Shown here in pieces: positions 1 to 64,000 of a DNA stretch of 64,000 nucleotides (position 1 is the first letter of the stretch; every line of letters starts with the position of its first letter). The position numbers and the translations under genes were made by a program. Source of the stretch: Microbacterium sp. Root180 (lineage in GTDB: Bacteria; Actinomycetota; Actinomycetes; Actinomycetales; Microbacteriaceae); assembly GCF_001428485.1 (NCBI RefSeq), contig NZ_LMHS01000003.1, positions 992,922-1,056,921 on the forward strand, written 5' to 3'. The notes under the pieces are model-generated. The model was not told the DNA's origin. It made no database searches and worked only from the letters and a program-made list of their open reading frames with translations.

Positions 1-330
1 GCGGAACCGCAGGATGCCGAGCAGCGCCAGGATCGCGGTCACGATCAGCATCGCGAAGAACACGACGAGCGCCGACAGCCACACGGGCCACCAGGACGAC
101 AGGCCGGCGATGACGAACGTGCCGAGGACGGGCACCGCCCAGAACAGCACGAAGATGGCGGCGACCATCCACAGCGCCCCCCACCCGCCGTCCTTCGCGG
201 TGCGGGCGACCCACTTCTTCGCCGATTCGATCTCGGCGATGACGAGGTTGCGGACGAGCTCGGGAACCTCGCCGAGCAGCGTCAGAAGGCTGTCGTCCGC
301 GCGGTCGCGGAAGCCACGCGGCGAACTCAT
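1..330 (-). CDS. Phage-holin-family membrane protein (partial, 3' end outside window)
   Basis: Only the first 110 residues are inside the window; the reading frame runs off the left edge. The protein begins MSSPRGFRDRADDSLLTLLG, continues with an amphipathic helix and has two strongly hydrophobic segments (about residues 50-75 and 82-105). This is the layout of the actinobacterial putative holin-X family (holin superfamily III, PF07332), which are envelope proteins of unknown role rather than proven phage holins. Its ATG lies one base after the stop of the YtxH-type gene, so the two are one operon. The family call rests on topology and the N-terminal helix; the C-terminus is unseen. Confidence 0.7.
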   Translation of the reverse strand, partial: MSSPRGFRDRADDSLLTLLGEVPELVRNLVIAEIESAKKWVARTAKDGGWGALWMVAAIFVLFWAVPVLGTFVIAGLSSWWPVWLSALVVFFAMLIVTAILALLGILRFR

Positions 331-331
331 G

Positions 332-733
332 TCACGCTCCGCCGCGCCCGGCGGCCGGCGGGTCGTCGGTCTTCTCGTCGATCAGGTCCTCGACGGCGTC
401 CTTCGCGGCCTTCGCCGTCGTCTTCGCGGCACGGCCCACGTCGTCGGCCTGCTCCTTGCCGGTGTCGAGTGCGGCGTCGAGGCGCTCGCCGGGCGTGCCC
501 TTCGTCGTCGCCGCCTTGGTGACCTTGACGGCCGAGTCCCACAGCGTGCTGGGGAGCGCCATGGCGCTCGACTTGGCGAAGTCCTTGACCTTGCCGACCT
601 GCTCCTGCACCGGGTCGAGGTTCCAGACCTTGAGCCACTGGGTCTTGATCTGCTCGTAGCGCTCGCGACCGGCGCGCGTGCCGAGCACGTAGCCCACGGC
701 AAGTCCGACGACGAGTCCTGCTTTGCCCCTCAT
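332..733 (-). CDS. YtxH domain-containing protein
   Basis: 133 residues. The N-terminus has a short glycine-rich membrane segment (GLVVGLAVGYVLGTRAGRER) followed by a long, charged, Ala/Lys-rich helical tail, the classic YtxH arrangement of a membrane-anchored coiled-coil protein. YtxH proteins are general-stress-type envelope proteins with no known enzymatic activity. The ATG is preceded by GAGGAG with five bases of spacing, and a TACCCT -10 box lies at 774-779. It is the first gene of a two-gene operon with the holin-like protein, a common actinobacterial pairing. Confidence 0.8.
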   Translation of the reverse strand: MRGKAGLVVGLAVGYVLGTRAGRERYEQIKTQWLKVWNLDPVQEQVGKVKDFAKSSAMALPSTLWDSAVKVTKAATTKGTPGERLDAALDTGKEQADDVGRAAKTTAKAAKDAVEDLIDEKTDDPPAAGRGGA

Positions 734-773
734 GGGGTCTCCTCACGATCGGTGGTGCGCTGATGACAGTCCC

Positions 774-779
774 AGGGTA
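774..779 (-). promoter_or_regulatory. -10 box of the ytxH/holin operon
   Basis: The reverse strand reads TACCCT, about 40 bases before the YtxH start; an upstream TTGTCA at 810-815 is too far away to be a standard -35. The intergenic stretch 734-832 holds nothing else recognisable. Confidence 0.45.
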
Positions 780-832
780 GCCCCGTATTCCGATTCCGGC
801 ATCCACCCTTGACAACGGGGAGCGAAGCGATG

Positions 833-2326
833 TCAGTCCGGCGCCGAAGACGCCCATAGCGCCGCCCGGCGCACCCTCTCGGCCTCGTCCCGGGCGTCCG
901 CCACGACCTGCGCGAGCCCGCTGCCCGAGAGCCACGCGCCGACGGCGGCGAGGCCGGGGAGCTTCGCGACGGAGGTCCGCACGGCGGTCGCATGATCGTC
1001 GTGGCCGCGCGCCGAGGCCGGCCGGGGCAGGTCGAACCCGGCGCGGTGCCAGCCGCGCACGGCGTCGGCGCCGAGCGGCACGCCCAGGAGAGCGGATGCC
1101 TCCGCTCGGGCGATCTCGGCAAGGGCGGCGCCGTCCGGCGGCAGGGACGCGGCCGCGGTGCCGTCGTCGTCCAGCTCGCGCCACCGTGACTCGACAGGGG
1201 CGGATGGGCGATCGAACGCGACGTTGAGCACGTGCCGGCCCGGCCCGGCCGCCTGCGCGAGCCAGGACCACCGCGCGGTCGCGTGCACGACCCCCGAGGT
1301 GCGGATCGGACCCGGAACGGGATAGACCTGGCCCCCGCGCGGCGAGGCATTCAGCGCGGGCGCGTCCACGACGAGGGTGACAACGTCGCGTCGGGGCGAA
1401 GCATCCGTCATCACGGTGACGGCGGTGCCGGCGTGCGGGGCGAGAAGCGCGGCGGCGTCCTGCGGGCCGGTGGCGATCACGAGGATGTCGGCCGCGGCGA
1501 CCACCTCGTGGCCGTCGAGGGCGCGCCATCCGGTGTCGTCGCGTTCGATCCCGGTCACACGTACTCCGGTGGAGACGACCGCCCCGAGCTCGGCGAGCCG
1601 GGCGACGAGCGCGTCCACCAGCGGCGCGAGGCCGCCGTCGAGCGACTCGACGCCGCCACCTTCACGTCCGACGAGGAGATCGGCCACGGCGCCGCCGAGC
1701 GACCCGGTGCGCGTGAGCGCCGAGCTGAGCCCCGGCGCAGCGGCCGACACGTCGACCCGGTACGGAGAGACGCCGAATCGGCCGAGGCTGAGCGGCGCGA
1801 CCATCCGCTCGAGCACGGCGTCGCCCATGCGCGAGCGCACCAGGCGTCCGAGGTTGAGCTCCTTGCCGATCGTGAGCGGGGGGCGCAGACGGTCGAGGTA
1901 CGCGCGCCACGCCCCGCTCCAGCCGATGAACGGCCGGACGGACTCGTCCCACGGGTTCGCCGGGATGCCGAGCACGGACTCCCGGGGCACGGGCGCCGCC
2001 GCCCCCTTCGCGAGGCCGGCGATCCACGTGCGATCGTCGACCGGCGTCACGACCCGGTCGCCCAGCCCGAGCTCGTCGACGAGCTCGCGCACCACCCCGC
2101 CCGCCGTCCAGCACGAAGCACCGACGTCGACGCGGATCCCGGCGACCTCGGCCGTCGCGATCGTGCCCCCCAACGCATCGGACGCCTCGAGCACGGTCAC
2201 CGGCATCCCGACCTTCGCGCACTCCCACGCGGCGACGAGTCCGGCGATGCCGCCGCCCACGACCACCACCCGCGTCTCGCGCGCGTGCGTCATCAGCTCG
2301 TCGAAGGGCTCGGGGGCAGCGGGCAT
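833..2326 (-). CDS. hemG: Protoporphyrinogen/coproporphyrinogen oxidase (FAD-dependent)
   Basis: 497 residues from the ATG at 2326. An N-terminal FAD-binding dinucleotide fold (VVVVGGGIAGLVAAWECAKVG, then the acidic strand-2 end VLEAS) is followed by the substrate-domain signature of the protoporphyrinogen oxidase family around 'VRSRMGDAVLERMVAPL...PYRVDVSAAAPGL'. In monoderm actinobacteria this family (HemY, also CgoX) oxidises coproporphyrinogen III to coproporphyrin III. The long open frame upstream of 2326 is antisense noise. The bases GAGGAT before the ATG can be read as a ribosome site or a -10 box. No other haem genes are adjacent. Confidence 0.78.
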   Translation of the reverse strand: MPAAPEPFDELMTHARETRVVVVGGGIAGLVAAWECAKVGMPVTVLEASDALGGTIATAEVAGIRVDVGASCWTAGGVVRELVDELGLGDRVVTPVDDRTWIAGLAKGAAAPVPRESVLGIPANPWDESVRPFIGWSGAWRAYLDRLRPPLTIGKELNLGRLVRSRMGDAVLERMVAPLSLGRFGVSPYRVDVSAAAPGLSSALTRTGSLGGAVADLLVGREGGGVESLDGGLAPLVDALVARLAELGAVVSTGVRVTGIERDDTGWRALDGHEVVAAADILVIATGPQDAAALLAPHAGTAVTVMTDASPRRDVVTLVVDAPALNASPRGGQVYPVPGPIRTSGVVHATARWSWLAQAAGPGRHVLNVAFDRPSAPVESRWRELDDDGTAAASLPPDGAALAEIARAEASALLGVPLGADAVRGWHRAGFDLPRPASARGHDDHATAVRTSVAKLPGLAAVGAWLSGSGLAQVVADARDEAERVRRAALWASSAPD

Positions 2327-2399
2327 GCTGACATCCTCGCATCCGGACGCTGCGGGAACCGGGTCGCACCGGCTGCGGGACCAGTGCGAGACTGGCGTC

Positions 2400-2981
2400 A
2401 TGACGCTCCACATCACGGGGGACGAGACCGCCGACCGTCTGCTCACCGACGACCCGCTCGCCCTGCTGATCGGCATGCTGCTCGACCAGCAGGTCGCCAT
2501 GGAGACCGCGTTCGCGGGTCCGCTCAAGATCGCGGAGCGCGCAGGGACGCTGGATGCCGCGGCCCTCGCGACGTTCGACCCCGAAGCCTTCACCGAGCTG
2601 TTCAAGGCCACCCCCGCCGTCCACCGATTCCCCGGCTCCATGGCCGCACGCGTGCAGGCTCTGTGCACGGCGGTCGAGCAGGACTGGGGAGGGAACGCGT
2701 CGGCGATCTGGACGCAGGGCGATCCCGACGGCGCCGCCGTCCTGGCGCGCCTGAAGAAGCTCCCTGGCTTCGGCGAGCAGAAGGCGAAGATCTTCCTCGC
2801 CCTGCTCGGCAAGCAGTACGGCTACGACGGCACGGGCTGGCGCGAGGCATCCGCCCCCTACGGCGAAGACGGCAGCTTCCGCAGCGTCGCCGACATCGTG
2901 TCGACGGACTCGCTGACGAAGGTGCGCGAGCACAAGCGGGCGATGAAAGCGGCGGCCAAGAGCGGCGGCGGAGGCGTCTGA
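2400..2981 (+). CDS. HhH-GPD-type base-excision DNA repair protein
   Basis: 193 residues starting MTLHITGDETADRLLTDDPL. The middle contains the helix-hairpin-helix glycosylase signature (LKKLPGFGEQKAKIFLALLG, about residues 117-136), which binds DNA backbone in HhH-GPD glycosylases and AP lyases. Proteins of this short actinobacterial family lack the iron-sulfur cluster of Nth/MutY, and their lesion specificity is not established. The start is supported by a GAGACT box six bases before the ATG (possible leaderless mRNA). Its stop overlaps the next start as TGATG, so the DUF1801 gene is translationally coupled. Confidence 0.8.
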   Translation: MTLHITGDETADRLLTDDPLALLIGMLLDQQVAMETAFAGPLKIAERAGTLDAAALATFDPEAFTELFKATPAVHRFPGSMAARVQALCTAVEQDWGGNASAIWTQGDPDGAAVLARLKKLPGFGEQKAKIFLALLGKQYGYDGTGWREASAPYGEDGSFRSVADIVSTDSLTKVREHKRAMKAAAKSGGGGV

Positions 2982-3397
2982 TGAAGAAGACGGGCGGCAG
3001 CGTCGCCACCTTCATCGCCGGGGTCACCCCCGCCAAGCGTCGCCGCGACGCCGAGACGATGGTAGCGCTGATGCAGGAGGTGACCGGGCGCGAACCCGAG
3101 CTGTGGGGGACGATCGTCGGGTTCGGGGCGTGTCACTACCGGTATCCGACGGGCACCGAGGGCGATGTGCCGATCGCCGCGTTCGCCCCCCGCAAGCAGG
3201 CGACGACCGTCTACCTCCTCGATGCGGGCGCGCACGACCTCGACGCCCTCGGACCGCACACGACCGGCGCCGGATGCCTCTATCTCAAGGACCTCGAGTC
3301 CATCGACACCGACATCCTGCGCGGCGTGATCGCGACGGACTACCGGCGCGTGCTCGACGGCGACACCGGCGACGCGACCTACACGGTCACCGATTGA
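2981..3397 (+). CDS. DUF1801 domain-containing protein
   Basis: 138 residues. The pattern 'ETMVALMQEVTGREPELWGTIVGFGACHYRY' near the N-terminus is characteristic of DUF1801 (PF08818), a small alpha/beta family of unknown function. The ATG shares one base with the stop of the HhH-GPD gene. It ends 19 bases from the converging glycyl-tRNA synthetase gene. No catalytic motif is evident and no function is proposed. Confidence 0.8.
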   Translation: MKKTGGSVATFIAGVTPAKRRRDAETMVALMQEVTGREPELWGTIVGFGACHYRYPTGTEGDVPIAAFAPRKQATTVYLLDAGAHDLDALGPHTTGAGCLYLKDLESIDTDILRGVIATDYRRVLDGDTGDATYTVTD

Positions 3398-3416
3398 TCT
3401 GACCGGCCGGGCCCCG

Positions 3417-4802
3417 TCAGGCCCCGCGCAGGCGCTCCGCGAGGTAGGCGTGGAGGGTCTCGAGCGGCACGCGCTCCTGGCTCATCGTGTCGCGATCACG
3501 CACGGTGACGGCGCGGTCCTCGAGCGAGTCGAAGTCCACGGTGACGCAGAAGGGCGTGCCGATCTCGTCCTGCCGGCGGTAGCGGCGGCCGATCGCGCCG
3601 GCGTCGTCGAAGTCGACGTTCCACTCGCCGCGAAGGTCCTCGGCCACCTCGCGCGCGATGGGCGAGAGCTGCTCGTTGCGCGACAGCGGCAGGATCGCGG
3701 CCTTGACCGGCGCCAGGCGCGGGTCGAGCTTGAGGACGGTGCGGGTGTCGGTGCCGCCCTTCGCGTTCGGCGCCTCCTCCTCGTGATACGCGTCGACGAG
3801 GAAGGCCATCATCGCGCGCGTGAGTCCGAACGAGGGCTCGATCACGTAGGGGGTGTACTTTTCCCCCGAGGCCTGGTCGAAGAAGGTCAGCGATTGACCC
3901 GACGCCTCGGTGTGGCTGCTGAGGTCGTAGTCCGTGCGGTTCGCGACGCCCATGAGCTCGCCCCACTCCTTGCCCGCGAAGCCGAAGCGGTACTCGACGT
4001 CGATGGTGCCGGCCGAATAGTGGGCGCGGTCGTCCTCGGGCACGTCGAACCGCCGCATGTTCGCGGGATCGATGCCGAGATCGATGAACCAGTTCCAGCA
4101 CGCCTCGACCCAGTGGTCGAACCACTCGCCGGCGTCGGCGGGCGGGGTGAAGAACTCGATCTCCATCTGCTCGAACTCGCGGGTGCGGAAGATGAAGTTT
4201 CCCGGCGTGATCTCGTTGCGGAACGCCTTGCCGACCTGGCCGATGCCGAACGGCGGCTTCTTGCGGCTCGCGGTGAGCACGTTCGAGAAGTTCACGAAGA
4301 TGCCCTGTGCGGTCTCGGGGCGCAGGAAGTGCAGGCCCGACTCGTCGTCGACGACGCCGAGGTAGGTCTTCACCAGGCCGGAGAACGCCTTGGGCTCGGT
4401 GTACTGGCCCTTGGTGCCGCAGTTCGGGCACGGGACGTCGGCGAGGCCGTTCTCGGCCTTGCGGCCCTTGCGCGCTTCAAAGTCCTCGATCAGGTTGTCG
4501 GCGCGGAACCGCTTGTGGCACTGCAGGCACTCCACCAGCGGGTCGGTGAACGTGGCGACGTGACCGGATGCCTCCCACACGCGCTTGGGCAGGATGATCG
4601 ACGAGTCGAGTCCGACCATGTCGCCGCGGCCACGCACGAACGTCTGCCACCACTGACGGCGGATGTTCTCCTTGAGCTCGGTGCCGAGCGGTCCGTAATC
4701 CCACGCAGAACGGGATCCGCCGTAGATCTCACCGGCCTGGAACACGAACCCGCGGTGACGGGCGAGGGCGATGACTTTGTCGAGGCGGGACTGCTCGGCC
4801 AC
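3417..4802 (-). CDS. glyS: Glycyl-tRNA synthetase (single-chain, class II)
   Basis: 461 residues from a GTG at 4802 with GGAG seven to eight bases upstream. The N-terminal [20 protein letters not shown] and WDYGPLG, the zinc-type CxxC pairs ([17 protein letters not shown]), motif 2 ([25 protein letters not shown]) and the C-terminal anticodon-binding region identify the eukaryote-like dimeric GlyRS of about 460 residues found in actinobacteria. It charges tRNA-Gly with glycine in the cytoplasm. The frame stays open 5' of the GTG, but that extension is low-complexity Arg-rich noise. It converges with the DUF1801 gene. Confidence 0.95.
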
Positions 4803-4912
4803 GGTGGCTCCAATGGTCGGGAGAGGGGAAGTGCGAAGTCGCTGCACCGCAGAGCGCGGCATCGTCGATTCTAGTCGCCCGACCCGCCTGGCTTCGCGGC
4901 CCTCGAACCCGC

Positions 4913-6244
4913 TCAGACCGGTCGCAGCGCGTCGGGGCCGACCTCGGCGATCGACGTGTGCCCCGACAGCCCCAGGGTGATGTCGAGCTCGGCGAGCACG
5001 TTGCGCACGACCTCGCGCACGCCCTCCTCGCCCGCGATGCCGAGCCCGTACGCGTACGGCCGGCCGAGCGCGACGATCGTCGCACCGAGGGCGAGGGCGA
5101 TGAAGGCATCCGATCCCTGCCGCACGCCCGAGTCGAAGACCACGGGCACGCGTCCGCCGACGCGCTCCACGACCCCGGGCAGGGCGTCGAGGGTCGGCAC
5201 GGACTGGTCGATCTGGCGGCCGCCGTGATTGGACACCCACACCCCGTCGACCCCCTCATCGAGCGCACGCGCCGCGTCGTCGGGGTGCACGATGCCCTTG
5301 AGCAGGATCGGCAGGCTCGTCCACTCCCGCGCCTTCGCGAGGTCGTCCCACGTGAGGGCCGGCGTCGAGAACACGTCGAGGAACGTCTCCACCGCCGCGC
5401 GCGGCAGGGGCGAGCGCAGGTTCTCGCGCAGGCCCCCGCCGGTGAGCGCGGCGCCCTTGCGTGCGATCTTCACTCCCGCCGCCACGGTCTTCGGGGTGAT
5501 CCGCACCGCGGGCGCCGGCGGGACCGCGGCATCCGGACCCTTCCTCACACGCTCGCGCACGAGCTGCTGGAACACCGGATCGCTCGAGTACTGCGCGATC
5601 CCCATGCCGCGCGTGAACGGCAGATAGGCGAGGTCGAGATCGCGGGTCCGCCACCCGAGCAGGTGCGTGTCGAGCGTCACGACGACGGCTTCGCAGCCGG
5701 ATGCCTCGGCACGCCGCAGCAGCGAGGCGTTGAGCTCGTCGTCGGCGGACCAGTAGAGCTGGAACAGCCGGGAGCCGCCGGGAGCGGCATCCGCCACCTC
5801 CTCCATGGGGAAGGAGGCCTGGTTGGACAGTGTGTACGGCACGCCGAGGGATGCCGCGGCCCGCGCGACCGCCAGGTCGGCCTCGTCGTGGGCCATCTCC
5901 ATCACGCCGAGCGGGGCGAGGAGCAGCGGGGTGGGGCGTCGACGGCCGAGGAACTCCACCGAGAGGTCGCGCGCGGACACGTCGCGGAGCGGTCTCGGCC
6001 ACACCTGCCACCGCTCGAACGCGGTCGTGTTGGCGCGCATCGTGCGCTCGGCCCCGGCGCCGCCGGCGATGTAGGCGAACGCCTCGGCGCTCAGCGCCTT
6101 GCGCGCGGCACGCTCGAGCTCAGCCTGATCGACCGGCACCCGCGGGCGCGTGCCGCTGATGCCGGCGCGGTAGATCTCCGACTGGGTGCGGCGGGAGATG
6201 CCGCGTGCGGCGGCGGGATCGTGGGGTCGGGCGCTGCTGACCAT
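4913..6244 (-). CDS. Alpha-hydroxy-acid oxidising flavoprotein (lactate 2-monooxygenase-like)
   Basis: 443 residues. FMN-dependent TIM-barrel features are present: the LLAPLG strand, the substrate/FMN lysine in [12 protein letters not shown], the catalytic histidine in SNHGGRQID (His-Gly-Gly-Arg) and the phosphate site [20 protein letters not shown]. The [16 protein letters not shown] region and length fit lactate 2-monooxygenase or long-chain hydroxy-acid oxidases better than LldD. It would oxidise L-lactate or a related 2-hydroxy acid. It is far from the fucose cluster, but that pathway ends in lactate, so a metabolic link is possible. A TAGGGT box six bases before the ATG suggests a leaderless transcript. 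Confidence 0.82.
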
Positions 6245-6250
6245 GCCCCC

Positions 6251-6256
6251 ACCCTA
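6251..6256 (-). promoter_or_regulatory. Leaderless -10 box for the hydroxy-acid oxidase
   Basis: Reverse strand TAGGGT, then six bases (GGGGGC), then ATG at 6244. The spacing puts the likely transcription start at the initiation codon. Confidence 0.6.
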
Positions 6257-6286
6257 GGCGGGGGCATGGCCGCAGCCAGGGTCGGA

Positions 6287-6445
6287 TCAGGTCTGGCGGC
6301 GGATGAAGCGCATGAGCCACGCGATCACGGCGATGATGATGATCACGAGGCCGATCCACAGCAGGAACTTCGCGGCCTCGATGAAGACTCCGAGGAGCAG
6401 CAGCACGACGCCGACGATGAGAAGAATGACTGCGAGAGAGGTCAT
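6287..6445 (-). CDS. Small two-helix membrane protein
   Basis: 52 residues starting MTSLAVILLIVGVVLLLLG, with two hydrophobic segments (about 3-20 and 26-42) and a basic tail (MRFIRRQT). A GGGAG ribosome site sits just before the ATG. Comparable tiny proteins are common in Microbacteriaceae and remain uncharacterised. An in-frame ATG at 6499 would add 18 residues without a good ribosome site and is less likely. Confidence 0.6.
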   Translation of the reverse strand: MTSLAVILLIVGVVLLLLGVFIEAAKFLLWIGLVIIIIAVIAWLMRFIRRQT

Positions 6446-6520
6446 GCTCCCACTCTGGCGAGGACCAGGCTCGCGCTGCAGGGTCTTGACAAGCGGCATC
6501 CGCTCGCGCTCGCACTCGGC

Positions 6521-7420
6521 CTAGGAGCCGAACCCGCACCAGTTCGCGACCCACGTGAGGATCTCCCCCCGCATGTCCTCCGAGGCGGCGAGCTCGATCT
6601 CTCCGGGCTCGCCGTCGATCTCCACCTCGACGTCGAAGATCGTGCCGCGCTTGTCCTCCTGCACCGCGTGGGGGTCGCACCGCAGCGGCATGATGGGCAA
6701 GGCGATCTCGGTCATCCCGGCGTCGCCCTCGCGGACGGCATAGCCGATGGGGTACGTCTCAACGGTGGCGTCGGCGACTTCGCCGAACGTCAGCAGATTG
6801 GTCGTCTGGATGCCGGTGATCGTCACCGCTCCCCGGCCAGTGGGGGCAACGCTCATCGTGAGCGTCGCGGGCTCCCCCGGCGGAGAGGGGTCGAAGCCAC
6901 CGAACGACACGTGCGCGGAGTCCGCGACCTCTGCCGCCCGGCAGTCGCGTTGGTGGAGCGGCCCGACCACGTCGAGCGGGTCCCGGAGCGGCCCCTCAAC
7001 GATCGATGCCTCCGGTCGCACGGCGCGCTCGGGCAGATCGAGTTCGAGCTGCACCGTCATCTGGCCATCCGCGGTGTCGCACTGCATGGGCGGGAGCTGG
7101 ATGCGGATGTCGACCGTTCCACCGGGGGCGATGGTCGACGACCGGCCCGCGGTCGGCCGCGTCGCGACGTCGGCGAAGCGCGGGTCGGTCACCGTGACGT
7201 CGCCGATCTCGATCGTCTCGTCGGTGTCGTTGTGCACCTGCACCTGCGCCTGCCGGGCGGCGACATCGGAGCGCAGCTGCACGAACTCGACCGATACACC
7301 GTCGGGCAGCGGTGGCGGAGCGACATCTCCGGGAGGCGCGCAGGCCGTGAGGCCGGTCCCGACTGCGCAGACAGCGAGCAGCGCCCACGCGCCACGACGC
7401 CGTGCCCGCGCGCCCGTCAC
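6521..7420 (-). CDS. Putative lipoprotein, unknown function
   Basis: 299 residues. A basic N-terminus, a hydrophobic segment and a lipobox (LTAC, Cys about residue 27) indicate export and lipid anchoring, followed by a Pro-rich linker. The mature part looks like two beta-rich modules ('VQVHNDTDETIEIGDVTVTDPRF' and 'VTITGIQTTNLLTFGEV') resembling immunoglobulin-like bacterial envelope domains, with several cysteines (MQCDT, RDCR, LRCDP, NWCGF) that could pair outside the cell. The GTG start overlaps the stop of the OSBS-type gene by four bases (GTGA), so the pair is translationally coupled. Confidence 0.7.
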   Translation of the reverse strand: MTGARARRRGAWALLAVCAVGTGLTACAPPGDVAPPPLPDGVSVEFVQLRSDVAARQAQVQVHNDTDETIEIGDVTVTDPRFADVATRPTAGRSSTIAPGGTVDIRIQLPPMQCDTADGQMTVQLELDLPERAVRPEASIVEGPLRDPLDVVGPLHQRDCRAAEVADSAHVSFGGFDPSPPGEPATLTMSVAPTGRGAVTITGIQTTNLLTFGEVADATVETYPIGYAVREGDAGMTEIALPIMPLRCDPHAVQEDKRGTIFDVEVEIDGEPGEIELAASEDMRGEILTWVANWCGFGS

Positions 7421-8550
7421 CGCGTGAGCGTCTCTCGCACCACGGTGAAGTCCTCAAGCGCGACCGGATCGATCTCGATCCCCAGTCCGTGCCCGGTCGG
7501 CACGCGCACGTGACCGTCTTCGAGCACGGCGGGCTCGGTGACGATGTCGCGCGTGTAGAACCGGCTCGATGCCGACACGTCGCCCGGCAGGGTGAAGCCG
7601 GGGAGCGCTGCGAGGGCGGCATTGGCGGCACGGCCGATCCCCGTCTCGAGCATGCCTCCGCACCACACCGGGATCGCGGCATCCCGGCACAGGTCATGGA
7701 TCGCGACCGCCTCCAGATAGCCGCCCACCCGCCCCGCCTTGATGTTGATGACGGATGCCGCACCCAGCGCCAGCGCGTCGGCGGCCGCCTTGGCCGACAC
7801 GATCGACTCGTCGAGGCACACCGGCGTGCGAAGGCGCCGGGCGAGGGTCGCATGGTCGACGAGGTCGTCCTCCTGCAGCGGCTGCTCGATGAGGAGCAGG
7901 TCGAAGCGATCGAGTTCGGCGAGCGTGTCGACGTCGGCGAGCGTGTAGGCCGAGTTGGCGTCCACCTGCAGCGTGATGGCGCCGAACGCGTCGCGCACGG
8001 CGGCGGTGTCGGCGATGTCGCGGCCCGGCTTGATCTTGATCTTGATGCGCGCGTACCCCTCGTCGAGGTAGCCGCCGACCGCGTCGACGAGGGCCGCCGG
8101 ATCGCGTTGGATTCCGACGGAGACCCCGCTCGGCACGCGGTCGCGTACCGCACCGAAGTACTCCCCCAGCGCGCGGCCCTCGCTGCGCAGCGCCGCGTCG
8201 AGCACGGCGAGCTCGAGGCCGGCCTTCACCATGCGGTGGCCGACGAACGGCGCCAGCACGGACGCGACCTCTTCGGGTGCGAGCCGGCCGCGGTCCAGCA
8301 GCGCCGGGGCGAGCCAGCGCAGCGCGACATCCCACGCGCTCTGCGTGTACTCGCTCGAGTACAGCGGCGCCGCCATGGTCACGATCTCGCCCCAGCCGTC
8401 GCCGTCCGAGGTCAGGGCGCGCACGACGATCACCTCGCGCACCGTCTCGGTGCCGAACGACGTGGTGAACGGGGCGACCAGCGGAAGGTGCAGCACCCTC
8501 AGCTCGAAGCCCTCGAGGGCGACGGATGCCGCGGCGGAGGCGATGGGCAT
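7417..8550 (-). CDS. menC: o-Succinylbenzoate synthase / N-acylamino-acid racemase (enolase superfamily)
   Basis: 377 residues with the full type-2 OSBS/NAAAR signature: LPLVAPFTTSFG at the N-terminus, the acid/base lysine motif KIKIKPG, the metal ligands DANSAY, LIEQPL and DES, the second lysine in NIKAGRVGG and the specificity loop WCGGMLETGIGRAANAALAALPGF. Members make o-succinylbenzoate for menaquinone or racemise N-acyl amino acids, and many do both. No other men gene is adjacent, so the physiological role is open; NAAAR activity is a real alternative. TACGCT lies six bases before the ATG (leaderless type). Confidence 0.82.
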   Translation of the reverse strand: MPIASAAASVALEGFELRVLHLPLVAPFTTSFGTETVREVIVVRALTSDGDGWGEIVTMAAPLYSSEYTQSAWDVALRWLAPALLDRGRLAPEEVASVLAPFVGHRMVKAGLELAVLDAALRSEGRALGEYFGAVRDRVPSGVSVGIQRDPAALVDAVGGYLDEGYARIKIKIKPGRDIADTAAVRDAFGAITLQVDANSAYTLADVDTLAELDRFDLLLIEQPLQEDDLVDHATLARRLRTPVCLDESIVSAKAAADALALGAASVINIKAGRVGGYLEAVAIHDLCRDAAIPVWCGGMLETGIGRAANAALAALPGFTLPGDVSASSRFYTRDIVTEPAVLEDGHVRVPTGHGLGIEIDPVALEDFTVVRETLTR

Positions 8551-8556
8551 GCGCTC

Positions 8557-8562
8557 AGCGTA
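8557..8562 (-). promoter_or_regulatory. Leaderless -10 box for the OSBS/NAAAR gene
   Basis: Reverse strand TACGCT, six bases, then ATG at 8550. Confidence 0.5.
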
Positions 8563-8586
8563 CGCCCGGCCTCGGCGGCGATGCCG

Positions 8587-8757
8587 TCAGTGCGCGAGGT
8601 GCAGGGCGGGCAGCGGCCGCGCCGCGGGAAGCTCGGGCATGACCGGGACGAAGGTGCCTCGCGCCCGCCGCGGACCGCGCTTGCGAACCGCACGAGGACG
8701 GTCGCGCCGCAGCTTCGCGGCCACGGCGGCCATCAGGATCTCGATGTGTTCGTGCAT
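8587..8757 (-). CDS. Small basic protein, unknown
   Basis: 56 residues (MHEHIEILMAAVAAKLRRDR at the start), rich in Arg, Pro and Ala, no recognised domain. The best evidence that it is real is a strong ribosome site, GAGGAG, seven bases before the ATG at 8757. It lies alone between the OSBS-type gene and the cyclase-family gene on the same strand. It might be DNA- or RNA-binding by charge, but nothing specific supports that. Confidence 0.45.
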   Translation of the reverse strand: MHEHIEILMAAVAAKLRRDRPRAVRKRGPRRARGTFVPVMPELPAARPLPALHLAH

Positions 8758-8844
8758 GTCCGTCTCCTCGGATGCGTGTCTGCAGGGGAGGAGTGCCGTA
8801 CGCCGAGCCAGATACCTCGAGCCACCGACCTCGGGCCATCGCGG

Positions 8845-8942
8845 GCGCACAACTCCTGCACTTTCACGGGCGCCGAAGGCGAGCGCGCCGTGATTCCGGG
8901 CCCGCGACCCGCGACCGACCCAGATCTGCAGGAGTTATGCGC
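8845..8942. repeat. Long intergenic palindrome A
   Basis: Arms GCGCACAACTCCTGCA (8845-8860) and TGCAGGAGTTATGCGC (8927-8942) pair over 16 bases with one G-T wobble around a 66-base loop. The left flank and arm share TCGCGGGCG and CACAACTCCT with palindrome B near 10.7 kb, so the two are related. There is no T-run, so a simple intrinsic terminator is unlikely. The rest of the 8758-8951 gap shows no gene. Confidence 0.7.
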
Positions 8943-8951
8943 CGGTCAAGG

Positions 8952-9869
8952 TCAGACGGGGACTTCGGCGAACGCCCGCACGGGGAAGGTCCCGAACCCC
9001 TCGACGGCCGGCGGAGCGGCTGTGAACCGGGCGCCGCGCGGCGGCAGCTCGCCCAGGTTCGTGAGGTGCTCGACGACGTGCACGCCCGCGCCGAGCAGGA
9101 GCGAGTGGGCCGGTCGCTCGCCGCCCGACTCGGTGTCGTCGATGTTGAGCGAGTCGATGCCGACCAGCGCGGCGCCGGCGTCGATGAGCCACTGCGCCCC
9201 CTCGCCGGTGAGGAACGGCGCGCCGGATCCGTACTCCGGCCGGCCGAACCAGCGATCCCACCCGGTGTGCAGCAGGACGGCCACGCCGCGCACGTCGCGA
9301 TCGGCGAGGGTCTCGGGTCGGATGCCGCGGCGCTCCGGCGTCCACGCGTCTTCGAGGTGGAACACCTCGGCGCGCAGACCGACCAGCGAGGACAGCTCGA
9401 GCCCCGCGAGGTCGGGGCCCTCGGCGTAGCGGTGGAACGGGCTGTCGAGGTAGGTGCCGGTGTTGCCGATCATGGTGAGGATGTCCATCGCGAACTCGGT
9501 TCCCGGCGCGTACTTCGCCCGCGAGTCCTCGCGCGTCAGGTGCGGCGTGATCTCCGGCGCAGGCAGGCCCGGGTAGGTCACGAGCCCGGCGCGGATCGGG
9601 TGACTGAGGTCGACCACGCGCGTCGTCGCAGCTGCGCCGGATGCGGCATCCGACACTCCGCGGCTGCCGCGGTGCGGCTCCTCGACGATGCGCAGCCCGC
9701 GCAGGTCCACCTCGTCGACGAGCGCGAGACCGAGGTGCTGCACGAGCAGCCGGCCGATCTCAGCCTCGGACAGGTCGCGGTCCGGCAGGTCGAGCCGGAA
9801 GCCCGTGCCCGAGAGCTCCCCGCCGTTGGCGAAGCGGATGTCGAAGTCGAAGTGGGCGCGGTAGGGCAT
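8952..9869 (-). CDS. Cyclase-family metal-dependent hydrolase with N-terminal extension
   Basis: 305 residues. From about residue 83 the sequence matches the cyclase/kynurenine-formamidase family (PF04199): VVDLSHPI, a TYPGLPAPEI loop, the metal site motif GNTGTYLDSPFHRY (the HxGTHxDxPxH region, with His replaced by Asn at the first position) and GIDSLNIDD. Residues 1-80 form a separate small domain (MPYRAHFDFDIRFANGGELSG) I do not recognise. Family members hydrolyse cyclic or N-formyl substrates; the substrate here is unknown. TAGGCT six bases before the ATG supports this start and a leaderless mRNA. Confidence 0.78.
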   Translation of the reverse strand: MPYRAHFDFDIRFANGGELSGTGFRLDLPDRDLSEAEIGRLLVQHLGLALVDEVDLRGLRIVEEPHRGSRGVSDAASGAAATTRVVDLSHPIRAGLVTYPGLPAPEITPHLTREDSRAKYAPGTEFAMDILTMIGNTGTYLDSPFHRYAEGPDLAGLELSSLVGLRAEVFHLEDAWTPERRGIRPETLADRDVRGVAVLLHTGWDRWFGRPEYGSGAPFLTGEGAQWLIDAGAALVGIDSLNIDDTESGGERPAHSLLLGAGVHVVEHLTNLGELPPRGARFTAAPPAVEGFGTFPVRAFAEVPV

Positions 9870-9875
9870 GACGCG

Positions 9876-9881
9876 AGCCTA
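9876..9881 (-). promoter_or_regulatory. Leaderless -10 box for the cyclase-family gene
   Basis: Reverse strand TAGGCT, six bases (CGCGTC), then ATG at 9869. Confidence 0.6.
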
Positions 9882-9959
9882 GGGATTTCCGGCCCGCAAG
9901 GAGCGAAGGAGAAGTGACGAGCGGAGGAGGATTCCTGCCGGATACGTGAAGCGCAGCGC

Positions 9960-10676
9960 TCAGGCCGGGCGCACGAAGAGGTAGCCGCGCTCGTCGTCGA
10001 ACCCGCCGATCACGAGGCCCTCCGCCAGGCGGGCGAGGATCTCGTCGCGCACGCGGAGGCGCCAGGTCGCAGCATCCGCCGGCGCCTCCCGGCGCAGGGT
10101 CTCGATGTCGTGCGGGATCGCGACCGAGGCGACCACCCGCTCGTCGGCCGGGGTGGGAACGGGAGGAGCGGCGAGCGCCCACGACACCATGACGCGGTCG
10201 GTCTCGTCGCCGCGGTTGATGCCGTCGTCCATCGGGCCGTAGTGGTTCACGAGGTACTCGGTCACGCGCGTCCCGAGGGTGCGCAGGTTGAAGTGGGCGT
10301 TGCGGGCGACGAGCGGGTCGAACGTCCACGTGATGTGTCCGACGTCCCGGGCCAGCGCCCACTCGCGCTGGTGCTGCTTGAGCACGCGCCCGAGCCCCTT
10401 GCTCTGCAGGTCGGGGAGCACCCCGGTGATGTGGCTGTGCATCGAGCGGGCCGCGGGCGCGGCGAAGAAGGCGACGGATGCTCCCACCATCCGGTCGCCG
10501 TCGTAGAGCCCGACGGCGTAGTTGCCGGCATGGGCGAGCGCCCGCAGCAGGTTCGGCGGCATGCCCCCGTTGTCGCCGCCCCAGACCTCCGCGAGGACCC
10601 GCGATGCGGCGTGAACCTCGTCGACGGTGTCCAGGGGACGGATGTCGATGCCCGGCGGGGTCGCGGAGTCGGCCAT
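9960..10676 (-). CDS. GNAT-type N-acetyltransferase
   Basis: 238 residues from ATG 10676 (MADSATPPGIDIRPLDTVDE). The acetyl-CoA region is visible as 'GASVAFFAAPAARSMHSHITGVLPDLQSKGLGRVLKQHQREWALARD', with the Q/RxxGxG/A-type pyrophosphate loop (LQSKGLGRVL). The strand LYDGDRMVGASVAF is the usual beta-4. Acceptor substrate is unknown. A weak CACACT box lies six bases upstream of the ATG. It is transcribed away from the MFS gene; palindrome B lies between. Confidence 0.75.
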   Translation of the reverse strand: MADSATPPGIDIRPLDTVDEVHAASRVLAEVWGGDNGGMPPNLLRALAHAGNYAVGLYDGDRMVGASVAFFAAPAARSMHSHITGVLPDLQSKGLGRVLKQHQREWALARDVGHITWTFDPLVARNAHFNLRTLGTRVTEYLVNHYGPMDDGINRGDETDRVMVSWALAAPPVPTPADERVVASVAIPHDIETLRREAPADAATWRLRVRDEILARLAEGLVIGGFDDERGYLFVRPA

Positions 10677-10702
10677 GGATCCAGTGTGGCACTCGCGGGC
10701 GT

Positions 10703-10772
10703 GCACAACTCCTCTCCGATCGGCCGGGCAGCCGGCATCCGGCCATCTCGGCGACTTCCGGAGGAGTTGTGC
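10703..10772. repeat. Long intergenic palindrome B
   Basis: Arms GCACAACTCCTC (10703-10714) and GAGGAGTTGTGC (10761-10772) pair perfectly over 12 bases around a 46-base loop, between the divergent GNAT and MFS genes. It shares the CACAACTCCT core and the TCGCGGGCG flank with palindrome A. Confidence 0.7.
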
Positions 10773-10800
10773 TCGCGGAGCCGCAGGCCCACGGCGCGGA

Positions 10801-10806
10801 TAGCCT
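10801..10806 (+). promoter_or_regulatory. Leaderless -10 box for the MFS transporter
   Basis: TAGCCT, six bases (TGTCCG), ATG at 10813. Confidence 0.6.
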
Positions 10807-10812
10807 TGTCCG

Positions 10813-12261
10813 ATGGGCACGCCGGAGGAGAACGCGAGAAGACGACTCACCCGGATGCCTCGCCAGGGAGCGATCATCGCGGTCCTGGCGATCGCAGGTC
10901 TCGCGTCGTCGTTCATGTTCACGCTCGTGGTGCCGATCCAGTCGAAGCTCCCGGAACTGCTGAACGCGAGCCGGGAGGACACGGCCTGGGTCGTGACCTC
11001 GACCCTGCTCGCCGCGGCCATCATCACGCCGATCTCGGGCCGCCTCGGCGACATGTACGGCAAGCGGCGGATCGTGCTCGTGCTGCTCGCGCTGCTCGTC
11101 GCGGGCTCGGTGATCGCGGCGCTCTCGCCCGGCATCGTCGGCATCATCGTCGGCCGCACCCTGCAGGGCGCCGTGGTGGGCGTGGTCCCGCTCGGGATCT
11201 CGATCCTGCGCGACGTGCTGCACGAGAACCGCGTCGACACCGCGATCGCGCTCATCAGCGCCACACTCGGCGTGGGCGGCGCCCTCGGCCTGCCGATCAG
11301 CGCGCTGATCACCGAGCGTGCCGACTGGCACTTGCTCTTCTGGGTCGCGGCAGGGCTCGGCGTCGTCGTCTTCGCACTCGTGCTGTGGATCGTGCCGGTG
11401 AGCGTGCTGCGCACGGCCGGCCGATTCGACTTCGTGGGTGCCGCGGGGCTGAGCGTGGGTCTGCTCGGCATCCTGCTCGCGGTCTCCCGCGGAAACGAAT
11501 GGGGCTGGACCGCCCCGCCCACGCTCGCGCTCGGCCTCGGCGGGATCCTGGTGCTCGTGGTGTGGGGCTGGTACGAGCTGCGTATCGCCGAGCCGCTCCT
11601 CGACCTGCGGGTGGCCGCGCGGCGCCCCGTCCTGCTCACGAACATCGCCTCGGTCGCGATGGGCTTCTCGCTGTTCGCGTCGAACGTCGTGTACCCGCAG
11701 ATGCTCGAGCTGCCCGTCGCGACCGGCGGCTTCGGGCTCTCCCTGCTGGCGGCCAGCTTCGTGGTCATGCCGGCCGGCGTCGTGATGATGGTGCTCTCCC
11801 CGTTCTCGGGACGCCTCGCCCGCACCATCGGGCCCAAGCTCCTGCTGGTGATGGGCGCGATCTCGCTCATCCTCGCGTACGGGTTCACGCTGCTCTTCTC
11901 GAGCGAGGTGTGGCAGCTCGTCGTCGCGAACTTCCTCATCGGCGCGGGCATCGGCTTCGGCTACGCGGCCATGCCGATGCTCATCATGCGCTCGGTGCCG
12001 CAGTCCGAGACGGGGGCGTCCAACGGCCTGAACGCCCTCTTCCGCTCGCTCGGCACGAGCACCGCCGCGGCTGTGATCGGTGCGGTGCTCGCGACCTACA
12101 CGATCGACGCGGGTGGGATGCCGGTGCCGTCGCCGACCGCGTTCCAGCTGTCGTTCGTGCTCGGTGGCGCCGCCGCGGTCGTGGCCCTCGTCGTGGCGCT
12201 GTTCATCCCGCGTCGGCACGCGGCCGAGGAGCGGCATCCGTCCCTCCCCGAGGGGTACTGA
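10813..12261 (+). CDS. MFS transporter (DHA2-like drug/metabolite exporter)
   Basis: 482 residues, almost entirely hydrophobic helices. Motif A between helices 2 and 3 is visible as GRLGDMYGKRRIVLV, and the next loop has GRTLQGAVVGVVPLGISILRDVL, the helix-4 motif of DHA-type proton-driven exporters. Length and 'FLIGAGIGFGYAAMPMLIMRSVP' are typical of the DHA2/EmrB group with up to 14 helices. Substrate cannot be read from sequence. A TAGCCT box six bases upstream points to leaderless initiation; the POT gene follows on the same strand with its own promoter. Confidence 0.85.
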   Translation: MGTPEENARRRLTRMPRQGAIIAVLAIAGLASSFMFTLVVPIQSKLPELLNASREDTAWVVTSTLLAAAIITPISGRLGDMYGKRRIVLVLLALLVAGSVIAALSPGIVGIIVGRTLQGAVVGVVPLGISILRDVLHENRVDTAIALISATLGVGGALGLPISALITERADWHLLFWVAAGLGVVVFALVLWIVPVSVLRTAGRFDFVGAAGLSVGLLGILLAVSRGNEWGWTAPPTLALGLGGILVLVVWGWYELRIAEPLLDLRVAARRPVLLTNIASVAMGFSLFASNVVYPQMLELPVATGGFGLSLLAASFVVMPAGVVMMVLSPFSGRLARTIGPKLLLVMGAISLILAYGFTLLFSSEVWQLVVANFLIGAGIGFGYAAMPMLIMRSVPQSETGASNGLNALFRSLGTSTAAAVIGAVLATYTIDAGGMPVPSPTAFQLSFVLGGAAAVVALVVALFIPRRHAAEERHPSLPEGY

Positions 12262-12281
12262 CGTCGGCGGACCTCGCCCGC

Positions 12282-12287
12282 TAGCCT
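12282..12287 (+). promoter_or_regulatory. -10 box for the POT transporter
   Basis: TAGCCT lies 35 bases before the ATG at 12323; the short leader carries a GGGAG ribosome site. Confidence 0.45.
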
Positions 12288-12322
12288 GACGTCATCCACG
12301 ACGGGCGGCGACGGGAGCAGCC

Positions 12323-13828
12323 ATGGATCACCGCGACGATCGCGAGGCAGAGCAGGTAGCGGCAGGCACGACCGCGCTGGATGACGGCGCCGACCACGAC
12401 ACCCGGTTCTTCGGGCAGCCGTGGGCCCTCGCGCACATCTTCGGCGTCGAGATGTGGGAGCGCTTCAGCTTCTACGGCATGCAGGTCGTGATGACCTACT
12501 ACCTCTACTTCTCGGTCAGCGAGGGTGGATTGGGTCTTCCGCAGGCGACGGCGCTCGGCATCATCGGGGCGTACGGCGGCACGGTCTACCTCTGCACCAT
12601 CCTCGGCGCGTGGCTGGCCGACCGCCTGCTCGGCTCCGAGCGGGTCCTCTTCTTCAGCGCGATCGTGATCATGGCAGGGCATGTCGCGCTGGCGGCGATC
12701 CCGGGAATCGCCGGCGTCGGTGTCGGCCTGGTTCTCGTCGCCCTGGGCTCGGGCGGCCTGAAGGCGAACGCGACCTCCGTCGTCGGCACGCTGTATTCGG
12801 CCAAGGACCCGCGACGCGACGCCGGCTTCTCGCTCTTCTACCTGGGCATCAACCTCGGCGCGTTCTTCGGGCCGATCATCACCGGCGCCGTCCGAGACGT
12901 CGCGGGCTTTCACTGGGCCTTCCTCGTCGCCGCGATCGGGATGGGCATCGGGCTCCTGCAGTACTCCTTCGGCCGCAAGTCGCTTCCGCCGCAGTCCCGG
13001 GTCATCCCCAACCCGCTGCCGAGGAAGCGCTACCCCGTGGCGATCGGCATCGGTCTCGTCGGCGCGGCGGCCATCGCCGTCCTGGTGCTGACCGGCGTCG
13101 TCACCGCGGACAACCTGTCGGCGTCCGTCGCGATCGTGACCTTGGCCGCGGCGATCGCCTACTTCGCGCTGATCCTGACCAGCAGGCTCACCACGCCGGA
13201 CGAACGCTCGCGCGTCTTCGGGTTCATCCCGCTCTTCATCACGTCGACCGCGTTCTGGTCGCTCTACCAGCAGCAGTTCACCGTCGTTCCGGTGTACTCC
13301 GAGAGCAAGCTCGACCGCACGATCCTGGGGTGGACCATGCCCCCGGAGTGGGTGCAGTCGATCAATCCGGTGTTCATCATCGTCCTGTCGGGAGTGTTCG
13401 CGGCCATCTGGACCAAGCTCGGAGACCGCCAGCCCTCGACGCCGGTGAAGTTCGGCGTAGGCACGATCCTCATGGGATGCGCCTTCCTCCTGTTCCTGCC
13501 GTTCGCCGGCGGCGGCGAGAACTCCACGCCGCTGTTGGCGATGGTCGGCATCCTGCTCGTGTTCACCGTCGCGGAGCTGCTCGTGTCCCCCATCGGGCTC
13601 TCGGTGACGACGAAGCTGGCGCCGGAGAAGTTCCACACGCAGATGGTGGCGCTGTTCTTCCTGTCGGTCGCCCTCGGCACGTCGGTGTCGGGCATCGTCG
13701 CGGGCTACTACGACCCGGAGAACGAGGTGCCGTACTTCACCATCCTCGGAGGTCTTGCGATCGTGGTCGGTGCCGGCCTCCTGCTGGCGACGAAGCCGGT
13801 GCTGCGCCTGATGCGGGGTGTGCGATAG
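12323..13828 (+). CDS. Proton-dependent oligopeptide transporter (POT/PTR family)
   Basis: 501 residues. The POT signature ExxERFxYYG is present as EMWERFSFYGMQ in the first helix, followed by LGAWLADRLLGSERVLFF (motif A equivalent) and FYLGINLGAFFGPI, the helix-5 PTR motif. These proteins import di- and tripeptides with protons. About 14 hydrophobic segments fit the bacterial family. The first 30 residues are acidic and cytoplasmic. It converges with the small orphan gene ending at 13871. Confidence 0.9.
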   Translation: MDHRDDREAEQVAAGTTALDDGADHDTRFFGQPWALAHIFGVEMWERFSFYGMQVVMTYYLYFSVSEGGLGLPQATALGIIGAYGGTVYLCTILGAWLADRLLGSERVLFFSAIVIMAGHVALAAIPGIAGVGVGLVLVALGSGGLKANATSVVGTLYSAKDPRRDAGFSLFYLGINLGAFFGPIITGAVRDVAGFHWAFLVAAIGMGIGLLQYSFGRKSLPPQSRVIPNPLPRKRYPVAIGIGLVGAAAIAVLVLTGVVTADNLSASVAIVTLAAAIAYFALILTSRLTTPDERSRVFGFIPLFITSTAFWSLYQQQFTVVPVYSESKLDRTILGWTMPPEWVQSINPVFIIVLSGVFAAIWTKLGDRQPSTPVKFGVGTILMGCAFLLFLPFAGGGENSTPLLAMVGILLVFTVAELLVSPIGLSVTTKLAPEKFHTQMVALFFLSVALGTSVSGIVAGYYDPENEVPYFTILGGLAIVVGAGLLLATKPVLRLMRGVR

Positions 13829-13870
13829 CGGTCGGCCCCGCCGCACAGGGCGCACAGCGGAAGACGGCGC

Positions 13871-14143
13871 TCAGCGTCGTCGGTTCTGCCGCGCGTCGAG
13901 TGCGGCGCGGTAGTAGGTGTCTGCAGCTCCGACGACCTCGTCGAGGCCGTCGAGTTCCCAGTCGCGACCCTCGGGAGCACCTCCGAGAGTCAGATCGAGT
14001 TCCACGGCATCGTGGACGGCGTTCGCTATCCCACTCAGGAGGAATGCCCGCCGATCGAAAGGAATGGAGGTTGAGACCTCTCGGGCCTCGCGAATAAGAC
14101 GTGAGACTCTCGCGTTCGGGGACTCTTCGCTCGTCATCGACAA
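13871..14143 (-). CDS. Hypothetical protein downstream of the HslV-like gene
   Basis: 90 residues, probably helical and acidic, with no recognised domain ('SRLIREAREVSTSIPFDRRA'; C-terminal 'YYRAALDARQNRRR'). AAAGG eight bases before a TTG at 14143 favours that codon as start; the ATG at 14137 would remove two residues. It follows the HslV-like gene on the same strand after a 23-base gap, so the two probably form an operon, and it may be a partner or adaptor of that protein (inference from position only). Confidence 0.6.
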   Translation of the reverse strand: MSMTSEESPNARVSRLIREAREVSTSIPFDRRAFLLSGIANAVHDAVELDLTLGGAPEGRDWELDGLDEVVGAADTYYRAALDARQNRRR

Positions 14144-14166
14144 GATGTTGGCCTTTCGGTTGTTCG

Positions 14167-14997
14167 CTACAGCTGGCGAAAGAGGCCGGTGATCGGGTCC
14201 TCGCGTGGAACGACCAGCACCTGGCCGAAGGTTTCTTCGGCCTCGGTCACAAACGCGCCGAGGGTCGCACTACGGATCTCCTCGCGGATGTGGGGTTCAC
14301 CGTCCTTGAACAAGTGACCGCTGCCCGCGTTTTCGACCCAGAACCCGACCGCTCCCGGGGTGGGCTCGTCGCCCGGCAGAGTGTGCAGGAACACCGGGCG
14401 CTCGACAGGTTCGCCTGAGTAGATCGCGTTGAAGTTGACCGAAGGGGTCGCGTCGTACCGAAACCCCCGCGGGCCTACCGACGACAGCATCACGAGCATG
14501 CCGCCGATGGTGCTTGGTCGTCGGAACTGAATGAGGTGCTGCATGGTCGACATCAAACGCGATCGGGCGCTGTCGTCGGGGAAGTCGCCGTAGCGCGCTC
14601 GCACGAGTTCGAACACCGTCGTTCCGTTGAGATCCTCGTCATCGCCGGCGATGACGAGGCCCTCGGACGTCACCTCGGCCCATTCACCGTCCTCGACCCT
14701 CCACAGCTGCGCGCCGTTTCCCGCAACGATGAAGGTCGCGCCACCCACCTGGGCAAGACCGTCGAGCACCGCGTTCCGCTCAAGACCACGCAGGTTTCCG
14801 ACCCTCTCTGCAAGGGTGGATGGTCCGGCCCCGGCATATCCGACGGCCAGTCCCTCGGAAAGGCGGATCACCTTGAGCACGGGGTCGGAATAGATCTTGC
14901 GCGAGCGCGTCTCGTCTGCAGCCCAGGTGATCTTCGAGTCGCCGGCGAGGTGCACGGTCCCGGCGCGGGCGTCGATTGCTCCAACGATGAGTGTCAT
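14167..14997 (-). CDS. HslV/proteasome-like Ntn-hydrolase-fold protein (candidate)
   Basis: 276 residues from ATG 14997, preceded by GTGGAGG. The N-terminus MTLIVGAIDARAGTVHLAGD parallels HslV (MTTIV... and ...VIAGD): removing Met exposes Thr1, an Asp sits in the same strand (mature position 19; 17 in HslV), and a Lys falls at mature position 33, as in the HslV/proteasome catalytic set. GLAVGYAGAGPSTLAERV and FIVAGNGAQLWRVEDG resemble the following beta-strands. Against this, it is about 100 residues longer than HslV, no HslU or other AAA+ gene is adjacent, and the GSGG loop is not visible. The long frame 5' of 14997 is antisense to purU and not coding. Confidence 0.6.
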   Translation of the reverse strand: MTLIVGAIDARAGTVHLAGDSKITWAADETRSRKIYSDPVLKVIRLSEGLAVGYAGAGPSTLAERVGNLRGLERNAVLDGLAQVGGATFIVAGNGAQLWRVEDGEWAEVTSEGLVIAGDDEDLNGTTVFELVRARYGDFPDDSARSRLMSTMQHLIQFRRPSTIGGMLVMLSSVGPRGFRYDATPSVNFNAIYSGEPVERPVFLHTLPGDEPTPGAVGFWVENAGSGHLFKDGEPHIREEIRSATLGAFVTEAEETFGQVLVVPREDPITGLFRQL

Positions 14998-15062
14998 ATC
15001 ACCGAGACCTCCACTTCGATGCCGGCTGCCAGGGGCGAGAGCGACCGCGTCAGCGGTCCCAT

Positions 15063-15090
15063 CTCTTATGACCCCCGTGCACACGGACAA
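15063..15090 (-). promoter_or_regulatory. Possible promoter of the HslV-like operon
   Basis: Reverse strand -35 TTGTCC (15085-15090), 16-base spacer, -10 TAAGAG (15063-15068), about 65 bases before the start at 14997. Confidence 0.4.
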
Positions 15091-15177
15091 TGACGCGACG
15101 GCGGCACATCGTCGCGAGGTACATCGATGATGCGGGTGCGACAGCGGGCTCGCCGCCCGACAAGGCAGAATCGACGC

Positions 15178-16056
15178 ATGGCCGCTACCCCGCACCTCCC
15201 CGCCGACCACGCCTGCCTGATCGTCCACGGCAGCGACCGGCCAGGGATCGTGGCGGCGGTCTCGGCGCTGATCACGCGCAACAACGGAAACATCGTCGCG
15301 TTCGACCAGTACTCCGACGACCCGATCGGCGGGGCGTATTTCCAGCGCGTGGTCTTCCACTGCGCCGACCTGTCCGCGGCACTCCCCGGCATCGAGGCCG
15401 ACCTCGCCCGCACGCTGGGCGACGGGTTCGATCTGCAGTGGTCGATCACCGACCAGTCCATCCCGAAGCGGATGGCGATCCTCGCGTCGAAGCAGGACCA
15501 CTGCCTGCTCGACCTGCTGTGGCGCCACCGCCGCGGCGACCTGCCGGTCACGATCCCGATGGTGATCTCGAACCACACCACGGCGGCGGAGGACGTGCGC
15601 TCGTTCGGCGTCCCGTTCTTCCATGTGCCGTCGGTCGCGGGGCCCGACAAGTCCGCCTCCGAGGCGGAGATCGTGAAGCTCCTGGCCGGCAACGTCGACT
15701 TCATCGTGCTCGCCCGCTACATGCAGATCCTCTCTGCGAGCTTCCTCGAGCAGGTGGGCGTGCCGGTCATCAACATCCACCACTCATTCCTGCCCGCCTT
15801 CATCGGCGCCGAGCCGTACAAGAAGGCGAAGGAGCGCGGCGTCAAGCTCATCGGCGCGACCTCGCACTACGTCACGGACGACCTCGACGAGGGGCCGATC
15901 ATCGAGCAGGACACCGTGCGCGTCACCCACGGCGACAGCGTCGAGGAGCTCGTCCGCCGCGGCTCGGATGTCGAGCGCCAGGTCCTCTCCCGTGCGGTGC
16001 TGTGGCATGCGCAGGACCGTGTCATCCGCCACGGCAACCACACGATCGTCTTTTAG
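15178..16056 (+). CDS. purU: Formyltetrahydrofolate deformylase
   Basis: 292 residues. An N-terminal ACT domain (residues about 10-90; CLIVHGSDRPGIVAAVSALI) precedes the formyltransferase-fold domain with MVISNH, the VLARYMQILS strand, the catalytic INIHHSFLPAFIGAEPYKKA (Asn-His) and GATSHYVTDDLDEGPIIEQD, diagnostic of PurU. It hydrolyses 10-formyl-THF to formate and THF, balancing one-carbon pools. CAGAAT six bases before the ATG may be a leaderless -10. It is an island of ordinary composition among small orphan genes. Confidence 0.94.
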   Translation: MAATPHLPADHACLIVHGSDRPGIVAAVSALITRNNGNIVAFDQYSDDPIGGAYFQRVVFHCADLSAALPGIEADLARTLGDGFDLQWSITDQSIPKRMAILASKQDHCLLDLLWRHRRGDLPVTIPMVISNHTTAAEDVRSFGVPFFHVPSVAGPDKSASEAEIVKLLAGNVDFIVLARYMQILSASFLEQVGVPVINIHHSFLPAFIGAEPYKKAKERGVKLIGATSHYVTDDLDEGPIIEQDTVRVTHGDSVEELVRRGSDVERQVLSRAVLWHAQDRVIRHGNHTIVF

Positions 16057-16078
16057 CGCGACGCAGCGTCGCGGCGAG

Positions 16079-16384
16079 TCAGACCGCGCGAAACGAAATG
16101 TCGCCTGTCGGAGGCTGCGGTGGTCGCCATCCGTAAAGCGGAATCAGCGCTCTTTCCTCCTCCTCGCCGCTGAAGATCGCGCCCGTGTCCACTTCGGCGA
16201 GCACTTCTCTTCGCCCGTCGTCGTGAGTCGAGCGCGCCCAATCGATCACTTCGAGAACGTCTCGAGCACCCTCGACACGGTATGCGTTGAGGTTCTCGGC
16301 GTACTCAGGCTGCGGCGTCGTCCAAACGTGCACGCGAAACGCCGGCATCTGCTGCACAAAGTCGGTTACTTCCGTCGCCGTCAT
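16079..16384 (-). CDS. Hypothetical protein (101 aa)
   Basis: An excellent ribosome site, GGGAGGTG, lies six bases before the ATG at 16384. The product starts MTATEVTDFVQQMPAFRVHV; two acidic/aromatic segments (AEVDTGAIFSGEEEERALIPLYGWRPP) suggest a small soluble alpha/beta protein. No family recognised. It converges on purU and is separated by a short divergent gap from the next membrane gene. Base composition appears less GC-rich than the surrounding genes, consistent with an accessory origin. Confidence 0.65.
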   Translation of the reverse strand: MTATEVTDFVQQMPAFRVHVWTTPQPEYAENLNAYRVEGARDVLEVIDWARSTHDDGRREVLAEVDTGAIFSGEEEERALIPLYGWRPPQPPTGDISFRAV

Positions 16385-16514
16385 GATTCACCTCCCGGTC
16401 ATGTCATCTCAGAAACGCCTCGGCGCACGAGAGGCATGGCTGAAAGGTAGACGATGAGATCCAAGAACCGCTCAACCAGGTGACGCCGACAAGCCCCAGG
16501 GAAAGGTGTTTGCA

Positions 16515-16751
16515 ATGAGCAAGCTAACGGGAGTACTCATCAGCACGGCCATCCTTGCGGCCGGGTTGACCATTCTGGGTACGGCCGCGATCCTCACCTT
16601 TGAAGCCGGGATGATCGCGGATGCAACAGGCGGAGTCGGCTCGTCGACACCCACCCGGACTGCCATGTGGATCACTGGGCCGGTCATGATTCTCGTCGGC
16701 GCCGTGTGGCTGCCGATCGCAATCGGGAAGCGGTCGACAGCCCCCGTGTGA
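16515..16751 (+). CDS. Small two-helix membrane protein
   Basis: 78 residues from the ATG at 16515, with AAAGGTG as ribosome site; an in-frame GTG at 16506 falls inside that site and is less likely. Two hydrophobic stretches (VLISTAILAAGLTILGTAAI and AMWITGPVMILVGAVWLPIA) flank a short polar loop. No recognised family. It lies next to the 101-residue orphan, divergently transcribed. Confidence 0.6.
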   Translation: MSKLTGVLISTAILAAGLTILGTAAILTFEAGMIADATGGVGSSTPTRTAMWITGPVMILVGAVWLPIAIGKRSTAPV

Positions 16752-16790
16752 TCATCCGACTCGCCGCTGCGGCAGATTCCATGGACCGCT

Positions 16791-18431
16791 TCACTCGCTG
16801 AAGGCGTCGACGAAGCGGTCGCGGAAGGCGTCCATGCGCCAGACCGGCGCGGCGGGCGAGGGGTGCACGCCCTTCTCCCATCCCCACGACGCGATCGCGT
16901 CGAAGACCGCCGGGTCCTGCGCGATGATCGTGATCGGCACGTCATGATCGGCTTCCTCCCCGCTGACGATCTGCCACGGCTGGTGATCGCCGACGAGCAC
17001 GAGCACCAGGTCGGGCTGATCGAACGTCTCGAGGTACGAGAACGTCGCGCCGAGCGTGTAGGCCACGGACTCGCCATACAGCTCCCGCACCCGCTCCCGG
17101 TCGCCCCAGACCTCGGAGGCGGACTCCCCGGATGCCGCCTGCCGCGCGAACACCCGGCCGTCGCCGAGCTGCGACCACGGCACGAGCTGCGGTAGCGGCG
17201 TCCAGGGCGTGTGGGAGGACACCAGGTCGAGCTCCGCCATCACCGGGCCGTCGATGTCGGCGCGCCGGGAGTGGAACACGCTCCACGTGTACTGGTCGGG
17301 CATGTGCGCGTAGCCGAAGTGCGGGCCGCGGTACGCCATGTTCCGCTCGTCGAGCATGGTGTCGAATCCGTAGAAGTCCTTGCCGGCCTCCCATGCGCGC
17401 TCGTTCGACGGCACGACCGACATCGTGTGCCAGCCCGCAGAGCCGAACAGCTCGCTGAGGCTGCGCCGGTCGCTGTCGAGCAAGCGCGTGTACTTCAGGG
17501 GCGAGTCGGCCCACGCCCCGGTCTGCAGCGTCGAGTGCGCGAGCCAGCTGACCCCGCCGAACGTCGGCGAGGTGAGGAACGCACTTCGGGCGGAGAACCC
17601 GGCGCCGGCAAGGGCCTCGCCACCGTTCGAGAGCGCGCGTTCGACCGGGGCCGTGAACGGCGCCGGTTCGAGAGCGACGCGCCCGTAGGCCTCGACGAAC
17701 ACGATCATGACGTCCTTGCCGCGCAGAGCCGTGAACAGCTCGTCGCCGGGCATCGCGTCGAGCGGATCGACGCGGATCGCCCGGTCGAACGCCTGCAGCT
17801 CCTGCACGCTCGCGACGGCCCGCTCGGTCGTCGTGACGAGCTCGTCCGCGGAACGGGATGCCGCCACCGGCACGTCGGGGGTGAGTCGGGCTCCGGCGAG
17901 CGCGAGCACGATCCACCCCGCCGCGATGCCGGCGACCAGCATCCGTCCGTGTGGTCCGTCCGCCACCGCGCCGCTGACCCGCATCGCCGCCAGCGAGATG
18001 CCGGCGACGCTCGCCGCGGCGACGACGGCGACGGCGACGAGCGCGGAGGCCGCGCCGACCTGCCCCATCGCGTCGGCGACGACGCCGTACCCGTCGGCGA
18101 TCGCCTTGCCGCCGTCGACCGGGTTGAAGGCCCGGTCGATCGTCAGCCGGAACGCGAGGTCGAGCGCCGAGATCAGGATCGCGAGGACCACCACCACGCC
18201 GAATCCGATCCCCACTCCGATCCGCAGCGGTCGCCGCACGGCGATGAGGAGCACGAGCACGACGGCGATCGACTCCCCCGGGATCCCCGCGAGCGCCACG
18301 GCCCCGTCGCCGCCGAGCACGCCTGGCACGAGCGGAACCAGCACCAGCGTCCCGGCCGCGACCGCGGTGAGCGCGGCGGCGCGGCGCGAGGCGCTCGCGC
18401 CGTCGAGCCCGGGCTCAGACCGGCCGCTCAC
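16791..18431 (-). CDS. Membrane sulfatase / LTA-synthase-like protein
   Basis: 546 residues. The N-terminal third has about five transmembrane helices ending near residue 195; the rest is an extracellular alkaline-phosphatase-fold domain (PF00884). Visible motifs are VMIVFVEAYGRVALE (first metal strand), TSPTFGGVSWLAHSTLQTG (nucleophile region), YGFDTMLDERNM and VLVLVGDHQPWQ (Asp-His metal pair). This architecture matches polyglycerolphosphate synthases and phosphoglycerol or phosphoethanolamine transferases. The GTG start overlaps the upstream reductase gene by 17 bases, making it the last gene of the pterin/glycosyl operon. Confidence 0.75.
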   Translation of the reverse strand: MSGRSEPGLDGASASRRAAALTAVAAGTLVLVPLVPGVLGGDGAVALAGIPGESIAVVLVLLIAVRRPLRIGVGIGFGVVVVLAILISALDLAFRLTIDRAFNPVDGGKAIADGYGVVADAMGQVGAASALVAVAVVAAASVAGISLAAMRVSGAVADGPHGRMLVAGIAAGWIVLALAGARLTPDVPVAASRSADELVTTTERAVASVQELQAFDRAIRVDPLDAMPGDELFTALRGKDVMIVFVEAYGRVALEPAPFTAPVERALSNGGEALAGAGFSARSAFLTSPTFGGVSWLAHSTLQTGAWADSPLKYTRLLDSDRRSLSELFGSAGWHTMSVVPSNERAWEAGKDFYGFDTMLDERNMAYRGPHFGYAHMPDQYTWSVFHSRRADIDGPVMAELDLVSSHTPWTPLPQLVPWSQLGDGRVFARQAASGESASEVWGDRERVRELYGESVAYTLGATFSYLETFDQPDLVLVLVGDHQPWQIVSGEEADHDVPITIIAQDPAVFDAIASWGWEKGVHPSPAAPVWRMDAFRDRFVDAFSE

Positions 18432-19155
18432 CGTCGGGAGGTCCCTGCGGCGCCCGCACGGCATCGGGGTCCGCGTCGAAGCGGTGCGACAGCGCGTACC
18501 GCAGCAGCACCACGTCGGCGATGGGCCGCGTCTCGGTCAGTCGCGCGCGCCGCGACGCGTTCCACGGGAATCGCCCCTCGCCGACGAAACGGGGCGCCTG
18601 CGACTCGCCCACGAAGAACGGGGCGATGACCAGCTGCAGCTCGTCGGCGACATCCTCCACGAGGAACTGCGTGTGCATGCGGCCGCCTCCTTCGACCATA
18701 AGGCGCCGGATCCCCTGCTCCGCGAGGTCATCCGCGACGGCGGCCATCGTCACCTCGTCTCCCAGGGCGACGACGGTGGCGACCGACGAGAGAGTCCGTG
18801 CGATCCTCGCCGACTCGCCACGCGGGCAGTAGACGATCTTCTCGACGTCGCCGGCCGTGAAGAACGCCGACGCGGGCGACACGTCTCCGCTCGCCGTCAC
18901 CGTGACCTTGACGGGGGTCTCCTCGCGGCCCGCGCCGCGGCGCAGCATCCGTCGCCGCTCGCTGCGCACGAGCAGACGCGGGTTGTCGCGCCGCACGGTC
19001 GAGGCGCCCACCATGATCGCGTCGCTGTCGGCGCGCAGCTGATCGACGCGGTCGAAGTCCTCGGCGTTCGACATCGCCAGCCGCCGGGGCGTCTCGCTGT
19101 CGAGGTACCCGTCGAGCGACATCGCGCAGCTCAGCGTGACGTACGGCCGGTTCAT
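18415..19155 (-). CDS. RibD C-terminal / dihydrofolate-reductase-fold reductase
   Basis: 246 residues. RibD_C (PF01872) features are clear: SCAMSLDGYLDSETPRRLAMSN, the NADPH-site DAIMVGASTVRRDNPRLLVR, and RRLMVEGGGRMHTQFLVE. There is no N-terminal deaminase, so this is the reductase half only, the type that reduces ribosyl-aminopyrimidines or related pterin-like rings with NADPH. No riboflavin genes are nearby; it sits inside an operon with a PTPS homologue, suggesting a dedicated pteridine-type substrate (inference). It starts in an ATGA overlap with the flippase-like gene. Confidence 0.8.
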   Translation of the reverse strand: MNRPYVTLSCAMSLDGYLDSETPRRLAMSNAEDFDRVDQLRADSDAIMVGASTVRRDNPRLLVRSERRRMLRRGAGREETPVKVTVTASGDVSPASAFFTAGDVEKIVYCPRGESARIARTLSSVATVVALGDEVTMAAVADDLAEQGIRRLMVEGGGRMHTQFLVEDVADELQLVIAPFFVGESQAPRFVGEGRFPWNASRRARLTETRPIADVVLLRYALSHRFDADPDAVRAPQGPPDGERPV

Positions 19156-20144
19156 GCGCCCCTCTCCCTGCGTCGGCGGAGCGCGGATGCCGCGAGCACG
19201 ACCGCGCCCGGCGCGACGGCGATCATCGCGAGCACGCCGTACGCGGTCGCCGCCGCGAGCCCGGCCGCCGCGCCGAGACCCGCGACGCCGAACGCCCACG
19301 CCGCCGCCCCTTCGCGAGGACCCCATCCGCCCAAGCTGAACGGGATCGACGAGGCCAGCACGGCCACGAGGGCCGCCGCCGTCACGCGGTCGGGCGAGGC
19401 CTCCACCCCGACCGCGACGCACGCGACGAGGAACGTCGCGACGTGCGCGCCGAGGACGACGACGGATGCCGCCACCACCCGCAGCACCGTCCCGACCGAC
19501 GAGAATGCCGACCGGAGCACGGCGAGTTCGCGCGTGACGGCGGTCCGTGCGCGGCGGCTCGCTGCGGCGACGATCGCGAGCACGGCGATGATCGCGACCA
19601 CAACGCCGAGCACGGCGAAGGCCGAGGCGGCCGCCGTCGATCCGGCGATCACGAGCACGGCGAGGGCGAGGGCGAGCTGCACCGCCTGCCCTGCCGCGCG
19701 CTCCGCCGCGACCGCGCGCGAGGCCTGCGCGACCTGGTCGACACTGCGGCCGTGCGACACGGCACGGTGCACATCGCCGACGACACCGCCCGGCAGCACC
19801 GTGTTGAGGAACTGGGACCGGTAGTAGGCGGCCACCGACTCGCCCCACGCCAGGCGCAACCCCATCCGCGTCGCGAGGGTGCGCCATCGCCAGGCGGCGG
19901 CGCAGGTCGCCGCGGCGGCGAGCACCACGGCCGCGGCGATCGCGATCGGCGAGACCGCTGCGAGTCCGCGGAGGAACGGCTCGGCACCCGCGACCGCCAC
20001 AATGCCCACGAGGATCGCCGCCCCGGCCGCCGCGCGCAGCCATGGTCGCCACCGCGGCGGTTCCGGCGGGGGAACGGGAGCGACCGCGAGCGGGGCCGGG
20101 AGCCGGTCGGGTGCGCGCTCCCGGGGAGCGGAGAGATCGGTCAT
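19152..20144 (-). CDS. Flippase-like / LPG-synthase transmembrane domain protein
   Basis: 330 residues from ATG 20144, coupled to the methyltransferase by ATGA; an ATG three codons upstream is possible. After a Pro-rich cytoplasmic N-terminus come about eight hydrophobic helices with the PF03706 hallmarks NTVLPGGVVGDVHRAV and SIPFSLGGWGPREGAAAWAF. Family members (AglD/MprF-TM type) are linked to lipid flipping or lipid-linked sugar steps. In this operon it is a natural candidate to move a lipid-linked glycosylated intermediate across the membrane (inference). Confidence 0.75.
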   Translation of the reverse strand: MTDLSAPRERAPDRLPAPLAVAPVPPPEPPRWRPWLRAAAGAAILVGIVAVAGAEPFLRGLAAVSPIAIAAAVVLAAAATCAAAWRWRTLATRMGLRLAWGESVAAYYRSQFLNTVLPGGVVGDVHRAVSHGRSVDQVAQASRAVAAERAAGQAVQLALALAVLVIAGSTAAASAFAVLGVVVAIIAVLAIVAAASRRARTAVTRELAVLRSAFSSVGTVLRVVAASVVVLGAHVATFLVACVAVGVEASPDRVTAAALVAVLASSIPFSLGGWGPREGAAAWAFGVAGLGAAAGLAAATAYGVLAMIAVAPGAVVLAASALRRRRERGA

Positions 20145-20941
20145 GACGGCCACGCGAGGAGATCCCGATGGTGGACGACGACGCGGAGCCTGCCGGTGAG
20201 TACCTGCGCGCGCCGCGTGCGCAGGTACTCACCCGCCCACTCGGTGAGCGCCGGGCGCTCCTCCACGGCGGCGGACACCCACCCCTCCAGCCACTCGGCG
20301 ACGAGCGCGGGCTCGCGATCGCCCAGGCGCCAGGGCGAGGAATCCGTCCGCACCGACCAGCCGGCCGCCCGGAACAGCCCCGCGGCGACGGCGACCGCGT
20401 CGGGTCCGAGCAGGCGTCGGTCCTCGGCGCTGCGGCGCTGGTGGTCGTTGAACGCCGCCGCGAACACGCGGTCGCCGGGGTCGACGGGATCGAGCGCGAC
20501 GTCCCCATCGACGGTGAGCGCGAACAGCGCCGGGGCGCCGACGCCGACGCAGGCAGCGACGATCGCCTCCACCTCCTCCGCCGACAGCACGTCGAGGAGG
20601 GCCGACGTCACGACCAGCGATGCGCCGGCGAGGTCCTCGGCCCGCAGCGTCTCCAGGTGTCCCACCCGCGTCAGCACCGCGGCGACGGATCCCGGAGGCG
20701 CGGCGGCGGCGTGCGCGAGGAGCGCGGCGTTCCAGTCGTGCAGCACCCACGTCTGAGGAGAGGGCAGGCGGGGCGCGAGCCAGCGCATCATCGCGCCGGT
20801 CCCGCTGCCGAGGTCGTGCACGGTGACCGGCGCGTGCACCAGGTGCGACGCCCGGCGCGCCAGCGAGCGCGAGCGGGACGCGGCATCGGCCTCCTCGCGC
20901 AGCGTGAGCCAATCGGCCGACACCGGGATGACGACGCTCAC
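20141..20941 (-). CDS. SAM-dependent methyltransferase (class I)
   Basis: 266 residues from a GTG at 20941 in a GTGA overlap with the glycosyltransferase stop. Motif I is VTVHDLGSGTGAMMRWLAPRL (about residues 38-58), with an acidic strand-2 residue in WVLHDWNAAL and a LVVTSALLDVL strand-4 region. The target is unknown. 'ALFALTVDGDVALDP' and 'FNDHQRR' resemble the class II/trans-aconitate-like methyltransferase group. Its position between a glycosyltransferase and a flippase suggests it modifies the same intermediate. Confidence 0.75.
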   Translation of the reverse strand: MSVVIPVSADWLTLREEADAASRSRSLARRASHLVHAPVTVHDLGSGTGAMMRWLAPRLPSPQTWVLHDWNAALLAHAAAAPPGSVAAVLTRVGHLETLRAEDLAGASLVVTSALLDVLSAEEVEAIVAACVGVGAPALFALTVDGDVALDPVDPGDRVFAAAFNDHQRRSAEDRRLLGPDAVAVAAGLFRAAGWSVRTDSSPWRLGDREPALVAEWLEGWVSAAVEERPALTEWAGEYLRTRRAQVLTGRLRVVVHHRDLLAWPS

Positions 20942-21960
20942 GGCAGGCTCCGCAGCGCGCGGTCGACGGTGCGCGCCGTCTCGGTCCAGTCGCGGCGGCT
21001 CGGACCCTCCTGCCGGGCCTCGGCCGTCAGCGCGGCGCGCAGCGACGCATCCGTCATCCACTGCCGCAGCGCATCGCGCAGGGCGGCGGGCCGATTCGGC
21101 GATACGAGGATCGCGGCCCGGCTCGGCCCGATCGCCTCCGGGATCCCCCCGACGCGGGTGGCGACGACGGGGATGCCGCGGCGCAGCGCATCGCCGACCA
21201 CGATGCCGTAGCTCTCGGTGCGCGATGGGGCGACGAGCAGATCGGCCCGCGCGTACAGGGCGTCCAGGGCGCGTCCGTGGACGACCCCGGCCCACGTGAT
21301 GCGCTCGGCCACTCCGGCGTCCGCGGCGCGCGCCGCGATCCGCCGCACGAACGCGGGGTCGGCGGCGACCGACCCGGCGATCGTGCACGTCCATCCGGGT
21401 CCGAGGGCGGTGAGGGCGTCGACGAGCAGATCCTGCCCCTTGTGCGGGGCCACGACGCCCACGCACAGGAGCGACCCGCCCGTCGTCGTTCCCCCCGAGA
21501 GCGGCGCGTCATCGGATCCCGGCGTCGCGACCACGACCCGGTCGGGGGCGACGAGGCCGCGGGCCACCAGCTCGTCCCGCGTCCAGACGCTCGTGGCGAC
21601 GACCAGGGCGGCGCTCGCCAGCACCCGTCGCTCGTGCTCGATCGCCGCGGGGTCGGCCTCGTCGAACGCCGCGGTCACCATGTGCACCAGCACCGCCAGG
21701 CGCAGCCGGGCCGCCGCTGCCACGACGGCGTCGGGGGCACCGCGCGCGACGAGCCCGTCCACGAGCACCAGACCGCCCGACGGCAGGCCGTCGAGCGCGG
21801 CACGGGAGGCGGCATCCGCTCGCGCCTCCACCCGCCGCACGTCCCAGCCGAGTCGTCGCAGTCCCTCGGCCACCCGGGCGTCGAAGACGTTGCCGCCGCT
21901 CACGCGCGCCGGATCGTCGACCCCCTCGGGGACGACGAACCACACCACGCGTGCGCTCAC
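20938..21960 (-). CDS. Glycosyltransferase family 4
   Basis: 340 residues from GTG 21960, overlapping the PTPS-like stop as GTGA. GT-B/GT4 features: acceptor-side [20 protein letters not shown], the C-domain entry [48 protein letters not shown] and the donor motif [30 protein letters not shown], where the second acidic residue of EX7E is Asp. It would transfer a nucleotide-sugar residue to a small or lipid-linked acceptor at the cytoplasmic face. Translational coupling to a PTPS homologue is the striking point. Confidence 0.85.
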
Positions 21961-22352
21961 AGCTCCACCTCGTACGAGGCCCACGCGACGTGGGACTCGC
22001 GCAGCGTGACCCCGATGCCGGTGAGGCGCGCCGCGCCGAGGGAGCCCTCCCGCGCCGCGAGGACGAGCTTCTCGGCGATGACGCCGCACAGCCGCTCGGT
22101 GGTCGTGTTCACCCCCGCGAACTCCGGCTCCTCATCGAGGTTCCGGTACGAGAGGAGCGACAGGATGCCGCGCAGCACCTCGCTCGCCCGCCCGATGTCG
22201 ACCACCACGCCGTCGTCGTCGAGCGCCGCGGCCCGGAACGTCGCGTCCACGACGTACGTGGCTCCGTGCAGCCGCTGGGCCGGGCCGAACGCCTCGCCGG
22301 TGAGGCTGTGGGCGATCATGATGTGGTCGCGCACCGTCAGGGAGTAGGTCAT
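21957..22352 (-). CDS. 6-pyruvoyl-tetrahydropterin synthase / QueD-like protein, catalytically diverged
   Basis: 131 residues. T-fold features: the first zinc His (MIAHSL, His15), the [12 protein letters not shown] strand, an acidic [12 protein letters not shown] helix, [26 protein letters not shown] and the C-terminal [14 protein letters not shown]. Compared with E. coli QueD, the HGH zinc pair is HGA (His29, Ala31), the catalytic Cys loop has no Cys, and the LDH motif is replaced by LSYRNLDE. It is therefore unlikely to do standard QueD or PTPS chemistry. It overlaps both neighbours (ATGA and GTGA). Confidence 0.78.
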
Positions 22353-23323
22353 GCGTCGCTCCAGTCGATCGTGTGACACAGGCCAGGGGCCGAGCCGTCG
22401 GCGATCGCGGCCATCACCGCGGGCAGGTCCCGCCACGACGACTCGCCCGTGAGCAGCTGATCGAAGGCGGGGTCGCGCAGCAGATCGAGCGCGAGAGCCA
22501 GGCGATCGTGCGTCGAGCGACTGCCCCGCCGCCGCGGCGCCACCATCCCGACCTGGCTCGAGCGCACCGTGAGGCGCCGGGAGTGGAACGCGCCGCCGAG
22601 GTGCACGCTCACCGGGCGATCCCCGAACCAGCTCGCCTCGATCACCTCGCCCTCGGTCGTCGCGAGGTCGAGCGCGAGCTGCAGGCCGTCGCCGGATGCG
22701 CTCGTGTGGATCACGAGATCGCGATCGCGCGCTGCCGTATCCGGTGCGGCGAACGCGACCCCGAGGCCCTCGGCCACCGCCGCCTTCGAGGGATCGATGT
22801 CGACGAGCTCGACGTCCGCGCCCGGGATGCCGGCGGCGAGGCGCGCGACCGCGCAGCCGATCATCCCCGCACCGACGACGCTGACGCGGTCGCCGACGAG
22901 GGGCGCGGCATCCCACAGGATGTTCACCGCCGTCTCGACCGCCCCCGCCAGCACCGCGCGGCGGGTCGGCACGCCGTCGGGCACGACCGACACGGCCGAG
23001 CCCGGCACGACGAACACCGACTGGTGCGGGAAGAGGGTGAACACCGTGCGGCCCGCGAGCTCCGCCGGTCCGCTCTCCACGACCCCGACGTTGAGGTAGC
23101 CGTAGGCGACGGGGCCCGGAAGCTCACCGTCCTGGAACGGCGCGCGCATGCGGTCGCGCTCCCCCGCCGGGACCTCGCCCCGGAACACGATCGATTCGGT
23201 CCCCCGGCTGATCCCCGTCACGAGCGTGCGTACCACGGCGTCGCCGGGTGCGGGGTCGCTCAGCGCAACCTCGCGCAGCGACCCCTGCGAGGGGCCGTCC
23301 ACCCAGAACGCGGTGGCGTGCAT
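22349..23323 (-). CDS. Zinc-binding-type (MDR) alcohol dehydrogenase homologue
   Basis: 324 residues starting [19 protein letters not shown] architecture: a GroES-like N-domain ([23 protein letters not shown]) and a Rossmann domain with [19 protein letters not shown] (about residues 148-166) and an acidic [18 protein letters not shown] end, which suggests NAD(H). The catalytic Cys and structural-zinc Cys cluster are not visible, so it may be zinc-independent. First gene of a seven-gene overlapping operon. It could reduce or oxidise the side chain made by the PTPS-like partner (inference). Confidence 0.75.
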
Positions 23324-23371
23324 CAGAAGAGCGGCCCTCCCGATTGAACCGAACCCCACCCCTGATCCGTG

Positions 23372-23381
23372 TCACCGGTGA
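23372..23381. promoter_or_regulatory. Palindrome in the divergent promoter region
   Basis: TCACCGGTGA is a perfect 10-base palindrome between the divergent MDR and CDP-alcohol genes, a candidate operator coordinating both operons. I see no convincing -35/-10 pair around it. Confidence 0.35.
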
Positions 23382-23400
23382 TATCCATGACGGAGAAACG

Positions 23401-24153
23401 GTGCTCCCCATGCAGAAGGTTCATCTCGCTCCGCTCGCGTCGGTCGGCGCGGGGCTCGTCGGTCTGATCGTGGTCGCGCTCGTCGCCCCGCTGTCGGCGG
23501 CCGGATGGGCAACCGGACTCGCCTACCTTCTCGCCTCGAACGCCCTCCTCGCCAGGGGGTTGCATCGCCGGGCGATGTCGTCGTTCGGTCCGGCCAACGC
23601 GGCGACGGCGATCCGATCGACGCTCGTGGCGCTCATCGCGGCGCTCGTCGCCACCTCGTTCACCGCTCCCGTCCCGGTGCCGCTGCTCATCGTGCTGGCG
23701 AGCATCGCTCTCGCGCTGGACGCCGTCGACGGATGGCTCGCCCGCCGCACCCACTCCGAGAGCGAGCTGGGCGCGCGCTTCGACATGGAGGTCGATGCGT
23801 TCCTGCTGCTCGTGCTGAGCGCCTACGTCGCGGAGAGCCTCGGCGGGTGGGTGCTCACGATCGGCCTCCTGCGCTACGCGTTCGTCGCGGCCGGTTGGGT
23901 GCTCCCCTGGATGCGGGCGACGCTGCCACCGAGGTACTGGCGCAAGGTCGTGACCGCGGTGTCGGGCATCGCTCTCATCGCCGCGGCATCCGGTCTGCTC
24001 CCCCCGGTCGCGAATCTGGCCGTGACCCTCGTCTCCCTCGCCCTGCTGCTCGAGTCGTTCGGCCGCGACGTCCTCTGGCTCGCGGCTCACCGGCGCACCC
24101 CGACCATCCCCGCACACGCGGACCACCCAAGGAATGTGAGGTCGACGACATGA
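23401..24153 (+). CDS. CDP-alcohol phosphatidyltransferase family protein
   Basis: 250 residues from a GTG at 23401 with GGAG five bases before it; an ATG at 23410 is possible. The complete active-site signature D-x2-DG-x2-AR-x8-G-x3-D-x3-D is visible from LDAVDGWLARR to GARFDMEVD. About six hydrophobic helices surround it. These enzymes move a phosphatidyl or related phosphoalcohol group from a CDP-linked donor to an alcohol acceptor. It is divergent from the pterin/glycosyl operon across a 77-base gap, so it may supply the lipid anchor (inference). Confidence 0.85.
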   Translation: MLPMQKVHLAPLASVGAGLVGLIVVALVAPLSAAGWATGLAYLLASNALLARGLHRRAMSSFGPANAATAIRSTLVALIAALVATSFTAPVPVPLLIVLASIALALDAVDGWLARRTHSESELGARFDMEVDAFLLLVLSAYVAESLGGWVLTIGLLRYAFVAAGWVLPWMRATLPPRYWRKVVTAVSGIALIAAASGLLPPVANLAVTLVSLALLLESFGRDVLWLAAHRRTPTIPAHADHPRNVRSTT

Positions 24154-24566
24154 ACGACGGCAACCAGAGGGTCCTGTGGGCCCTGCGCATCCTCAGCGCA
24201 CTCTTCCTGCTCGCCGCGGGCGGCATCCACCTGTATCTCGTCTTCAACGGCGTCGGCGGCATCCTGGGCGTCATGTTCGTGCTGAACGCCGTCGCAGGGC
24301 TCGTGCTGGCGATCGCGATGGTCGTACTGCGCGGACGGATGCTGCGCCTGGCCACCGTGCTCAGCCTGCTGTTCCTCATCGCGACGCTGCTCGCCCTCGT
24401 GCTGGCCCTGACGGTCGGCCTGTTCGGCATCCACGAGACGTGGGACTTCATGCTCGTCCCCGAGACCGTGATCGTCGAGTCGATCGGCATCGTCGTGCTG
24501 GCGATCACCACCTACGCGGTGTTCCGGATGCCGCTCGCGGACGGGGCCGGGCGGCAGGGGGCGTAG
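24150..24566 (+). CDS. Small four-helix membrane protein
   Basis: 138 residues; the ATG overlaps the preceding stop as ATGA. Four hydrophobic helices (LWALRILSALFLLAAGGIHL; GVMFVLNAVAGLVLAIAMVV; LATVLSLLFLIATLLALVLA; VESIGIVVLAITTYAVF) occupy nearly all of it, with a conserved-looking GIHETWDF loop. No enzymatic motif. It is translationally coupled to the CDP-alcohol phosphatidyltransferase and converges with the beta-lactamase-like gene. Confidence 0.7.
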   Translation: MNDGNQRVLWALRILSALFLLAAGGIHLYLVFNGVGGILGVMFVLNAVAGLVLAIAMVVLRGRMLRLATVLSLLFLIATLLALVLALTVGLFGIHETWDFMLVPETVIVESIGIVVLAITTYAVFRMPLADGAGRQGA

Positions 24567-24578
24567 CGCACCGCCCCG

Positions 24579-25496
24579 TCAGAACACGTACTCCATCAGT
24601 TCCATGCCGAGCGTGCGGAAGGCCTCGTGCGCGCGCATCCGGTGCATGATCGACAGGTCGTCGAAGCACACGATGAGCGCGTAGGAGACGCCGGCGCGCG
24701 GACCCGCCAGCACACCCGCTTCGACGCGGATGCCGGCATCCCGGCCGGTCTTGTTGATGAAGAGCATCCCGTGCTCGTCGTTGTCGTGGGAGAACGGATC
24801 GAGCCCGGTGGCCGAGGCGACGAGCGACAGGTCATGGTTGAGGCTCAGCCACTCGGCGACCTGGGCGCTCACGCCCGGCGAGACGACCTTCGAGTTCACG
24901 AGCGCCGCGAAGACCTCGGCGAGCTCGCGGGCCGAGCCCAGCGCGAAGTGCGGGGCGTCATCGGGGCCGCGCACGTCGCGGAAGCGATCGAGCAGCGCCG
25001 ACCTGACCAGCCCGAGGTGCTCGATCCGCGCGCGCACCGCCGGGAGCCCGACGCGCGCCAGCAGCGCGTTGGCCGCCAGCGCGTCGCCGGTGGACGCAGT
25101 GAGCACCGCGAGGTCCGAAAGCGGCAGCGCCGGAGCGACGAGGTGCTGCCACACACCGCCGACCGTGACCGGCTCGATGCTCGAGCGGTCGATGATCTCC
25201 AGCGGATCGAGCGCTCCCGACTCGAAGCCGGCAGCCACCTCGATGAGCAGCGGCACGACGCCGAGGCCCGCCACCGGAAGCGTCACGAAGTCGTCGCCGG
25301 CGAGCACCGAATTGCCACGGTCGAGGTCGGTGATGCGCACCGAGATCTTGGTGCCGGACGCGGCGAGGTCGTCGAGCGCCTTCAGCGTCGACGTGAACGA
25401 TCGGCGTCCGGCCGCCGCGCGCCTCGGCACGCGTCTGCCGGTGCTTCGCCGCGACCCCCGCTGCGACTCGGCATCCCTTCTGGGCTCGGTGCCCAC
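24579..25496 (-). CDS. Class A beta-lactamase-fold protein lacking the catalytic SxxK
   Basis: 305 residues from a GTG at 25496, with AAGGAAG just upstream. The fold is recognisable: VTLPVAGLGVVPLLIEVAAG aligns with the active-site helix, ASTGDALAANALL with the SDN region, and FINKTGRDAG carries an intact KTG (249-251). In the active-site helix, however, Gly77 and Val80 stand where Ser and Lys of SxxK belong, so acyl-enzyme chemistry looks impossible. There is no signal peptide, and the first 30 residues are basic. It probably works as a binding or regulatory pseudoenzyme. It follows the M13 peptidase gene on the same strand. Confidence 0.72.
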   Translation of the reverse strand: MGTEPRRDAESQRGSRRSTGRRVPRRAAAGRRSFTSTLKALDDLAASGTKISVRITDLDRGNSVLAGDDFVTLPVAGLGVVPLLIEVAAGFESGALDPLEIIDRSSIEPVTVGGVWQHLVAPALPLSDLAVLTASTGDALAANALLARVGLPAVRARIEHLGLVRSALLDRFRDVRGPDDAPHFALGSARELAEVFAALVNSKVVSPGVSAQVAEWLSLNHDLSLVASATGLDPFSHDNDEHGMLFINKTGRDAGIRVEAGVLAGPRAGVSYALIVCFDDLSIMHRMRAHEAFRTLGMELMEYVF

Positions 25497-25560
25497 GGGC
25501 TTCCTTCCGGTGGATTCGGGTGGGGAGCGTGCGCGTCCCCAGGAGGCGCACGGGTACAGC

Positions 25561-27525
25561 TCACCAGATGGTGACGCGCTGCTCCTTGTCGAGCCACAGC
25601 GCGTCGGAGGGCGACACGTCGAACGCGTCGTAGAACGCGTCGATGTTGCGGACGATCTGGTTGCAGCGGAACTCGTTCGGCGAGTGCGGGTCGATCGTCA
25701 GCAGACGGATGGTCTCGGCATCCCGCCCCTTCTGCTGCCAGATCTGACCCCAGCTCAGCAGCAGCCGCTGCACGCCGGTGAAGCCGTCGATGACGGGCGC
25801 CTCGGCCCCGCCGAGGGAGAGCTCGTACGCCTTCAGGGCGATGCCGAGGCCGCCGAGGTCGCCGATGTTCTCGCCGATCGTGAGCGAGCCGTTCACCTTG
25901 TAGTCCTCGCCGAGACCCTCGGGCGTGAGGGCGTCGTACTGGGCGATGAGGTTCTTCGTGCGCTCCTCGAACGCGGCGCGGTCGCCGTCGGTCCACCAGT
26001 CTCGCAGCGAGCCGTCGCCGTCGAAGCGGCTGCCCTGGTCGTCGAACCCGTGGCCGATCTCGTGCCCGATGACCGCGCCGATCCCGCCGTAGTTGGCGGC
26101 CGCGTCGCGGTCGGCTTCGAAGAACGGATGCTGCAGGATCGCCGCGGGGAACACGATCTCGTTCATGAGCGGGTTGTAGTACGCGTTGACGGTCTGCGGC
26201 GTCATGTACCACTCGTCGCGGTCGATCGGCTGACCGACCTTCGCGAGCTGGCGGTCGTGCTCCCACACGTGCGCGCGGTGGACGTTGCCGACCAGATCGG
26301 CGGCGTCGACCTCGAGCGTGGCGTAGTCCTTCCAGGCCACGGGGTAGCCGATCTTCGGCGTGAAGGCGTCGAGCTTGGCGAGCGCACGCGCGCGCGTCTC
26401 GGGGCTCATCCACTCCAGGTCGGTGATGGACTGCCGGTAGGCCTCGATGAGGTTCGCGACGAGCTCGTCCATCGCCTCCTTCGCCGCCGGCGGGAAGTGG
26501 CGCTCGACGTAGACGCGCCCGATCGCCTCGCCCATCGCGGCCTCGGCGAGACCGACGCCCCGCTTCCACCGCTCGCGGTTGACCGGCACGCCGGTGAGCT
26601 GGGTGCCGTAGAACGCGAAGTTCTCGTCGACGAAGTCGTCCGACAGGAACGCCGCGGCGCTGTGCACGATCGACCAGCGCAGCCAGGCCTTCCAGTCCTC
26701 GAGGCGCTCCTCGGTAAGCAGCGACCCGAGACCCTCGACGAAGCTCGGCTGGTAGACGTTGACCTCGGCGAACGCGTCGGGGTGCCCGGGCGCAACGCCG
26801 GCGACCCACGGGTCGAGGTCGACGCCCGCGAGCTCGCGCACCTCGCTCCACGGCTTCAGGTTGTACGTGGCGACCGCGTCGCGGCTCTTCACGTTGTCCC
26901 AGTGATGGGTGGCGAGCTCGGTCTCGATCGCGAAGATGCGATCAGCGGATGCCGCGGCCTCGGCCACGCCTGCCAGCTCCAGCATCTTCTGCACGTGCGC
27001 GCGGTACGCGGTGCGGGTGGCCTCGAAGTTGTCGAGACGGTAGTAGCTCTCGTCGGGGAGCGACAGCCCGCCCTGGATGAAGAAGGGCACGTAGCGCTGC
27101 GGGTTGCCCGGGTCGGGCTCGATGTAGAGGTGCACCAGGCCCGCGATGCCGTCCCGCTCGAACTCGCCGACGGTGCGCAGGAACGTCGGGATGTCGCTGA
27201 CCGCGTCGACGCGGGCGAGCTGCTCGGCCAGGGGTGCGGCGCCCAGGTCGGCGATGCGCGCGGTGTCCATGAAGCTCGTGTAGAGGTCGCCGATCTTGCG
27301 CGTCTCGGTGCCCGGCGCGGCGGCCTGCGACTCCTCGACGATCGCGTGGACGTCCTTCTCGGCCTGTTCGGCGATGAGGTGGAACGACCCCCACCGCGCC
27401 TTGTCGTCGGGGATGTCGGTGCGGTCCAGCCACGCGCCGTTGACGTGACGGAACAGGTCGTCCTGCGGGCGGATCTCGTCGCTGAGCTCGTCGAGCGCGA
27501 GACCGGTACGGGGGGCGTCGGTCAT
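25561..27525 (-). CDS. pepO: M13-family zinc metalloendopeptidase (PepO-like)
   Basis: 654 residues without signal peptide. M13/neprilysin signatures: NAYYNPLMNEIVFPAAIL (substrate-binding NAYY), the zinc site GHEIGHGFDDQG (HExxH) with the third ligand in GENIGDLGGL, and a C-terminal DPHSPNEFRCNQIVRNIDAFYDAF block; the terminal CxxW of eukaryotic members is replaced by TIW. It cleaves peptides in the cytoplasm or after non-classical release. TATCCT six bases before the ATG marks a leaderless start. The beta-lactamase-fold gene follows 64 bases downstream. Confidence 0.92.
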   Translation of the reverse strand: MTDAPRTGLALDELSDEIRPQDDLFRHVNGAWLDRTDIPDDKARWGSFHLIAEQAEKDVHAIVEESQAAAPGTETRKIGDLYTSFMDTARIADLGAAPLAEQLARVDAVSDIPTFLRTVGEFERDGIAGLVHLYIEPDPGNPQRYVPFFIQGGLSLPDESYYRLDNFEATRTAYRAHVQKMLELAGVAEAAASADRIFAIETELATHHWDNVKSRDAVATYNLKPWSEVRELAGVDLDPWVAGVAPGHPDAFAEVNVYQPSFVEGLGSLLTEERLEDWKAWLRWSIVHSAAAFLSDDFVDENFAFYGTQLTGVPVNRERWKRGVGLAEAAMGEAIGRVYVERHFPPAAKEAMDELVANLIEAYRQSITDLEWMSPETRARALAKLDAFTPKIGYPVAWKDYATLEVDAADLVGNVHRAHVWEHDRQLAKVGQPIDRDEWYMTPQTVNAYYNPLMNEIVFPAAILQHPFFEADRDAAANYGGIGAVIGHEIGHGFDDQGSRFDGDGSLRDWWTDGDRAAFEERTKNLIAQYDALTPEGLGEDYKVNGSLTIGENIGDLGGLGIALKAYELSLGGAEAPVIDGFTGVQRLLLSWGQIWQQKGRDAETIRLLTIDPHSPNEFRCNQIVRNIDAFYDAFDVSPSDALWLDKEQRVTIW

Positions 27526-27531
27526 GCGTCC

Positions 27532-27537
27532 AGGATA
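27532..27537 (-). promoter_or_regulatory. Leaderless -10 box for pepO
   Basis: Reverse strand TATCCT, six bases (GGACGC), ATG at 27525. Confidence 0.6.
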
Positions 27538-27561
27538 TGCGCCCCTCCCCTCCGACCGCTT

Positions 27562-27622
27562 GCCGAGAACGCGCTTGTGTGCGAACGGCCCGGCGTGTCA
27601 CGGACACGCGCGCGTTCTCGGC
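27562..27622. repeat. Long intergenic palindrome C
   Basis: Arms GCCGAGAACGCGC (27562-27574) and GCGCGTTCTCGGC (27610-27622) pair perfectly over 13 bases; the 35-base loop holds a second small hairpin (GTGTC-ACG-GACAC). It lies between divergent pepO and the MATE gene. The arm with its flank, GACTCGCCGAGAACGCGC, resembles the arm of palindrome G near 61.8 kb. Confidence 0.7.
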
Positions 27623-27639
27623 GAGTCGGCGGGGCGGCA

Positions 27640-27645
27640 TAGGGT
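27640..27645 (+). promoter_or_regulatory. Leaderless -10 box for the MATE exporter
   Basis: TAGGGT, six bases (CGGAGG), GTG at 27652. Confidence 0.6.
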
Positions 27646-27651
27646 CGGAGG

Positions 27652-28977
27652 GTGACAGAGGGACGGGGGACGCTGAACCGCGACATCCTCCGGCTCGCCG
27701 TCCCGGCCCTCGGAGCGCTGATCGCGGAGCCGCTCTTCCTCATCGTGGACTCGGCCCTGGTCGGGCACCTCGGCGTGGTGCCGCTGGCGGGCCTGGGCAT
27801 CGCCTCGGCGGTGTTGCAGACGATCGTCGGCCTCATGGTGTTCCTCGCCTACTCCACGACGCCGGCCGTCGCGCGGCGGTTCGGCGCCGGCGATCCGACC
27901 CGGGCGGTGTCGGTCGGCATCGACGGTCTGTGGCTCGCGCTCGGGCTGGGCACGGTCCTCGCCCTCGTCGGATGGTTCGCGACGCCCTTCCTGGTCGGCC
28001 TGTTCGGGGCGACGCCCGTGGTGGCGGACCAGGCCGAGATCTATCTCGGCATCTCGATGTGGGGGCTCCCGGCGATGCTGATCGTGTTCGCCGCGACGGG
28101 GCTCTTGCGCGGCATGCAGGACACCGTGACGCCGCTGTGGATCGCCGGCATCGGCTTCGGCGCCAACGCGCTGCTCAACTGGCTCTTCATCTACGGCTTC
28201 GGCTGGGGTATCGCGGGCTCCGCCGTCGGCACGGTCGCCGCGCAGTGGGGCATGGTCGCCGCGTACGTCCTGGTCGTCGGGCGACTGGCGCGGCGGCACG
28301 CGGCATCCGTCCGTCCTCACCGGGAGGGCGTGCGCGGCTCGGCGCGATCCGGCGGGTGGCTGTTCCTGCGCACGGTGTCGCTGCGCGTCGCGCTGCTCGC
28401 GACGGTGGCCGTGGCGACCGCACTCGGCACCGACGAGCTCGCGGGCTGGCAGGTCGCGTTCACGATCTTCTCGACGGCGGCCTTCGCGCTCGACGCGCTC
28501 GCGATCGCGGCACAGGCGCTCATCGGCAAGGGGCTCGGCGCCGACGACGTGCCTCTCGTGAGACGCGTGCTCGGCCGGACCCTCGCCTGGGGGGTCTGGT
28601 TCGGCGTGATCGTGGGCGTCGTGATCGGCGTGTTCTCGGGCGCCATCGGCCTGGTCTTCACGGGGGATCCCGCGATCGCGGCCCTCGTGCAGCCGGCGCT
28701 GATCGTGCTGGCGATCGCGCAGCCGCTGTGCGGTGTGGTGTTCGTGCTCGACGGGGTGCTCATCGGTGCGGGCGACGCCAAGTACCTCGCCTTCGCGGGG
28801 CTGCTCAACCTCGTCCCGTACATTCCGGCGCTCGTGCTGGTGGCCGTGATCCATCCGAGCGGCGCCGCGGGCCTGGCCTGGCTGTCGGTGGCCTTCTTCG
28901 GCGTCTACATGCTGGCGCGATTGGCGACGCTCGGCTGGCGCGTGCGGGGCACGACCTGGACGACGATCCCCGCCTGA
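27652..28977 (+). CDS. MATE-family efflux transporter (DinF-like)
   Basis: 441 residues, twelve hydrophobic segments in two similar halves. The start LNRDILRLAVPALGALIAEP and LFLIVDSALVGHLG match the DinF branch of the MATE family; the second half begins GSARSGGWLFLRTVSLRVAL and contains LCGVVFVLDGVLIGAGDAKY. It exports organic cations or drugs in exchange for Na+ or H+. The GTG start with a -10 box six bases away suggests a leaderless mRNA. It converges with the TrmH-type gene. Confidence 0.88.
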   Translation: MTEGRGTLNRDILRLAVPALGALIAEPLFLIVDSALVGHLGVVPLAGLGIASAVLQTIVGLMVFLAYSTTPAVARRFGAGDPTRAVSVGIDGLWLALGLGTVLALVGWFATPFLVGLFGATPVVADQAEIYLGISMWGLPAMLIVFAATGLLRGMQDTVTPLWIAGIGFGANALLNWLFIYGFGWGIAGSAVGTVAAQWGMVAAYVLVVGRLARRHAASVRPHREGVRGSARSGGWLFLRTVSLRVALLATVAVATALGTDELAGWQVAFTIFSTAAFALDALAIAAQALIGKGLGADDVPLVRRVLGRTLAWGVWFGVIVGVVIGVFSGAIGLVFTGDPAIAALVQPALIVLAIAQPLCGVVFVLDGVLIGAGDAKYLAFAGLLNLVPYIPALVLVAVIHPSGAAGLAWLSVAFFGVYMLARLATLGWRVRGTTWTTIPA

Positions 28978-29015
28978 GGCTGTTCCCCGCGGCCCGCTCT
29001 CTCACGACCCGCAGG

Positions 29016-29648
29016 TCACGCCCAGCGGCGGCACCACTCGTACATCACGACCGCGCCGGCGGCACTCGCGTTGATCGAGCGCGTCGAGCCGTACTGGGTG
29101 ATCTCGATGACGGCGGATGCTGCGGCCAGCGCCTCCGGTGAGAGTCCTGGACCCTCCTGCCCGAAGAGCAGCACGCACCGCTGGGGGAGGTCGGCGCGGT
29201 CGAGGGGGAGCGAGCCGTCGACGTTGTCGATCGCGAGGATCGGGAGGGATGCGGCATCCGCCCATTCCTTGAAGGCGGCGACGGTCTCGTGGTGGCGCAC
29301 GTGCTGGTACCGATCGGTCACCATCGCCCCGCGGCGGTTCCAGCGGCGCCTGCCCACGATGTGCACTTCGGCGGCGAGGAACGCGTTGGCGCTGCGCACG
29401 ATCGAGCCGATGTTCATGTCGTGCTGCCAGTTCTCGATGGCGACGTGGAACCCGTGGCGGTGCGCGTCGAGATCGGCGACGATCGCGTCCATCGTCCAGT
29501 AGCGGTAGGCGTCGACGACGTTGCGCGTGTCGCCGTGCGCGAGAAGCTCGCGGTCGTAGCGCGCATCGTCGGGCCACGCGTCCAGGCCCCCTGGCCACGG
29601 CCCGACACCGTGCGGCACCGTCGGCTCGTGGGGGGTGGGGTCGGTCAC
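29016..29648 (-). CDS. TrmH/SpoU-family RNA 2'-O-methyltransferase
   Basis: 210 residues. The SPOUT knot motifs are all present: motif 1 NIGSIVRSANAF, motif 2 CVLLFGQEGPGLSPEAL and motif 3 SINASAAGAVVMYEW. Members methylate ribose 2'-OH of tRNA or rRNA with SAM. There is no N-terminal substrate domain of the RlmB type; the first 60 residues are family-specific. The GTG start has TAGCCT six bases upstream. Exact RNA target is unknown. Confidence 0.87.
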   Translation of the reverse strand: MTDPTPHEPTVPHGVGPWPGGLDAWPDDARYDRELLAHGDTRNVVDAYRYWTMDAIVADLDAHRHGFHVAIENWQHDMNIGSIVRSANAFLAAEVHIVGRRRWNRRGAMVTDRYQHVRHHETVAAFKEWADAASLPILAIDNVDGSLPLDRADLPQRCVLLFGQEGPGLSPEALAAASAVIEITQYGSTRSINASAAGAVVMYEWCRRWA

Positions 29649-29654
29649 CGGCTC

Positions 29655-29660
29655 AGGCTA
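29655..29660 (-). promoter_or_regulatory. Leaderless -10 box for the TrmH-type gene
   Basis: Reverse strand TAGCCT, six bases (GAGCCG), GTG at 29648. Confidence 0.6.
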
Positions 29661-29705
29661 TCCGGCCGGGCGTCCTGACGCCCGGGTGGGCGGACCCCTG
29701 CGCGC

Positions 29706-29773
29706 AGAAACGAGGAAACACGCCGACCTGCGCACGCCATCGGCCCACACACCGCCCGTTCTTCCTCGTTTCT
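29706..29773. repeat. Long intergenic palindrome D
   Basis: Arms AGAAACGAGGAA (29706-29717) and TTCCTCGTTTCT (29762-29773) pair perfectly over 12 bases around a 44-base loop, between the divergent trmH-type gene and mntH. It sits upstream of the mntH operators and does not overlap them. Confidence 0.65.
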
Positions 29774-29788
29774 CGACATCGACCGACT

Positions 29789-29831
29789 TTTCGGTGGACC
29801 GAAATATCGGTAGGGTTTCGGTGTGCCGAAA
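29789..29831 (+). promoter_or_regulatory. MntR operators and leaderless promoter of mntH
   Basis: Two DtxR/MntR-type palindromes are visible: TTTCGGTGGACCGAAA (29789-29804) and TTTCGGTGTGCCGAAA (29816-29831), with a TATCGGT half-site between. The -10 box TAGGGT is at 29811-29816, six bases before the GTG at 29823, so the second operator covers the transcription start and initiation codon. Binding by the mntR product encoded downstream would block both RNA polymerase and, if leaderless, ribosome entry. Confidence 0.72.
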
Positions 29832-31181
29832 AATCTCCCGGCTCCGTCGACGGCGACGGATGCCCCCCGCTCCATCTCCGTGCCGCGCGCCGCGTGGCTG
29901 ATCGGGCCCGCGCTCGTCGCCGGCGTGGCGTACCTCGACCCGGGCAACGTCGCCAGCAACATGACCGCCGGCGCGGTCTACGGCTACCTGCTCGTGTGGG
30001 TCGTCGTGCTCGGCAACGTCATGGCATGGCTGATCCAGTACCTCTCGGCCAAGCTCGGGATCGTCACGGGCCGCAGCCTGCCCGAGACCCTCGGCGCCCG
30101 CATCCGCAACCGCTGGGGCCGCCGCGCGTACTGGCTGCAGGCAGAGCTCGTCGCGATGGCGACCGACATCGCCGAGGTGATCGGCGGGGCGGTCGCGCTC
30201 AACCTGCTGTTCGGCGTGCCGCTGCTGTGGGGCGGGCTGATCACGGGCACCGTGTCGATCGTCCTCCTGCTCGTCCAGTCGCGGCGAGGGGCGAAGACGT
30301 TCGAGTTCGTCGTGATCGGACTGGTCGCCATCATCGCGATCGGCTTCACGTACGGCGTCTTCGTCGCGCCGCCCGATCCGGCCGGAGTCGTGGCCGGTCT
30401 CGTTCCGCGATTCGAGGACTCCGGGTCGGTGCTGCTCGCGGCATCCATCCTCGGTGCCACGATCATGCCGCACGCCATCTACGCCCACTCGGCCCTCGCG
30501 AGGGACCGCTTCGCGCCCTCGCCGGCGGCCACGGCCGGCAGCCACGCTCGCGCAATGGCGCCGGAGTTCGGCGACGAGGGCCCGGGCGCGCGGGTGCCCG
30601 TGCCGCTCGAGGAGCTGCGCGGCATCCCGACCTCGCGGCTGCTGCGGGCGACGAAGTGGGACGTGACGATCGCGATGCTCATCGCGGGCACGGTGAACCT
30701 CTGCATCCTGCTGCTCGCGGCGGCCAACCTCGCCGGCGTTCCCGGCACCGACACGCTGGAGGGCGCCTACGCGGCGCTGTACTCCGGCCTCGGACCCGTC
30801 GTCGCGACGCTCTTCGCCGTCGGACTGCTCGCGAGCGGCCTGGCCTCCACGTCGGTGGGCGCGTACGCGGGCGCCGAGATCATGCACGGCCTGCTGCACA
30901 TCCGCGTGCCCCTGATCGCCCGACGGCTGGTCACCCTGATCCCGGCGCTCGTGATCCTCGGCATCGGCGTCGACCCGACACTCGCCCTCGTCCTCAGCCA
31001 GGTGGTGCTGTCCTTCGGCATCCCGTTCGCACTCATCCCGCTCGTCGCATTGACCGCGAAGGCGGACGTGCTCGGCCGGTTCCGCAACCGCACGCTCACG
31101 ACGGTCGCCGGGATCGCGGCATCCGTGTTCCTCATCGCCCTGAACGCGATCCTGCTGTGGCTGGTGCTGACGGGCGCGTGA
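29823..31181 (+). CDS. mntH: Nramp-family Mn(II)/divalent metal importer
   Basis: 452 residues, eleven hydrophobic helices. The helix-1 metal motif DPGN is intact (AYLDPGNVASNM) and the helix-6 motif appears as GATIMPHAIYAHSAL (MPH). This proton-coupled importer brings manganese, and less well iron, into the cell. The GTG start lies inside an MntR-type palindrome, and mntR follows 24 bases downstream with its own -10, giving a complete autoregulated unit. Confidence 0.94.
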   Translation: MPKNLPAPSTATDAPRSISVPRAAWLIGPALVAGVAYLDPGNVASNMTAGAVYGYLLVWVVVLGNVMAWLIQYLSAKLGIVTGRSLPETLGARIRNRWGRRAYWLQAELVAMATDIAEVIGGAVALNLLFGVPLLWGGLITGTVSIVLLLVQSRRGAKTFEFVVIGLVAIIAIGFTYGVFVAPPDPAGVVAGLVPRFEDSGSVLLAASILGATIMPHAIYAHSALARDRFAPSPAATAGSHARAMAPEFGDEGPGARVPVPLEELRGIPTSRLLRATKWDVTIAMLIAGTVNLCILLLAAANLAGVPGTDTLEGAYAALYSGLGPVVATLFAVGLLASGLASTSVGAYAGAEIMHGLLHIRVPLIARRLVTLIPALVILGIGVDPTLALVLSQVVLSFGIPFALIPLVALTAKADVLGRFRNRTLTTVAGIAASVFLIALNAILLWLVLTGA

Positions 31182-31192
31182 GGGCCGGCCGG

Positions 31193-31198
31193 TAGCCT
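31193..31198 (+). promoter_or_regulatory. Leaderless -10 box for mntR
   Basis: TAGCCT, six bases (GGGGCC), GTG at 31205; it allows expression separate from mntH. Confidence 0.55.
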
Positions 31199-31204
31199 GG
31201 GGCC

Positions 31205-31840
31205 GTGCCCTCCCCCGCCGTCGACGACTACCTCAAGACGATCTACCACCACACCGAGTGGCAGAGCGCGCGCATCACGCCGTCGCAGCTGGCCGCCGAG
31301 CTCGGCCTCGCGCCGTCGAGCGTCACCGAGATGGTGCAGAAGCTCGCGGCGCAGGGGCTCGTCACGCATCGTCCGTACGGCCCTATCGCGCTCAGCGATG
31401 CCGGCGAGAAGCGGGCGGCGGCGATCATCCGGCGCCACCGGCTCATCGAGACCTGGCTGGTGAGCGAATTCGGGTACGCGTGGGACGAGGTGCACGACGA
31501 GGCCGAGGTGCTCGAGCACGCGATCAGCGACCGGCTTCTCGAGGGCATCGACGAGCGGCTCGGACGGCCCAGGTTCGACCCCCACGGCGATGCGATCCCG
31601 GATGCCTCGGGCCACGTCGACCGCGCGCCCTTCGTGTTGCTCGCCCAGGCGCCCGCCGGGCACGTCGGCCGCGTGCTGCGCGTGAGCGACCGTGACCCCG
31701 AGCTGCTCCGCGCCGTCGAGGCGGCGGGCGTGTCCGTCGGAGCGGTGGTGACGGTGGCGGATGCCGCGACCCTCCGTCTCGACGAGGTCGACGTCGCGCT
31801 TCCCGCCGCCGCGGGCGACGCCGTCTGGCTCAGCGCCTGA
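31205..31840 (+). CDS. mntR: DtxR-family manganese-responsive repressor
   Basis: 211 residues. Winged helix (VDDYLKTIYHHTEWQSARITPSQLAAELGLAPSSVTEMVQKL), a dimerisation helix region with HDEAEVLEHAISDRLLEGI, and a C-terminal FeoA/SH3-like domain (about 145-211). Metal-site residues of the family lie in the His/Glu-rich stretch 'RRHRLIETWLVSEFGYAWDEVHDEAEVLEH'. The binding words in front of mntH make it the likely manganese sensor repressing import. It converges with an SDR gene; a weak imperfect stem at about 31882-31916 could be a terminator. Confidence 0.9.
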   Translation: MPSPAVDDYLKTIYHHTEWQSARITPSQLAAELGLAPSSVTEMVQKLAAQGLVTHRPYGPIALSDAGEKRAAAIIRRHRLIETWLVSEFGYAWDEVHDEAEVLEHAISDRLLEGIDERLGRPRFDPHGDAIPDASGHVDRAPFVLLAQAPAGHVGRVLRVSDRDPELLRAVEAAGVSVGAVVTVADAATLRLDEVDVALPAAAGDAVWLSA

Positions 31841-31942
31841 CCCCGCCGCGGGTGCGTTCGTCGGCACGACAACGGCGCTCCGCTCGCCTGCGAAGGTCGG
31901 TCTCGCAGAGGTGAGCACCGTCGAAGGACTGAGGCGCTCGGC

Positions 31943-32914
31943 TCAGCGCCCGGCCGAGGCCGCCGCCTTCGCGAACGGCCAGCGCACACCCGTCGCATTC
32001 TCGGCGGCTCGCCAGAGGCGCACGGCGACCTCGTCGTCGCGGGTGATCTTCGACGCGGTCTGCCGGCGGGGAGCGCCCCGGGCGACCGTGCGCGGACCCC
32101 AGAACTCGCCGCCTTCGACGTCGGGATCGACCAGTGCGCGCACGAGCGGCCAGGCGCCCTTCTCCTTGGACTGCGCGATCGCGGCCTGGAGATTGTCACG
32201 AAAGCGCTTCGCGCGGGTCGGCGCGTTCACGCCGGCGATGCCGGGGGTGCGGCCGCTCGTGGAGTAGCCGGGGTGGGCGACGACGCTCGCGACGGGAACG
32301 CCCGCGGCGCGCAGGCGGCGGTCGGCCTCGAATCCGAGCGATGTCGTCGCGATCTTGGACTGCACGTACGCACGCCAGGCCGTGTAGCCCTCCGTCAGCT
32401 GCGGATCGACCGGATCGTAGGGGGTGAGCGAGGTCGACATGCTGCCGAGCCACACCATGCGCCCCTCGCGCGCGGCGAGCGCGGTGAGCAGTTCGCCGGC
32501 CAGCGCGAAGTGACCGAGTGCGTTCGTCGCGAACACGACCTCATGGCCGTCCACCGTGGTCTCGCGCTCCTTCGGCGGGTGCACGATCCCGGCGTTGAGC
32601 AGCAGGCCGTCGAGTCCGCCGTGACCGCGTACGCTCGCAGCCGCCGAGCGGACCGATCCCAGGTTGCTGGTGTCGAGGACGAGCGTCTCTGCGGCGTCGG
32701 GCGCAGCATCCGGAACCCTGCGGCGGATCGCGGCGCGCGCCGCCGAGAGACGGTTCGGATTGCGACCGGTCATGTAGACGTGAGCACCCGCGCGCACGAG
32801 CTGCTCGGAGGCGAAGTAGCCCAGGCCCTTGTTCGAGCCCGTGACGAGATAGGCGCGGCCGGACAGGTCGGGGAGGCTGCGGGGATCCCAGGTCGACGCC
32901 ACGACTCCGACCAT
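31943..32914 (-). CDS. Short-chain dehydrogenase (retinol-dehydrogenase-like)
   Basis: 323 residues from ATG 32914. NAD(P) motif AYLVTGSNKGLGYFASEQLVRAG; the NAG strand is LLLNAGIVHPPKE; the catalytic Ser is in VWLGSMSTSL and YVQSKIATTSL carries YxxxK. The length, long C-terminal tail and TGRNPNRL place it with the oxidoreductase/retinol-dehydrogenase-like SDRs whose substrates are mostly unknown. It is divergent from the HAD gene across 27 bases. Confidence 0.82.
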   Translation of the reverse strand: MVGVVASTWDPRSLPDLSGRAYLVTGSNKGLGYFASEQLVRAGAHVYMTGRNPNRLSAARAAIRRRVPDAAPDAAETLVLDTSNLGSVRSAAASVRGHGGLDGLLLNAGIVHPPKERETTVDGHEVVFATNALGHFALAGELLTALAAREGRMVWLGSMSTSLTPYDPVDPQLTEGYTAWRAYVQSKIATTSLGFEADRRLRAAGVPVASVVAHPGYSTSGRTPGIAGVNAPTRAKRFRDNLQAAIAQSKEKGAWPLVRALVDPDVEGGEFWGPRTVARGAPRRQTASKITRDDEVAVRLWRAAENATGVRWPFAKAAASAGR

Positions 32915-32928
32915 AACCCCCACGGCCC

Positions 32929-32934
32929 TAGGCT
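32929..32934 (+). promoter_or_regulatory. Leaderless -10 box for the HAD phosphatase
   Basis: TAGGCT, seven bases, ATG at 32942. Confidence 0.5.
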
Positions 32935-32941
32935 GGGCGGC

Positions 32942-33751
32942 ATGCGGACGCGCGCCGAGATCGAATGCTGGCTGACCGACATGGACGGCGTGCTCGTCCA
33001 CGAGAACACCCCGATCCCGGGGGCGTCGGCGCTCCTGGAGCAGTGGCGCGACTCCGGCACCCCGTTCCTCGTGCTGACCAACAACTCGATCTTCACGCCG
33101 CGCGACCTGTCGGCGCGACTGCGGGCATCCGGGCTCATCGTGCCGGAGGAATCGATCTGGACGTCCGCGCTCGCCACGGCGGACTTCCTCAAGTCGCAGA
33201 TGCCCGGCGGCACGGCATTCGTCATCGGCGAGGCCGGCCTCACCACCGCGCTCCACGAGGCCGGGTTCATCATGACCGAGACCGACCCCGACTACGTCGT
33301 CGTCGGCGAGACGCGCAACTACTCGTTCGAAGCGATCACCAAGGCGATCCGGTTCCTCGGCGCCGGTGCCCGGTTCATCGCGACCAACCCCGACGCCACC
33401 GGACCCTCGACCGAGGGGGTTCTGCCGGCGACGGGCGCGATCTCGGCCCTCATCACGAAGGCCACCGGCATGGAGCCCTACGTGGTCGGCAAGCCGAACC
33501 CCATGATGTTCCGCTCGGCGCTGAACCGGATCGGCGCCCACTCCGAGAACACCGGCATGATCGGCGACCGCATGGACACCGACGTCGTCGCCGGCATCGA
33601 GGCCGGCCTGCACACCGTGCTCGTGCTGACCGGCATCAGCGATCCCGCCGAGATCCAGCGGTATCCGTTCCGCCCCGACGAGGTGCTGAACTCGGTCGCC
33701 GACCTGCTGGCCACCGAGCCGGTCGAGAGCGAAGAGGCCGACATCCTCTGA
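32942..33751 (+). CDS. HAD-superfamily phosphatase (NagD-like, class IIA)
   Basis: 269 residues. HAD motif I is LTDMDGVLVHENTPIPGA, motif II FLVLTNNSIF, the class IIA cap lies between, motif III lysine is in YVVGKPNPMMF and motif IV is MIGDRMDTDVVAGIEAG. The NagD/PGP-like group dephosphorylates small phosphometabolites such as nucleotides, phosphoglycolate or sugar phosphates. It converges with the L-rhamnose-mutarotase-type gene with six bases between stops. Confidence 0.88.
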   Translation: MRTRAEIECWLTDMDGVLVHENTPIPGASALLEQWRDSGTPFLVLTNNSIFTPRDLSARLRASGLIVPEESIWTSALATADFLKSQMPGGTAFVIGEAGLTTALHEAGFIMTETDPDYVVVGETRNYSFEAITKAIRFLGAGARFIATNPDATGPSTEGVLPATGAISALITKATGMEPYVVGKPNPMMFRSALNRIGAHSENTGMIGDRMDTDVVAGIEAGLHTVLVLTGISDPAEIQRYPFRPDEVLNSVADLLATEPVESEEADIL

Positions 33752-33757
33752 CGAGCC

Positions 33758-34081
33758 TCAGTCGTGGTGGAAGATCTCCGGGAGCTCGTGCCACCACTCG
33801 CCGTCGGCGCGTTCGTCCAGCGGCCGCTGGAGTGGCTCCTGCACCGCCCACCAGCGCTGCGTCTCGGGGTCTGCCGCGATCGCGGCCATGTCGCCCTCGT
33901 AGTCGTCGCCGATGTATTCGAAGTACGAGAAGAGCAGCTCGCCGTGGCGGTAGATCGAGTAGTTGGTGATGTTGCTCGCCGTCAGACGCTCGAGCACACG
34001 CGGCCATACCGCGGCGTGGTACCGCTCGTACTCCGCGCGGTTCTCGGCGGGCAGTCCGATGACGGACGCGATCCGCTTCAT
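33758..34081 (-). CDS. rhaM: L-rhamnose mutarotase family protein (RhaM/RhaU-like)
   Basis: 107 residues with RIASVIGLPAENRAEYERYHAAVWP (catalytic His in RYH), SNITNYSIYRHGELLFSYFEY and WWAVQEPLQRPL, the full signature of L-rhamnose mutarotases (DUF718). They interconvert alpha and beta anomers of L-rhamnose and tolerate related 6-deoxy sugars. Here it overlaps the Gfo/Idh gene (ATGA) and ends the ABC-importer operon, so it likely presents L-fucose or L-rhamnose to the aldose dehydrogenase encoded at 43.6 kb (inference). Confidence 0.88.
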   Translation of the reverse strand: MKRIASVIGLPAENRAEYERYHAAVWPRVLERLTASNITNYSIYRHGELLFSYFEYIGDDYEGDMAAIAADPETQRWWAVQEPLQRPLDERADGEWWHELPEIFHHD

Positions 34082-35190
34082 CGGGCCTCCGCCTCCTCGG
34101 GCACCGTGACCGGCACGCCCTCTCGTTCCTGGGAGGCGTAGGCCGCCTCGACGACCGCCATCGTGTGCAGCACATCGTCGACCGACGTCGGGAGTGTGGG
34201 CACCGACCCCTCGGCGAACCGCTGGACCGCACCCATGGAGCCGATGAAGGCATCCGGGAACCACGAGCCCTCGAACGGCACGGCCTGCCATCCGGCCGCC
34301 TTGTCGGCCAGCCGGACGATCTCGAGCGCGTCCGGTCCGCCCTCTGGGTAGTCCAGGAGCAGGCCCATCTGCGCGCGGATGGCACCCTCGGTGCCCTCCC
34401 ACTTGATGAAGCTCTCCTCGTGGGCGGGCCCGAACGCGTGGTCGTGGTTCGTGCTCACGGTCACCCGCAGCGGCCGGTCGCGGTAGCGCAGCAGGATGGT
34501 GGAGCGCGTGTTCGCGACGTCGTCCTTCGCCGGATGGCGCACGGTGACGGCGCTCACCGAGTCGGGGTCGCCGAAGAACGACCGCACCAGATCGAGATAG
34601 TGCACGCTGTGCATGTTGATCTCGAGCCGCTCCAGCCCGAACACGTGCGGGAACAGGTGCCACGGGGTGTCGACGGAGACCCGGACCTCCATGTCGTACA
34701 CCTCGCCGATCGCGCCCTCGGCGATGAGCCGGCGCGCCTGCTCGACGTAGGGGGCGAAGCGCAGCTGCGTGTTGACGGCGGCGATGAGCCCTTTCCGCCG
34801 GCACAGGTCGCGCAGCTCGACGCCCTGTTCGAGCGTGTGGCCGAGCGGCTTCTGGATGAGCACCGGCGCTCCGTCGGGCAGCGCGCCGAGCGCATCGAGG
34901 TACTGCTCGGGCATGAGCGCGATGTCGTAGACCGCGTCGGCCGGGGCCTGCGCCACCGCCTCGGCGACCGTGCCGAACACGTTCTCGATCCCGTACTCGT
35001 CGGCGAGCGCCTGCGCGCGCGCCACCGTGCGGTTGACGAGCCCCCATACGGGGTAGCCCGCCTTGCGATAGGCCGGGAGGTGCGCGTCCTTGACGATGCC
35101 GCCGGTGCCGATGATGACGATCGGCCGCGGGCGGTCGGGCAGGCGCACGGTGTACGCCTCGGCGGGGTGGAGCTCGGGGTGGTCGGTCAT
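34078..35190 (-). CDS. Gfo/Idh/MocA-family NAD(P)-dependent oxidoreductase
   Basis: 370 residues. The Rossmann start is PIVIIGTGGIVKDAHLPAYRKAGYPVWGLVNR; the EKP-type motif is VLIQKPLGHTLEQGVEL (Gln for Glu) and the C-terminal substrate sheet contains LEINMHSVHYLDLVRSFFG (catalytic His region). Members oxidise or isomerise sugars and inositols. It lies between an ABC permease gene and the mutarotase gene, so it acts on the imported sugar; it could be an alternative aldose or sugar-lactone dehydrogenase. Confidence 0.82.
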   Translation of the reverse strand: MTDHPELHPAEAYTVRLPDRPRPIVIIGTGGIVKDAHLPAYRKAGYPVWGLVNRTVARAQALADEYGIENVFGTVAEAVAQAPADAVYDIALMPEQYLDALGALPDGAPVLIQKPLGHTLEQGVELRDLCRRKGLIAAVNTQLRFAPYVEQARRLIAEGAIGEVYDMEVRVSVDTPWHLFPHVFGLERLEINMHSVHYLDLVRSFFGDPDSVSAVTVRHPAKDDVANTRSTILLRYRDRPLRVTVSTNHDHAFGPAHEESFIKWEGTEGAIRAQMGLLLDYPEGGPDALEIVRLADKAAGWQAVPFEGSWFPDAFIGSMGAVQRFAEGSVPTLPTSVDDVLHTMAVVEAAYASQEREGVPVTVPEEAEAR

Positions 35191-35195
35191 GTCCG

Positions 35196-36137
35196 TCAGC
35201 CCTTCACCGCTCCGACCGTCTGGCCGCGCACGAGGTACCGCTGCGCGCCGAGGAACACGATGAGGAGCGGGATCATCGAGATCACGGTCGCCAGCGCGAG
35301 CTGCGGCATGTAGAGCTTGACGTCCAGGCCCGCAGCAACGGTGGCGTTGAACAGCGGGCTCGCGCCGATGAGCTCCTGGATGCCGATCGAGATCGTCTTG
35401 TTCTGCTGGTTCGACGTCAGCAGCGCCAGCGGAAGGAAGAAGTTCGTCCAGTTCGCGACGAAGGAGAAGAACGCCACCAGCGCGACCGCCTGCTTCGAGA
35501 TCGGGAGACCAATGCGGAAGAAGATCGCGATCTCCCCGAGTCCGTCGATGCGCGCCGCCTCGACGAGCTCGGGCGGCATCGTGGTCATGAAGTGGATGTA
35601 GGAGAGGTACACGCCGAACGGGAAGAAGCCCATGATGATCGCGACCGGCCACAGCTGCCCGACGGCGCCGATCGCGTTGACCTCGAGGAAGAGCGGGATC
35701 ACCAGCACCGTGTTCGGCATGACCATCGCCAGGAGGGTGGCGAACAGCCAGATCCGGCGCCAGCGGAAGCGCAGGCGCGCCAGTGCATAGCCGGCGGGGA
35801 GCGCTGCGACCAGGGCGAGCAGCCCGCCCGCGATCGCGAGGATCAGCGAGTTGATGATCCACTGCTGGTAGAGACCGCCCTCTCCCGGGCCGAATCCGGT
35901 GATCTGGCTCCAGCTGTAGACGACGTTGTCCCACGACATCCCGCCGAGTCCGAGGAATCCGTCCGAGCCGGCGGCGACGTTCTCCTGATTGCGGAACGCC
36001 ATCGCGATGAACCCGACGATGGGGATGACGAACATCGCCGAGACGACGAGCATCACCAGGACCCGGCCGAAGCGGCCCGCGCTCCAGCCGCGCGTGCCGA
36101 CCGCCCGGTGCGTCTCGGCCTTCGTCGACGTGCTCAC
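35196..36137 (-). CDS. ABC sugar transporter permease (MalG-like, CUT1)
   Basis: 313 residues from a GTG at 36137 overlapping the preceding stop (GTGA). Six membrane helices; the EAA loop is MPPELVEAARIDGLGEIAIFFRIGLPISKQ. The C-terminus GQTVGAVKG is the common CUT1 ending. Pairs with the permease immediately upstream to form the channel for the binding protein encoded at 37.2 kb. No ATPase gene is in the cluster, so a shared MsmK/UgpC-type ATPase elsewhere must energise it. Confidence 0.9.
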   Translation of the reverse strand: MSTSTKAETHRAVGTRGWSAGRFGRVLVMLVVSAMFVIPIVGFIAMAFRNQENVAAGSDGFLGLGGMSWDNVVYSWSQITGFGPGEGGLYQQWIINSLILAIAGGLLALVAALPAGYALARLRFRWRRIWLFATLLAMVMPNTVLVIPLFLEVNAIGAVGQLWPVAIIMGFFPFGVYLSYIHFMTTMPPELVEAARIDGLGEIAIFFRIGLPISKQAVALVAFFSFVANWTNFFLPLALLTSNQQNKTISIGIQELIGASPLFNATVAAGLDVKLYMPQLALATVISMIPLLIVFLGAQRYLVRGQTVGAVKG

Positions 36138-37111
36138 TTGGACTTCTCGCTTTCGCCGAAGAGCCCGCTGCGGAACACGATGAACATTCCGATCGCCAGC
36201 GTGATGACGAGGAGGATGACGGACATCGCCGCCGCGGCGGGGAAGTTGCGGTTGGTGAACGCGAAGGCGTACCCGAGCTGGGTGGGCGCCCACTCGGCGT
36301 CGATCGATCCGGACGAGATCTGCCGCATCAGGTAGGGCTCGAGGAACAACTGGAAGCCGTACGCGAGGTTCATGAGCGCCGCGTACCCGATCCACGGACG
36401 GATGAGCGGGAGCTTGATACGCCACGCGAGCTGCCACGCGTTGGCGCCGTCGATCTGCGCGGCCTCGAAGATCTCGTCCGGGATGCCGTTGAGACCGCCG
36501 TAGACGATGATGATCCACGTTCCGACGCCCTGGAAGAAGAGCATCGCGGTGAGGATCCACGGCATGTTGCCGGCGGTGACGACCTCTTTGAGGTTGTCCA
36601 TCCCCGCACCGCGCCACAGGAATCCGATCGGCGAGATCGAGGGGTTGAGCAGGTACACCCACAGGACGAAGTTGGCGATGCCGGCCAGCGCGCCTGGCAG
36701 GAAGTAGATGAACCGCATCGAGCCGCCGAAGCGTCCCGGGCTCGCGTGGACCAGGAGCGCCAGGCCCACCACGCCGATGATCATGAGCGGAAGCCAGATG
36801 ATCATCACCGAGAAGATGTTCACGAACGTGTCGATGAACCGGTAGTCCGTGACCGCCGTGATGTACGCGTCCAGCCCGCCGAACCCGGTGCTCGGGTCGA
36901 CCAGCGTGGGTGCCTTCTGGAAGGAGATCCACAGGGCGTAGCCGATGGGGAGCGCCGCGGCCACGAGGAAGAGCGCCGCGTACGGCGACATCAGGATCCA
37001 GGCGCCGCGCGCCTCGACGCGATGCGGCGCGCGCCGGCGTCCGGTCGTGGCCCGCGGCGCTCTGCGGCGGCGGTCGGCCGTCGTCAGCGTCTCGGTCGCG
37101 GTGACTGTCAT
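36134..37111 (-). CDS. ABC sugar transporter permease (MalF-like, CUT1)
   Basis: 325 residues with a basic N-terminus (RRRRAPRATTGRRRAPHRVE) and six helices. The EAA motif is IPDEIFEAAQIDGANAWQLAWRIKLPLIRP. GAGGA precedes the ATG. It lies behind the binding-protein gene, separated by a stem-loop (37138-37175) that probably sets a lower expression level for the permeases. Confidence 0.9.
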   Translation of the reverse strand: MTVTATETLTTADRRRRAPRATTGRRRAPHRVEARGAWILMSPYAALFLVAAALPIGYALWISFQKAPTLVDPSTGFGGLDAYITAVTDYRFIDTFVNIFSVMIIWLPLMIIGVVGLALLVHASPGRFGGSMRFIYFLPGALAGIANFVLWVYLLNPSISPIGFLWRGAGMDNLKEVVTAGNMPWILTAMLFFQGVGTWIIIVYGGLNGIPDEIFEAAQIDGANAWQLAWRIKLPLIRPWIGYAALMNLAYGFQLFLEPYLMRQISSGSIDAEWAPTQLGYAFAFTNRNFPAAAAMSVILLVITLAIGMFIVFRSGLFGESEKSK

Positions 37112-37137
37112 TGGCTTCTTCCTCGAAGTCGTGGGGT

Positions 37138-37175
37138 AAGGCAGGGGCGCCGGTCGAGACCGACGCCCCTGCCTT
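37138..37175 (-). terminator. Intra-operon stem-loop after the binding-protein gene
   Basis: AAGGCAGGGGCG (37138-37149) pairs with CGCCCCTGCCTT (37164-37175), 12 perfect base pairs, around a loop that itself contains CGGTC/GACCG. It lies between solute-binding protein and permease genes; there is no long T-run, so partial termination or 3'-end protection of the upstream message is more likely than full termination. Confidence 0.65.
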
Positions 37176-37181
37176 CCTGCA

Positions 37182-38498
37182 TTACTGGACGGTGTAGCCG
37201 ATGGAGGTCGCCTGGTTGACGAGCTCCTCGCCGAACTTGGCGATCGCCTCCTCGACGGTACCGCCGCCGATCAGCGTCGGGCTGACCGTCTCGGTCCACA
37301 CCGATCCGGTGTCGTACAGCATGTACGAGTAGGGCTGCACGGCGGATGCCGCTTCCTTGAAGGACGACTGGACCGAGGGGATGTCGGCGAAGTAGGCGTC
37401 CGCCTCGATCTTGTCGAGCCAGGCATCCTGCACCGGACCGTAGCCCGGCAGGCCGGTGCTGAGGTCGACCTGCCATGCCGGGTCGGTCGCGACGAACGTC
37501 GCGAAGGTCAGGGCGTTCTCGAGCTGCTTGCCCTTGATGTGCGAGGAGACGCCCCACAGGCCGCCGCCCTCGTTGCCCGTGGCGGGCTCCGACTCGCCGT
37601 CCCAGGTCAGCGGTGCGACCGCGCTCATCTGATCGGCAGGGATCTTCCAGGTGTCGCGGAACAGGTAGTTGCCCCACCACACGGCTCCGGGGCTCATCAC
37701 GAGGTTGACTCCGGCTTCGGCGGCGTCGCCGTCGAAGATGCCCTGCGTGCTGAGCGCGCCGGCGTCGTACATCTGCGTCAGCAGCTCGGTCGCGCGCACG
37801 CACGTCGGGTCGGACAGGTCGATGTGCGCCTCGGTCTCGGACACGCGGTCGTTGGTCGGGCAGCCCGACGCCTGGAGGTAGCGGTTGATCGCGTACGCGT
37901 CGCCGAGGAATCCGCTGATCTTGCCGGGGTGCTCCTCGGCGATCTGGACGGCGAGGTCGCCGTACTCCTCCCACGTGGTGGGCAGCGTGTAGCCGTTCTC
38001 GTCGAAGAACGCCTTGTTGTACCAGAACACGTCGGGCGCGGCGTCGTTGCGGAGGCAGCGGATCTTCCCGTCGATGTCGCAGAAGGACAGCACCGCGGGG
38101 TCGTAGCCTTCGATGACGTCGGGCAGGAGATCGGTGAGATCCGCCGCGTAGTTGCTCGCCGAGCTGGTCGCCCAAGCGATGTCGTCGTTCGAGGGGAAGA
38201 AGATGGCGTCGGGCCAGCCCGAGCCTGCGGCGTCGAAGTTCGCGAACGCCTGCTTGACCGTCTTGCCGCCCACCGTGCCGTCGATCTGCACGACGTCGAT
38301 CTCGATGTCGGGGTATGCCTCCTGGAACGCCTCGGCGGCGGGAACACGGGGCGGGTCCACCCACACCGTGATCTTGCCGCCCGAGTCCGTCTGGGGCTGC
38401 TCTGTGGCGCCGCCGCCGGAGCTCCCGGCACAACCGGCGAGAGCGAGAGCGGCTGCAATGAGCCCGGCGCTCCCTACGAGGATCCTCTTGGTCTTCAT
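37182..38498 (-). CDS. ABC transporter sugar-binding lipoprotein (cluster 1)
   Basis: 438 residues. Lipoprotein signal MKTKRILVGSAGLIAAALAL then lipobox LAGC (Cys about 23), Gly/Ser-rich linker, and a family-1 solute-binding fold (ITVWVDPPRVPAAEAFQEAY; DVFWYNKAFFDENGYTLPTTWEEY). It captures the sugar outside the cell for the two permeases downstream. AAGGAG lies five bases before the ATG. The promoter about 75-110 bases upstream is overlapped by two LacI-type operators. Confidence 0.92.
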   Translation of the reverse strand: MKTKRILVGSAGLIAAALALAGCAGSSGGGATEQPQTDSGGKITVWVDPPRVPAAEAFQEAYPDIEIDVVQIDGTVGGKTVKQAFANFDAAGSGWPDAIFFPSNDDIAWATSSASNYAADLTDLLPDVIEGYDPAVLSFCDIDGKIRCLRNDAAPDVFWYNKAFFDENGYTLPTTWEEYGDLAVQIAEEHPGKISGFLGDAYAINRYLQASGCPTNDRVSETEAHIDLSDPTCVRATELLTQMYDAGALSTQGIFDGDAAEAGVNLVMSPGAVWWGNYLFRDTWKIPADQMSAVAPLTWDGESEPATGNEGGGLWGVSSHIKGKQLENALTFATFVATDPAWQVDLSTGLPGYGPVQDAWLDKIEADAYFADIPSVQSSFKEAASAVQPYSYMLYDTGSVWTETVSPTLIGGGTVEEAIAKFGEELVNQATSIGYTVQ

Positions 38499-38576
38499 TG
38501 ACACTCCTTGGTGTGAGGTGGCTTCCCGATCGCACGCCCTGATGGGCCTGTATCGCGCGCCGGTCGGGAACCTGCT

Positions 38577-38615
38577 CAAACGTTATCCCTGCCAACGTGG
38601 GAAGTCAAACGTTTG
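38577..38615 (-). promoter_or_regulatory. Promoter with two LacI-type operators (ABC importer operon)
   Basis: Reverse strand -35 TTGACT (38603-38608), 17-base spacer, -10 TAACGT (38580-38585). A perfect palindrome CAAACGTTTG (38606-38615) overlaps the -35, and a second copy, CAAACGTTAT on the + strand (38577-38586), overlaps the -10. This is the textbook layout for repression by a LacI-family protein. Confidence 0.72.
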
Positions 38616-38660
38616 CTCAGATTATCCGTCGGAACGGCTTCCGCGCCGCAATCGAAGAAT

Positions 38661-38671
38661 ACATCGGATGA
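38661..38671. promoter_or_regulatory. GntR-type operator word upstream of the ABC promoter
   Basis: ACATCGGATGA differs by one base from the perfect palindrome TCATCGGATGA seen at 41.5 and 44.6 kb. The rest of the 38499-38732 gap has no gene. Confidence 0.5.
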
Positions 38672-38732
38672 ATGCGCCCGTCCAGCGCGTCAAGCAACGA
38701 ATTGGTGACGGATGGGTGCGCGAGTGATTGGA

Positions 38733-39602
38733 TCAATGGGCCCGGAGGCGCTCAGAATCCAGGCGATAGAACTCCACCGCCGTCCGCCCGAGGATCTGCT
38801 CCCGCGCGGCACCGTCGAGCGCGTCGAACAGCGGCCGCAGCCCCTGCCAGACGCGCGTATAGCCGCCGGCGAGAACCGAGATCGGCCAGTCCCCGCCGAA
38901 CATCAGCCGCTCGGGGCCGAACAGCTCCAGCGCGCGGTCGAAGTACGGACCGATCGCCTCGGTCGTCCACGATCCGATGTCGTCCGTGGCGGAGTAGAGC
39001 CCGCTGATCTTCGCGTGGACGCGGGGGTTCTGGGCGGCCGCTGCGATGAGGCTGTCCCACGGCTCATCGTCGGCCAGCCCGATCGGCGGCTTTGCGAGAT
39101 GGTCGATGACCATCCGCAGCTCCGGATGGCGCGCCGACAGGATCGGCACGATCTCCAGGTGCCGGGGGAGCACCGCGACGACGTCGAGTGGCATGCCTCG
39201 TCGCTCGAGAACGGCGAGCGCGGCGTCGACCTCGGGCCGCAGCAGCCAGTCCGCATCCGGCTTGGTGTGGATGAGGTTGCGCACCCCGACCATCAGCGAG
39301 TCCGACGACCACGCGTCCAGCGTGCGCTCGGTGGCGTCGGGGTCGTCGAGCGGCGCGAAGCCGACCACCCCGACGACCTCCGGGTGTCGCGCCGCCGACG
39401 CGCGCATGATGTCGGTGTCCTCGGGGTTGTCGGCGGACTGCACCTGAACGGTGAAGTCCACTCCGGCCGCCCTCAGTTCGGGCTGGAGATCCTCGAAGGT
39501 CATCGCGCCGTCGATGGGTGCGAGCTCGGGGCCCAGCCAGTCGTAGCGCGCCCGCTCCGGATCCCAGACGTGCTGGTGGGCGTCGATCACAGGGAAGGTC
39601 AT
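38733..39602 (-). CDS. Amidohydrolase, probable L-fuconolactonase
   Basis: 289 residues from ATG 39602, chosen because GGAG sits six bases before it. Amidohydrolase-2 TIM-barrel (PF04909): metal motif FPVIDAHQHVWDPERARYDWL, VQVQSADNPEDT, RMVIDHLAKPP and the active-site Asp in LMFGGDWPIS. DAHQHxWD...YDWL and GGDWP are shared by fuconolactonases and rhamnonolactonases. It would open L-fucono-1,5-lactone to L-fuconate, the substrate of the dehydratase at 42.3 kb. Last gene of the enolase/RraA operon. Confidence 0.83.
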   Translation of the reverse strand: MTFPVIDAHQHVWDPERARYDWLGPELAPIDGAMTFEDLQPELRAAGVDFTVQVQSADNPEDTDIMRASAARHPEVVGVVGFAPLDDPDATERTLDAWSSDSLMVGVRNLIHTKPDADWLLRPEVDAALAVLERRGMPLDVVAVLPRHLEIVPILSARHPELRMVIDHLAKPPIGLADDEPWDSLIAAAAQNPRVHAKISGLYSATDDIGSWTTEAIGPYFDRALELFGPERLMFGGDWPISVLAGGYTRVWQGLRPLFDALDGAAREQILGRTAVEFYRLDSERLRAH

Positions 39603-39642
39603 GTACGTCTCCATCCGTTGGGTGCGAAGCGTCGTGCGCGAT

Positions 39643-40311
39643 TCACAGCACGCGATGACGATCCCACACCGTGCGCAGGCTGTCTCCCGCGAGCAGCTCG
39701 GCGAGGACCGTGGACTCACGGGATGCGCGCTCGCGCGCGAGCGCGAGGACCTCGTCCTCGTGGCGGCGCGGGACCACCACGACGCCGTCGTCGTCTGCGA
39801 TGACCAGGTCGCCGGTCTCGATGCGCACACCGGAGAGCACGACGGGCTCGTCGACGTCGACGATGCGCAGGCGCGCGCGGAAGTCGATCGGCCGGCGCGA
39901 CCGCGAGAACGCCGGGAAGCGCAGGGCGGCGATGCGGTCGGTGTCGCGCAGATTCCCGTCGGTGACGACGCCCGCCGCGCCGGAGCCGATCGCCGCGGCG
40001 CTGAACAGCTCGCCCCAGAAGGCGGAGTCGTTGCTGGCGTCGGTCGCGATCACGACGAACTGTCCCGCTCGGATGCCGTCGATCATCGCGATCGCGTCGG
40101 CATAGGGGTCGTCGGGTCGGTCGACGAGCGATGGCGCGAAGCGGACGGTGCGCGCGCGGCCGATGGCGCGGGTTCCGGGCACGATCGGCGACAGCCGCTC
40201 CTGAAGCACCTGATGGCGCAGCCCCGCGGCGTCGCAGGAGTCGCTCACGATCGGGGTCGTCAGCCGCTCGTCGCCCGGAAGCGGCTCGAAGCCCTCCTCA
40301 GCGAATGACAT
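39643..40311 (-). CDS. RraA-family protein (aldolase/dehydratase-like)
   Basis: 222 residues. The RraA/HMG-aldolase motifs are VVIATDASNDSAFWGELFSAAA, GAAGVVTDGNLRDTDRI (GxxxxxxxRD) and VVLSGVRIETGDLVIADDDGVVVVPR. Enzymatic members cleave 4-carboxy-4-hydroxy-2-oxoadipate-type acids, others only bind RNase E; in sugar-acid operons the substrate is usually a keto acid. Its start overlaps the upstream enolase-superfamily gene by 14 bases, linking it to that dehydratase. Confidence 0.8.
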   Translation of the reverse strand: MSFAEEGFEPLPGDERLTTPIVSDSCDAAGLRHQVLQERLSPIVPGTRAIGRARTVRFAPSLVDRPDDPYADAIAMIDGIRAGQFVVIATDASNDSAFWGELFSAAAIGSGAAGVVTDGNLRDTDRIAALRFPAFSRSRRPIDFRARLRIVDVDEPVVLSGVRIETGDLVIADDDGVVVVPRRHEDEVLALARERASRESTVLAELLAGDSLRTVWDRHRVL

Positions 40312-41470
40312 GGCCGCCTCCCGGGACGAACGCGAAGTCCTGCTCCAGCTCGGGCGTGAGGACGAGCCCGAGCCCTGGTGCGGTCGGCGCGCCGATCCGT
40401 CCACCCTGGAAGTCGACCGGCTCCACGCGCATCGCGTCGCGGAGCGGATTGGGCAGCGTGCAGAACTCGAAGAGCTCGACGTGGGGGTGCGCGAGTGCGG
40501 CATGGAGGTTGGCCGCGAAGGTGACCGCGCTCCCCCACACGTGCGGCACGCACGCGACGCCGGACGCGGCGGCCCGGTCGGCGACGCGTGCGAACGCGCG
40601 CGGACCCCCGACGAACGTCACGTCGGGCTGGGCGATGTCGATCGCGTCGGCGTCGATCAGCTGCGCGAAATCGCGCTCGGTGCCGTTGGACTCGACACCG
40701 GAGATCGGCACATCGACCGCGCGGCGCACCGCCGCGAAGCCCGCGACGTCGTCCGCCTGCGCGGGCTCCTCGTACCAGCGGGCGCCGAGGGATGCCGCGT
40801 GCCGGCCGACTCGCACCGCGTCGTCGACGCTCCACGGGTGCGAGGCGCAGGCCTGGACGGCGTCGATGATGAACCTCGTCCCCTCGGGGAGCCGGCCGAC
40901 GACGTGGTCGAGCAGGGCGATCGTGGTGTCGGGATCGGTCATGGCGCGGAACTTCACCGTGCCGAAGCCGGCCCGCACCTGCGCGGCAGCCCAGTCCGAC
41001 ACCTCGTCGAATGTCGTCCCGAGGCCGCCGCTCGCGTAGGCCTCGATCTCACGTCGTGCGAGGCCCCCGAGCAGCTCGTACGCCGGCACGCCGGCGCGGC
41101 GGGACGCGGCATCCAGGACCGCCGTCTCTATCGCGCCTGCGACGCCCGACGCGATGCCTCCGCGCGACCAGAACGCCGTATAGGCGCGGAGGTGGTCGCC
41201 CACATCGAGGGGGTGCGAGAACGTCTGGCCCTCGACGTACGGACGATAGGCCTCGACCAGACCCGGGACGGCGACTGCGGCCATGATCCCGGCGCCTGCC
41301 TCGCCGATGCCCGTGGTGCCGTCGCTCAGCGTCACCTCGACCAGGGCGGCGTCCCACGAGCGGATGACGCCCCCCACCCAGGTCAGCTCCTCACCGGCCG
41401 CATACCGGTGGGACAGGAGCACGGCGCGCAGGGTCTGGACCGTGATCGATGTGTTGTCAGGGGCTTTCAT
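40298..41470 (-). CDS. Enolase-superfamily sugar-acid dehydratase (mandelate-racemase group)
   Basis: 390 residues from ATG 41470, GGGAG eight bases upstream. Barrel residues: GTVKFRAMTDPD (Lys), FIIDAVQACASHPW (Asp), RWYEEPAQADD (Glu), PISGVESNGTERD (Glu), the Asp in IAQPDVTFVGG and the general-base His in VPHVWGSAVTFAANLH. The capping domain has WSRGGIASGVAGAIETAVLDAASRRAG. It probably dehydrates an aldonate to a 2-keto-3-deoxy acid; the sugar acid cannot be read from sequence. Divergent from gntR across a promoter with both regulon operators. Confidence 0.82.
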   Translation of the reverse strand: MKAPDNTSITVQTLRAVLLSHRYAAGEELTWVGGVIRSWDAALVEVTLSDGTTGIGEAGAGIMAAVAVPGLVEAYRPYVEGQTFSHPLDVGDHLRAYTAFWSRGGIASGVAGAIETAVLDAASRRAGVPAYELLGGLARREIEAYASGGLGTTFDEVSDWAAAQVRAGFGTVKFRAMTDPDTTIALLDHVVGRLPEGTRFIIDAVQACASHPWSVDDAVRVGRHAASLGARWYEEPAQADDVAGFAAVRRAVDVPISGVESNGTERDFAQLIDADAIDIAQPDVTFVGGPRAFARVADRAAASGVACVPHVWGSAVTFAANLHAALAHPHVELFEFCTLPNPLRDAMRVEPVDFQGGRIGAPTAPGLGLVLTPELEQDFAFVPGGGHVIR

Positions 41471-41486
41471 CGGCGAAACTCCCAAA

Positions 41487-41551
41487 TCATCGGATGAATA
41501 TGTGGTTCTACCATAGGGCAAACGATTGAGTGATGCCTAGTCCTCGGATGA
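41487..41551. promoter_or_regulatory. Divergent promoter region with GntR- and LacI-type operators
   Basis: TCATCGGATGA, a perfect GntR-type palindrome, is at 41487-41497, overlapping a probable reverse-strand -10 (TATTCA). CAAACGATTG (LacI-type) is at 41519-41528, overlapping the matching -35 (TTTGCC). TCCTCGGATGA at 41541-41551 is a second GntR-type word just before the gntR -10 and start, suggesting autoregulation. Confidence 0.62.
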
Positions 41552-41563
41552 CTGAGGAGAACC

Positions 41564-41569
41564 TACACT
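41564..41569 (+). promoter_or_regulatory. Leaderless -10 box for gntR
   Basis: TACACT, seven bases, ATG at 41577. Confidence 0.5.
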
Positions 41570-41576
41570 GACTCCT

Positions 41577-42317
41577 ATGAGTGACGAGCAGCCCACGGGC
41601 GAGAGCCGGTCGCAGACCGACGTCGTGATCCAGGGCATCAAGGAGATGCTGACCCGCGGGGAGCTCGGCCCCGGCTCGCGTCTGCCCGTCGAGAAGGATC
41701 TCGCTGCCCGGCTGGGCGTCTCGCGTGGGTCGTTGCGCGAGGGAGTGCGCGCACTCGCGACCCTCGGTGTCCTGGAGACCCGCCAGGGCGACGGCACCTA
41801 CGTGACCTCGCTCGATCCGACGAAGCTGCTCAGCCCGCTCGGATTCCTCGCGGACCTCCAGCAGCCCGCCCACGCCGCGGATCTCCTGGCCGTCCGCCGC
41901 GTGCTCGAAGCCGAGAGTGCCGCCCTCGCTGCGACCCGTCTGTCCGAGACCGAGCTCGGCGAACTCCACGGCGTACTGGCTGTCGTGGACGGCATCCTCG
42001 AGAGCGATCCGGACATGGACCTCGAGGCCTTCATCGACGCCGACACGGAGTTCCACCGCATCATCGCGCGGGCCAGCGGCAACCCTCCGCTCGCCGCGAT
42101 CATCGACACTCTCGTCGGCCGCACCTTCCGGGCGCGGCTGTGGCGCGCGATCTCGCAGCGCGGCTCAGTGCGCATGGCGCAGGCCGAGCACCGCGCGATC
42201 CTCGACGAGCTGGTGCGCCGCGACCCGGAGCGGGCACGCATCCGGATGGAGGTCCACCTGCTGGGCGTCGAGGAGTTCAGCGCCGCTCACGCGGACGAGA
42301 TCCCCGAGGACGAGTAG
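41577..42317 (+). CDS. GntR-family transcriptional regulator (FadR subfamily)
   Basis: 246 residues. N-terminal winged helix (VVIQGIKEMLTRGELGPGSRLPVEKDLAARLGVSRGSLREGVRAL; TRQGDGTYVT) and a C-terminal all-helical FCD domain with the usual Asp/His metal-ligand pattern (DADTEFHRIIARASGN; AEHRAILDELVRRDP). FadR-type regulators sense sugar acids or carboxylates. It is embedded in the fuconate cluster and its own promoter carries the TCATCGGATGA-type word that recurs at four promoters, so it likely derepresses the regulon when a sugar acid binds. Confidence 0.88.
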   Translation: MSDEQPTGESRSQTDVVIQGIKEMLTRGELGPGSRLPVEKDLAARLGVSRGSLREGVRALATLGVLETRQGDGTYVTSLDPTKLLSPLGFLADLQQPAHAADLLAVRRVLEAESAALAATRLSETELGELHGVLAVVDGILESDPDMDLEAFIDADTEFHRIIARASGNPPLAAIIDTLVGRTFRARLWRAISQRGSVRMAQAEHRAILDELVRRDPERARIRMEVHLLGVEEFSAAHADEIPEDE

Positions 42318-42323
42318 CAGCGC

Positions 42324-43625
42324 TCAGCGCGACGCCCAGTACGAGCCTGCGGGGAACGAGTACTCGTCGACGGATGCTTCGTGCATCTGCGCGCTGTACC
42401 CGGGCAGGCTCGGCAGCACGTAGGCCCCGTCCTCGACGATGCACGGGTCGACGAAGTGCTCGTGGAGGTGGTCTACGTACTCGGTCACGCGGTTCTCGAG
42501 GGTGCCCGAGACGCACACGAAGTCGAAGATCGACAGGTGCTGCACGAGTTCGCACAGTCCCACGCCGCCGGCGTGCGGGCACACCGGGACCCCGAACTTC
42601 GCGGCCATGAGGTACACGGCGATGATCTCGTTGACACTCGCGAGACGGGCGGAGTCCAGCTGGCAGAAGTCGATCGCCTGCGCCTGGAACATCTGCTTGA
42701 ACAGGACGCGGTTCATCCCGTGCTCGCCCGTGGCGACGCCGATCGGCGCGACGGCGGCGCGCACGGCCGCGTGACCGAGGACGTCGTCCGGGCTCGTGGG
42801 CTCCTCGATCCACAGCGGACGGAACTGCGCGAGATGCCCCATCCACTCGATCGCCTCGGGCACGTCCCACACCTGGTTCGCATCGATCATGAGGTTCGCA
42901 TCCCAGCCGATGACATCGCGCGCGATCGCGAGGCGGCGGATGTCGTCCTCGAGGTTCGCACCCACCTTGAGCTTGACGTGCCGGTAGCCCTCGTCGACGG
43001 CCTCCTGCAGCAGGCGCCGCAGCTTTTCGTCGCTGTAGCCGAGCCAGCCGGCGCTGGTCGTGTAGCAGGGGTACCCGCCACGCGCCTCGAGCTCCGCGAT
43101 CCGCGCCGCGCGGGTCGGTGCGAGCTCCGCGAGGATGCCGATCGCCTCGTCGCGCGTGAGCGCGTCGGAGAGGTAGCGGAGGTCGGCCACGTCCACGAGC
43201 TCTTCCGGAGTCATGTCGGCGAGCAGACGCCACAGCGGCTTGCCCGCCACGCGCGCGGCGAGATCCCACATCGCGTTCATCACGGCCGCCATCGCGAGGT
43301 GGACGACCCCCTTCTCGGGACCCAGCCAGCGCAGCTGCGAGTCGGAGGCGAGCTCGCGGTACAGCCCGCCGAGGTCGGACACAGCATCCTCGACCGACCG
43401 GCCGACGAGCGGGATCCCGCGCTGTCGCGCTGCCTCGACGCACAGGTCGTTGCCGCGGCCGATCGTGAAGGTGAACCCGTATCCCTTGACGGCGGGATCG
43501 TCGGTGTGGACCACGACGTAGGCGGCCGAGTAGTCGCCGTCCTTGTTCATCGCATCGGAGCCGTCCATGCTCAGCGAGGTCGGGAAGCGCACGTCGTGCG
43601 CGGTGACGGCGGTGATGGTGGTCAT
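42324..43625 (-). CDS. fucD: L-fuconate dehydratase
   Basis: 433 residues with a near-complete fuconate dehydratase signature: [39 protein letters not shown], the lysine strand [13 protein letters not shown], metal ligands [46 protein letters not shown] and the His strand [17 protein letters not shown]. It removes water from L-fuconate to give 2-keto-3-deoxy-L-fuconate. Starts in an ATGA overlap with the aldose dehydrogenase; converges with gntR with six bases between. Confidence 0.93.
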
Positions 43626-44599
43626 GCGTTCTCCTTCGGGATGAGCCCGCCCTCGGCGAGCTCGTGCCACAGGGCGTCGGGCACGGGCGTCTGCGCCCGT
43701 GCGAGGTTCTGCTCGACCTGGCTGCGGCCGCGCGCTCCGAGGACCACCGACACGACAGCGGGGTGGCGCAGGACGTAGGCCACCGCCGCCTCGGGGAGCG
43801 TGACTCCGTGCTGCTCGCACACGTCGGCGATCGCGTGGGCGCGCTGCATCAGCGCGGCCGGAGCCGGGGCGTAGTCGAAGAGGGCGTCGGCGGGCGGGCG
43901 CGGCGTGCTCAGCAGACCGGAGTTGTAGACGCCGGCGGCGACGATGCCGACGCCGCGCTCGAGTGCGAGCGGCAGGAGCGCCTCGAGGGCGGAGTGGTCG
44001 AGCAGCGTGAACCGGCCGGCGCACATCACGACGTCGACGTCCGCACGACGGATCAGCTCCGCGAGCGGTGCGGCGTGGTTCATGCCGGCTCCGACCGCCC
44101 CGACGACGCCCTGCTCGCGCAGCTCGATGAGCGCGCCGATCCCCTCCGTCGAGGCCTGGTCGAAGTGGTCGTCCGGGTCGTGGAGGTAGAGGATGTCGAG
44201 GCGGTCCAGCCCGGTGCGCTCGAGAGAGGCCTCGACCGAGCGCAGCACGCCGTCGCGGCTGAAGTCCCAGACCCGCGTCGGGTCGGCGGGCACGTCGAAG
44301 CCGTGCGGGTCGCGCTCATGCGCCGTCGCAGGGCTCGGAACGAGGAGTCGTCCGACCTTCGTGGACACCACGTACTCGTCGCGCGGACGGCTGCGCAGCT
44401 GCTCGCCGAGCCGCCGCTCCGAGAGGCCCACGCCGTAGTGCGGCGCGGTGTCGAAGTAGCGGATGCCGCCCTCCCAGGCGGCGTCGACGGTCTGGGCGGT
44501 CTCGTCGTCGGTCGTGACCCGGTGAAGGTTTCCCAGCTGCGCGGCCCCGAGGCCGAGTTCGGTCAGCTCGAGTCCGTGCGGCAGTGCACGAGTGCGCAT
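43622..44599 (-). CDS. Aldo/keto reductase, probable L-fucose / D-threo-aldose 1-dehydrogenase
   Basis: 325 residues. AKR residues: [22 protein letters not shown] (Asp, Tyr), [10 protein letters not shown] (Lys) and [12 protein letters not shown] (His). [11 protein letters not shown] at the start and IPKENA at the end fit the D-threo-aldose 1-dehydrogenase branch that oxidises L-fucose with NAD(P) to the lactone. It is coupled to fucD, giving step 1 and step 3 of the pathway in one transcript. GGGAGG lies upstream of the ATG; the promoter region has both operator words. Confidence 0.86.
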
Positions 44600-44633
44600 G
44601 GTGTTCCCTCCCTCGGTACACAGCGTAGTCGAT

Positions 44634-44676
44634 TCATCGGATGACTCGCATGCTATGACAAAGATTCAACGTTTGA
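44634..44676. promoter_or_regulatory. GntR- and LacI-type operators at the fucose dehydrogenase/fucD promoter
   Basis: TCATCGGATGA (44634-44644), a perfect palindrome, and TCAACGTTTGA (44666-44676), one base short of the LacI-type palindrome TCAAACGTTTGA. The latter overlaps a reverse-strand TTGAAT that could be the -35. Confidence 0.6.
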
Positions 44677-44724
44677 TCTTCGAACTGGCGCGCGTATAGA
44701 TCCGTTCACTCGCCCGAATGCGGG

Positions 44725-45738
44725 TCAGGCGCGAGGCGCGCCCGTGGACTCGCGCACCACGAGCTGGGGAGCCGGATCGCTCACCACGACGTCCGCGACC
44801 GTCCCGGCGGTGATCCGCTCGAACAGCGCGGCCATCGCCGTGCGGCCCAGCTCGTACAACGGCATCCGCACCGTCGTGAGCGGGGGCCACGCGTTCTCGG
44901 CCGTCCAGGCATCGTGCATCGCGACGATGGAGAGGTCTTCCGGAACGGTCATCCCGAGACGGCGTGCTTCGAGCAGCGCGCCGTGCGCGGCGTTCACGTT
45001 CGCGACCACCACGGCCGACGGGGGCGTCTCGAGCGCGGCCAGCTCCGACATCGCGACCCCGCCGCTGCGCGGGTCGTAGCCGAGGCGGGTCACGTGGTCC
45101 TCGCGGACCATGAGTCCGGCATCCGCCATCGTCTCGCGGAACCCGGCCTCGCGCCTTCGCGCGGTGTCGGACGCGGGCAGGCCGTTGATCAGTGCGATGC
45201 GGGTGTGTCCGAGGTCGATGAGGTGCTGGGTCGCGAGGCGCAGCCCGCGCTCGTCCTCGAGCACCGCCGACCCCACGCCCTGCGGCGGGATCGAGTTCAC
45301 GAAGACGACCGGGAGCTTGCCGGTCACGAGGCTCTCGAGGTCCTGCGGGCGCATGTTGTCGCCGACCTGCACCAGCACGCCGTCGACGCGCCCCTCGCCG
45401 ATCAGGCGGGGGATCGGCTCCTCGTCTTCGAGCATCTCCTCCGCTCGCGCGAGCAGCACCATGTAGCCCCGGCGGTGCGCCTCGTCCTCCACCCCGCGCA
45501 TCAGCTCGGTGAAGATCGCGTTCGTGAGATCGGGCACGACGAGACCGACCACGTTCGTGCGCGCGAACTTGAGGGCTCGGGCCGCGAAGTTGGGCCGGTA
45601 CCCCAGCTCGGCCGCCGCCTCGTGGATGCGCTGACGCGTCCCCTCGCTCACGCGCGCGCTCGGAGCGTCGCTCAGCACCCGCGAGACGGCGGAGACCGAG
45701 ACTCCCGCGCGCGCGGCGACATCGCTCAGCGTGGCCAT
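44725..45738 (-). CDS. LacI-family transcriptional regulator (fucose cluster)
   Basis: 337 residues. N-terminal HTH TLSDVAARAGVSVSAVSRVLSDAPSARVSEGTRQRI, hinge AARALKFARTNVVGLVVPDL, then a periplasmic-binding-type ligand domain (IPPQGVGSAVLEDERGLRLATQHLIDLGHTRIALINGL). The hinge-helix family binds CG-centred palindromes; the recurrent CAAACGWTTG words at four promoters of this cluster are its most likely operators. TACACT six bases before the ATG gives it a leaderless promoter in the 37-base gap behind the MaoC gene. Confidence 0.9.
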   Translation of the reverse strand: MATLSDVAARAGVSVSAVSRVLSDAPSARVSEGTRQRIHEAAAELGYRPNFAARALKFARTNVVGLVVPDLTNAIFTELMRGVEDEAHRRGYMVLLARAEEMLEDEEPIPRLIGEGRVDGVLVQVGDNMRPQDLESLVTGKLPVVFVNSIPPQGVGSAVLEDERGLRLATQHLIDLGHTRIALINGLPASDTARRREAGFRETMADAGLMVREDHVTRLGYDPRSGGVAMSELAALETPPSAVVVANVNAAHGALLEARRLGMTVPEDLSIVAMHDAWTAENAWPPLTTVRMPLYELGRTAMAALFERITAGTVADVVVSDPAPQLVVRESTGAPRA

Positions 45739-45744
45739 TCGCCC

Positions 45745-45750
45745 AGTGTA
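45745..45750 (-). promoter_or_regulatory. Leaderless -10 box for lacI
   Basis: Reverse strand TACACT, six bases (GGGCGA), ATG at 45738. Confidence 0.55.
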
Positions 45751-45775
45751 GGGATGTGCGCCGCGCGGGCGCGGA

Positions 45776-46237
45776 TCACGGGGCGGCCGACGCGCGGCGA
45801 TTGACCAGATACAGGTGGGTCAGCACCATCACGGTCTCGTCGCGCTGGTTCACCACCGTCACGAGCTCGTGCACGTACCCGTACTCTGCCGGCCGCTTCG
45901 CATGCGCGGTCTTCTCGGTGATCTCCGCGGTGACACGGATCGTGTCGCCGATGAAGACGGGCTTGATGAACCGGATCCGGTCGTAGCCGTAGCTCATCGA
46001 CTGCGGGTTGATGTCGCCGGCCGTCATGCCGACCGCGACCGACAGCACGAGCGTGCCGTGCGCGATCCGCTGGCCCGCGGGCTGGGTGGCCATCCATTCG
46101 GCGTCCATGTGATGCGGGAAGAAGTCGCCGGTCTGCCCGGCGTGGAGGACGATGTCGGCCTCGGTGATCGTGCGGCCGACGGTCTCGCGCCGCTCGCCGA
46201 TCTCGATGTCCTCGTACCAGCGATCGATCGTCCTCAC
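45776..46237 (-). CDS. MaoC-family (hot-dog) dehydratase
   Basis: 153 residues from GTG 46237 (GTGA overlap with the gene upstream). R-hydratase-like motif: [32 protein letters not shown] (Asp and His of the hydratase-2 motif) followed by [14 protein letters not shown]. MaoC proteins hydrate or dehydrate enoyl-CoA thioesters. Last gene of a trio with a CoA-transferase and a signal-less binding-protein-like gene; a CoA-thioester intermediate seems implied. Confidence 0.85.
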
Positions 46238-47367
46238 GGCGCCACCAGCCATTCCTGCACGCCCTCGTCCAGGCGCTCGCGCAGCCCGTCGTCGGTGAGC
46301 TGACCTCGCAGTGCGGCGGTGACGTGCTCGGAGAGCGTGTTCTGCAGCTCGATGTAGTGCACGAAGCGGGGGCGCACGTAGGCACCCTCGAGCGTCGCGC
46401 GCGTGCCGCGGAAGAAGTCGAGCGAGTCGGCATTCGTGCGGTCGCTCTCCCACGCGACGGCGTTGCCCGGCTGTCCGCCGGCGTCGTAGTAGACGCCCTC
46501 CTGCACCTGTGCGCAGTCCAGCCAGAACGCGTGGTCGACGGCCTGCTCCGGATGCCGCGTCCGGGCCGACACCGCGATGCCGGCGCCGCCGAGCAGCGAG
46601 CCGCGCACGCCCTCGCGGGAGGCCGGGATGTCGATGTACCGGAGGCGGTGCGGCCGGAATCCGGCGCGGCTGTAGTTCGTGTACCCGAACATCAGCGGGA
46701 CGTACGCGTAGCGATCGCCGGTGCTCAGTGCATCGGCGGCCTGGATCGGGTTCCAGCCGCTGTTCGCCTCGGGCACGAGCCGGGCGAGTCTGCGCAGCGT
46801 CTCCATCGCCTCGCCGAGTCCGTCGGGCGAGAGGAAGACGCCCGGCGAGCGCATCGGCTCCTCGCCGTTGCCGGAGGCGACGGTGACGAGACTCGAGAAC
46901 GCGTCGACCGGCTTGTACGGCCAGAGCACCCGCCCTTCGGCGGCGAGGGCGAGGACACCCTCCCAGTCGCGCGGCGGCTCGGGCAGGAGGTCGGGCCGGT
47001 ACGCGGCGACCTGCGCCGCAGCATCCGTTGCCAGACCCCACTGCCCGCCGGCGTGCGCGTACGTCTCGTGCGACGCGCCGACGGACTGCGCGGCGAGCAC
47101 CGCGAGCTCGTCGTCGTGACCGGTGCCGTCGAGCCGGAGGAACAGGCCGTGCTCGGCCGCGAGCGGGATGTGCGGATGGTCGATCACGAGCAGGTCGTAC
47201 TCCTCGACCAGCTGCTCGAGCGGCTGATCGGCGAAGGCCTGCAGCGAGCGCTGCTCCCAGCGCACCTCGACGTCGGGCACCACCGCGCGGTAGGCCTCGG
47301 CCGCGGCGGCGACGCTGCCGTAGCCGCGCGCGTGCTCCCAGGTGATGCCCCGGAGGATCGTCGTCAC
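46234..47367 (-). CDS. Solute-binding-protein-fold protein without export signal
   Basis: 377 residues from GTG 47367, one base after the CoA-transferase stop. The sequence has a type-2 periplasmic-binding layout: [89 protein letters not shown] and [28 protein letters not shown]. There is no signal peptide, lipobox or Tat motif, and the flanking genes are cytoplasmic enzymes. It may be a cytosolic ligand-binding or delivery protein for the CoA-transferase (inference). Confidence 0.72.
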
Positions 47368-47368
47368 G

Positions 47369-48538
47369 TCATGCCCTTTCCCGCACGGGCGGGAACTCCG
47401 CGCGCACTCGTTCGTCGTCCTCGCCGAGGATCGGCGCCGCCTTGCGGCTCGTGAGGATCTCGCCGTCGATGCGCAGCGGACTGCGCGTGGTCGAGATGGC
47501 CGCGGACCCGCGGTCGACCTGCTGCGTCATCCGGATCGCGGCGAAGCCCTCGGAGGCGAGCAGCTCGTCGAGCGTCAGCACGGGAGCGCACCACACGTCG
47601 GCCGCATCGAGGGTGGCCAGCCAGCGCGCGGTCGTGTCGGTGGCGAACCGGGCTGCGAGAATCGCCTCGATCTCCTCCTGGCGGTCCCACGCCTCCTGGG
47701 GGTCGGTCATCCCTGCGAGCTCGGGAAGGTCCAGCAGCGCGCCGAGCTTCGGGATCGGGTTCATCGCGAGCGCGATGTATCCGTCCTTCGTGGGATAGGT
47801 CCCGTACGGCGCAGCGAGGAAGGCGTTCGCGGAATGGGTGCCGTGGCGCTCCACGTGGATCGAGTCGTCGTTGAGCTTCGTGCTCAGCAGCTCGAACTGC
47901 AGGTCGAGCATGGCCTCGAGCAGGCTCGACTCGACGTGCCCGCCCTCGCCGGTGCGGAAGCGGCGCACGAGCAGCGCGGTGACGCCCTGCGCGATATGGC
48001 AGCTGAGGAGATGATCCGCGATCGAGAGCCCCACCGGCACGGGTCCGTCCTCCTTCGATCCGCTGAGCCACGGCAGTCCCGAGATCGACTGGGCGAGGAG
48101 ATCCTGCCCCGGCCGGTCGCGCCACGGTCCCTCGTCGCCGTAGCCGGTGGCGCTGGCGTAGACGATCGACGGATTGATCTCCCGCACCGAGTCGTAGTCG
48201 AGGCCGATGCGCTCCATCACGCCGGGACGGAAGTTCTGGATCATCACGTCGGCGCGGGCGATGAGCTGCCGCACATAGGCGAGGTCGTCGGGGTTCTTCA
48301 GGTCAGCCGTCACCGACTCCTTGTTGCGGTTCATGGCGTGGAACGAGACGGTGTCGCCGTCGATCGTCCGGCCCGCGAACGCGAGGGTGCGGCCGATGTC
48401 GCCGACCCCGGGGCGCTCGATCTTGATGACGCGGGCGCCGAGGTCGGCAAGTCGGAGGGCAGCGACAGGCCCCGCGAGGAACTGGCTGAAATCCAGAACG
48501 AGCAGGCCCTCGAGGGGTCTGATGTTCGATGCGGTCAT
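47369..48538 (-). CDS. CaiB/BaiF family (type III) CoA-transferase
   Basis: 389 residues. Family III features: LEGLLVLDFSQFLAGPVAALRLADLGARVIKIERPGVGD, the CoA-binding NRNKESVTADLKNPDD, ADVMIQNFRPGVMERIGLDY and the catalytic Asp in DRPGQDLLAQSISGLPWLSG. It would move CoA between carboxylates such as succinate and an organic acid from the sugar pathway. First gene of a three-gene operon divergent from the dehydrogenase at 48.7 kb. Donor and acceptor acids are unknown. Confidence 0.9.
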   Translation of the reverse strand: MTASNIRPLEGLLVLDFSQFLAGPVAALRLADLGARVIKIERPGVGDIGRTLAFAGRTIDGDTVSFHAMNRNKESVTADLKNPDDLAYVRQLIARADVMIQNFRPGVMERIGLDYDSVREINPSIVYASATGYGDEGPWRDRPGQDLLAQSISGLPWLSGSKEDGPVPVGLSIADHLLSCHIAQGVTALLVRRFRTGEGGHVESSLLEAMLDLQFELLSTKLNDDSIHVERHGTHSANAFLAAPYGTYPTKDGYIALAMNPIPKLGALLDLPELAGMTDPQEAWDRQEEIEAILAARFATDTTARWLATLDAADVWCAPVLTLDELLASEGFAAIRMTQQVDRGSAAISTTRSPLRIDGEILTSRKAAPILGEDDERVRAEFPPVRERA

Positions 48539-48579
48539 CGGTGTGAGCTGCTTTCTCCGATTTGAAGATCTTCCATGAT

Positions 48580-48674
48580 CAATCGTTTGCTCATGGTAGT
48601 TTATGGAGCAGTGGGCCGCAAGGCGACATCGCTCGGACGATAGGGCATGATGGGATTCACGAATTCATCTGATC
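48580..48674. promoter_or_regulatory. Divergent regulatory region with LacI- and GntR-type operators
   Basis: CAATCGTTTG (48580-48589) is a one-mismatch LacI-type word. TCATCTGATC (48665-48674) is a partial GntR-type word just before the ribosome site of the + strand operon. A perfect GAAGATCTTC palindrome lies at 48565-48574. The core promoters are not clear. Confidence 0.5.
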
Positions 48675-48687
48675 TTTAGGAGCACCG

Positions 48688-49710
48688 GTGCTGACAGCGA
48701 CGTACAGCGGAGACCGCACGATCGAGGTGTCTGAAGCCGAGCCGAGCACGCCTGCGCCCGGCCAGGTCCAGATCGCGGTCGCCTACACGGGGCTGTGCGG
48801 CACCGATCTGCACATCTTCCACGGCTCGATGGACGCTCGCGTGCAGACGCCTCTCGTCTTCGGCCACGAGATGAGCGGCACGATCGCCGCCGTCGGCGAA
48901 GGCGTCACGGGGTGGGCGGTCGGCGACGGGGTGACGGTGATGCCGCTGGCGTGGGACGGCACCTGCCCGGCGTGCCTCGCGGGCAACCAGCACATCTGCC
49001 AGAACCTCGATTTCATCGGTATCGACTCCCCGGGATCGCTGCAGGCGCTGTGGAACGTGCCGGCCGAGACGCTCGTGCGTCTGCCCGCGGGTGTGGCGCT
49101 CGACCATGCCGCCCTCGTCGAGCCGGTCGCGGTCGCCGTCCACGACGTGCGGCGCGCGAACCTGCAGCCCGGCGACACGGCGGTCGTCATCGGCGGCGGT
49201 CCGATCGGCGTGCTCATCGCCACCGTCGCGCGCCACTTCGGCGCCGACGTGCTGGTGATCGAGCTCGACGAGAAGCGCCGCGCGCAGATCGAGGGACTCA
49301 GCTTCGCCACCCTCGACCCCCGCGCGCGCGACCAGGTCGCCGTCGTCGAGGAGTGGACCGGTGGAGCCGGCGCGGATGTCGTGTTCGAGGTGTCGGGAGC
49401 GGCGCAGGCGGTGCGGGGCGCCACCTCTCTCGCCAAGGTGCGCGGCACGATCGTCGTCGTCGCGATCCACCCGACGCCGCGCGAGATCGACCTGCAGCGC
49501 GTGTTCTGGCGGGAGCTCAGCATCCTCGGTGCGCGGGTCTACGAGCGCCGCGACTTCGAGACGGCCGTCGAGCTGGTGGCGGACGGCGTGATCCCCGCCG
49601 ATCTCCTCATCACCCGCATCGTCCCGCTCAGCAAGACCGCCGAGGCCTTCGCCGACCTCGAGGCGGGGCGCGCCATGAAGATCCTCGTCGACGTGGCGGG
49701 CCAGCGATGA
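48688..49710 (+). CDS. Zinc-dependent alcohol/polyol dehydrogenase (MDR)
   Basis: 340 residues from GTG 48688 with AGGAG five bases upstream. Catalytic zinc residues: YTGLCGTDLHIFHG (Cys), FGHEMSGTIAAVGEGV (His-Glu). The structural-zinc lobe is DGTCPACLAGNQHIC, with the first Cys replaced by Asp. The cofactor fold is AVVIGGGPIGVLIATVARHFGADVLVIELD, with Glu suggesting NAD. It resembles L-threonine, sorbitol and L-galactonate dehydrogenases. First gene of a six-gene catabolic operon. Confidence 0.85.
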   Translation: MLTATYSGDRTIEVSEAEPSTPAPGQVQIAVAYTGLCGTDLHIFHGSMDARVQTPLVFGHEMSGTIAAVGEGVTGWAVGDGVTVMPLAWDGTCPACLAGNQHICQNLDFIGIDSPGSLQALWNVPAETLVRLPAGVALDHAALVEPVAVAVHDVRRANLQPGDTAVVIGGGPIGVLIATVARHFGADVLVIELDEKRRAQIEGLSFATLDPRARDQVAVVEEWTGGAGADVVFEVSGAAQAVRGATSLAKVRGTIVVVAIHPTPREIDLQRVFWRELSILGARVYERRDFETAVELVADGVIPADLLITRIVPLSKTAEAFADLEAGRAMKILVDVAGQR

Positions 49711-50465
49711 GCGGCCTGTTCTCGCTCGACGGCACCACGGCCGTCGTCACGGGTGCGCGTCGCGGCATCGGCTTCGCGATGGCCGTGGCCCTCGCCGAGG
49801 CCGGCGCCGACATCATCGGCGTCAGCGCGTCCCAGACGGCGACGGGCAGCGACATCGAACGGGCCGTCACCGCGGCGGGCCGCAGGTTCGAGGGCATCGC
49901 GTGCGACTTCGCCGACCCGGCGGCCGTCGACGGGCTGGGCAGGGCGCTGGCCGGGCGCCGCGTCGACATCCTCGTCAACAACGCCGGCACGATCGAGCGC
50001 GCGCCGGCCGCCGAGCATCCGATCGACGTGTGGGACCGCGTCGTGCAGATCAACCTCTCGAGCCCCTTCCACCTGACGCAGGCCGTGGCCCGCCCGATGC
50101 TCGAGCGCGGCCGGGGGAAGATCATCTTCACGGCGTCGCTCCTCAGCTTCCAGGGTGGCATCAACGTCCCCGGGTACACGGCGGCGAAGTCCGGGATCGC
50201 GGGCCTCACCAAAGCCCTCGCCAACGAGTGGACCTCGCGCGGTGTGAACGTCAACGCGATCGCACCCGGCTACATCTCGACCGACAACACCGAGGCCCTC
50301 CGCGCCGACCCCGCGCGCTCGGCCGCGATCCTCGACCGGATCCCCGCCGGGCGCTGGGGCGAGGCATCCGACTTGGCGGGCGCGACCGTGTTCCTCGCCT
50401 CGTCGGCGTCGGACTACGTCTCGGGCATCACCCTGCCCGTCGACGGCGGGTGGCTCGGACGATGA
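49707..50465 (+). CDS. SDR, KduD-like (2-keto-3-deoxygluconate/2-deoxygluconate dehydrogenase type)
   Basis: 252 residues, ATGA overlap with the gene before. TAVVTGARRGIGFAMAVALAEAGADIIGVSAS, VDILVNNAGTIERAPAAEHPIDVWDRVVQINLSSPFHLTQAV, the catalytic IIFTASLLSFQGG Ser and PGYTAAKSGIAGL (YxxxK), and the C-terminal GRWGEASDLAGATVFLASSASDYVSGITLPVDGGWLGR closely follow KduD. It oxidises or reduces a keto-deoxy sugar acid with NAD(P)(H). Confidence 0.85.
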   Translation: MSGLFSLDGTTAVVTGARRGIGFAMAVALAEAGADIIGVSASQTATGSDIERAVTAAGRRFEGIACDFADPAAVDGLGRALAGRRVDILVNNAGTIERAPAAEHPIDVWDRVVQINLSSPFHLTQAVARPMLERGRGKIIFTASLLSFQGGINVPGYTAAKSGIAGLTKALANEWTSRGVNVNAIAPGYISTDNTEALRADPARSAAILDRIPAGRWGEASDLAGATVFLASSASDYVSGITLPVDGGWLGR

Positions 50466-51112
50466 CCGGCATCCCTCCCGCGATCGCGGAGATCGAGCGG
50501 ATCGGCATCGTGCCGGTCGTCGTCCTCGACGACGCCGCGCGCGGCCGGGACCTCGCCGAGGCACTGCGGGACGGCGGCATCGCGTGCGCCGAGTTCGCGC
50601 TGCGCACTCCCGCAGCGCTCGGCGCGCTCGAGGCGGCCGCGGGGGTCGACGGGTTCCTCGCCGGCGCCGGGACCGTGCTCACGGATGAGCAGGCGGATGC
50701 CGCGGCCTCGGCCGGTGCCGCCTTCGCGGTGACGCCCGGCTACGACGCCGACGTCGCCGCCCGACTCGCGGCGAACGGGGTGCCGCTGATCCCCGGGATC
50801 GCGACGCCCACCGAAGCGATGCGGGCTCTCGCCGACGGGTTCGCCCACGTCAAGGTCTTCCCTGCGGGCCACCTCGGCGGTCCCGCGTACCTCGACGCCC
50901 TCCACGGACCCCTCCCCGGCCTGCGCTTCCTGCCGAGCGGCGGCGTCGACCGCGCGACGCTGGCCGACTACCTCGCCCGGCCGCACGTGTTCGCGGCGAG
51001 TGGCAGCTGGATGGTCCCGCGCGACCTCATCGCACGCGGCGAGTTCGCCGCGATCGCCGACGCCGCGCGCGAGTGCGCGCGCGTGCGCGATGCGGTGCGG
51101 AGCCGGCCGTGA
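50462..51112 (+). CDS. eda: 2-keto-3-deoxy-6-phospho-aldonate aldolase (KDPG/KDPGal type)
   Basis: 216 residues. Class I aldolase barrel: GIVPVVVLDDAARGRDLAEAL, the Glu/Arg pair in CAEFALRTP (EVTLRT in KDPG aldolase), FLAGAGTVLTDEQADAAASAGAAFAVTPGY, GVPLIPGIATPTEA and the Schiff-base Lys in AHVKVFPAGHLGGPAYLDAL. It splits a 2-keto-3-deoxy-6-phosphoaldonate to pyruvate and glyceraldehyde-3-phosphate. Followed by the matching kinase with a GTGA overlap. Galactonate- or gluconate-type substrates are both possible. Confidence 0.87.
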   Translation: MTGIPPAIAEIERIGIVPVVVLDDAARGRDLAEALRDGGIACAEFALRTPAALGALEAAAGVDGFLAGAGTVLTDEQADAAASAGAAFAVTPGYDADVAARLAANGVPLIPGIATPTEAMRALADGFAHVKVFPAGHLGGPAYLDALHGPLPGLRFLPSGGVDRATLADYLARPHVFAASGSWMVPRDLIARGEFAAIADAARECARVRDAVRSRP

Positions 51113-52050
51113 GCCGCGTCGTCACGCTCGGCGAGAGCATGGGGCTCATCCGCGGCGACGGCATCGGCGGCTGGGAGCACCTGGCCTCCGGGCGCATCGA
51201 CACCGGCGGCGCGGAGGGCAACACCGCGATCGGCCTGGCTCGCCTCGGCACGCCCGTCACCTGGCTCGGACGCGTTGGCGACGACGCCCTCGGCCGTCGC
51301 GTCGCCGGCGACCTCCGCTCTGAAGGCGTGCAGGTGGAGGCGGTCGTGGATCCTCAGGCGCCGACCGGCGTGATGCTGAAGTCGGCCCCGCGCGCCGGCT
51401 CGACCGTCGTGGACTACTACCGGCGCGGCAGCGCGGGCAGCCGCCTGGATCCCCGCGACCTCGACCGTCTGGACTTCGCCGGGTGCGGCATCCTGCACGT
51501 GACGGGTGTCACCCTCGCGCTGTCGGAGTCCGCGCGCGCGACCGTGCACGACGCCGTCAGCCGTGCGAAGGCCGCGGGTGCGCTCATATCGTTCGCGGTC
51601 AACCACCGCGCGAAGCTCTGGCCCGCCGACGAGGCGCGCGCCTCGTACGAGCGCGTGATCGCCACCGCCGACATCGTCTTCGCGAGCGACGAGGAGGCAC
51701 GGATGCTGCGCCCCGGCGCCGATGCCGAGTCGCTGGCCGCCGCGCTCGCCGACGCGGGTCCGGGCGAGGTCGTCGTGACCCTCGGCGCCGACGGCGCCGT
51801 CGCGTCGATCGACGGGGAGATCCATCGCGTGATGGCGGAGCCGATCACGCCCGTGGACACCGTCGGCGCCGGCGACGCCTTCGCGGCCGGCTACCTCGCC
51901 GAGCGTCTCGCCGGCGAAACCCCCGTCCGCCGCCTGCGCACGGCCGCCCTGGCCGGAGCCTTCGCCTGCCTGCATCCGGGCGACTGGCAGGGCGCCCCCC
52001 GCCGCGCCGAGCTCGACCGACGACCATCGGGCGACCCGGTCGCCCGATGA
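51109..52050 (+). CDS. kdgK: PfkB-family sugar-acid kinase (KDG/KDGal kinase-like)
   Basis: 313 residues from GTG 51109. PfkB motifs: GRIDTGGAEGNTAIGLARLGTPVTWLGRVGDDALGRRV near the N-terminus and the ATP/active-site PVDTVGAGDAFAAGYLAERL at the C-terminus, with the base Asp in GAGD. YYRRGSAGSRLDPRDLD is typical of 2-keto-3-deoxygluconate kinases, which recognise the carboxylate through Tyr/Arg residues. It makes the substrate of the neighbouring aldolase. Confidence 0.87.
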   Translation: MSRVVTLGESMGLIRGDGIGGWEHLASGRIDTGGAEGNTAIGLARLGTPVTWLGRVGDDALGRRVAGDLRSEGVQVEAVVDPQAPTGVMLKSAPRAGSTVVDYYRRGSAGSRLDPRDLDRLDFAGCGILHVTGVTLALSESARATVHDAVSRAKAAGALISFAVNHRAKLWPADEARASYERVIATADIVFASDEEARMLRPGADAESLAAALADAGPGEVVVTLGADGAVASIDGEIHRVMAEPITPVDTVGAGDAFAAGYLAERLAGETPVRRLRTAALAGAFACLHPGDWQGAPRRAELDRRPSGDPVAR

Positions 52051-52076
52051 CCCACGACCCCATCGAAGGAGAACCC

Positions 52077-52928
52077 ATGACATTCGGACGCCTCGGCGCC
52101 TCCGGCAGCGAGATCCCCATCGTCCGCCGGGATGGGCGCACGTATGACCTGCGACCCCTCACCGCCGACATCGACGGCGCCTTCCTCGCAGCGGACGGCC
52201 TCGCCCGCGCCTTTGCCGCGATCGACGAGGGCCGCCTCGACGAGCTGGAACGCACGGATGAGCTCCGTGTGGGCCCGCCCATCGCGACGCCCGGCAAGAT
52301 CGTGTGCATCGGCCTGAACTACCACGACCACGCGGCCGAGACCGGCGCCGCGGTGCCGTCGGAACCCGTCGTGTTCATGAAGGACCCGTCGACGATCGTC
52401 GGACCGTTCGATGACGTGCTCATCCCGCGGCGTTCGGTGAAGACCGACTGGGAGGTCGAGCTCGGCGTCGTGATCGGCACCGAGGCGCGCTACCTGGACT
52501 CGCCGGACGACGCGCTCGCGCACGTCGCCGGCTACGTCCTCTCGCACGACGTGTCCGAACGCGAGTTCCAGCTGGAGCGCGGCGGGCAGTGGGACAAGGG
52601 CAAGAGCTGTGAGACGTTCAACCCCCTCGGGCCCGACCTGGTTCCGGCATCCGCGGTGAGCGACCCCCAGGCGCTCGGCCTTCGCCTGTGGGTGAACGGC
52701 GAGTTGCGCCAGGACGGGTCTACCGGGTCGCAGATCTTCCCCGTCGCGCACGTGATCTGGTACCTGTCGCAGTTCATGGTGCTGCGCCCCGGCGACCTCA
52801 TCAACACCGGCACTCCCGCGGGGGTCGCGCTCGGCATCCCGGGCAAGCCCTACCTGCGGGAGGGCGACGTCGTGGAGCTCGAGATCGACGGCCTCGGCCG
52901 CGCCCGCCAGCGCATGGTGCAGGCATGA
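52077..52928 (+). CDS. FAH-family 2,4-diketo-3-deoxy-L-fuconate hydrolase
   Basis: 283 residues from ATG 52077, where AAGGAG lies five bases upstream; an ATG at 52047 overlapping the kinase stop is weaker. Fumarylacetoacetate-hydrolase fold: KIVCIGLNYHDHAAETGAAVP, VFMKDPSTIVGP, metal ligands DWEVELGVVIG, VAGYVLSHDVSEREFQ and LRPGDLINTGTPAGVALG. The family in 6-deoxy-sugar clusters hydrolyses 2,4-diketo-3-deoxy-L-fuconate/rhamnonate to pyruvate and L-lactate. It overlaps the dehydrogenase that would make its substrate (ATGA). Confidence 0.86.
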   Translation: MTFGRLGASGSEIPIVRRDGRTYDLRPLTADIDGAFLAADGLARAFAAIDEGRLDELERTDELRVGPPIATPGKIVCIGLNYHDHAAETGAAVPSEPVVFMKDPSTIVGPFDDVLIPRRSVKTDWEVELGVVIGTEARYLDSPDDALAHVAGYVLSHDVSEREFQLERGGQWDKGKSCETFNPLGPDLVPASAVSDPQALGLRLWVNGELRQDGSTGSQIFPVAHVIWYLSQFMVLRPGDLINTGTPAGVALGIPGKPYLREGDVVELEIDGLGRARQRMVQA

Positions 52929-53683
52929 GCGCCGCGGAGTTCGACGGCCTCGTCGTCGTCGTCACAGGCGGGGCGTCGGGCATCGGCCTCGCCACCGCGC
53001 AGACGTTCGCCGGCCGCGGCGCGACCGTCGCGGTGCTCGACATCTCCGTCGACGGCCTCGAGGACGGCCTCTCCGGCTTCCGCGCCGACGTCACCGACCG
53101 CACGTCGGTGGATGCCGCGACCGCGGCCGTCGCGCAGGCGTTCGGTGGCATCGACATCGTGATCAACAGCGCGGGCGTCAGCTCGGTGGGCACCGTCGAG
53201 GAGGCCACCGAGGAGGACTGGGAGCGGGTGCTCGACATCAACGTGCGGGGCACGGCGCGCGTGTGCGCGTCCGCCCTCCCCTATCTGCGCGCGTCAGAGC
53301 ACGCGGCGATCGTCAACGTCTGCTCGATCGCGGCCCTCAACGGCCTCCCGCAGCGCGCGGTGTACTCGGCGTCGAAGGGCGCGATCCTCGCCCTCACGTT
53401 CGCGATGGCCACCGACCACGTGGCCGAGGGCGTGCGCGTCAACTGCGTGAGCCCCGGCACCGTCTCCACCCCGTTCGTGGACCGGATGCTGCAGGGCTTC
53501 GCGGATCCGGTCAAGGAGCGGGCAGCGCTGGACGCCCGTCAGGCCACGGGCCGCATGGTGACCCCCGAGGAGGTCGCCGGCGCGATCGCGTACCTCGCGA
53601 GCCCGGACTCCGGCTCGACGACCGGCATCTCGCTCGACGTCGACGGCGGCGTCACGCACCTCCGGGTGCGCCCGCGCGCCTGA
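52925..53683 (+). CDS. SDR, probable 2-keto-3-deoxy-L-fuconate 4-dehydrogenase
   Basis: 252 residues. VVVVTGGASGIGLATAQTFAGRGATVAVLDIS has the Asp that selects NAD; IDIVINSAGVSSVGTVEEATEEDWERVLDINVRG; catalytic Ser in VNVCSIAALNG; YSASKGAILAL; GISLDVDGGVTHLRV ending. In Xanthomonas-type L-fuconate pathways an SDR of this kind oxidises C4 of 2-keto-3-deoxy-L-fuconate. Its coupling to the diketo-acid hydrolase supports that role. Last gene of the operon; the composite repeat E follows. Confidence 0.82.
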   Translation: MSAAEFDGLVVVVTGGASGIGLATAQTFAGRGATVAVLDISVDGLEDGLSGFRADVTDRTSVDAATAAVAQAFGGIDIVINSAGVSSVGTVEEATEEDWERVLDINVRGTARVCASALPYLRASEHAAIVNVCSIAALNGLPQRAVYSASKGAILALTFAMATDHVAEGVRVNCVSPGTVSTPFVDRMLQGFADPVKERAALDARQATGRMVTPEEVAGAIAYLASPDSGSTTGISLDVDGGVTHLRVRPRA

Positions 53684-53696
53684 TCTCGGCGGTCCC

Positions 53697-53830
53697 GTGA
53701 CCCTCCGGGGGTTCCGTGACCCTCCGCGGGTTCCGTGACCCTCCGGGGGTTCCGTTTGTGTGGGCGAATGCGCGCGCCACGATCTCGTCAGGCGCGTCTT
53801 CGCCCGCACAAACGGAAGGATGACCGAGGC
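53697..53830. repeat. Composite intergenic repeat E (copy 1: three 19-bp repeats plus palindrome)
   Basis: Three tandem 19-base units (GTGACCCTCCGGGGGTTCC and variants) fill 53697-53753. A palindrome follows with 24-base arms at 53752-53775 and 53792-53815 and a 16-base loop; the arms show one true mismatch and two wobble pairs. A further GGATGRCYGAGGCC tail (to 53830) is shared with copy 2. It lies between two convergent genes, in the 172-base gap 53684-53855. Confidence 0.8.
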
Positions 53831-53855
53831 CCGTGGGCCGGCCGCTGGGAGTCGC

Positions 53856-54452
53856 CTAGAAGCCGCCCCGCAGGTCGCTCGGCGGCTGCGGGACGAACCG
53901 GATGTCGTCGAAGACCGCTCGGCAGCTCTCTCCCGTCGGCGCCTGCGCGAGGAAGCCCGCGTGAACCGGACCGTCCCACTCCAGGCGGAAGAGCCGCACG
54001 AAGTCCCAGCGGGTCCCTTCCCCCGACGAATGGAAGGCCCACGTCCGCCGATCCAGCCGCGACAGGCGAAGATGCACGGACGGGCCCTCAACGACGGTCG
54101 AGTTGCAGTCGTCGGACCACCCGTTGGTCACGACCGACACCACCATCGACTCGCCGAGCGGCGACCGCTCGAAGCAGAGCTTCGCCCAGTGGTCCGCATC
54201 ACCCCAGATCGCGAGGACTCCGGCGTCGAAGGTCGTGCGCGGCTCCTCGACGAGGACCCGCGCCGAGAGCGCGAACGCCTCCGGCGCGACGAAGCCGAGC
54301 GCCGCCCGATGCTGCTGCGCGCCGCCCATGGCGTCGTTCGTCCAGTCCGTCCCCGAGGCGGCCGTGATCTGCAGCCGACCTCCGGGGAGCACCTCCGTCG
54401 CGTCGCCGTTCACGATCCACTCGAGGTCTGGAAGGCCTTCCACCTGGATCAT
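53856..54452 (-). CDS. DUF1349 domain protein (concanavalin-like fold)
   Basis: 198 residues. LQITAASGTDWTNDAMGGAQQHRAALGF, TTFDAGVLAIWGDADHWAKLCFERSP, VVSVVTNGWSDDCNS and TWAFHSSGEGTRWDFVRLFRLEWDGPVHAGFLAQAP are DUF1349 hallmarks, a lectin-like beta-sandwich often found beside glycoside hydrolases. No signal peptide, so it is cytoplasmic; it may be a carbohydrate-binding or tuning protein. Coupled to galE by an ATGA overlap; last gene of the galactoside operon. Confidence 0.85.
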   Translation of the reverse strand: MIQVEGLPDLEWIVNGDATEVLPGGRLQITAASGTDWTNDAMGGAQQHRAALGFVAPEAFALSARVLVEEPRTTFDAGVLAIWGDADHWAKLCFERSPLGESMVVSVVTNGWSDDCNSTVVEGPSVHLRLSRLDRRTWAFHSSGEGTRWDFVRLFRLEWDGPVHAGFLAQAPTGESCRAVFDDIRFVPQPPSDLRGGF

Positions 54453-55444
54453 CGCACTGCTTCCTGTCGTGGGCGGTGCGCGTGCCAGGCGCTGCGGACC
54501 ATCTCATCGAGGCTGTGGCGGTTCGCCCAGTCGAGATCCCTGGCCGCGAGCGCGCCCGTCGCCACGATCCGGTCGGGATCCCCCGCGCGCCGGGGCCCGA
54601 TCTCGGGCGTGAAGTCGATGCCGGTCAGCCGCGCGATGGCCTGCATGATCTCCCGGACGGAGGCGCCGTTGTGCGCGCCCAGGTTGTAGCGCGCCTCGAT
54701 CGGCTCGCCCGAGGACAGCCGGTGCGCAGCGGCGACGTGGGCCGCAGCGACATCCGAGACGTGGACGTAGTCACGCACGTTCGTGCCGTCGGGAGTCGCG
54801 TAGTCGTCGCCGTTGATGCGGGGCACCTCGCCCGCCTGCAGCGCGGCGAAGACCGTGGGGAACAGGTTGTGCGGACTCGTGTCCGGCACCTCGGGATCCC
54901 CGGATCCGACGACGTTGAAGTAGCGCAGCGACGTGTGCCGCAGCGGGAACGGCCCGCCGGCCGTCGCAGCGGCCTGGTCGCGGATGAGCCACTCGCCGAC
55001 GAGCTTCGACTCGCCGTAGGGGGAGGTCGGGCGGGTCGGGAGCTCCTCGGTGACGAGTTCGACATCGGGTGCGCCGTACACGGCGGCCGACGACGAGAAC
55101 ACCAGCTTGTCGACCTCCGCCGATTCCATCGCCTCCAGCAGCACCCGCGTGGCCTCGACGTTCTGCTGGTACGTGTGCAGCGGCCGCCTCACCGAGACGC
55201 CCGCGTACTTGAAGCCGGCGACGTGGATGACTCCGGCGACGCGATGTCCGCGCAGGGTCGCCTCCACGAGGTGGCCGTCGAGCAGGGTTCCCCGCACGAG
55301 CGGCACGCCGTCCGGCACGAACGAGGCGTACCCGCTGGACAGGTCGTCGAGGACGACCGCCCCGATCCCCTCGCCCTGGAGGGCACGCACGATGTGCGCC
55401 CCGATGTATCCGGCTCCGCCGGTCACCAGCCACGTCACGCTCAC
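54449..55444 (-). CDS. galE: UDP-glucose 4-epimerase
   Basis: 331 residues from the GTG at 55444 that overlaps the GH35 stop (GTGA); the GTG at 55438 would be two codons shorter. SDR-extended motifs: TWLVTGGAGYIGAHIVRALQ, VVLDDLSSG, the catalytic FSSSAAVYGAP Ser, SPYGESKLVGEW (YxxxK), LRYFNVVGS and RDYVHVSDVA, the GalE set. It interconverts UDP-galactose and UDP-glucose, allowing galactose freed by the GH35 enzyme to enter metabolism if galK/galT exist elsewhere. Confidence 0.92.
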   Translation of the reverse strand: MSVTWLVTGGAGYIGAHIVRALQGEGIGAVVLDDLSSGYASFVPDGVPLVRGTLLDGHLVEATLRGHRVAGVIHVAGFKYAGVSVRRPLHTYQQNVEATRVLLEAMESAEVDKLVFSSSAAVYGAPDVELVTEELPTRPTSPYGESKLVGEWLIRDQAAATAGGPFPLRHTSLRYFNVVGSGDPEVPDTSPHNLFPTVFAALQAGEVPRINGDDYATPDGTNVRDYVHVSDVAAAHVAAAHRLSSGEPIEARYNLGAHNGASVREIMQAIARLTGIDFTPEIGPRRAGDPDRIVATGALAARDLDWANRHSLDEMVRSAWHAHRPRQEAVR

Positions 55445-57219
55445 TCCTCCGTCGGGCCCAGCTCTGGTCCGGCGACGAATCGCGCTGCCGGTGTCGAGAT
55501 ATCCTCCAGCTCCACCACCACGATCCGGTTCTCGCCGACGCGCGTCACGGGCGCCGGCACATACATCGTCCGCTGCGGACCGTTGGCCCAATAGCGGCCG
55601 AGGAAGAATCCGTTGACGTAGGCGAAGCCCTTGCCCCACCCGCGCGTATCGAGGAAGAGATCGGTCTGCGCCTCCAGTGCGAACTCGCCGCGCAGGGCCA
55701 CCGGCCCGGCGTGCCGACCGCCGGCCGATCCGTCGGCCGTCGCCTTGAGCTCGGCGCACGCCGCCGCGCGGGCGACGGCGCCGAGATCGACGGGGCGCGC
55801 GGTCCAGTCCGGGATTGGCAGGCCCCCGATCGTCGGGCTCCCGATGAGCCCTTTCAGCTCGCCGATGTGCCCGTCGTAGTTGACCCGGCCCTGCTCCTCG
55901 ACCAGGATGCGGACCCTGCCGCCCCGCGGGATGGCGAGCGCGTGCTGATGGTGGGAGCGCGAGAGGGTGCCCACCCGGCGGCCGTCGACGCTGACCCAGG
56001 CCCGGTCGCGCACTTCGCCGACCTCCAGCACCTGCGGCTCGCCGTCCGCGAACGCGTCGGCCGGGAGCTCGGCCTCGTAGATGACGAGCGCCCCGTCGTG
56101 GCTGATCTCCTCGAAGCTCGGCGGCTGGGCGAACACGCGCCCGTCACCCTGCGCGCTCCACTGCCAGTCACCGGTGCCCACGAGCGGGACATCGAACTGA
56201 GGAGCAGCGGATGCCTCGGCGGGTGCCTCGTCGGGAAGGTCGACGTACTTCGCGATCACGTCCCGCATCGCCCAGTACTTCTCGGTCGGATTGCCGGCCT
56301 CGTCGAGGGGCGCGTCGTAGTCGTACGAGGTCACGATGGGGAGGTATCTCCCCTTGTGGTTCGCGCCGTTGGTGAGCCCGTAGTTCGTCCCCCCGTGGAA
56401 CATGTAGATGTTCACCGAGGCACCCGCGGCGAGCAGGGCGTCCAGCTCGCGCGCGGTCGTGTGCGGATCGGTCGTGTGGTGCGAGCCGCCCCACCAGTCG
56501 AACCACCCGTCCCAGAACTCCGCGCACATGAGCGGGCCCGTGGGCTGGTGACTGCGCAGGGTCTCGAGACGCTCGCCCGCGCGCGAGCCGAAGGACCCGG
56601 TGGCGTGCACTCCCGGGGTCATCCCGTTCTCGAGATAGTCGTGCACCGGCTGATCGACAGTGGTCAGCGGGACGGTGATCCCCGCGTCGCGGGTGAGTTC
56701 GACGAGCTCACGCAGGTAGGCGGCATCCGATCCGTACGCGCCGTACTCGTTCTCGATCTGCGCCAGGACGACGTTTCCGCCGCGGTCGATCTGGCGCGGC
56801 GCCACGATCTCGTAGACCCGCTCGAGGTAGCGCGTGACCTCGGCCATGTAGACCGGGTCGGACGTGCGCAGGCGGATGCCGCGGATGCTCGTGAGCCACA
56901 CCGGGAAGCCGCCGTTGTGCCATTCCGCGCAGATGTAGGGCCCCGGGCGGACGATCGCGTGCATGCCTTCCGCCGCCACCGCGTCGAGGAACCGGCCCAG
57001 GTCGTTCCACCCCGTCGCATCCCACTCGCCACGTCGCGGCTCGTGAGCGTTCCACGCCACATAGGTCTCGATGGTGTTCAAACCCATCAATCGCGCCTTG
57101 CGGATCCGGTCCGCCCACTGGTCGGGGTGCACACGGAAGTAGTGGATCGCGCCGGAGATCACGCGGTGCGGTCGGCCATCGAGAAGGAAATCCTTCTCAC
57201 CGATCGAGAAGACTGCCAC
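55441..57219 (-). CDS. Glycoside hydrolase family 35 beta-galactosidase
   Basis: 592 residues. Barrel signature RVISGAIHYFRVHPDQWADR, the GH35 pattern GGPxI-type stretch IVRPGPYICAEWHNGGFPVWL, acid/base Glu158 in LAQIENEYGAYG, nucleophile Glu234 in MCAEFWDGWFDWWGG, and FHGGTNYGLTNGANH. Two C-terminal beta-sandwich domains follow, the last ending FLDTRGWGKGFAYVNGFFLGRYW. There is no signal peptide, so it works on imported galactosides in the cytoplasm. The GTG start at 57219 lacks a strong ribosome site. Substrates could be galacto-oligosaccharides or xyloglucan-type side chains. Confidence 0.92.
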   Translation of the reverse strand: MAVFSIGEKDFLLDGRPHRVISGAIHYFRVHPDQWADRIRKARLMGLNTIETYVAWNAHEPRRGEWDATGWNDLGRFLDAVAAEGMHAIVRPGPYICAEWHNGGFPVWLTSIRGIRLRTSDPVYMAEVTRYLERVYEIVAPRQIDRGGNVVLAQIENEYGAYGSDAAYLRELVELTRDAGITVPLTTVDQPVHDYLENGMTPGVHATGSFGSRAGERLETLRSHQPTGPLMCAEFWDGWFDWWGGSHHTTDPHTTARELDALLAAGASVNIYMFHGGTNYGLTNGANHKGRYLPIVTSYDYDAPLDEAGNPTEKYWAMRDVIAKYVDLPDEAPAEASAAPQFDVPLVGTGDWQWSAQGDGRVFAQPPSFEEISHDGALVIYEAELPADAFADGEPQVLEVGEVRDRAWVSVDGRRVGTLSRSHHQHALAIPRGGRVRILVEEQGRVNYDGHIGELKGLIGSPTIGGLPIPDWTARPVDLGAVARAAACAELKATADGSAGGRHAGPVALRGEFALEAQTDLFLDTRGWGKGFAYVNGFFLGRYWANGPQRTMYVPAPVTRVGENRIVVVELEDISTPAARFVAGPELGPTEE

Positions 57220-57241
57220 GGAGGATGCTGCTTTCTGGTCA

Positions 57242-57279
57242 GGGAGGGGTGGCCGACGGGGGCATCGGCCACCCCTCCC
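57242..57279 (-). terminator. Intra-operon stem-loop after the galactoside binding-protein gene
   Basis: A perfect 15-base-pair stem (57242-57256 with 57265-57279) closes an eight-base loop, CGGGGGCA, between the binding-protein gene and GH35. As at 37.1 kb, it lacks a T-run and probably stabilises the upstream message or attenuates readthrough. Confidence 0.72.
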
Positions 57280-57293
57280 GATCACGGGGGGAC

Positions 57294-58649
57294 TTACTTG
57301 TTGACAGCGAAGCCCTGCGAGTTGCCGTACTCGACGAGGGAGTCCTGCCACGCGATCAGACCGTCGTTGAGGTCGGTCTTGTTCTCGTAGGACTGGCCGA
57401 CGGTGTCACCGAAGATGCTGTTTCCGTAGACCTGGAACGGCAGGTACTGCCAGTCGGGCACGACCGAGTCGGCAGCGGCAGCGAGGACCTCGTTGATCTT
57501 CTGACCGCCGAAGTACTCGGGCTCGGCTCCGAGGAACTCGGGGGAGCTCAGCTGTGCCGTCGTCGAGGGGAACCCGCCGCCGGCCAGGAAGGTGTCGATG
57601 GACTCCTCGCTGTTGTTGAGCCACCACAGGAAGCCGGCTGCGAGCTCCGGGTTCTCGCTCTGCTCGGTCACGGCCTGGCCGCCGCCGCCGTTCTCGGCGG
57701 ATGCGGGCTGGCCGTCGTAGGACGGCATGGGCGCGACGCGCCAGTCGCCGGCCGCGTCGGGCGCTCCCGACTCGAGGTTGCCGGGCATCCAGGCGCCGAT
57801 CACCAGCGTCGCCAGGCTGCCGTTGCCGAGGGCCTGGAACCACTCGTCGCTCCAGCTGCCGTACGGGGCGACGAGTTCGTTCTCGACGAGCTGGTTCCAC
57901 GTGTCGGCCCACTTCTGCGAGCCCTCGTCCTGGAGGTCGATCGTGACGTCCGTGCCGCTGGACTGGAACGGCTGACCACCGGCCTGCCAGATCATGCTCG
58001 TGGTGAAGCCGGCGTCGCCGATGTCGTTCGTGATGTACTTCGTCGGGTCGGCGGCGTGGAGGGCCTCGGCCGCGGCGATGTACTCGTCCCACGTGGTCGG
58101 GATGTCGATCCCGAACTCGTCGAAGACCGCCTTGTTGTAGAACAGCGCCATCGGGCCGGAGTCCTGCGGGAGGCCGTAAATGGCGTCGTCGACGGTGACC
58201 GAGCCCCACGTGGAGGCGGTGTAGTCGTCCTCGAGGTCGCTGAAGCCGTAGGGCGCCAGGTCGAGGAGCGACTCGGTGAGGGCGAACTGCGGGAACGCGT
58301 AGTACTCGATCTGCACGACGTCGGGCGCGCCGGAGCCGGCCTTGATGGCGTTCTGCAGCTTGGTGTACTGGTCGTTGCCGGTGCCGGCGTTGACCAGGTT
58401 GACGGTGACGTTCGGGTAGGCCTCTTCGAACGCCGCCACCTGGGCCTCGGCCTGGGGAGTCCAGGTCCAGTAGGTGATCTCGCCACCCTCTTCGAGTGCG
58501 GCCTCGACGGCAGCGAATCCGTCGGTCGCGGCGTCGCTGGGCGAACCGCTGCCTGCGGATCCGGCGCACCCCGCGAGCGTGAGGGCGGCGACCGCGCTCA
58601 GACCCGCAGCCGCGACAAGCCGGCGACGGGCTCCTGACATGTGCTTCAT
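57294..58649 (-). CDS. ABC transporter sugar-binding lipoprotein (cluster 2)
   Basis: 451 residues. Lipoprotein signal: basic start, hydrophobic VAAAGLSAVAALTLAGC with Cys about residue 28, Ser/Gly linker, then a family-1 solute-binding fold (ITYWTWTPQAEAQVAAFEEAYPNVTV; PMALFYNKAVFDEFGIDIPTTWDEYIAAAEAL; GAWMPGN). AAAGGA precedes the ATG. Lying upstream of GH35 and galE, it likely binds a galactose-containing oligosaccharide. Confidence 0.92.
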   Translation of the reverse strand: MKHMSGARRRLVAAAGLSAVAALTLAGCAGSAGSGSPSDAATDGFAAVEAALEEGGEITYWTWTPQAEAQVAAFEEAYPNVTVNLVNAGTGNDQYTKLQNAIKAGSGAPDVVQIEYYAFPQFALTESLLDLAPYGFSDLEDDYTASTWGSVTVDDAIYGLPQDSGPMALFYNKAVFDEFGIDIPTTWDEYIAAAEALHAADPTKYITNDIGDAGFTTSMIWQAGGQPFQSSGTDVTIDLQDEGSQKWADTWNQLVENELVAPYGSWSDEWFQALGNGSLATLVIGAWMPGNLESGAPDAAGDWRVAPMPSYDGQPASAENGGGGQAVTEQSENPELAAGFLWWLNNSEESIDTFLAGGGFPSTTAQLSSPEFLGAEPEYFGGQKINEVLAAAADSVVPDWQYLPFQVYGNSIFGDTVGQSYENKTDLNDGLIAWQDSLVEYGNSQGFAVNK

Positions 58650-58725
58650 TGCTGTGTCCTTTCGGGTATTCCCGGTTCGCTCGTGCGAACCGGCCGGGTG
58701 GGTCCGTGTCAGATGCAGTTCCCGG

Positions 58726-59604
58726 TCACTGCTTGACGCTTCCGGCGCTCAGCCCCGACTGCCAGAACCGCTGCAGCAGGAGGAAGGCGACGATGATGGG
58801 GATGATCGTGAGGAGCGAGCCCATGATCACGAGGTTGTAGATCGGCTCGGAGCCCGCGCCGATCGACTGCGCGCTCCACTGGTTGAGCCCGACCGTCAGC
58901 GGGTACCACGCGGGGTCGCTGAGCATGATGAGGGGAAGGAAGTAGTTGTTCCAGGTGGCGACCACCGTGAACAGCAGGACGGTCACGATGCCGGGGATCA
59001 GGAGGCGCATCGAGATCGTGAAGAAGGTGCGGAACTCGCCCGCGCCGTCCATGCGCGCCGCTTCGAGCAGCTCGGTGGGCACCGCGTCGGAGGCGTAGAC
59101 CCAGATCAGGTAGAGGCCGAACGGGCTCACCAGCGACGGGATGATCACCGCCCACGGAGTGTTGGTGAGACCGAGCTCGCTGAACAGCAGGAACGTCGGA
59201 ACCGCCAGAGCCGTGCCGGGGACCGCAACGGCGCCGAGGACGATCGCGAAGACCGCGCGGCGGCCGGGGAACCCGTACTTCGCCATGCCGTAGCCGGCGA
59301 GGGTGGCGAGGAAGGTCGCGCCTCCCGCGCCCAGCGCGACGTAGAGGAGGGTGTTGCCCAGCCAGCGCAGGAAGATGCCGTCCTGGTAGGTGAGCGTCGC
59401 GACCAGATTGTCGACGAACGCGAAGTCCCCCGCGAACCAGAGTCCGAAGCTCGAGAACAGTCCCGCCTGGGTCTTGGTCGAGTTGATCAGCAGCCACGCG
59501 AGCGGAACCAGCGTGTAGATGCCGTACAGCACCATCACCAGCAGGAGGACTTTGGAATTGCGCGGTCGCATGGGATCGCGCCGGAGGAGAGCCGGAGCGG
59601 CCAT
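58726..59604 (-). CDS. ABC sugar transporter permease (MalG-like, cluster 2)
   Basis: 292 residues; ATG shares one base with the stop of the other permease (TGATG). Six helices, EAA loop VPTELLEAARMDGAGEFRTFFTISMRLLIPG, and the CUT1 ending GLSAGSVKQ. Forms the channel with its partner. No ATPase gene nearby. Confidence 0.9.
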   Translation of the reverse strand: MAAPALLRRDPMRPRNSKVLLLVMVLYGIYTLVPLAWLLINSTKTQAGLFSSFGLWFAGDFAFVDNLVATLTYQDGIFLRWLGNTLLYVALGAGGATFLATLAGYGMAKYGFPGRRAVFAIVLGAVAVPGTALAVPTFLLFSELGLTNTPWAVIIPSLVSPFGLYLIWVYASDAVPTELLEAARMDGAGEFRTFFTISMRLLIPGIVTVLLFTVVATWNNYFLPLIMLSDPAWYPLTVGLNQWSAQSIGAGSEPIYNLVIMGSLLTIIPIIVAFLLLQRFWQSGLSAGSVKQ

Positions 59605-60509
59605 CAGCGCACCTCCGCTCTCGAGCCGCGGAGTTGGACGACGTAGGCGATGACCGCCGTGATGAGGCCCATGATGATCGCGACGGTGGCCGCGTAGTTG
59701 AACTGCTGCCCCGCGAAGGAGAGGTTGTACGCGTACATGTTCGGCGTGTAGTAGGTCGTGATCACGTTCGGGGCGAGCGGTCGCAGGATGTTGGGCTCGT
59801 TGAAGAGCTGGAAGCTTCCGATGATCGAGAAGATCGTCGCGATGACGATCGCGCCGCGAAGGGCCGGGATCTTGATCGAGAAGACCGTCCGCCACGGTCC
59901 CGCGCCGTCGAGCGCGGCGGCCTCGTAGAGATCACCGGGGATCGTCTTGAGCGCCGAGTAGAAGATCAGCATGTTGTAGCCGACGAACTCCCACGTCACG
60001 ATGTTGCCGATGGCGATCAGCATCCATTCGCGGGCGAACGGGGTGAGGAACTCGAAGCCGAGCCAGCCGTTGATGTCGGCCGTGAGCCCGAACTGATCGC
60101 CGTAGATGAACCCCCACATGAGCACCGCGACCACCGCCGGCACCGCGTAGGGAAGGAACAGCGTGATGCGGAAGAAGGAGGACCCGCGCAGCCGCGCGCT
60201 GTCGATGGCGAGCGCGGCGCCGAGCGCGAGGGTGAGCATGATCGGCACCTGCACGATCAGGAACACGAACACGCGCCCGAACGCCTCCCAGAACTGCGGG
60301 TCGGTCAACGCCCGCCCGTAATTCTCGAGACCGACGAACACCGAGCCGCCGACCATCTGGTCGCGGAAGAGGCTCAGGTAGAGCGCGTAGGCCAGAGGAG
60401 CGAGGAACACGACGGCGAAGACGACCATGAACGGTCCGACGAAGCCCCAGCCGCGCCAATCGCGGCGATCGCGCCGGGTCGGCGCGGCAGGGACGGAAGT
60501 GGTCGACAT
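59604..60509 (-). CDS. ABC sugar transporter permease (MalF-like, cluster 2)
   Basis: 301 residues, basic N-terminus, six helices, EAA loop IPGDLYEAAALDGAGPWRTVFSIKIPALRG. First gene of the galactoside operon: permease, permease, binding protein, GH35, galE, DUF1349. The -35/-10 pair upstream is covered by two operators and the divergent lacI lies beyond. Confidence 0.9.
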   Translation of the reverse strand: MSTTSVPAAPTRRDRRDWRGWGFVGPFMVVFAVVFLAPLAYALYLSLFRDQMVGGSVFVGLENYGRALTDPQFWEAFGRVFVFLIVQVPIMLTLALGAALAIDSARLRGSSFFRITLFLPYAVPAVVAVLMWGFIYGDQFGLTADINGWLGFEFLTPFAREWMLIAIGNIVTWEFVGYNMLIFYSALKTIPGDLYEAAALDGAGPWRTVFSIKIPALRGAIVIATIFSIIGSFQLFNEPNILRPLAPNVITTYYTPNMYAYNLSFAGQQFNYAATVAIIMGLITAVIAYVVQLRGSRAEVR

Positions 60510-60539
60510 TGACGGACTCTCTTGGATCGAATGTGAAAC

Positions 60540-60588
60540 TGTTTACGCAAACACTAACTCGGGTCGGCGTAGAATGTCAACGCAAACA
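60540..60588. promoter_or_regulatory. LacI operators and divergent promoters of the galactoside operon
   Basis: Two CG-centred operators: TGTTTACGCAAACA (60540-60553) and TGTCAACGCAAACA (60575-60588). For the permease operon the reverse strand has -35 TTGACA (60575-60580), 18 bases, -10 TAGTGT (60551-60556), each overlapped by an operator. For lacI the + strand has TAGAAT at 60570-60575. The same sites can repress both directions. Confidence 0.72.
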
Positions 60589-60602
60589 TTGGAGATGGAT
60601 CC

Positions 60603-61631
60603 ATGCCTGACGAGTTGATGACGACGACGCCGCGACGCGATCCGTCCATGGCCGACGTCGCCCTCGCGGCAGGGGTGTCCGCGCAGACCGTGTCACGCGT
60701 CGCGACAGGCAAGGGCGTGGTCAAGGAGTCCACCCGGCAGCGTGTGGTCGATGCGATGCAGGAACTCGGCTACCGCCCCAACGGCGCTGCGCGGGCCTTG
60801 AAGTTCGGGCGTTACCGCAGCATCGGCGTCATCATGTTCTCGCTCTCGTCGTACGGCAATATGCGCACGCTCGACGCCATCGCCAGCGAAGCCTCGCACG
60901 CCGGGTACTCCCTCAACCTCATCCCCCTTCGCACGGCGACCCGGTCCAGCGTCTCCGGGGCGTTCGCGCATCTGAATGAGGAAGCCGTCGACGGCATCAT
61001 CATCGTCATCGAGGCGCATCGCCTCACCGACTCCGACATCGACCTGCCGCCGGGGCTTCCCATTGTGGTGATCGACTCCGACGACCGCTACCACTACCCG
61101 GTCGTCGACACGGATCAGGCCCAGGGGGCGCGCCTGGCCACCGAGCACCTCCTGCAGCTCGGACACCAGACCGTCTGGCACATCGCCGGGCCCGAGGAGT
61201 CGTACTCCGCCCACCGACGCCGCCTCTCGTGGGAGGAGACGCTCCGCGACCACGGCGCAGAAGTGCCGATCGTGCTCAGTGGCGACTGGAGCGCCCGATC
61301 CGGTCACCGGGCCGGCATGCGGCTCGCGGCGATGCCCGACGTGACGGCGATCTTCGCGGCGAACGACCAGATGGCTCTCGGCGCCCTCAACGCGCTGCAC
61401 TCGATGGGCCGGCGCGTGCCGGAGGACGTGAGCGTCGTCGGGTTCGACGACACCGCGGAGTCGGCCGAGTACTGGCCTCCGCTCACGACGATCCGTCAGC
61501 ACTTCGACGAGGTCGGCGCCCTCGCGCTGAAGTCGCTGGTGGCGACGATCGAGCGCCGGCAGCCGCTGCAGACCGACCTGGTGTCGACCGAACTCATCGT
61601 CCGGGCGAGCACCGCCGCGCCAAGCCGCTGA
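60603..61631 (+). CDS. LacI-family transcriptional regulator (galactoside operon)
   Basis: 342 residues. HTH SMADVALAAGVSAQTVSRVATGKGVVKESTRQRV, hinge AARALKFGRYRSIGVIMFSL, ligand domain with VVIDSDDRYHYPVVDTDQAQGARLATEHLLQLG and IFAANDQMALGALNALHSMGRRVPEDVSVVGFDDT. Divergent from the galactoside operon with two operators between. GGAG eight bases before the ATG. The stop codon lies within the first 19-base unit of composite repeat F. Confidence 0.92.
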   Translation: MPDELMTTTPRRDPSMADVALAAGVSAQTVSRVATGKGVVKESTRQRVVDAMQELGYRPNGAARALKFGRYRSIGVIMFSLSSYGNMRTLDAIASEASHAGYSLNLIPLRTATRSSVSGAFAHLNEEAVDGIIIVIEAHRLTDSDIDLPPGLPIVVIDSDDRYHYPVVDTDQAQGARLATEHLLQLGHQTVWHIAGPEESYSAHRRRLSWEETLRDHGAEVPIVLSGDWSARSGHRAGMRLAAMPDVTAIFAANDQMALGALNALHSMGRRVPEDVSVVGFDDTAESAEYWPPLTTIRQHFDEVGALALKSLVATIERRQPLQTDLVSTELIVRASTAAPSR

Positions 61632-61761
61632 CCCTCCGGGGGTTCCGTGACCCTCCGGGGCTTCCGTGACCCTCCGGGGGTTCCGTTTGTGCGGGCGAAT
61701 ACGCGCGTCGCGGTCTCGTCAGGCGCGTATTCGCCCGCACAAACGGATGGATGGCTGAGGC
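61628..61761. repeat. Composite intergenic repeat F (copy 2 of E)
   Basis: Same layout as copy 1: three 19-base units at 61628-61684, then perfect 24-base arms at 61683-61706 and 61723-61746 around a 16-base loop ending CTCGTCAG as in copy 1. The first unit overlaps the lacI stop codon. It lies between convergent lacI and the aldehyde dehydrogenase gene. The remaining gap holds only palindrome G. Confidence 0.85.
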
Positions 61762-61800
61762 CGGCGGGCTGTCGCGCCCCCGCACACCCACCCAACCGTC

Positions 61801-61855
61801 GAGTCGCCAAGACACGCCGACCCCGCGCGTGCGAGCCGGCGTGTCTTGGCGACTC
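61801..61855. repeat. Long intergenic palindrome G
   Basis: Arms GAGTCGCCAAGACACGCC (61801-61818) and GGCGTGTCTTGGCGACTC (61838-61855): 18 perfect pairs, 19-base loop. It follows repeat F and precedes the end of the aldehyde dehydrogenase gene at 61869. The arm resembles the extended arm of palindrome C. Confidence 0.8.
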
Positions 61856-61868
61856 GGGCTCGCGTACG

Positions 61869-63386
61869 TCAGGGGGCGGCGAGGACGAGGATGCCGTCGA
61901 CCCGGCGCGGGATGCCGCGATACGCGTCGCGCAGCTCCTCGGGCAGCACGTGCGACGGCGCGTCCTGGAAGGCCACCGGCCGCAGGAACCGGCGGATCGC
62001 GGTCACTCCCACGGAGGTGTGCAGCGTGTTCGTGGCCGGCCAGGGTCCGCCGTGGTGCTGCGCCCAGGCCACCCGCACGCCGGTCGGGTAGCCGTTGTAG
62101 ACGACGCGTCCCACGCGCGGCAGCAGTTCCCGGGTGAGCTCCTGAGTGAGCGACTCCTCGGACGCCTCGGAGTGGATCGTCGCCGTGAGCGAGTCGGGCA
62201 CCGCCGCGAGCGCCCGGACGATGTCGGCCGTGTCGCGGTAGCGGGCCACCACGATCAGCGGCCCGAACGCCTCCTCGGCCACCTCGGCGGTGACGTCGCC
62301 GGCATCGAGCTCGAGCACCGTGGGCATCGCGCGGAATCCGGGGTCCGCGGCATCCGACCCCCCACCGGCGATGCGGGCGCGGCCGGCATCCACCAGCCTG
62401 GCGCGGATCTCGCCGAACGACTCGGCGATGCGCTGGTTGAGCAGCACACCGGCCGGGGCGGCTTCGGCGCGCGTGACCAGCTCGGCGACGAGCGCGTCAC
62501 CGTCCTCGCCCGCGGGGACGAAGGCGAAACCCGGCTTCGTGCAGAACTGGCCGGAGCCCAGGGTGAACGAGCCGAACAGTCCCTCGGCGATCGCGTCGCC
62601 GCGCGCCGCGACGGCGGCCGGGGTCACGACGAGCGGATTGAGACTGCTGAGCTCGCCGTAGAACGGGATCGGCTCGTCGCGCTCCTCGATGATGCGCAGG
62701 AGGGCACGGCCGCCGCCGAGCGAGCCCGTGAATCCGACGGCGCGCAGCTCGGGTGCCGCGACGAGGGCACGACCGGCGCCGGTGCCGAACACGATGCCGA
62801 GCGTGCCGTCGGGCGCGCCGTGCCTGCGGGCGGCCCCGGCGAGCGCGGCGAACGTCGCAGCCGACGTCTCGGGGTGCGAGCCGTGCGCCTTGACGACTAC
62901 CGGATTGCCCGCGGCGAGCGCCGAGGCGACGTCTCCGCCGGCGACCGAGAACGCGAACGGGAAGTTGCTCGAGCCGAACACCCCGACGGGGCCGATCGGC
63001 ACGAGGATGCGGCGGATGTCGGGGCCCGGCCCGATCGGCGTCTCGCCGGCGTGGTCGATGGCCGCCTCGAGATAGCCGCCCTCGCGCACGGCCTCGGCGA
63101 AGAGCCGCAGCTGGAAAGCACTGCGGCCGACCTCGCCGGTGAGCCGCACAGCGCCGAGCCCGGTCTCGCGGTCGGCGAGCGCGACCAGCGCCTCTCGCTC
63201 GGCCTCGAGCGCGCCGGCCAGCGCGTCGAGCAGGTCCGCGCGCCACGCGCGGTCCGTCGCGGCGAAGGCGGGGAACGCGGATGCCGCGGCCCGGACGATC
63301 TCGGCGACGGCGGCGTCGTCGGTCGCGGCGATGCCGGTGTCGCGGGATTCCCCCGTGCGCGGGTCGGTGGTGGTCAGAACGGTCAT
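61869..63386 (-). CDS. Aldehyde dehydrogenase, alpha-ketoglutaric semialdehyde dehydrogenase-like
   Basis: 505 residues. ALDH motifs: VGVFGSSNFPFAFSVAGGDVASALAAGNPVVVKAH, Glu in FYGELSSLNPLVV and catalytic Cys in GSFTLGSGQFCTKPGFAFVP. The FGSSNFPFAFS variant, GAVRLTGEVGRSAFQLRLFAE and the C-terminal VGVTAIRRFLRPVAFQDAP place it with NADP-type 2,5-dioxovalerate dehydrogenases. It would make 2-oxoglutarate from pentose or hexarate breakdown. ATGA overlap with the FAH-family gene upstream. Confidence 0.88.
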   Translation of the reverse strand: MTVLTTTDPRTGESRDTGIAATDDAAVAEIVRAAASAFPAFAATDRAWRADLLDALAGALEAEREALVALADRETGLGAVRLTGEVGRSAFQLRLFAEAVREGGYLEAAIDHAGETPIGPGPDIRRILVPIGPVGVFGSSNFPFAFSVAGGDVASALAAGNPVVVKAHGSHPETSAATFAALAGAARRHGAPDGTLGIVFGTGAGRALVAAPELRAVGFTGSLGGGRALLRIIEERDEPIPFYGELSSLNPLVVTPAAVAARGDAIAEGLFGSFTLGSGQFCTKPGFAFVPAGEDGDALVAELVTRAEAAPAGVLLNQRIAESFGEIRARLVDAGRARIAGGGSDAADPGFRAMPTVLELDAGDVTAEVAEEAFGPLIVVARYRDTADIVRALAAVPDSLTATIHSEASEESLTQELTRELLPRVGRVVYNGYPTGVRVAWAQHHGGPWPATNTLHTSVGVTAIRRFLRPVAFQDAPSHVLPEELRDAYRGIPRRVDGILVLAAP

Positions 63387-64000
63387 GACAGCGATCCTCG
63401 TCGAGAGAGATTCTCCAGGAGCGCGCCGATGCCGAAGGTCCAGGGCTCGACCCGGTCGGTGGCGCGCACGCGGTTGGTCAGGGCGCCGAGCCGGGGTTCG
63501 GCGATGCGGACGACGTCGTCGTCGTGGTGCGTGAAGCCACGACCCGGCGCGCCGCGATCCTCCACCGGCGCGAACAGCGTGCCGAGGTAGAGCACGAAGC
63601 CGTCCGGATACTGATGGTGGTCCCCGACGACTTGCGCGACCAGGTCGAGCGGGTCGCGGGAGATGGCCGAGAGCGGGCTCGCTGCGGCGAGCGCGAAGCC
63701 GTCGGCGCCGTCGACCGTGAGCGTGACGACCGCGGTTCGCACGTCGTCGATGCCGTACGTCGCGTCGAACAGGCGCACGAACGGGCCCACGGCTGCCGAG
63801 GCGTTGTTGTCCTTGGCCTTGCCCAGCAGCAGCGCCGAGCGACCCTCCACATCGCGGAGGTTGACGTCGTTGCCGAGGGTCGCGCCGACGACCTCGCCGC
63901 GCGAGGACACCACGAGCACGAGCTCCGGCTCGGGGTTGTTCCACTCCGATCCCGGGTGGACTCCGACGTCGACGCCGGTGCCGACCGTCGCGAGCACGGG
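63383..64000 (-). CDS. FAH-family hydrolase/dehydratase (partial, 5' end outside window)
   Basis: The frame continues past the right edge; at least 205 C-terminal residues are present. EWNNPEPELVLVVSSRGEVVGATLGNDVNLRDVEGRSALLLGKAKDNNASAAVGPFVRLFD is the metal-site half of a fumarylacetoacetate-hydrolase fold of the large type found with ketoglutaric semialdehyde dehydrogenases, where it dehydrates a 2-keto-3-deoxy-pentonate. An internal ATG at 63997 is not likely the start. Together with the coupled ALDH it suggests the lower part of a Weimberg-type pathway. Confidence 0.75.
   Translation of the reverse strand, partial: PVLATVGTGVDVGVHPGSEWNNPEPELVLVVSSRGEVVGATLGNDVNLRDVEGRSALLLGKAKDNNASAAVGPFVRLFDATYGIDDVRTAVVTLTVDGADGFALAAASPLSAISRDPLDLVAQVVGDHHQYPDGFVLYLGTLFAPVEDRGAPGRGFTHHDDDVVRIAEPRLGALTNRVRATDRVEPWTFGIGALLENLSRRGSLS

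Follow-up and report, generated by a model that had tools for sequence, protein, structure and literature searches.

A conserved actinobacterial operon that may lead from riboflavin biosynthesis to a glycosylated pterin-like molecule

What does a gene cluster make that sets a PTPS-family protein between a dehydrogenase and a glycosyltransferase, next to genes of an envelope type? The question arises in Microbacterium sp. Root180, in a stretch of 64,000 nucleotides that we analyzed as a whole and call the window. An ordered gene set that is spread widely among Actinobacteria has no known product, though the crystal structure of one of its proteins is years old. On balance, and with reservation, we favor the view that the operon is a conserved, uncharacterised pathway that leaves riboflavin biosynthesis at the diaminopyrimidine and ends in a glycosylated pterin-like molecule, attached to the envelope or exported.

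Results

The locus comprises nine genes at 16791–24566, seven on the minus strand and two divergent genes on the plus strand:

22349–23323, minus strand: MDR-superfamily dehydrogenase, first gene of the operon, core; closest curated model BchC
21957–22352, minus strand: PTPS-IV, a SCO6650-type T-fold protein with the FGPAQ motif, core; Pfam PF01242, E 1e-22
20938–21960, minus strand: GT4 glycosyltransferase, core; PF00534 and PF13692
20141–20941, minus strand: class I SAM methyltransferase, accessory; PF13649 slightly under its cut-off
19152–20144, minus strand: LPG_synthase_TM flippase-like membrane protein, accessory; PF03706, 110 bits
18415–19155, minus strand: RibD_C reductase, core; PF01872, 134 bits
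16791–18464, minus strand: predicted membrane-anchored LTA-synthase-like phospho-transferase, accessory; profile match to the LTA primase 4uop
23410–24153, plus strand: CDP-alcohol phosphatidyltransferase, divergent; PF01066
24150–24566, plus strand: small membrane protein; no family match
23324–23409, no strand: putative shared divergent promoter region, the 86-base gap between two ATG starts

The first-pass annotation had described this gene content, order and style of overlap, and all nine genes lie where it placed them. Overlaps of four bases (ATGA or GTGA) occur at six junctions: five of the six on the minus strand and the one on the plus strand. The sole exception is the junction of RibD_C with the LTA-synthase-like gene, which overlap by 50 bases, or by 17 if the latter starts at GTG 18431. 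The divergent gap had been given as 77 bases; this length assumes GTG 23401 as the start of the CDP-alcohol gene, whereas a start at ATG 23410 makes it 86. Several columns of the gap are conserved across 18 Microbacterium loci, and its promoter role is putative. As for the families first assigned, Pfam confirms RibD_C, LPG_synthase_TM, GT4, PTPS and CDP-OH_P_transf, with the methyltransferase slightly under the cut-off and the MDR match weak. The small membrane protein appears almost only in Microbacterium clusters: tblastn finds relatives in six Microbacterium loci and one weak match elsewhere (L124).

The PTPS-IV gene is the sole PTPS-family gene in the genome. Its product has a PF01242 T-fold domain (80.8 bits against a cut-off of 22.4) and is a clear orthologue of SCO6650 (PDB 3d7j; phmmer E 8e-48). 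The FGPAQ signature at residues 23–27 is near-invariant in 27 sequences. In profile alignments to 1b66 and 2dj6 two of the zinc histidines are retained (H16 and H30) and the third is replaced by Ala32; the catalytic Cys aligns with Ala26, and the catalytic Asp-His with Ser/Asn-Tyr70. Because one zinc His, the catalytic Cys and the catalytic Asp-His are absent, the protein is, as far as its residues tell, not a working PTPS. The idea that a PTPS homologue supplies the pterin has to be given up, since the catalytic set is missing from the protein. The QueD model gives 41.7 bits, below its cut-off of 89.25.

The dehydrogenase matches the MDR superfamily weakly, and the catalytic Cys of zinc MDRs is Ser. 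Its zinc site reads Ser-Arg-Gly-Thr-Glu where RspB has Cys-Gly-Ser-Asp, and Ser40 is invariant. The protein thus lacks the catalytic zinc Cys in C-G-x-D that marks zinc MDR alcohol and polyol dehydrogenases. An alcohol dehydrogenase would be expected to have this Cys, and we count its loss from the MDR protein against our proposal.

How widely is this arrangement kept? We compared 80 homologous loci and counted partners in the 61 that have at least 7 kb of flank on each side. The order dehydrogenase-PTPS-glycosyltransferase is kept in nearly all 80, which come from more than 20 actinobacterial genera, Streptomyces and Micromonospora among them, and from some Acidobacteria. The MDR gene is present in all 61 loci, the CDP-alcohol gene in 59 and the methyltransferase in 57. 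Checking whether PTPS-like, GT4 and PF03706 genes co-occur across Actinobacteria gave GT4 in 60 and LPG-TM in 59 of the 61 PTPS loci. The LTA-synthase-like gene is found in only 20.

Two Microbacterium clusters (L002 and L138) consist of four genes, MDR-PTPS-GT4-RibD_C, with neither a methyltransferase nor any other envelope gene. Because these two clusters hold nothing else, the core can do without the genes for methylation, flipping and phospholipid chemistry, and the earlier notion that these steps are integral does not stand. A formamidase adjoins the cluster of L002; there is none at L138, and we treat it as coincidence. Comparing gene content, the best reading is that RibD_C, dehydrogenase, PTPS-IV and glycosyltransferase form the minimal unit, to which the methyl, flippase, CDP-alcohol and LTA-synthase-fold genes add an envelope layer that is optional. 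L115 and L116, the relatives with the smallest gene sets, show MDR-PTPS-GT4 only, which also counts against the proposal.

The presence of a RibD_C reductase tracks that of the PTPS gene. Among 149 congeneric genomes, its orthologue occurs in 25 of the 27 with PTPS-IV and in none of the 122 without. The two exceptions (G439 and G493) carry a non-orthologous RibD_C inside the cluster. In 15 of 16 genomes tested whose cluster is of the creatininase type or of neither type, RibD_C lies elsewhere in the genome, and the sixteenth has a non-orthologous RibD_C in the cluster. The same substitution is seen in the Streptomyces-family genomes of the class sample: each of the four without the orthologue has it. 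These counts support RibD_C as a constant partner of the putative pathway, be it as cluster orthologue, as copy elsewhere in the genome or as non-orthologous cluster copy. Its best curated model is that of the archaeal diaminopyrimidine reductase, TIGR01508 (138.1 bits, under the cut-off of 186.45). In creatininase-type genomes the orthologous RibD_C is fused to or adjoins a cytidine-deaminase domain; this association, which would fit a uracil-type product, is a further point against the proposal. None of the 80 PTPS-IV loci holds a deaminase of the RibD_C-linked type, and this extends to every locus whose cluster carries a RibD_C of its own. A deaminase match at L115 proved to be a TadA-like protein beside unrelated genes.

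Most relatives (52 of 61) carry a dedicated GTP cyclohydrolase II in the cluster, and at L117 a cyclohydrolase II fused to RibD_C adjoins the cluster. In the window PTPS-IV has RibD_C as a neighbor in its operon, and PF00925 is absent from the cluster. A search of the rest of this genome found no dedicated cyclohydrolase II or creatininase, and RibBA of the rib operon is the only candidate. At the position of E. coli RibA Tyr105, all 25 clusters that pair a cyclohydrolase with the orthologous RibD_C and have no creatininase show Tyr; all 35 actinobacterial clusters with a creatininase show Met (28) or His (7). Conversely, every cyclohydrolase that has lost this active-site Tyr has a creatininase-family amidohydrolase as its neighbor. 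We do not read this change as 35 independent events: in the tree the Met and His types are sister groups within one clade, which leaves one or two. That the link between Tyr loss and creatininase rests on one clade is likewise counted against the proposal. The creatininase scores 34–38 bits with the ArfB model NF033501 (cut-off 180) and comes nearer to MftE (130–136 bits, cut-off 172). We infer that it acts as a deformylase because it co-varies with the cyclohydrolase active-site residue, the sole basis for this role.

In the envelope layer, the gene first called an LTA-synthase-like sulfatase has no Pfam match. Its modeled structure resembles LtaS (Z 21.8), LtaP (21.5) and GacH (20.8), which are tied, over 260–270 residues with an rmsd of 3.3–3.6; the EptA/MCR phosphoethanolamine transferases score about as high. 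On this model the "sulfatase" is a fold of the phosphoglycerol/phosphoethanolamine-transferase type, so the likeness to LTA synthase survives and the sulfatase label does not, for a gene confined to a minority of loci. E258, T301, D493 and H494 are invariant in 13 relatives; we take them to correspond to the metal and nucleophile residues of LtaS. The CDP-alcohol phosphatidyltransferase has the complete motif D-x2-D-G-x2-A-R-x8-G-x3-D-x3-D, and D104, D107, G108, A111, R112, G121, D125 and D129 are invariant in 23 sequences.

Discussion

Synteny over families and all-or-none occurrence within the genus rule out a chance neighborhood. The claim that the genes serve one pathway was well founded: they co-occur in a kept order across families, and within the genus the RibD_C gene comes and goes together with the PTPS gene. 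The comparative sequence data support a single pathway with RibD_C as its constant member and GTP cyclohydrolase II as its origin; we infer the product, the chemistry of the third step, the acceptor of GT4 and the whole envelope step.

GTP cyclohydrolase II would supply 2,5-diamino-6-ribosylamino-4(3H)-pyrimidinone 5'-phosphate, a step that only RibBA could perform in this genome and the dedicated copy in relatives. Where relatives have a Met- or His-type cyclohydrolase, it is expected to stop at the formamide, and the creatininase-family hydrolase would remove the formyl group. RibD_C would then reduce the ribosyl to a ribityl side chain. The 2-amino group is probably kept because the cluster has no deaminase. 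Thirdly, the MDR dehydrogenase and PTPS-IV would turn the RibD_C product into a pterin-like ring. In the chemistry we prefer, the MDR enzyme oxidizes the C2'-OH of the ribityl chain, which would give the same ketose as the Amadori rearrangement of GTP cyclohydrolase I; ring closure then falls to the T-fold protein. GT4 would glycosylate the pterin-like product. In most species the methyltransferase may methylate it, and the CDP-alcohol phosphotransferase and flippase-like protein may link it to a phospholipid or translocate it, with the LTA-synthase-fold enzyme, where it acts, modifying the product outside. A reduced, glycosylated pterin-like molecule, as first suggested, is still the best guess; its source has moved to the cyclohydrolase-II diaminopyrimidine and the RibD_C reductase.

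One could also argue that the product is a deaminated ribityl-uracil derivative (flavin-, lumazine- or F420-like) and that PTPS-IV acts on that compound. The deaminase domain fused or adjacent to RibD_C in creatininase-type genomes would fit, as would an FbiC-like gene about 6.7 kb beyond the window, whose matches are under the family cut-off. A review that cites unpublished work assigns PTPS-IV to archaeal cofactor F420 (PMC5041015). However, the 80 PTPS-IV loci are without such a deaminase, and PTPS-IV is absent from 122 of 149 congeners, so that, counting its presence and absence alone, it is not a general F420 gene. We hold this alternative to be unlikely.

It is also rather unlikely that the operon mainly serves an envelope glycolipid or teichoic-acid-type pathway, with RibD_C and PTPS-IV recruited to unrelated chemistry and a precursor other than GTP. 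A GT4, a CDP-alcohol transferase, LPG-TM and an LTA-synthase fold do resemble a glycolipid assembly line, and PTPS-IV and MDR have lost their canonical catalytic residues. Yet the dedicated cyclohydrolase II of most relatives, its fusion to RibD_C, and the two clusters that keep the four core genes without any envelope gene argue against it. An ordinary PTPS/QueD gene (queuosine, folate or biopterin) beside unrelated genes has membership of the Pfam PTPS family in its favor and is hardly credible, being refuted by the missing catalytic residues, the low QueD score, the order conserved over families and the all-or-none co-occurrence in the genus.

The preferred reading, a glycosylated pterin-like product, has a bolder form that we offer with little confidence. 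The cluster could be a second dihydropterin route that bypasses GTP cyclohydrolase I. Cyclohydrolase II would act first, RibD_C would reduce the ribose chain, MDR would re-oxidize it to the Amadori ketose, and a T-fold protein poor in metal would close the ring. The pterin would then receive a sugar, and most species would also join it to a phospholipid and present it at the cell surface.

Whatever the product, the comparative data turn a "PTPS of unknown function" into candidate steps (GTP cyclohydrolase II, deformylation, RibD_C reduction, dehydrogenase, T-fold protein, glycosylation) and single out a minimal system of four genes. Should the product prove to be a surface-exposed glycosylated pterin, it would represent a novel type of envelope molecule with redox or light activity, and a phospholipid-linked one would be a lipid class not yet described.

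The closest known system is the SCO6650/SCO6655 locus of Streptomyces coelicolor, where SCO6650 is orthologous to the PTPS-IV of the window. The Streptomyces proteins are reported to have been studied singly, giving a structure and a cyclohydrolase that halts at the formamide; we know of no product. Work on this locus is cited in PMC3509567 as Spoonamore et al. 2006. Streptomyces clusters share the MDR-PTPS-GT4-MT-LPG_TM core and have a Met-type cyclohydrolase II, whereas the window is without a clustered cyclohydrolase II or creatininase and has RibD_C and the LTA-like gene instead. The LTA-like protein shares fold, metal and nucleophile residues with lipoteichoic acid synthase and primase and with GacH, but at 11–17% identity, and it is an optional member of a pterin-type operon.

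In its passages on PTPS-IV, the AGeNNT paper names GTP cyclohydrolase (PF00925) and RibD_C (PF01872) as neighbors, with the FGPAQ signature that the window protein shares (PMC5445326). Those passages propose no pathway, leave the GT4, MDR, MT, flippase-like, CDP-alcohol and creatininase partners undescribed, and present PF00925 as GTP cyclohydrolase I/FolE2 (PMC5445326), although this family is cyclohydrolase II.

By analogy, the steps before the ring recall archaeal ArfA, ArfB and ArfC, with a formamide-stopping cyclohydrolase, a creatininase-family deformylase and reduction before deamination. However, neither the curated ArfB model nor that of the archaeal reductase is matched above its cut-off, and the proposed pathway would proceed to glycosylation, not to riboflavin. 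For the later steps there is precedent in the cyanobacterial pterin glycosides cyanopterin and biopterin glucoside, made by the pteridine glucosyltransferases PgtA and BGluT from a route that, according to a review, uses GTP cyclohydrolase I (PMC3546692). They share with the window, as predicted from its genes, a T-fold enzyme of the pterin family, the transfer of a sugar and a pterin whose sugar is methylated. The pathway of the window would differ in its type II cyclohydrolase and RibD_C, and in adding a membrane and export layer.

Gene order and distribution

All nine genes that the first-pass annotation had described are present where it placed them, and their families are confirmed by Pfam and NCBIfam, with some reservations. 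Seven lie on the minus strand and two on the plus strand, in a window with a G+C content of 70.6%. Adjacent genes overlap by 4 bases (ATGA/GTGA) at the plus-strand junction and at all but the last of the six minus-strand junctions; at that last one the overlap is 50 or 17 bases, according to which start codon is used.

Ends of the operon and neighbouring genes (window positions)
15127-16056, plus: PurU, formyltetrahydrofolate deformylase (score well above cut-off), the closest well-identified gene past the operon's 3' end, at about 0.7 kb
16791-18464, minus: LTA-synthase-like protein, last of the seven minus-strand genes
22349-23323, minus: MDR dehydrogenase, first of the seven
Plus: CDP-alcohol phosphatidyltransferase and small membrane protein, divergent from the minus-strand set
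24579-25496, minus: Beta-lactamase2-family (PF13354) protein, immediately past the divergent pair and facing the other way
25561-27525, minus: PepO-like endopeptidase (358 bits, below the equivalog cut-off)
29823-31181, plus: NRAMP-type manganese transporter MntH

Searching candidate stretches of GTDB contigs with the PTPS protein gave at least 471 relatives, of which the best 80 loci were retained. When the window's proteins were searched against these 80, the same neighbours appeared, identically ordered, in genera that include Microbacterium, Micromonospora, Actinoplanes, Amycolatopsis, Actinomadura, Streptomyces and Geodermatophilus, and also in two acidobacterial MAGs; among the matches listed, the loci nearest to the window's own are from Microbacterium. 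Sixty-one of the 80 are flanked by 7 kb or more on each side. In these, MDR is present in 61/61, GT4 in 60/61, LPG_TM and CDP-alcohol in 59/61 each, the methyltransferase in 57/61, cyclohydrolase II in 52/61, creatininase in 32/61, RibD_C in 30/61 and the LTA-like gene in 20/61. In an even draw from the class, PTPS-IV occurs in 47 of 346 genomes and 22 of 126 genera, hence its distribution is patchy rather than universal. One genome (G025) carries two PTPS-IV genes, on contigs C134 and C111.

The PTPS-IV protein

The PTPS-like protein, encoded by the only PTPS-family gene in the genome, is an orthologue of SCO6650 (PDB 3d7j; phmmer E 8e-48). Aligned by profile with human PTPS (1b66) and with PH0634 of P. 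horikoshii (2dj6), it retains two of the zinc histidines and has alanine in place of the third; alanine also stands at the catalytic cysteine position, and Ser/Asn-Tyr at that of the catalytic Asp-His. Because of these replacements, the protein is predicted to be no working PTPS. SCO6650 itself reportedly lacks PTPS activity yet could bind a pterin-like ligand, which agrees with these losses. Glu120 is invariant in 27 sequences and, by alignment, probably occupies the position of the pterin-anchoring Glu of PTPS proteins. The window protein also carries FGPAQ, the signature used for PTPS-IV in PMC5445326.

According to a review that refers to unpublished work, PTPS-IV has a role in archaeal F420 (PMC5041015). 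About 6.7 kb before the window, an 839-aa frame (G000:C3:983845-986244) matches the F420 CofH model twice, each time under its cut-off, a pattern that would be expected from an FbiC-like protein.

RibD_C is a constant partner

The RibD_C reductase is a constant partner of the PTPS-IV pathway. Within the genus, its orthologue is found in 25 of 27 PTPS-IV genomes versus 0 of 122 others (Fisher p ~2e-26, ignoring relatedness), and both exceptions (G439, G493) hold a non-orthologous RibD_C in the cluster. In the class sample it is found at 1e-40 in 39/47 PTPS-IV genomes versus 44/299 without PTPS-IV. In six of the other eight (G189, G198, G269, G326, G290, G238) the PTPS cluster contains a RibD_C that is not orthologous; in the remaining two (G018, G298) MDR-PTPS-GT4 alone was seen. 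In a tree the non-orthologous copies form one clade. At locus L117 (10820-12337, minus) such a domain is fused to GTP cyclohydrolase II, adjoining the MDR-PTPS-GT4 cluster.

Tyr-type clusters, defined below, carry the orthologue themselves. Of a further 16 genomes, most of them creatininase-type, 15 have it elsewhere in the genome, at 50–61% identity versus about 30–36% for housekeeping copies; the sixteenth (locus L076) has a non-orthologous RibD_C inside the cluster. No RibD_C-linked deaminase was found in any of the 80 retained loci. Outside the cluster, orthologues have a deaminase domain fused or adjacent, and the Streptomyces orthologue adjoins a Tyr-type cyclohydrolase II, whose frame, next to the RibD_C-deaminase fusion, overlaps a SpoIIE-phosphatase gene. 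At two compared loci (L103, 6420-7676, minus; L106, 7867-9153, plus) the deaminase forms the C-terminal part of a fusion with RibD_C, opposite to the domain order usual in RibD.

Substrate origin

Clusters of relatives include GTP cyclohydrolase II (PF00925), and many also a creatininase-family amidohydrolase (PF02633). The residue aligned with Tyr105 of E. coli RibA is Tyr in 25/25 clusters that pair the cyclohydrolase with orthologous RibD_C and have no creatininase; in the 35 actinobacterial clusters that do have one, it is always Met (28) or His (7). Outside both groups lie L024, a locus with Tyr and a weak RibD_C match, and two Acidobacteria with Tyr and a creatininase of weak similarity. 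The Met-type enzyme of S. coelicolor reportedly halts at the formamide intermediate; a neighbouring formamide hydrolase therefore makes sense, and the creatininase may act as a deformylase. The cluster creatininases score under the cut-offs of the curated models for ArfB and MftE. In the cyclohydrolase tree, sequences of the Met and His types fall into a single clade, adjoining RibBA-type sequences, which implies one or two evolutionary events.

The window's genome has only one cyclohydrolase II, the RibBA of the rib operon, and no creatininase was found in it; the window's pathway would be fed by riboflavin biosynthesis. PMC5445326 labels PF00925 as GTP cyclohydrolase I/FolE2, unlike the Pfam definition, GTP cyclohydrolase II.

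A proposed pathway

The comparative evidence supports an entry from GTP via diaminopyrimidine to ribityl-diaminopyrimidine, with the 2-amino group probably kept. MDR would then oxidise the ribityl C2'-OH, giving the same 1-deoxy-pentulosyl compound that GTP cyclohydrolase I yields by Amadori rearrangement; PTPS-IV, a T-fold protein, would close the ring to a dihydropterin, and GT4 would glycosylate it afterwards. Oxidation by MDR and ring closure by PTPS-IV are a chemically coherent but unproven proposal. MDR has lost its zinc Cys, which weighs against alcohol oxidation. Its best curated model is BchC, an alcohol dehydrogenase that shares MDR's Ser-x-Gly-Thr-Glu motif, and this tempers the objection.

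Because two Microbacterium clusters (L002, and L138 in genome G423) hold nothing more than MDR-PTPS-GT4-RibD_C, these four genes make up the core. A usual yet optional layer comprises the genes for the methyltransferase, LPG_TM, the CDP-alcohol enzyme and the LTA-like protein. The CDP-alcohol enzyme has its motif intact. The model of the LTA-like protein has an LtaS/LtaP/GacH fold (Z 20–22, tied with EptA/MCR-type transferases), with E258, T301, D493 and H494 invariant and the membrane part (residues 1–215) poorly modelled. Its N-terminal helices and extracytoplasmic-type domain suggest that it acts outside the membrane. One locus in a genome without PTPS-IV (L139, G408, ~1600-7500, minus) has CDP-alcohol, LPG_TM and GT4 relatives of 31–39% identity, perhaps a related envelope module standing alone.

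Relation to known systems

We found no paper on the pathway or its product in the open-licence literature. The PTPS-IV/cyclohydrolase/RibD_C neighbourhood is already noted in PMC5445326. To our knowledge, there is no earlier description of the deformylase switch, of the exchange between RibD_C types, of the core of four genes or of the envelope layer. We file the operon under pterin or flavin-precursor glycoside biosynthesis. In cyanobacteria, pterin glycosides are made by pteridine glucosyltransferases, and cyanopterin bears a methylated sugar (PMC3546692).
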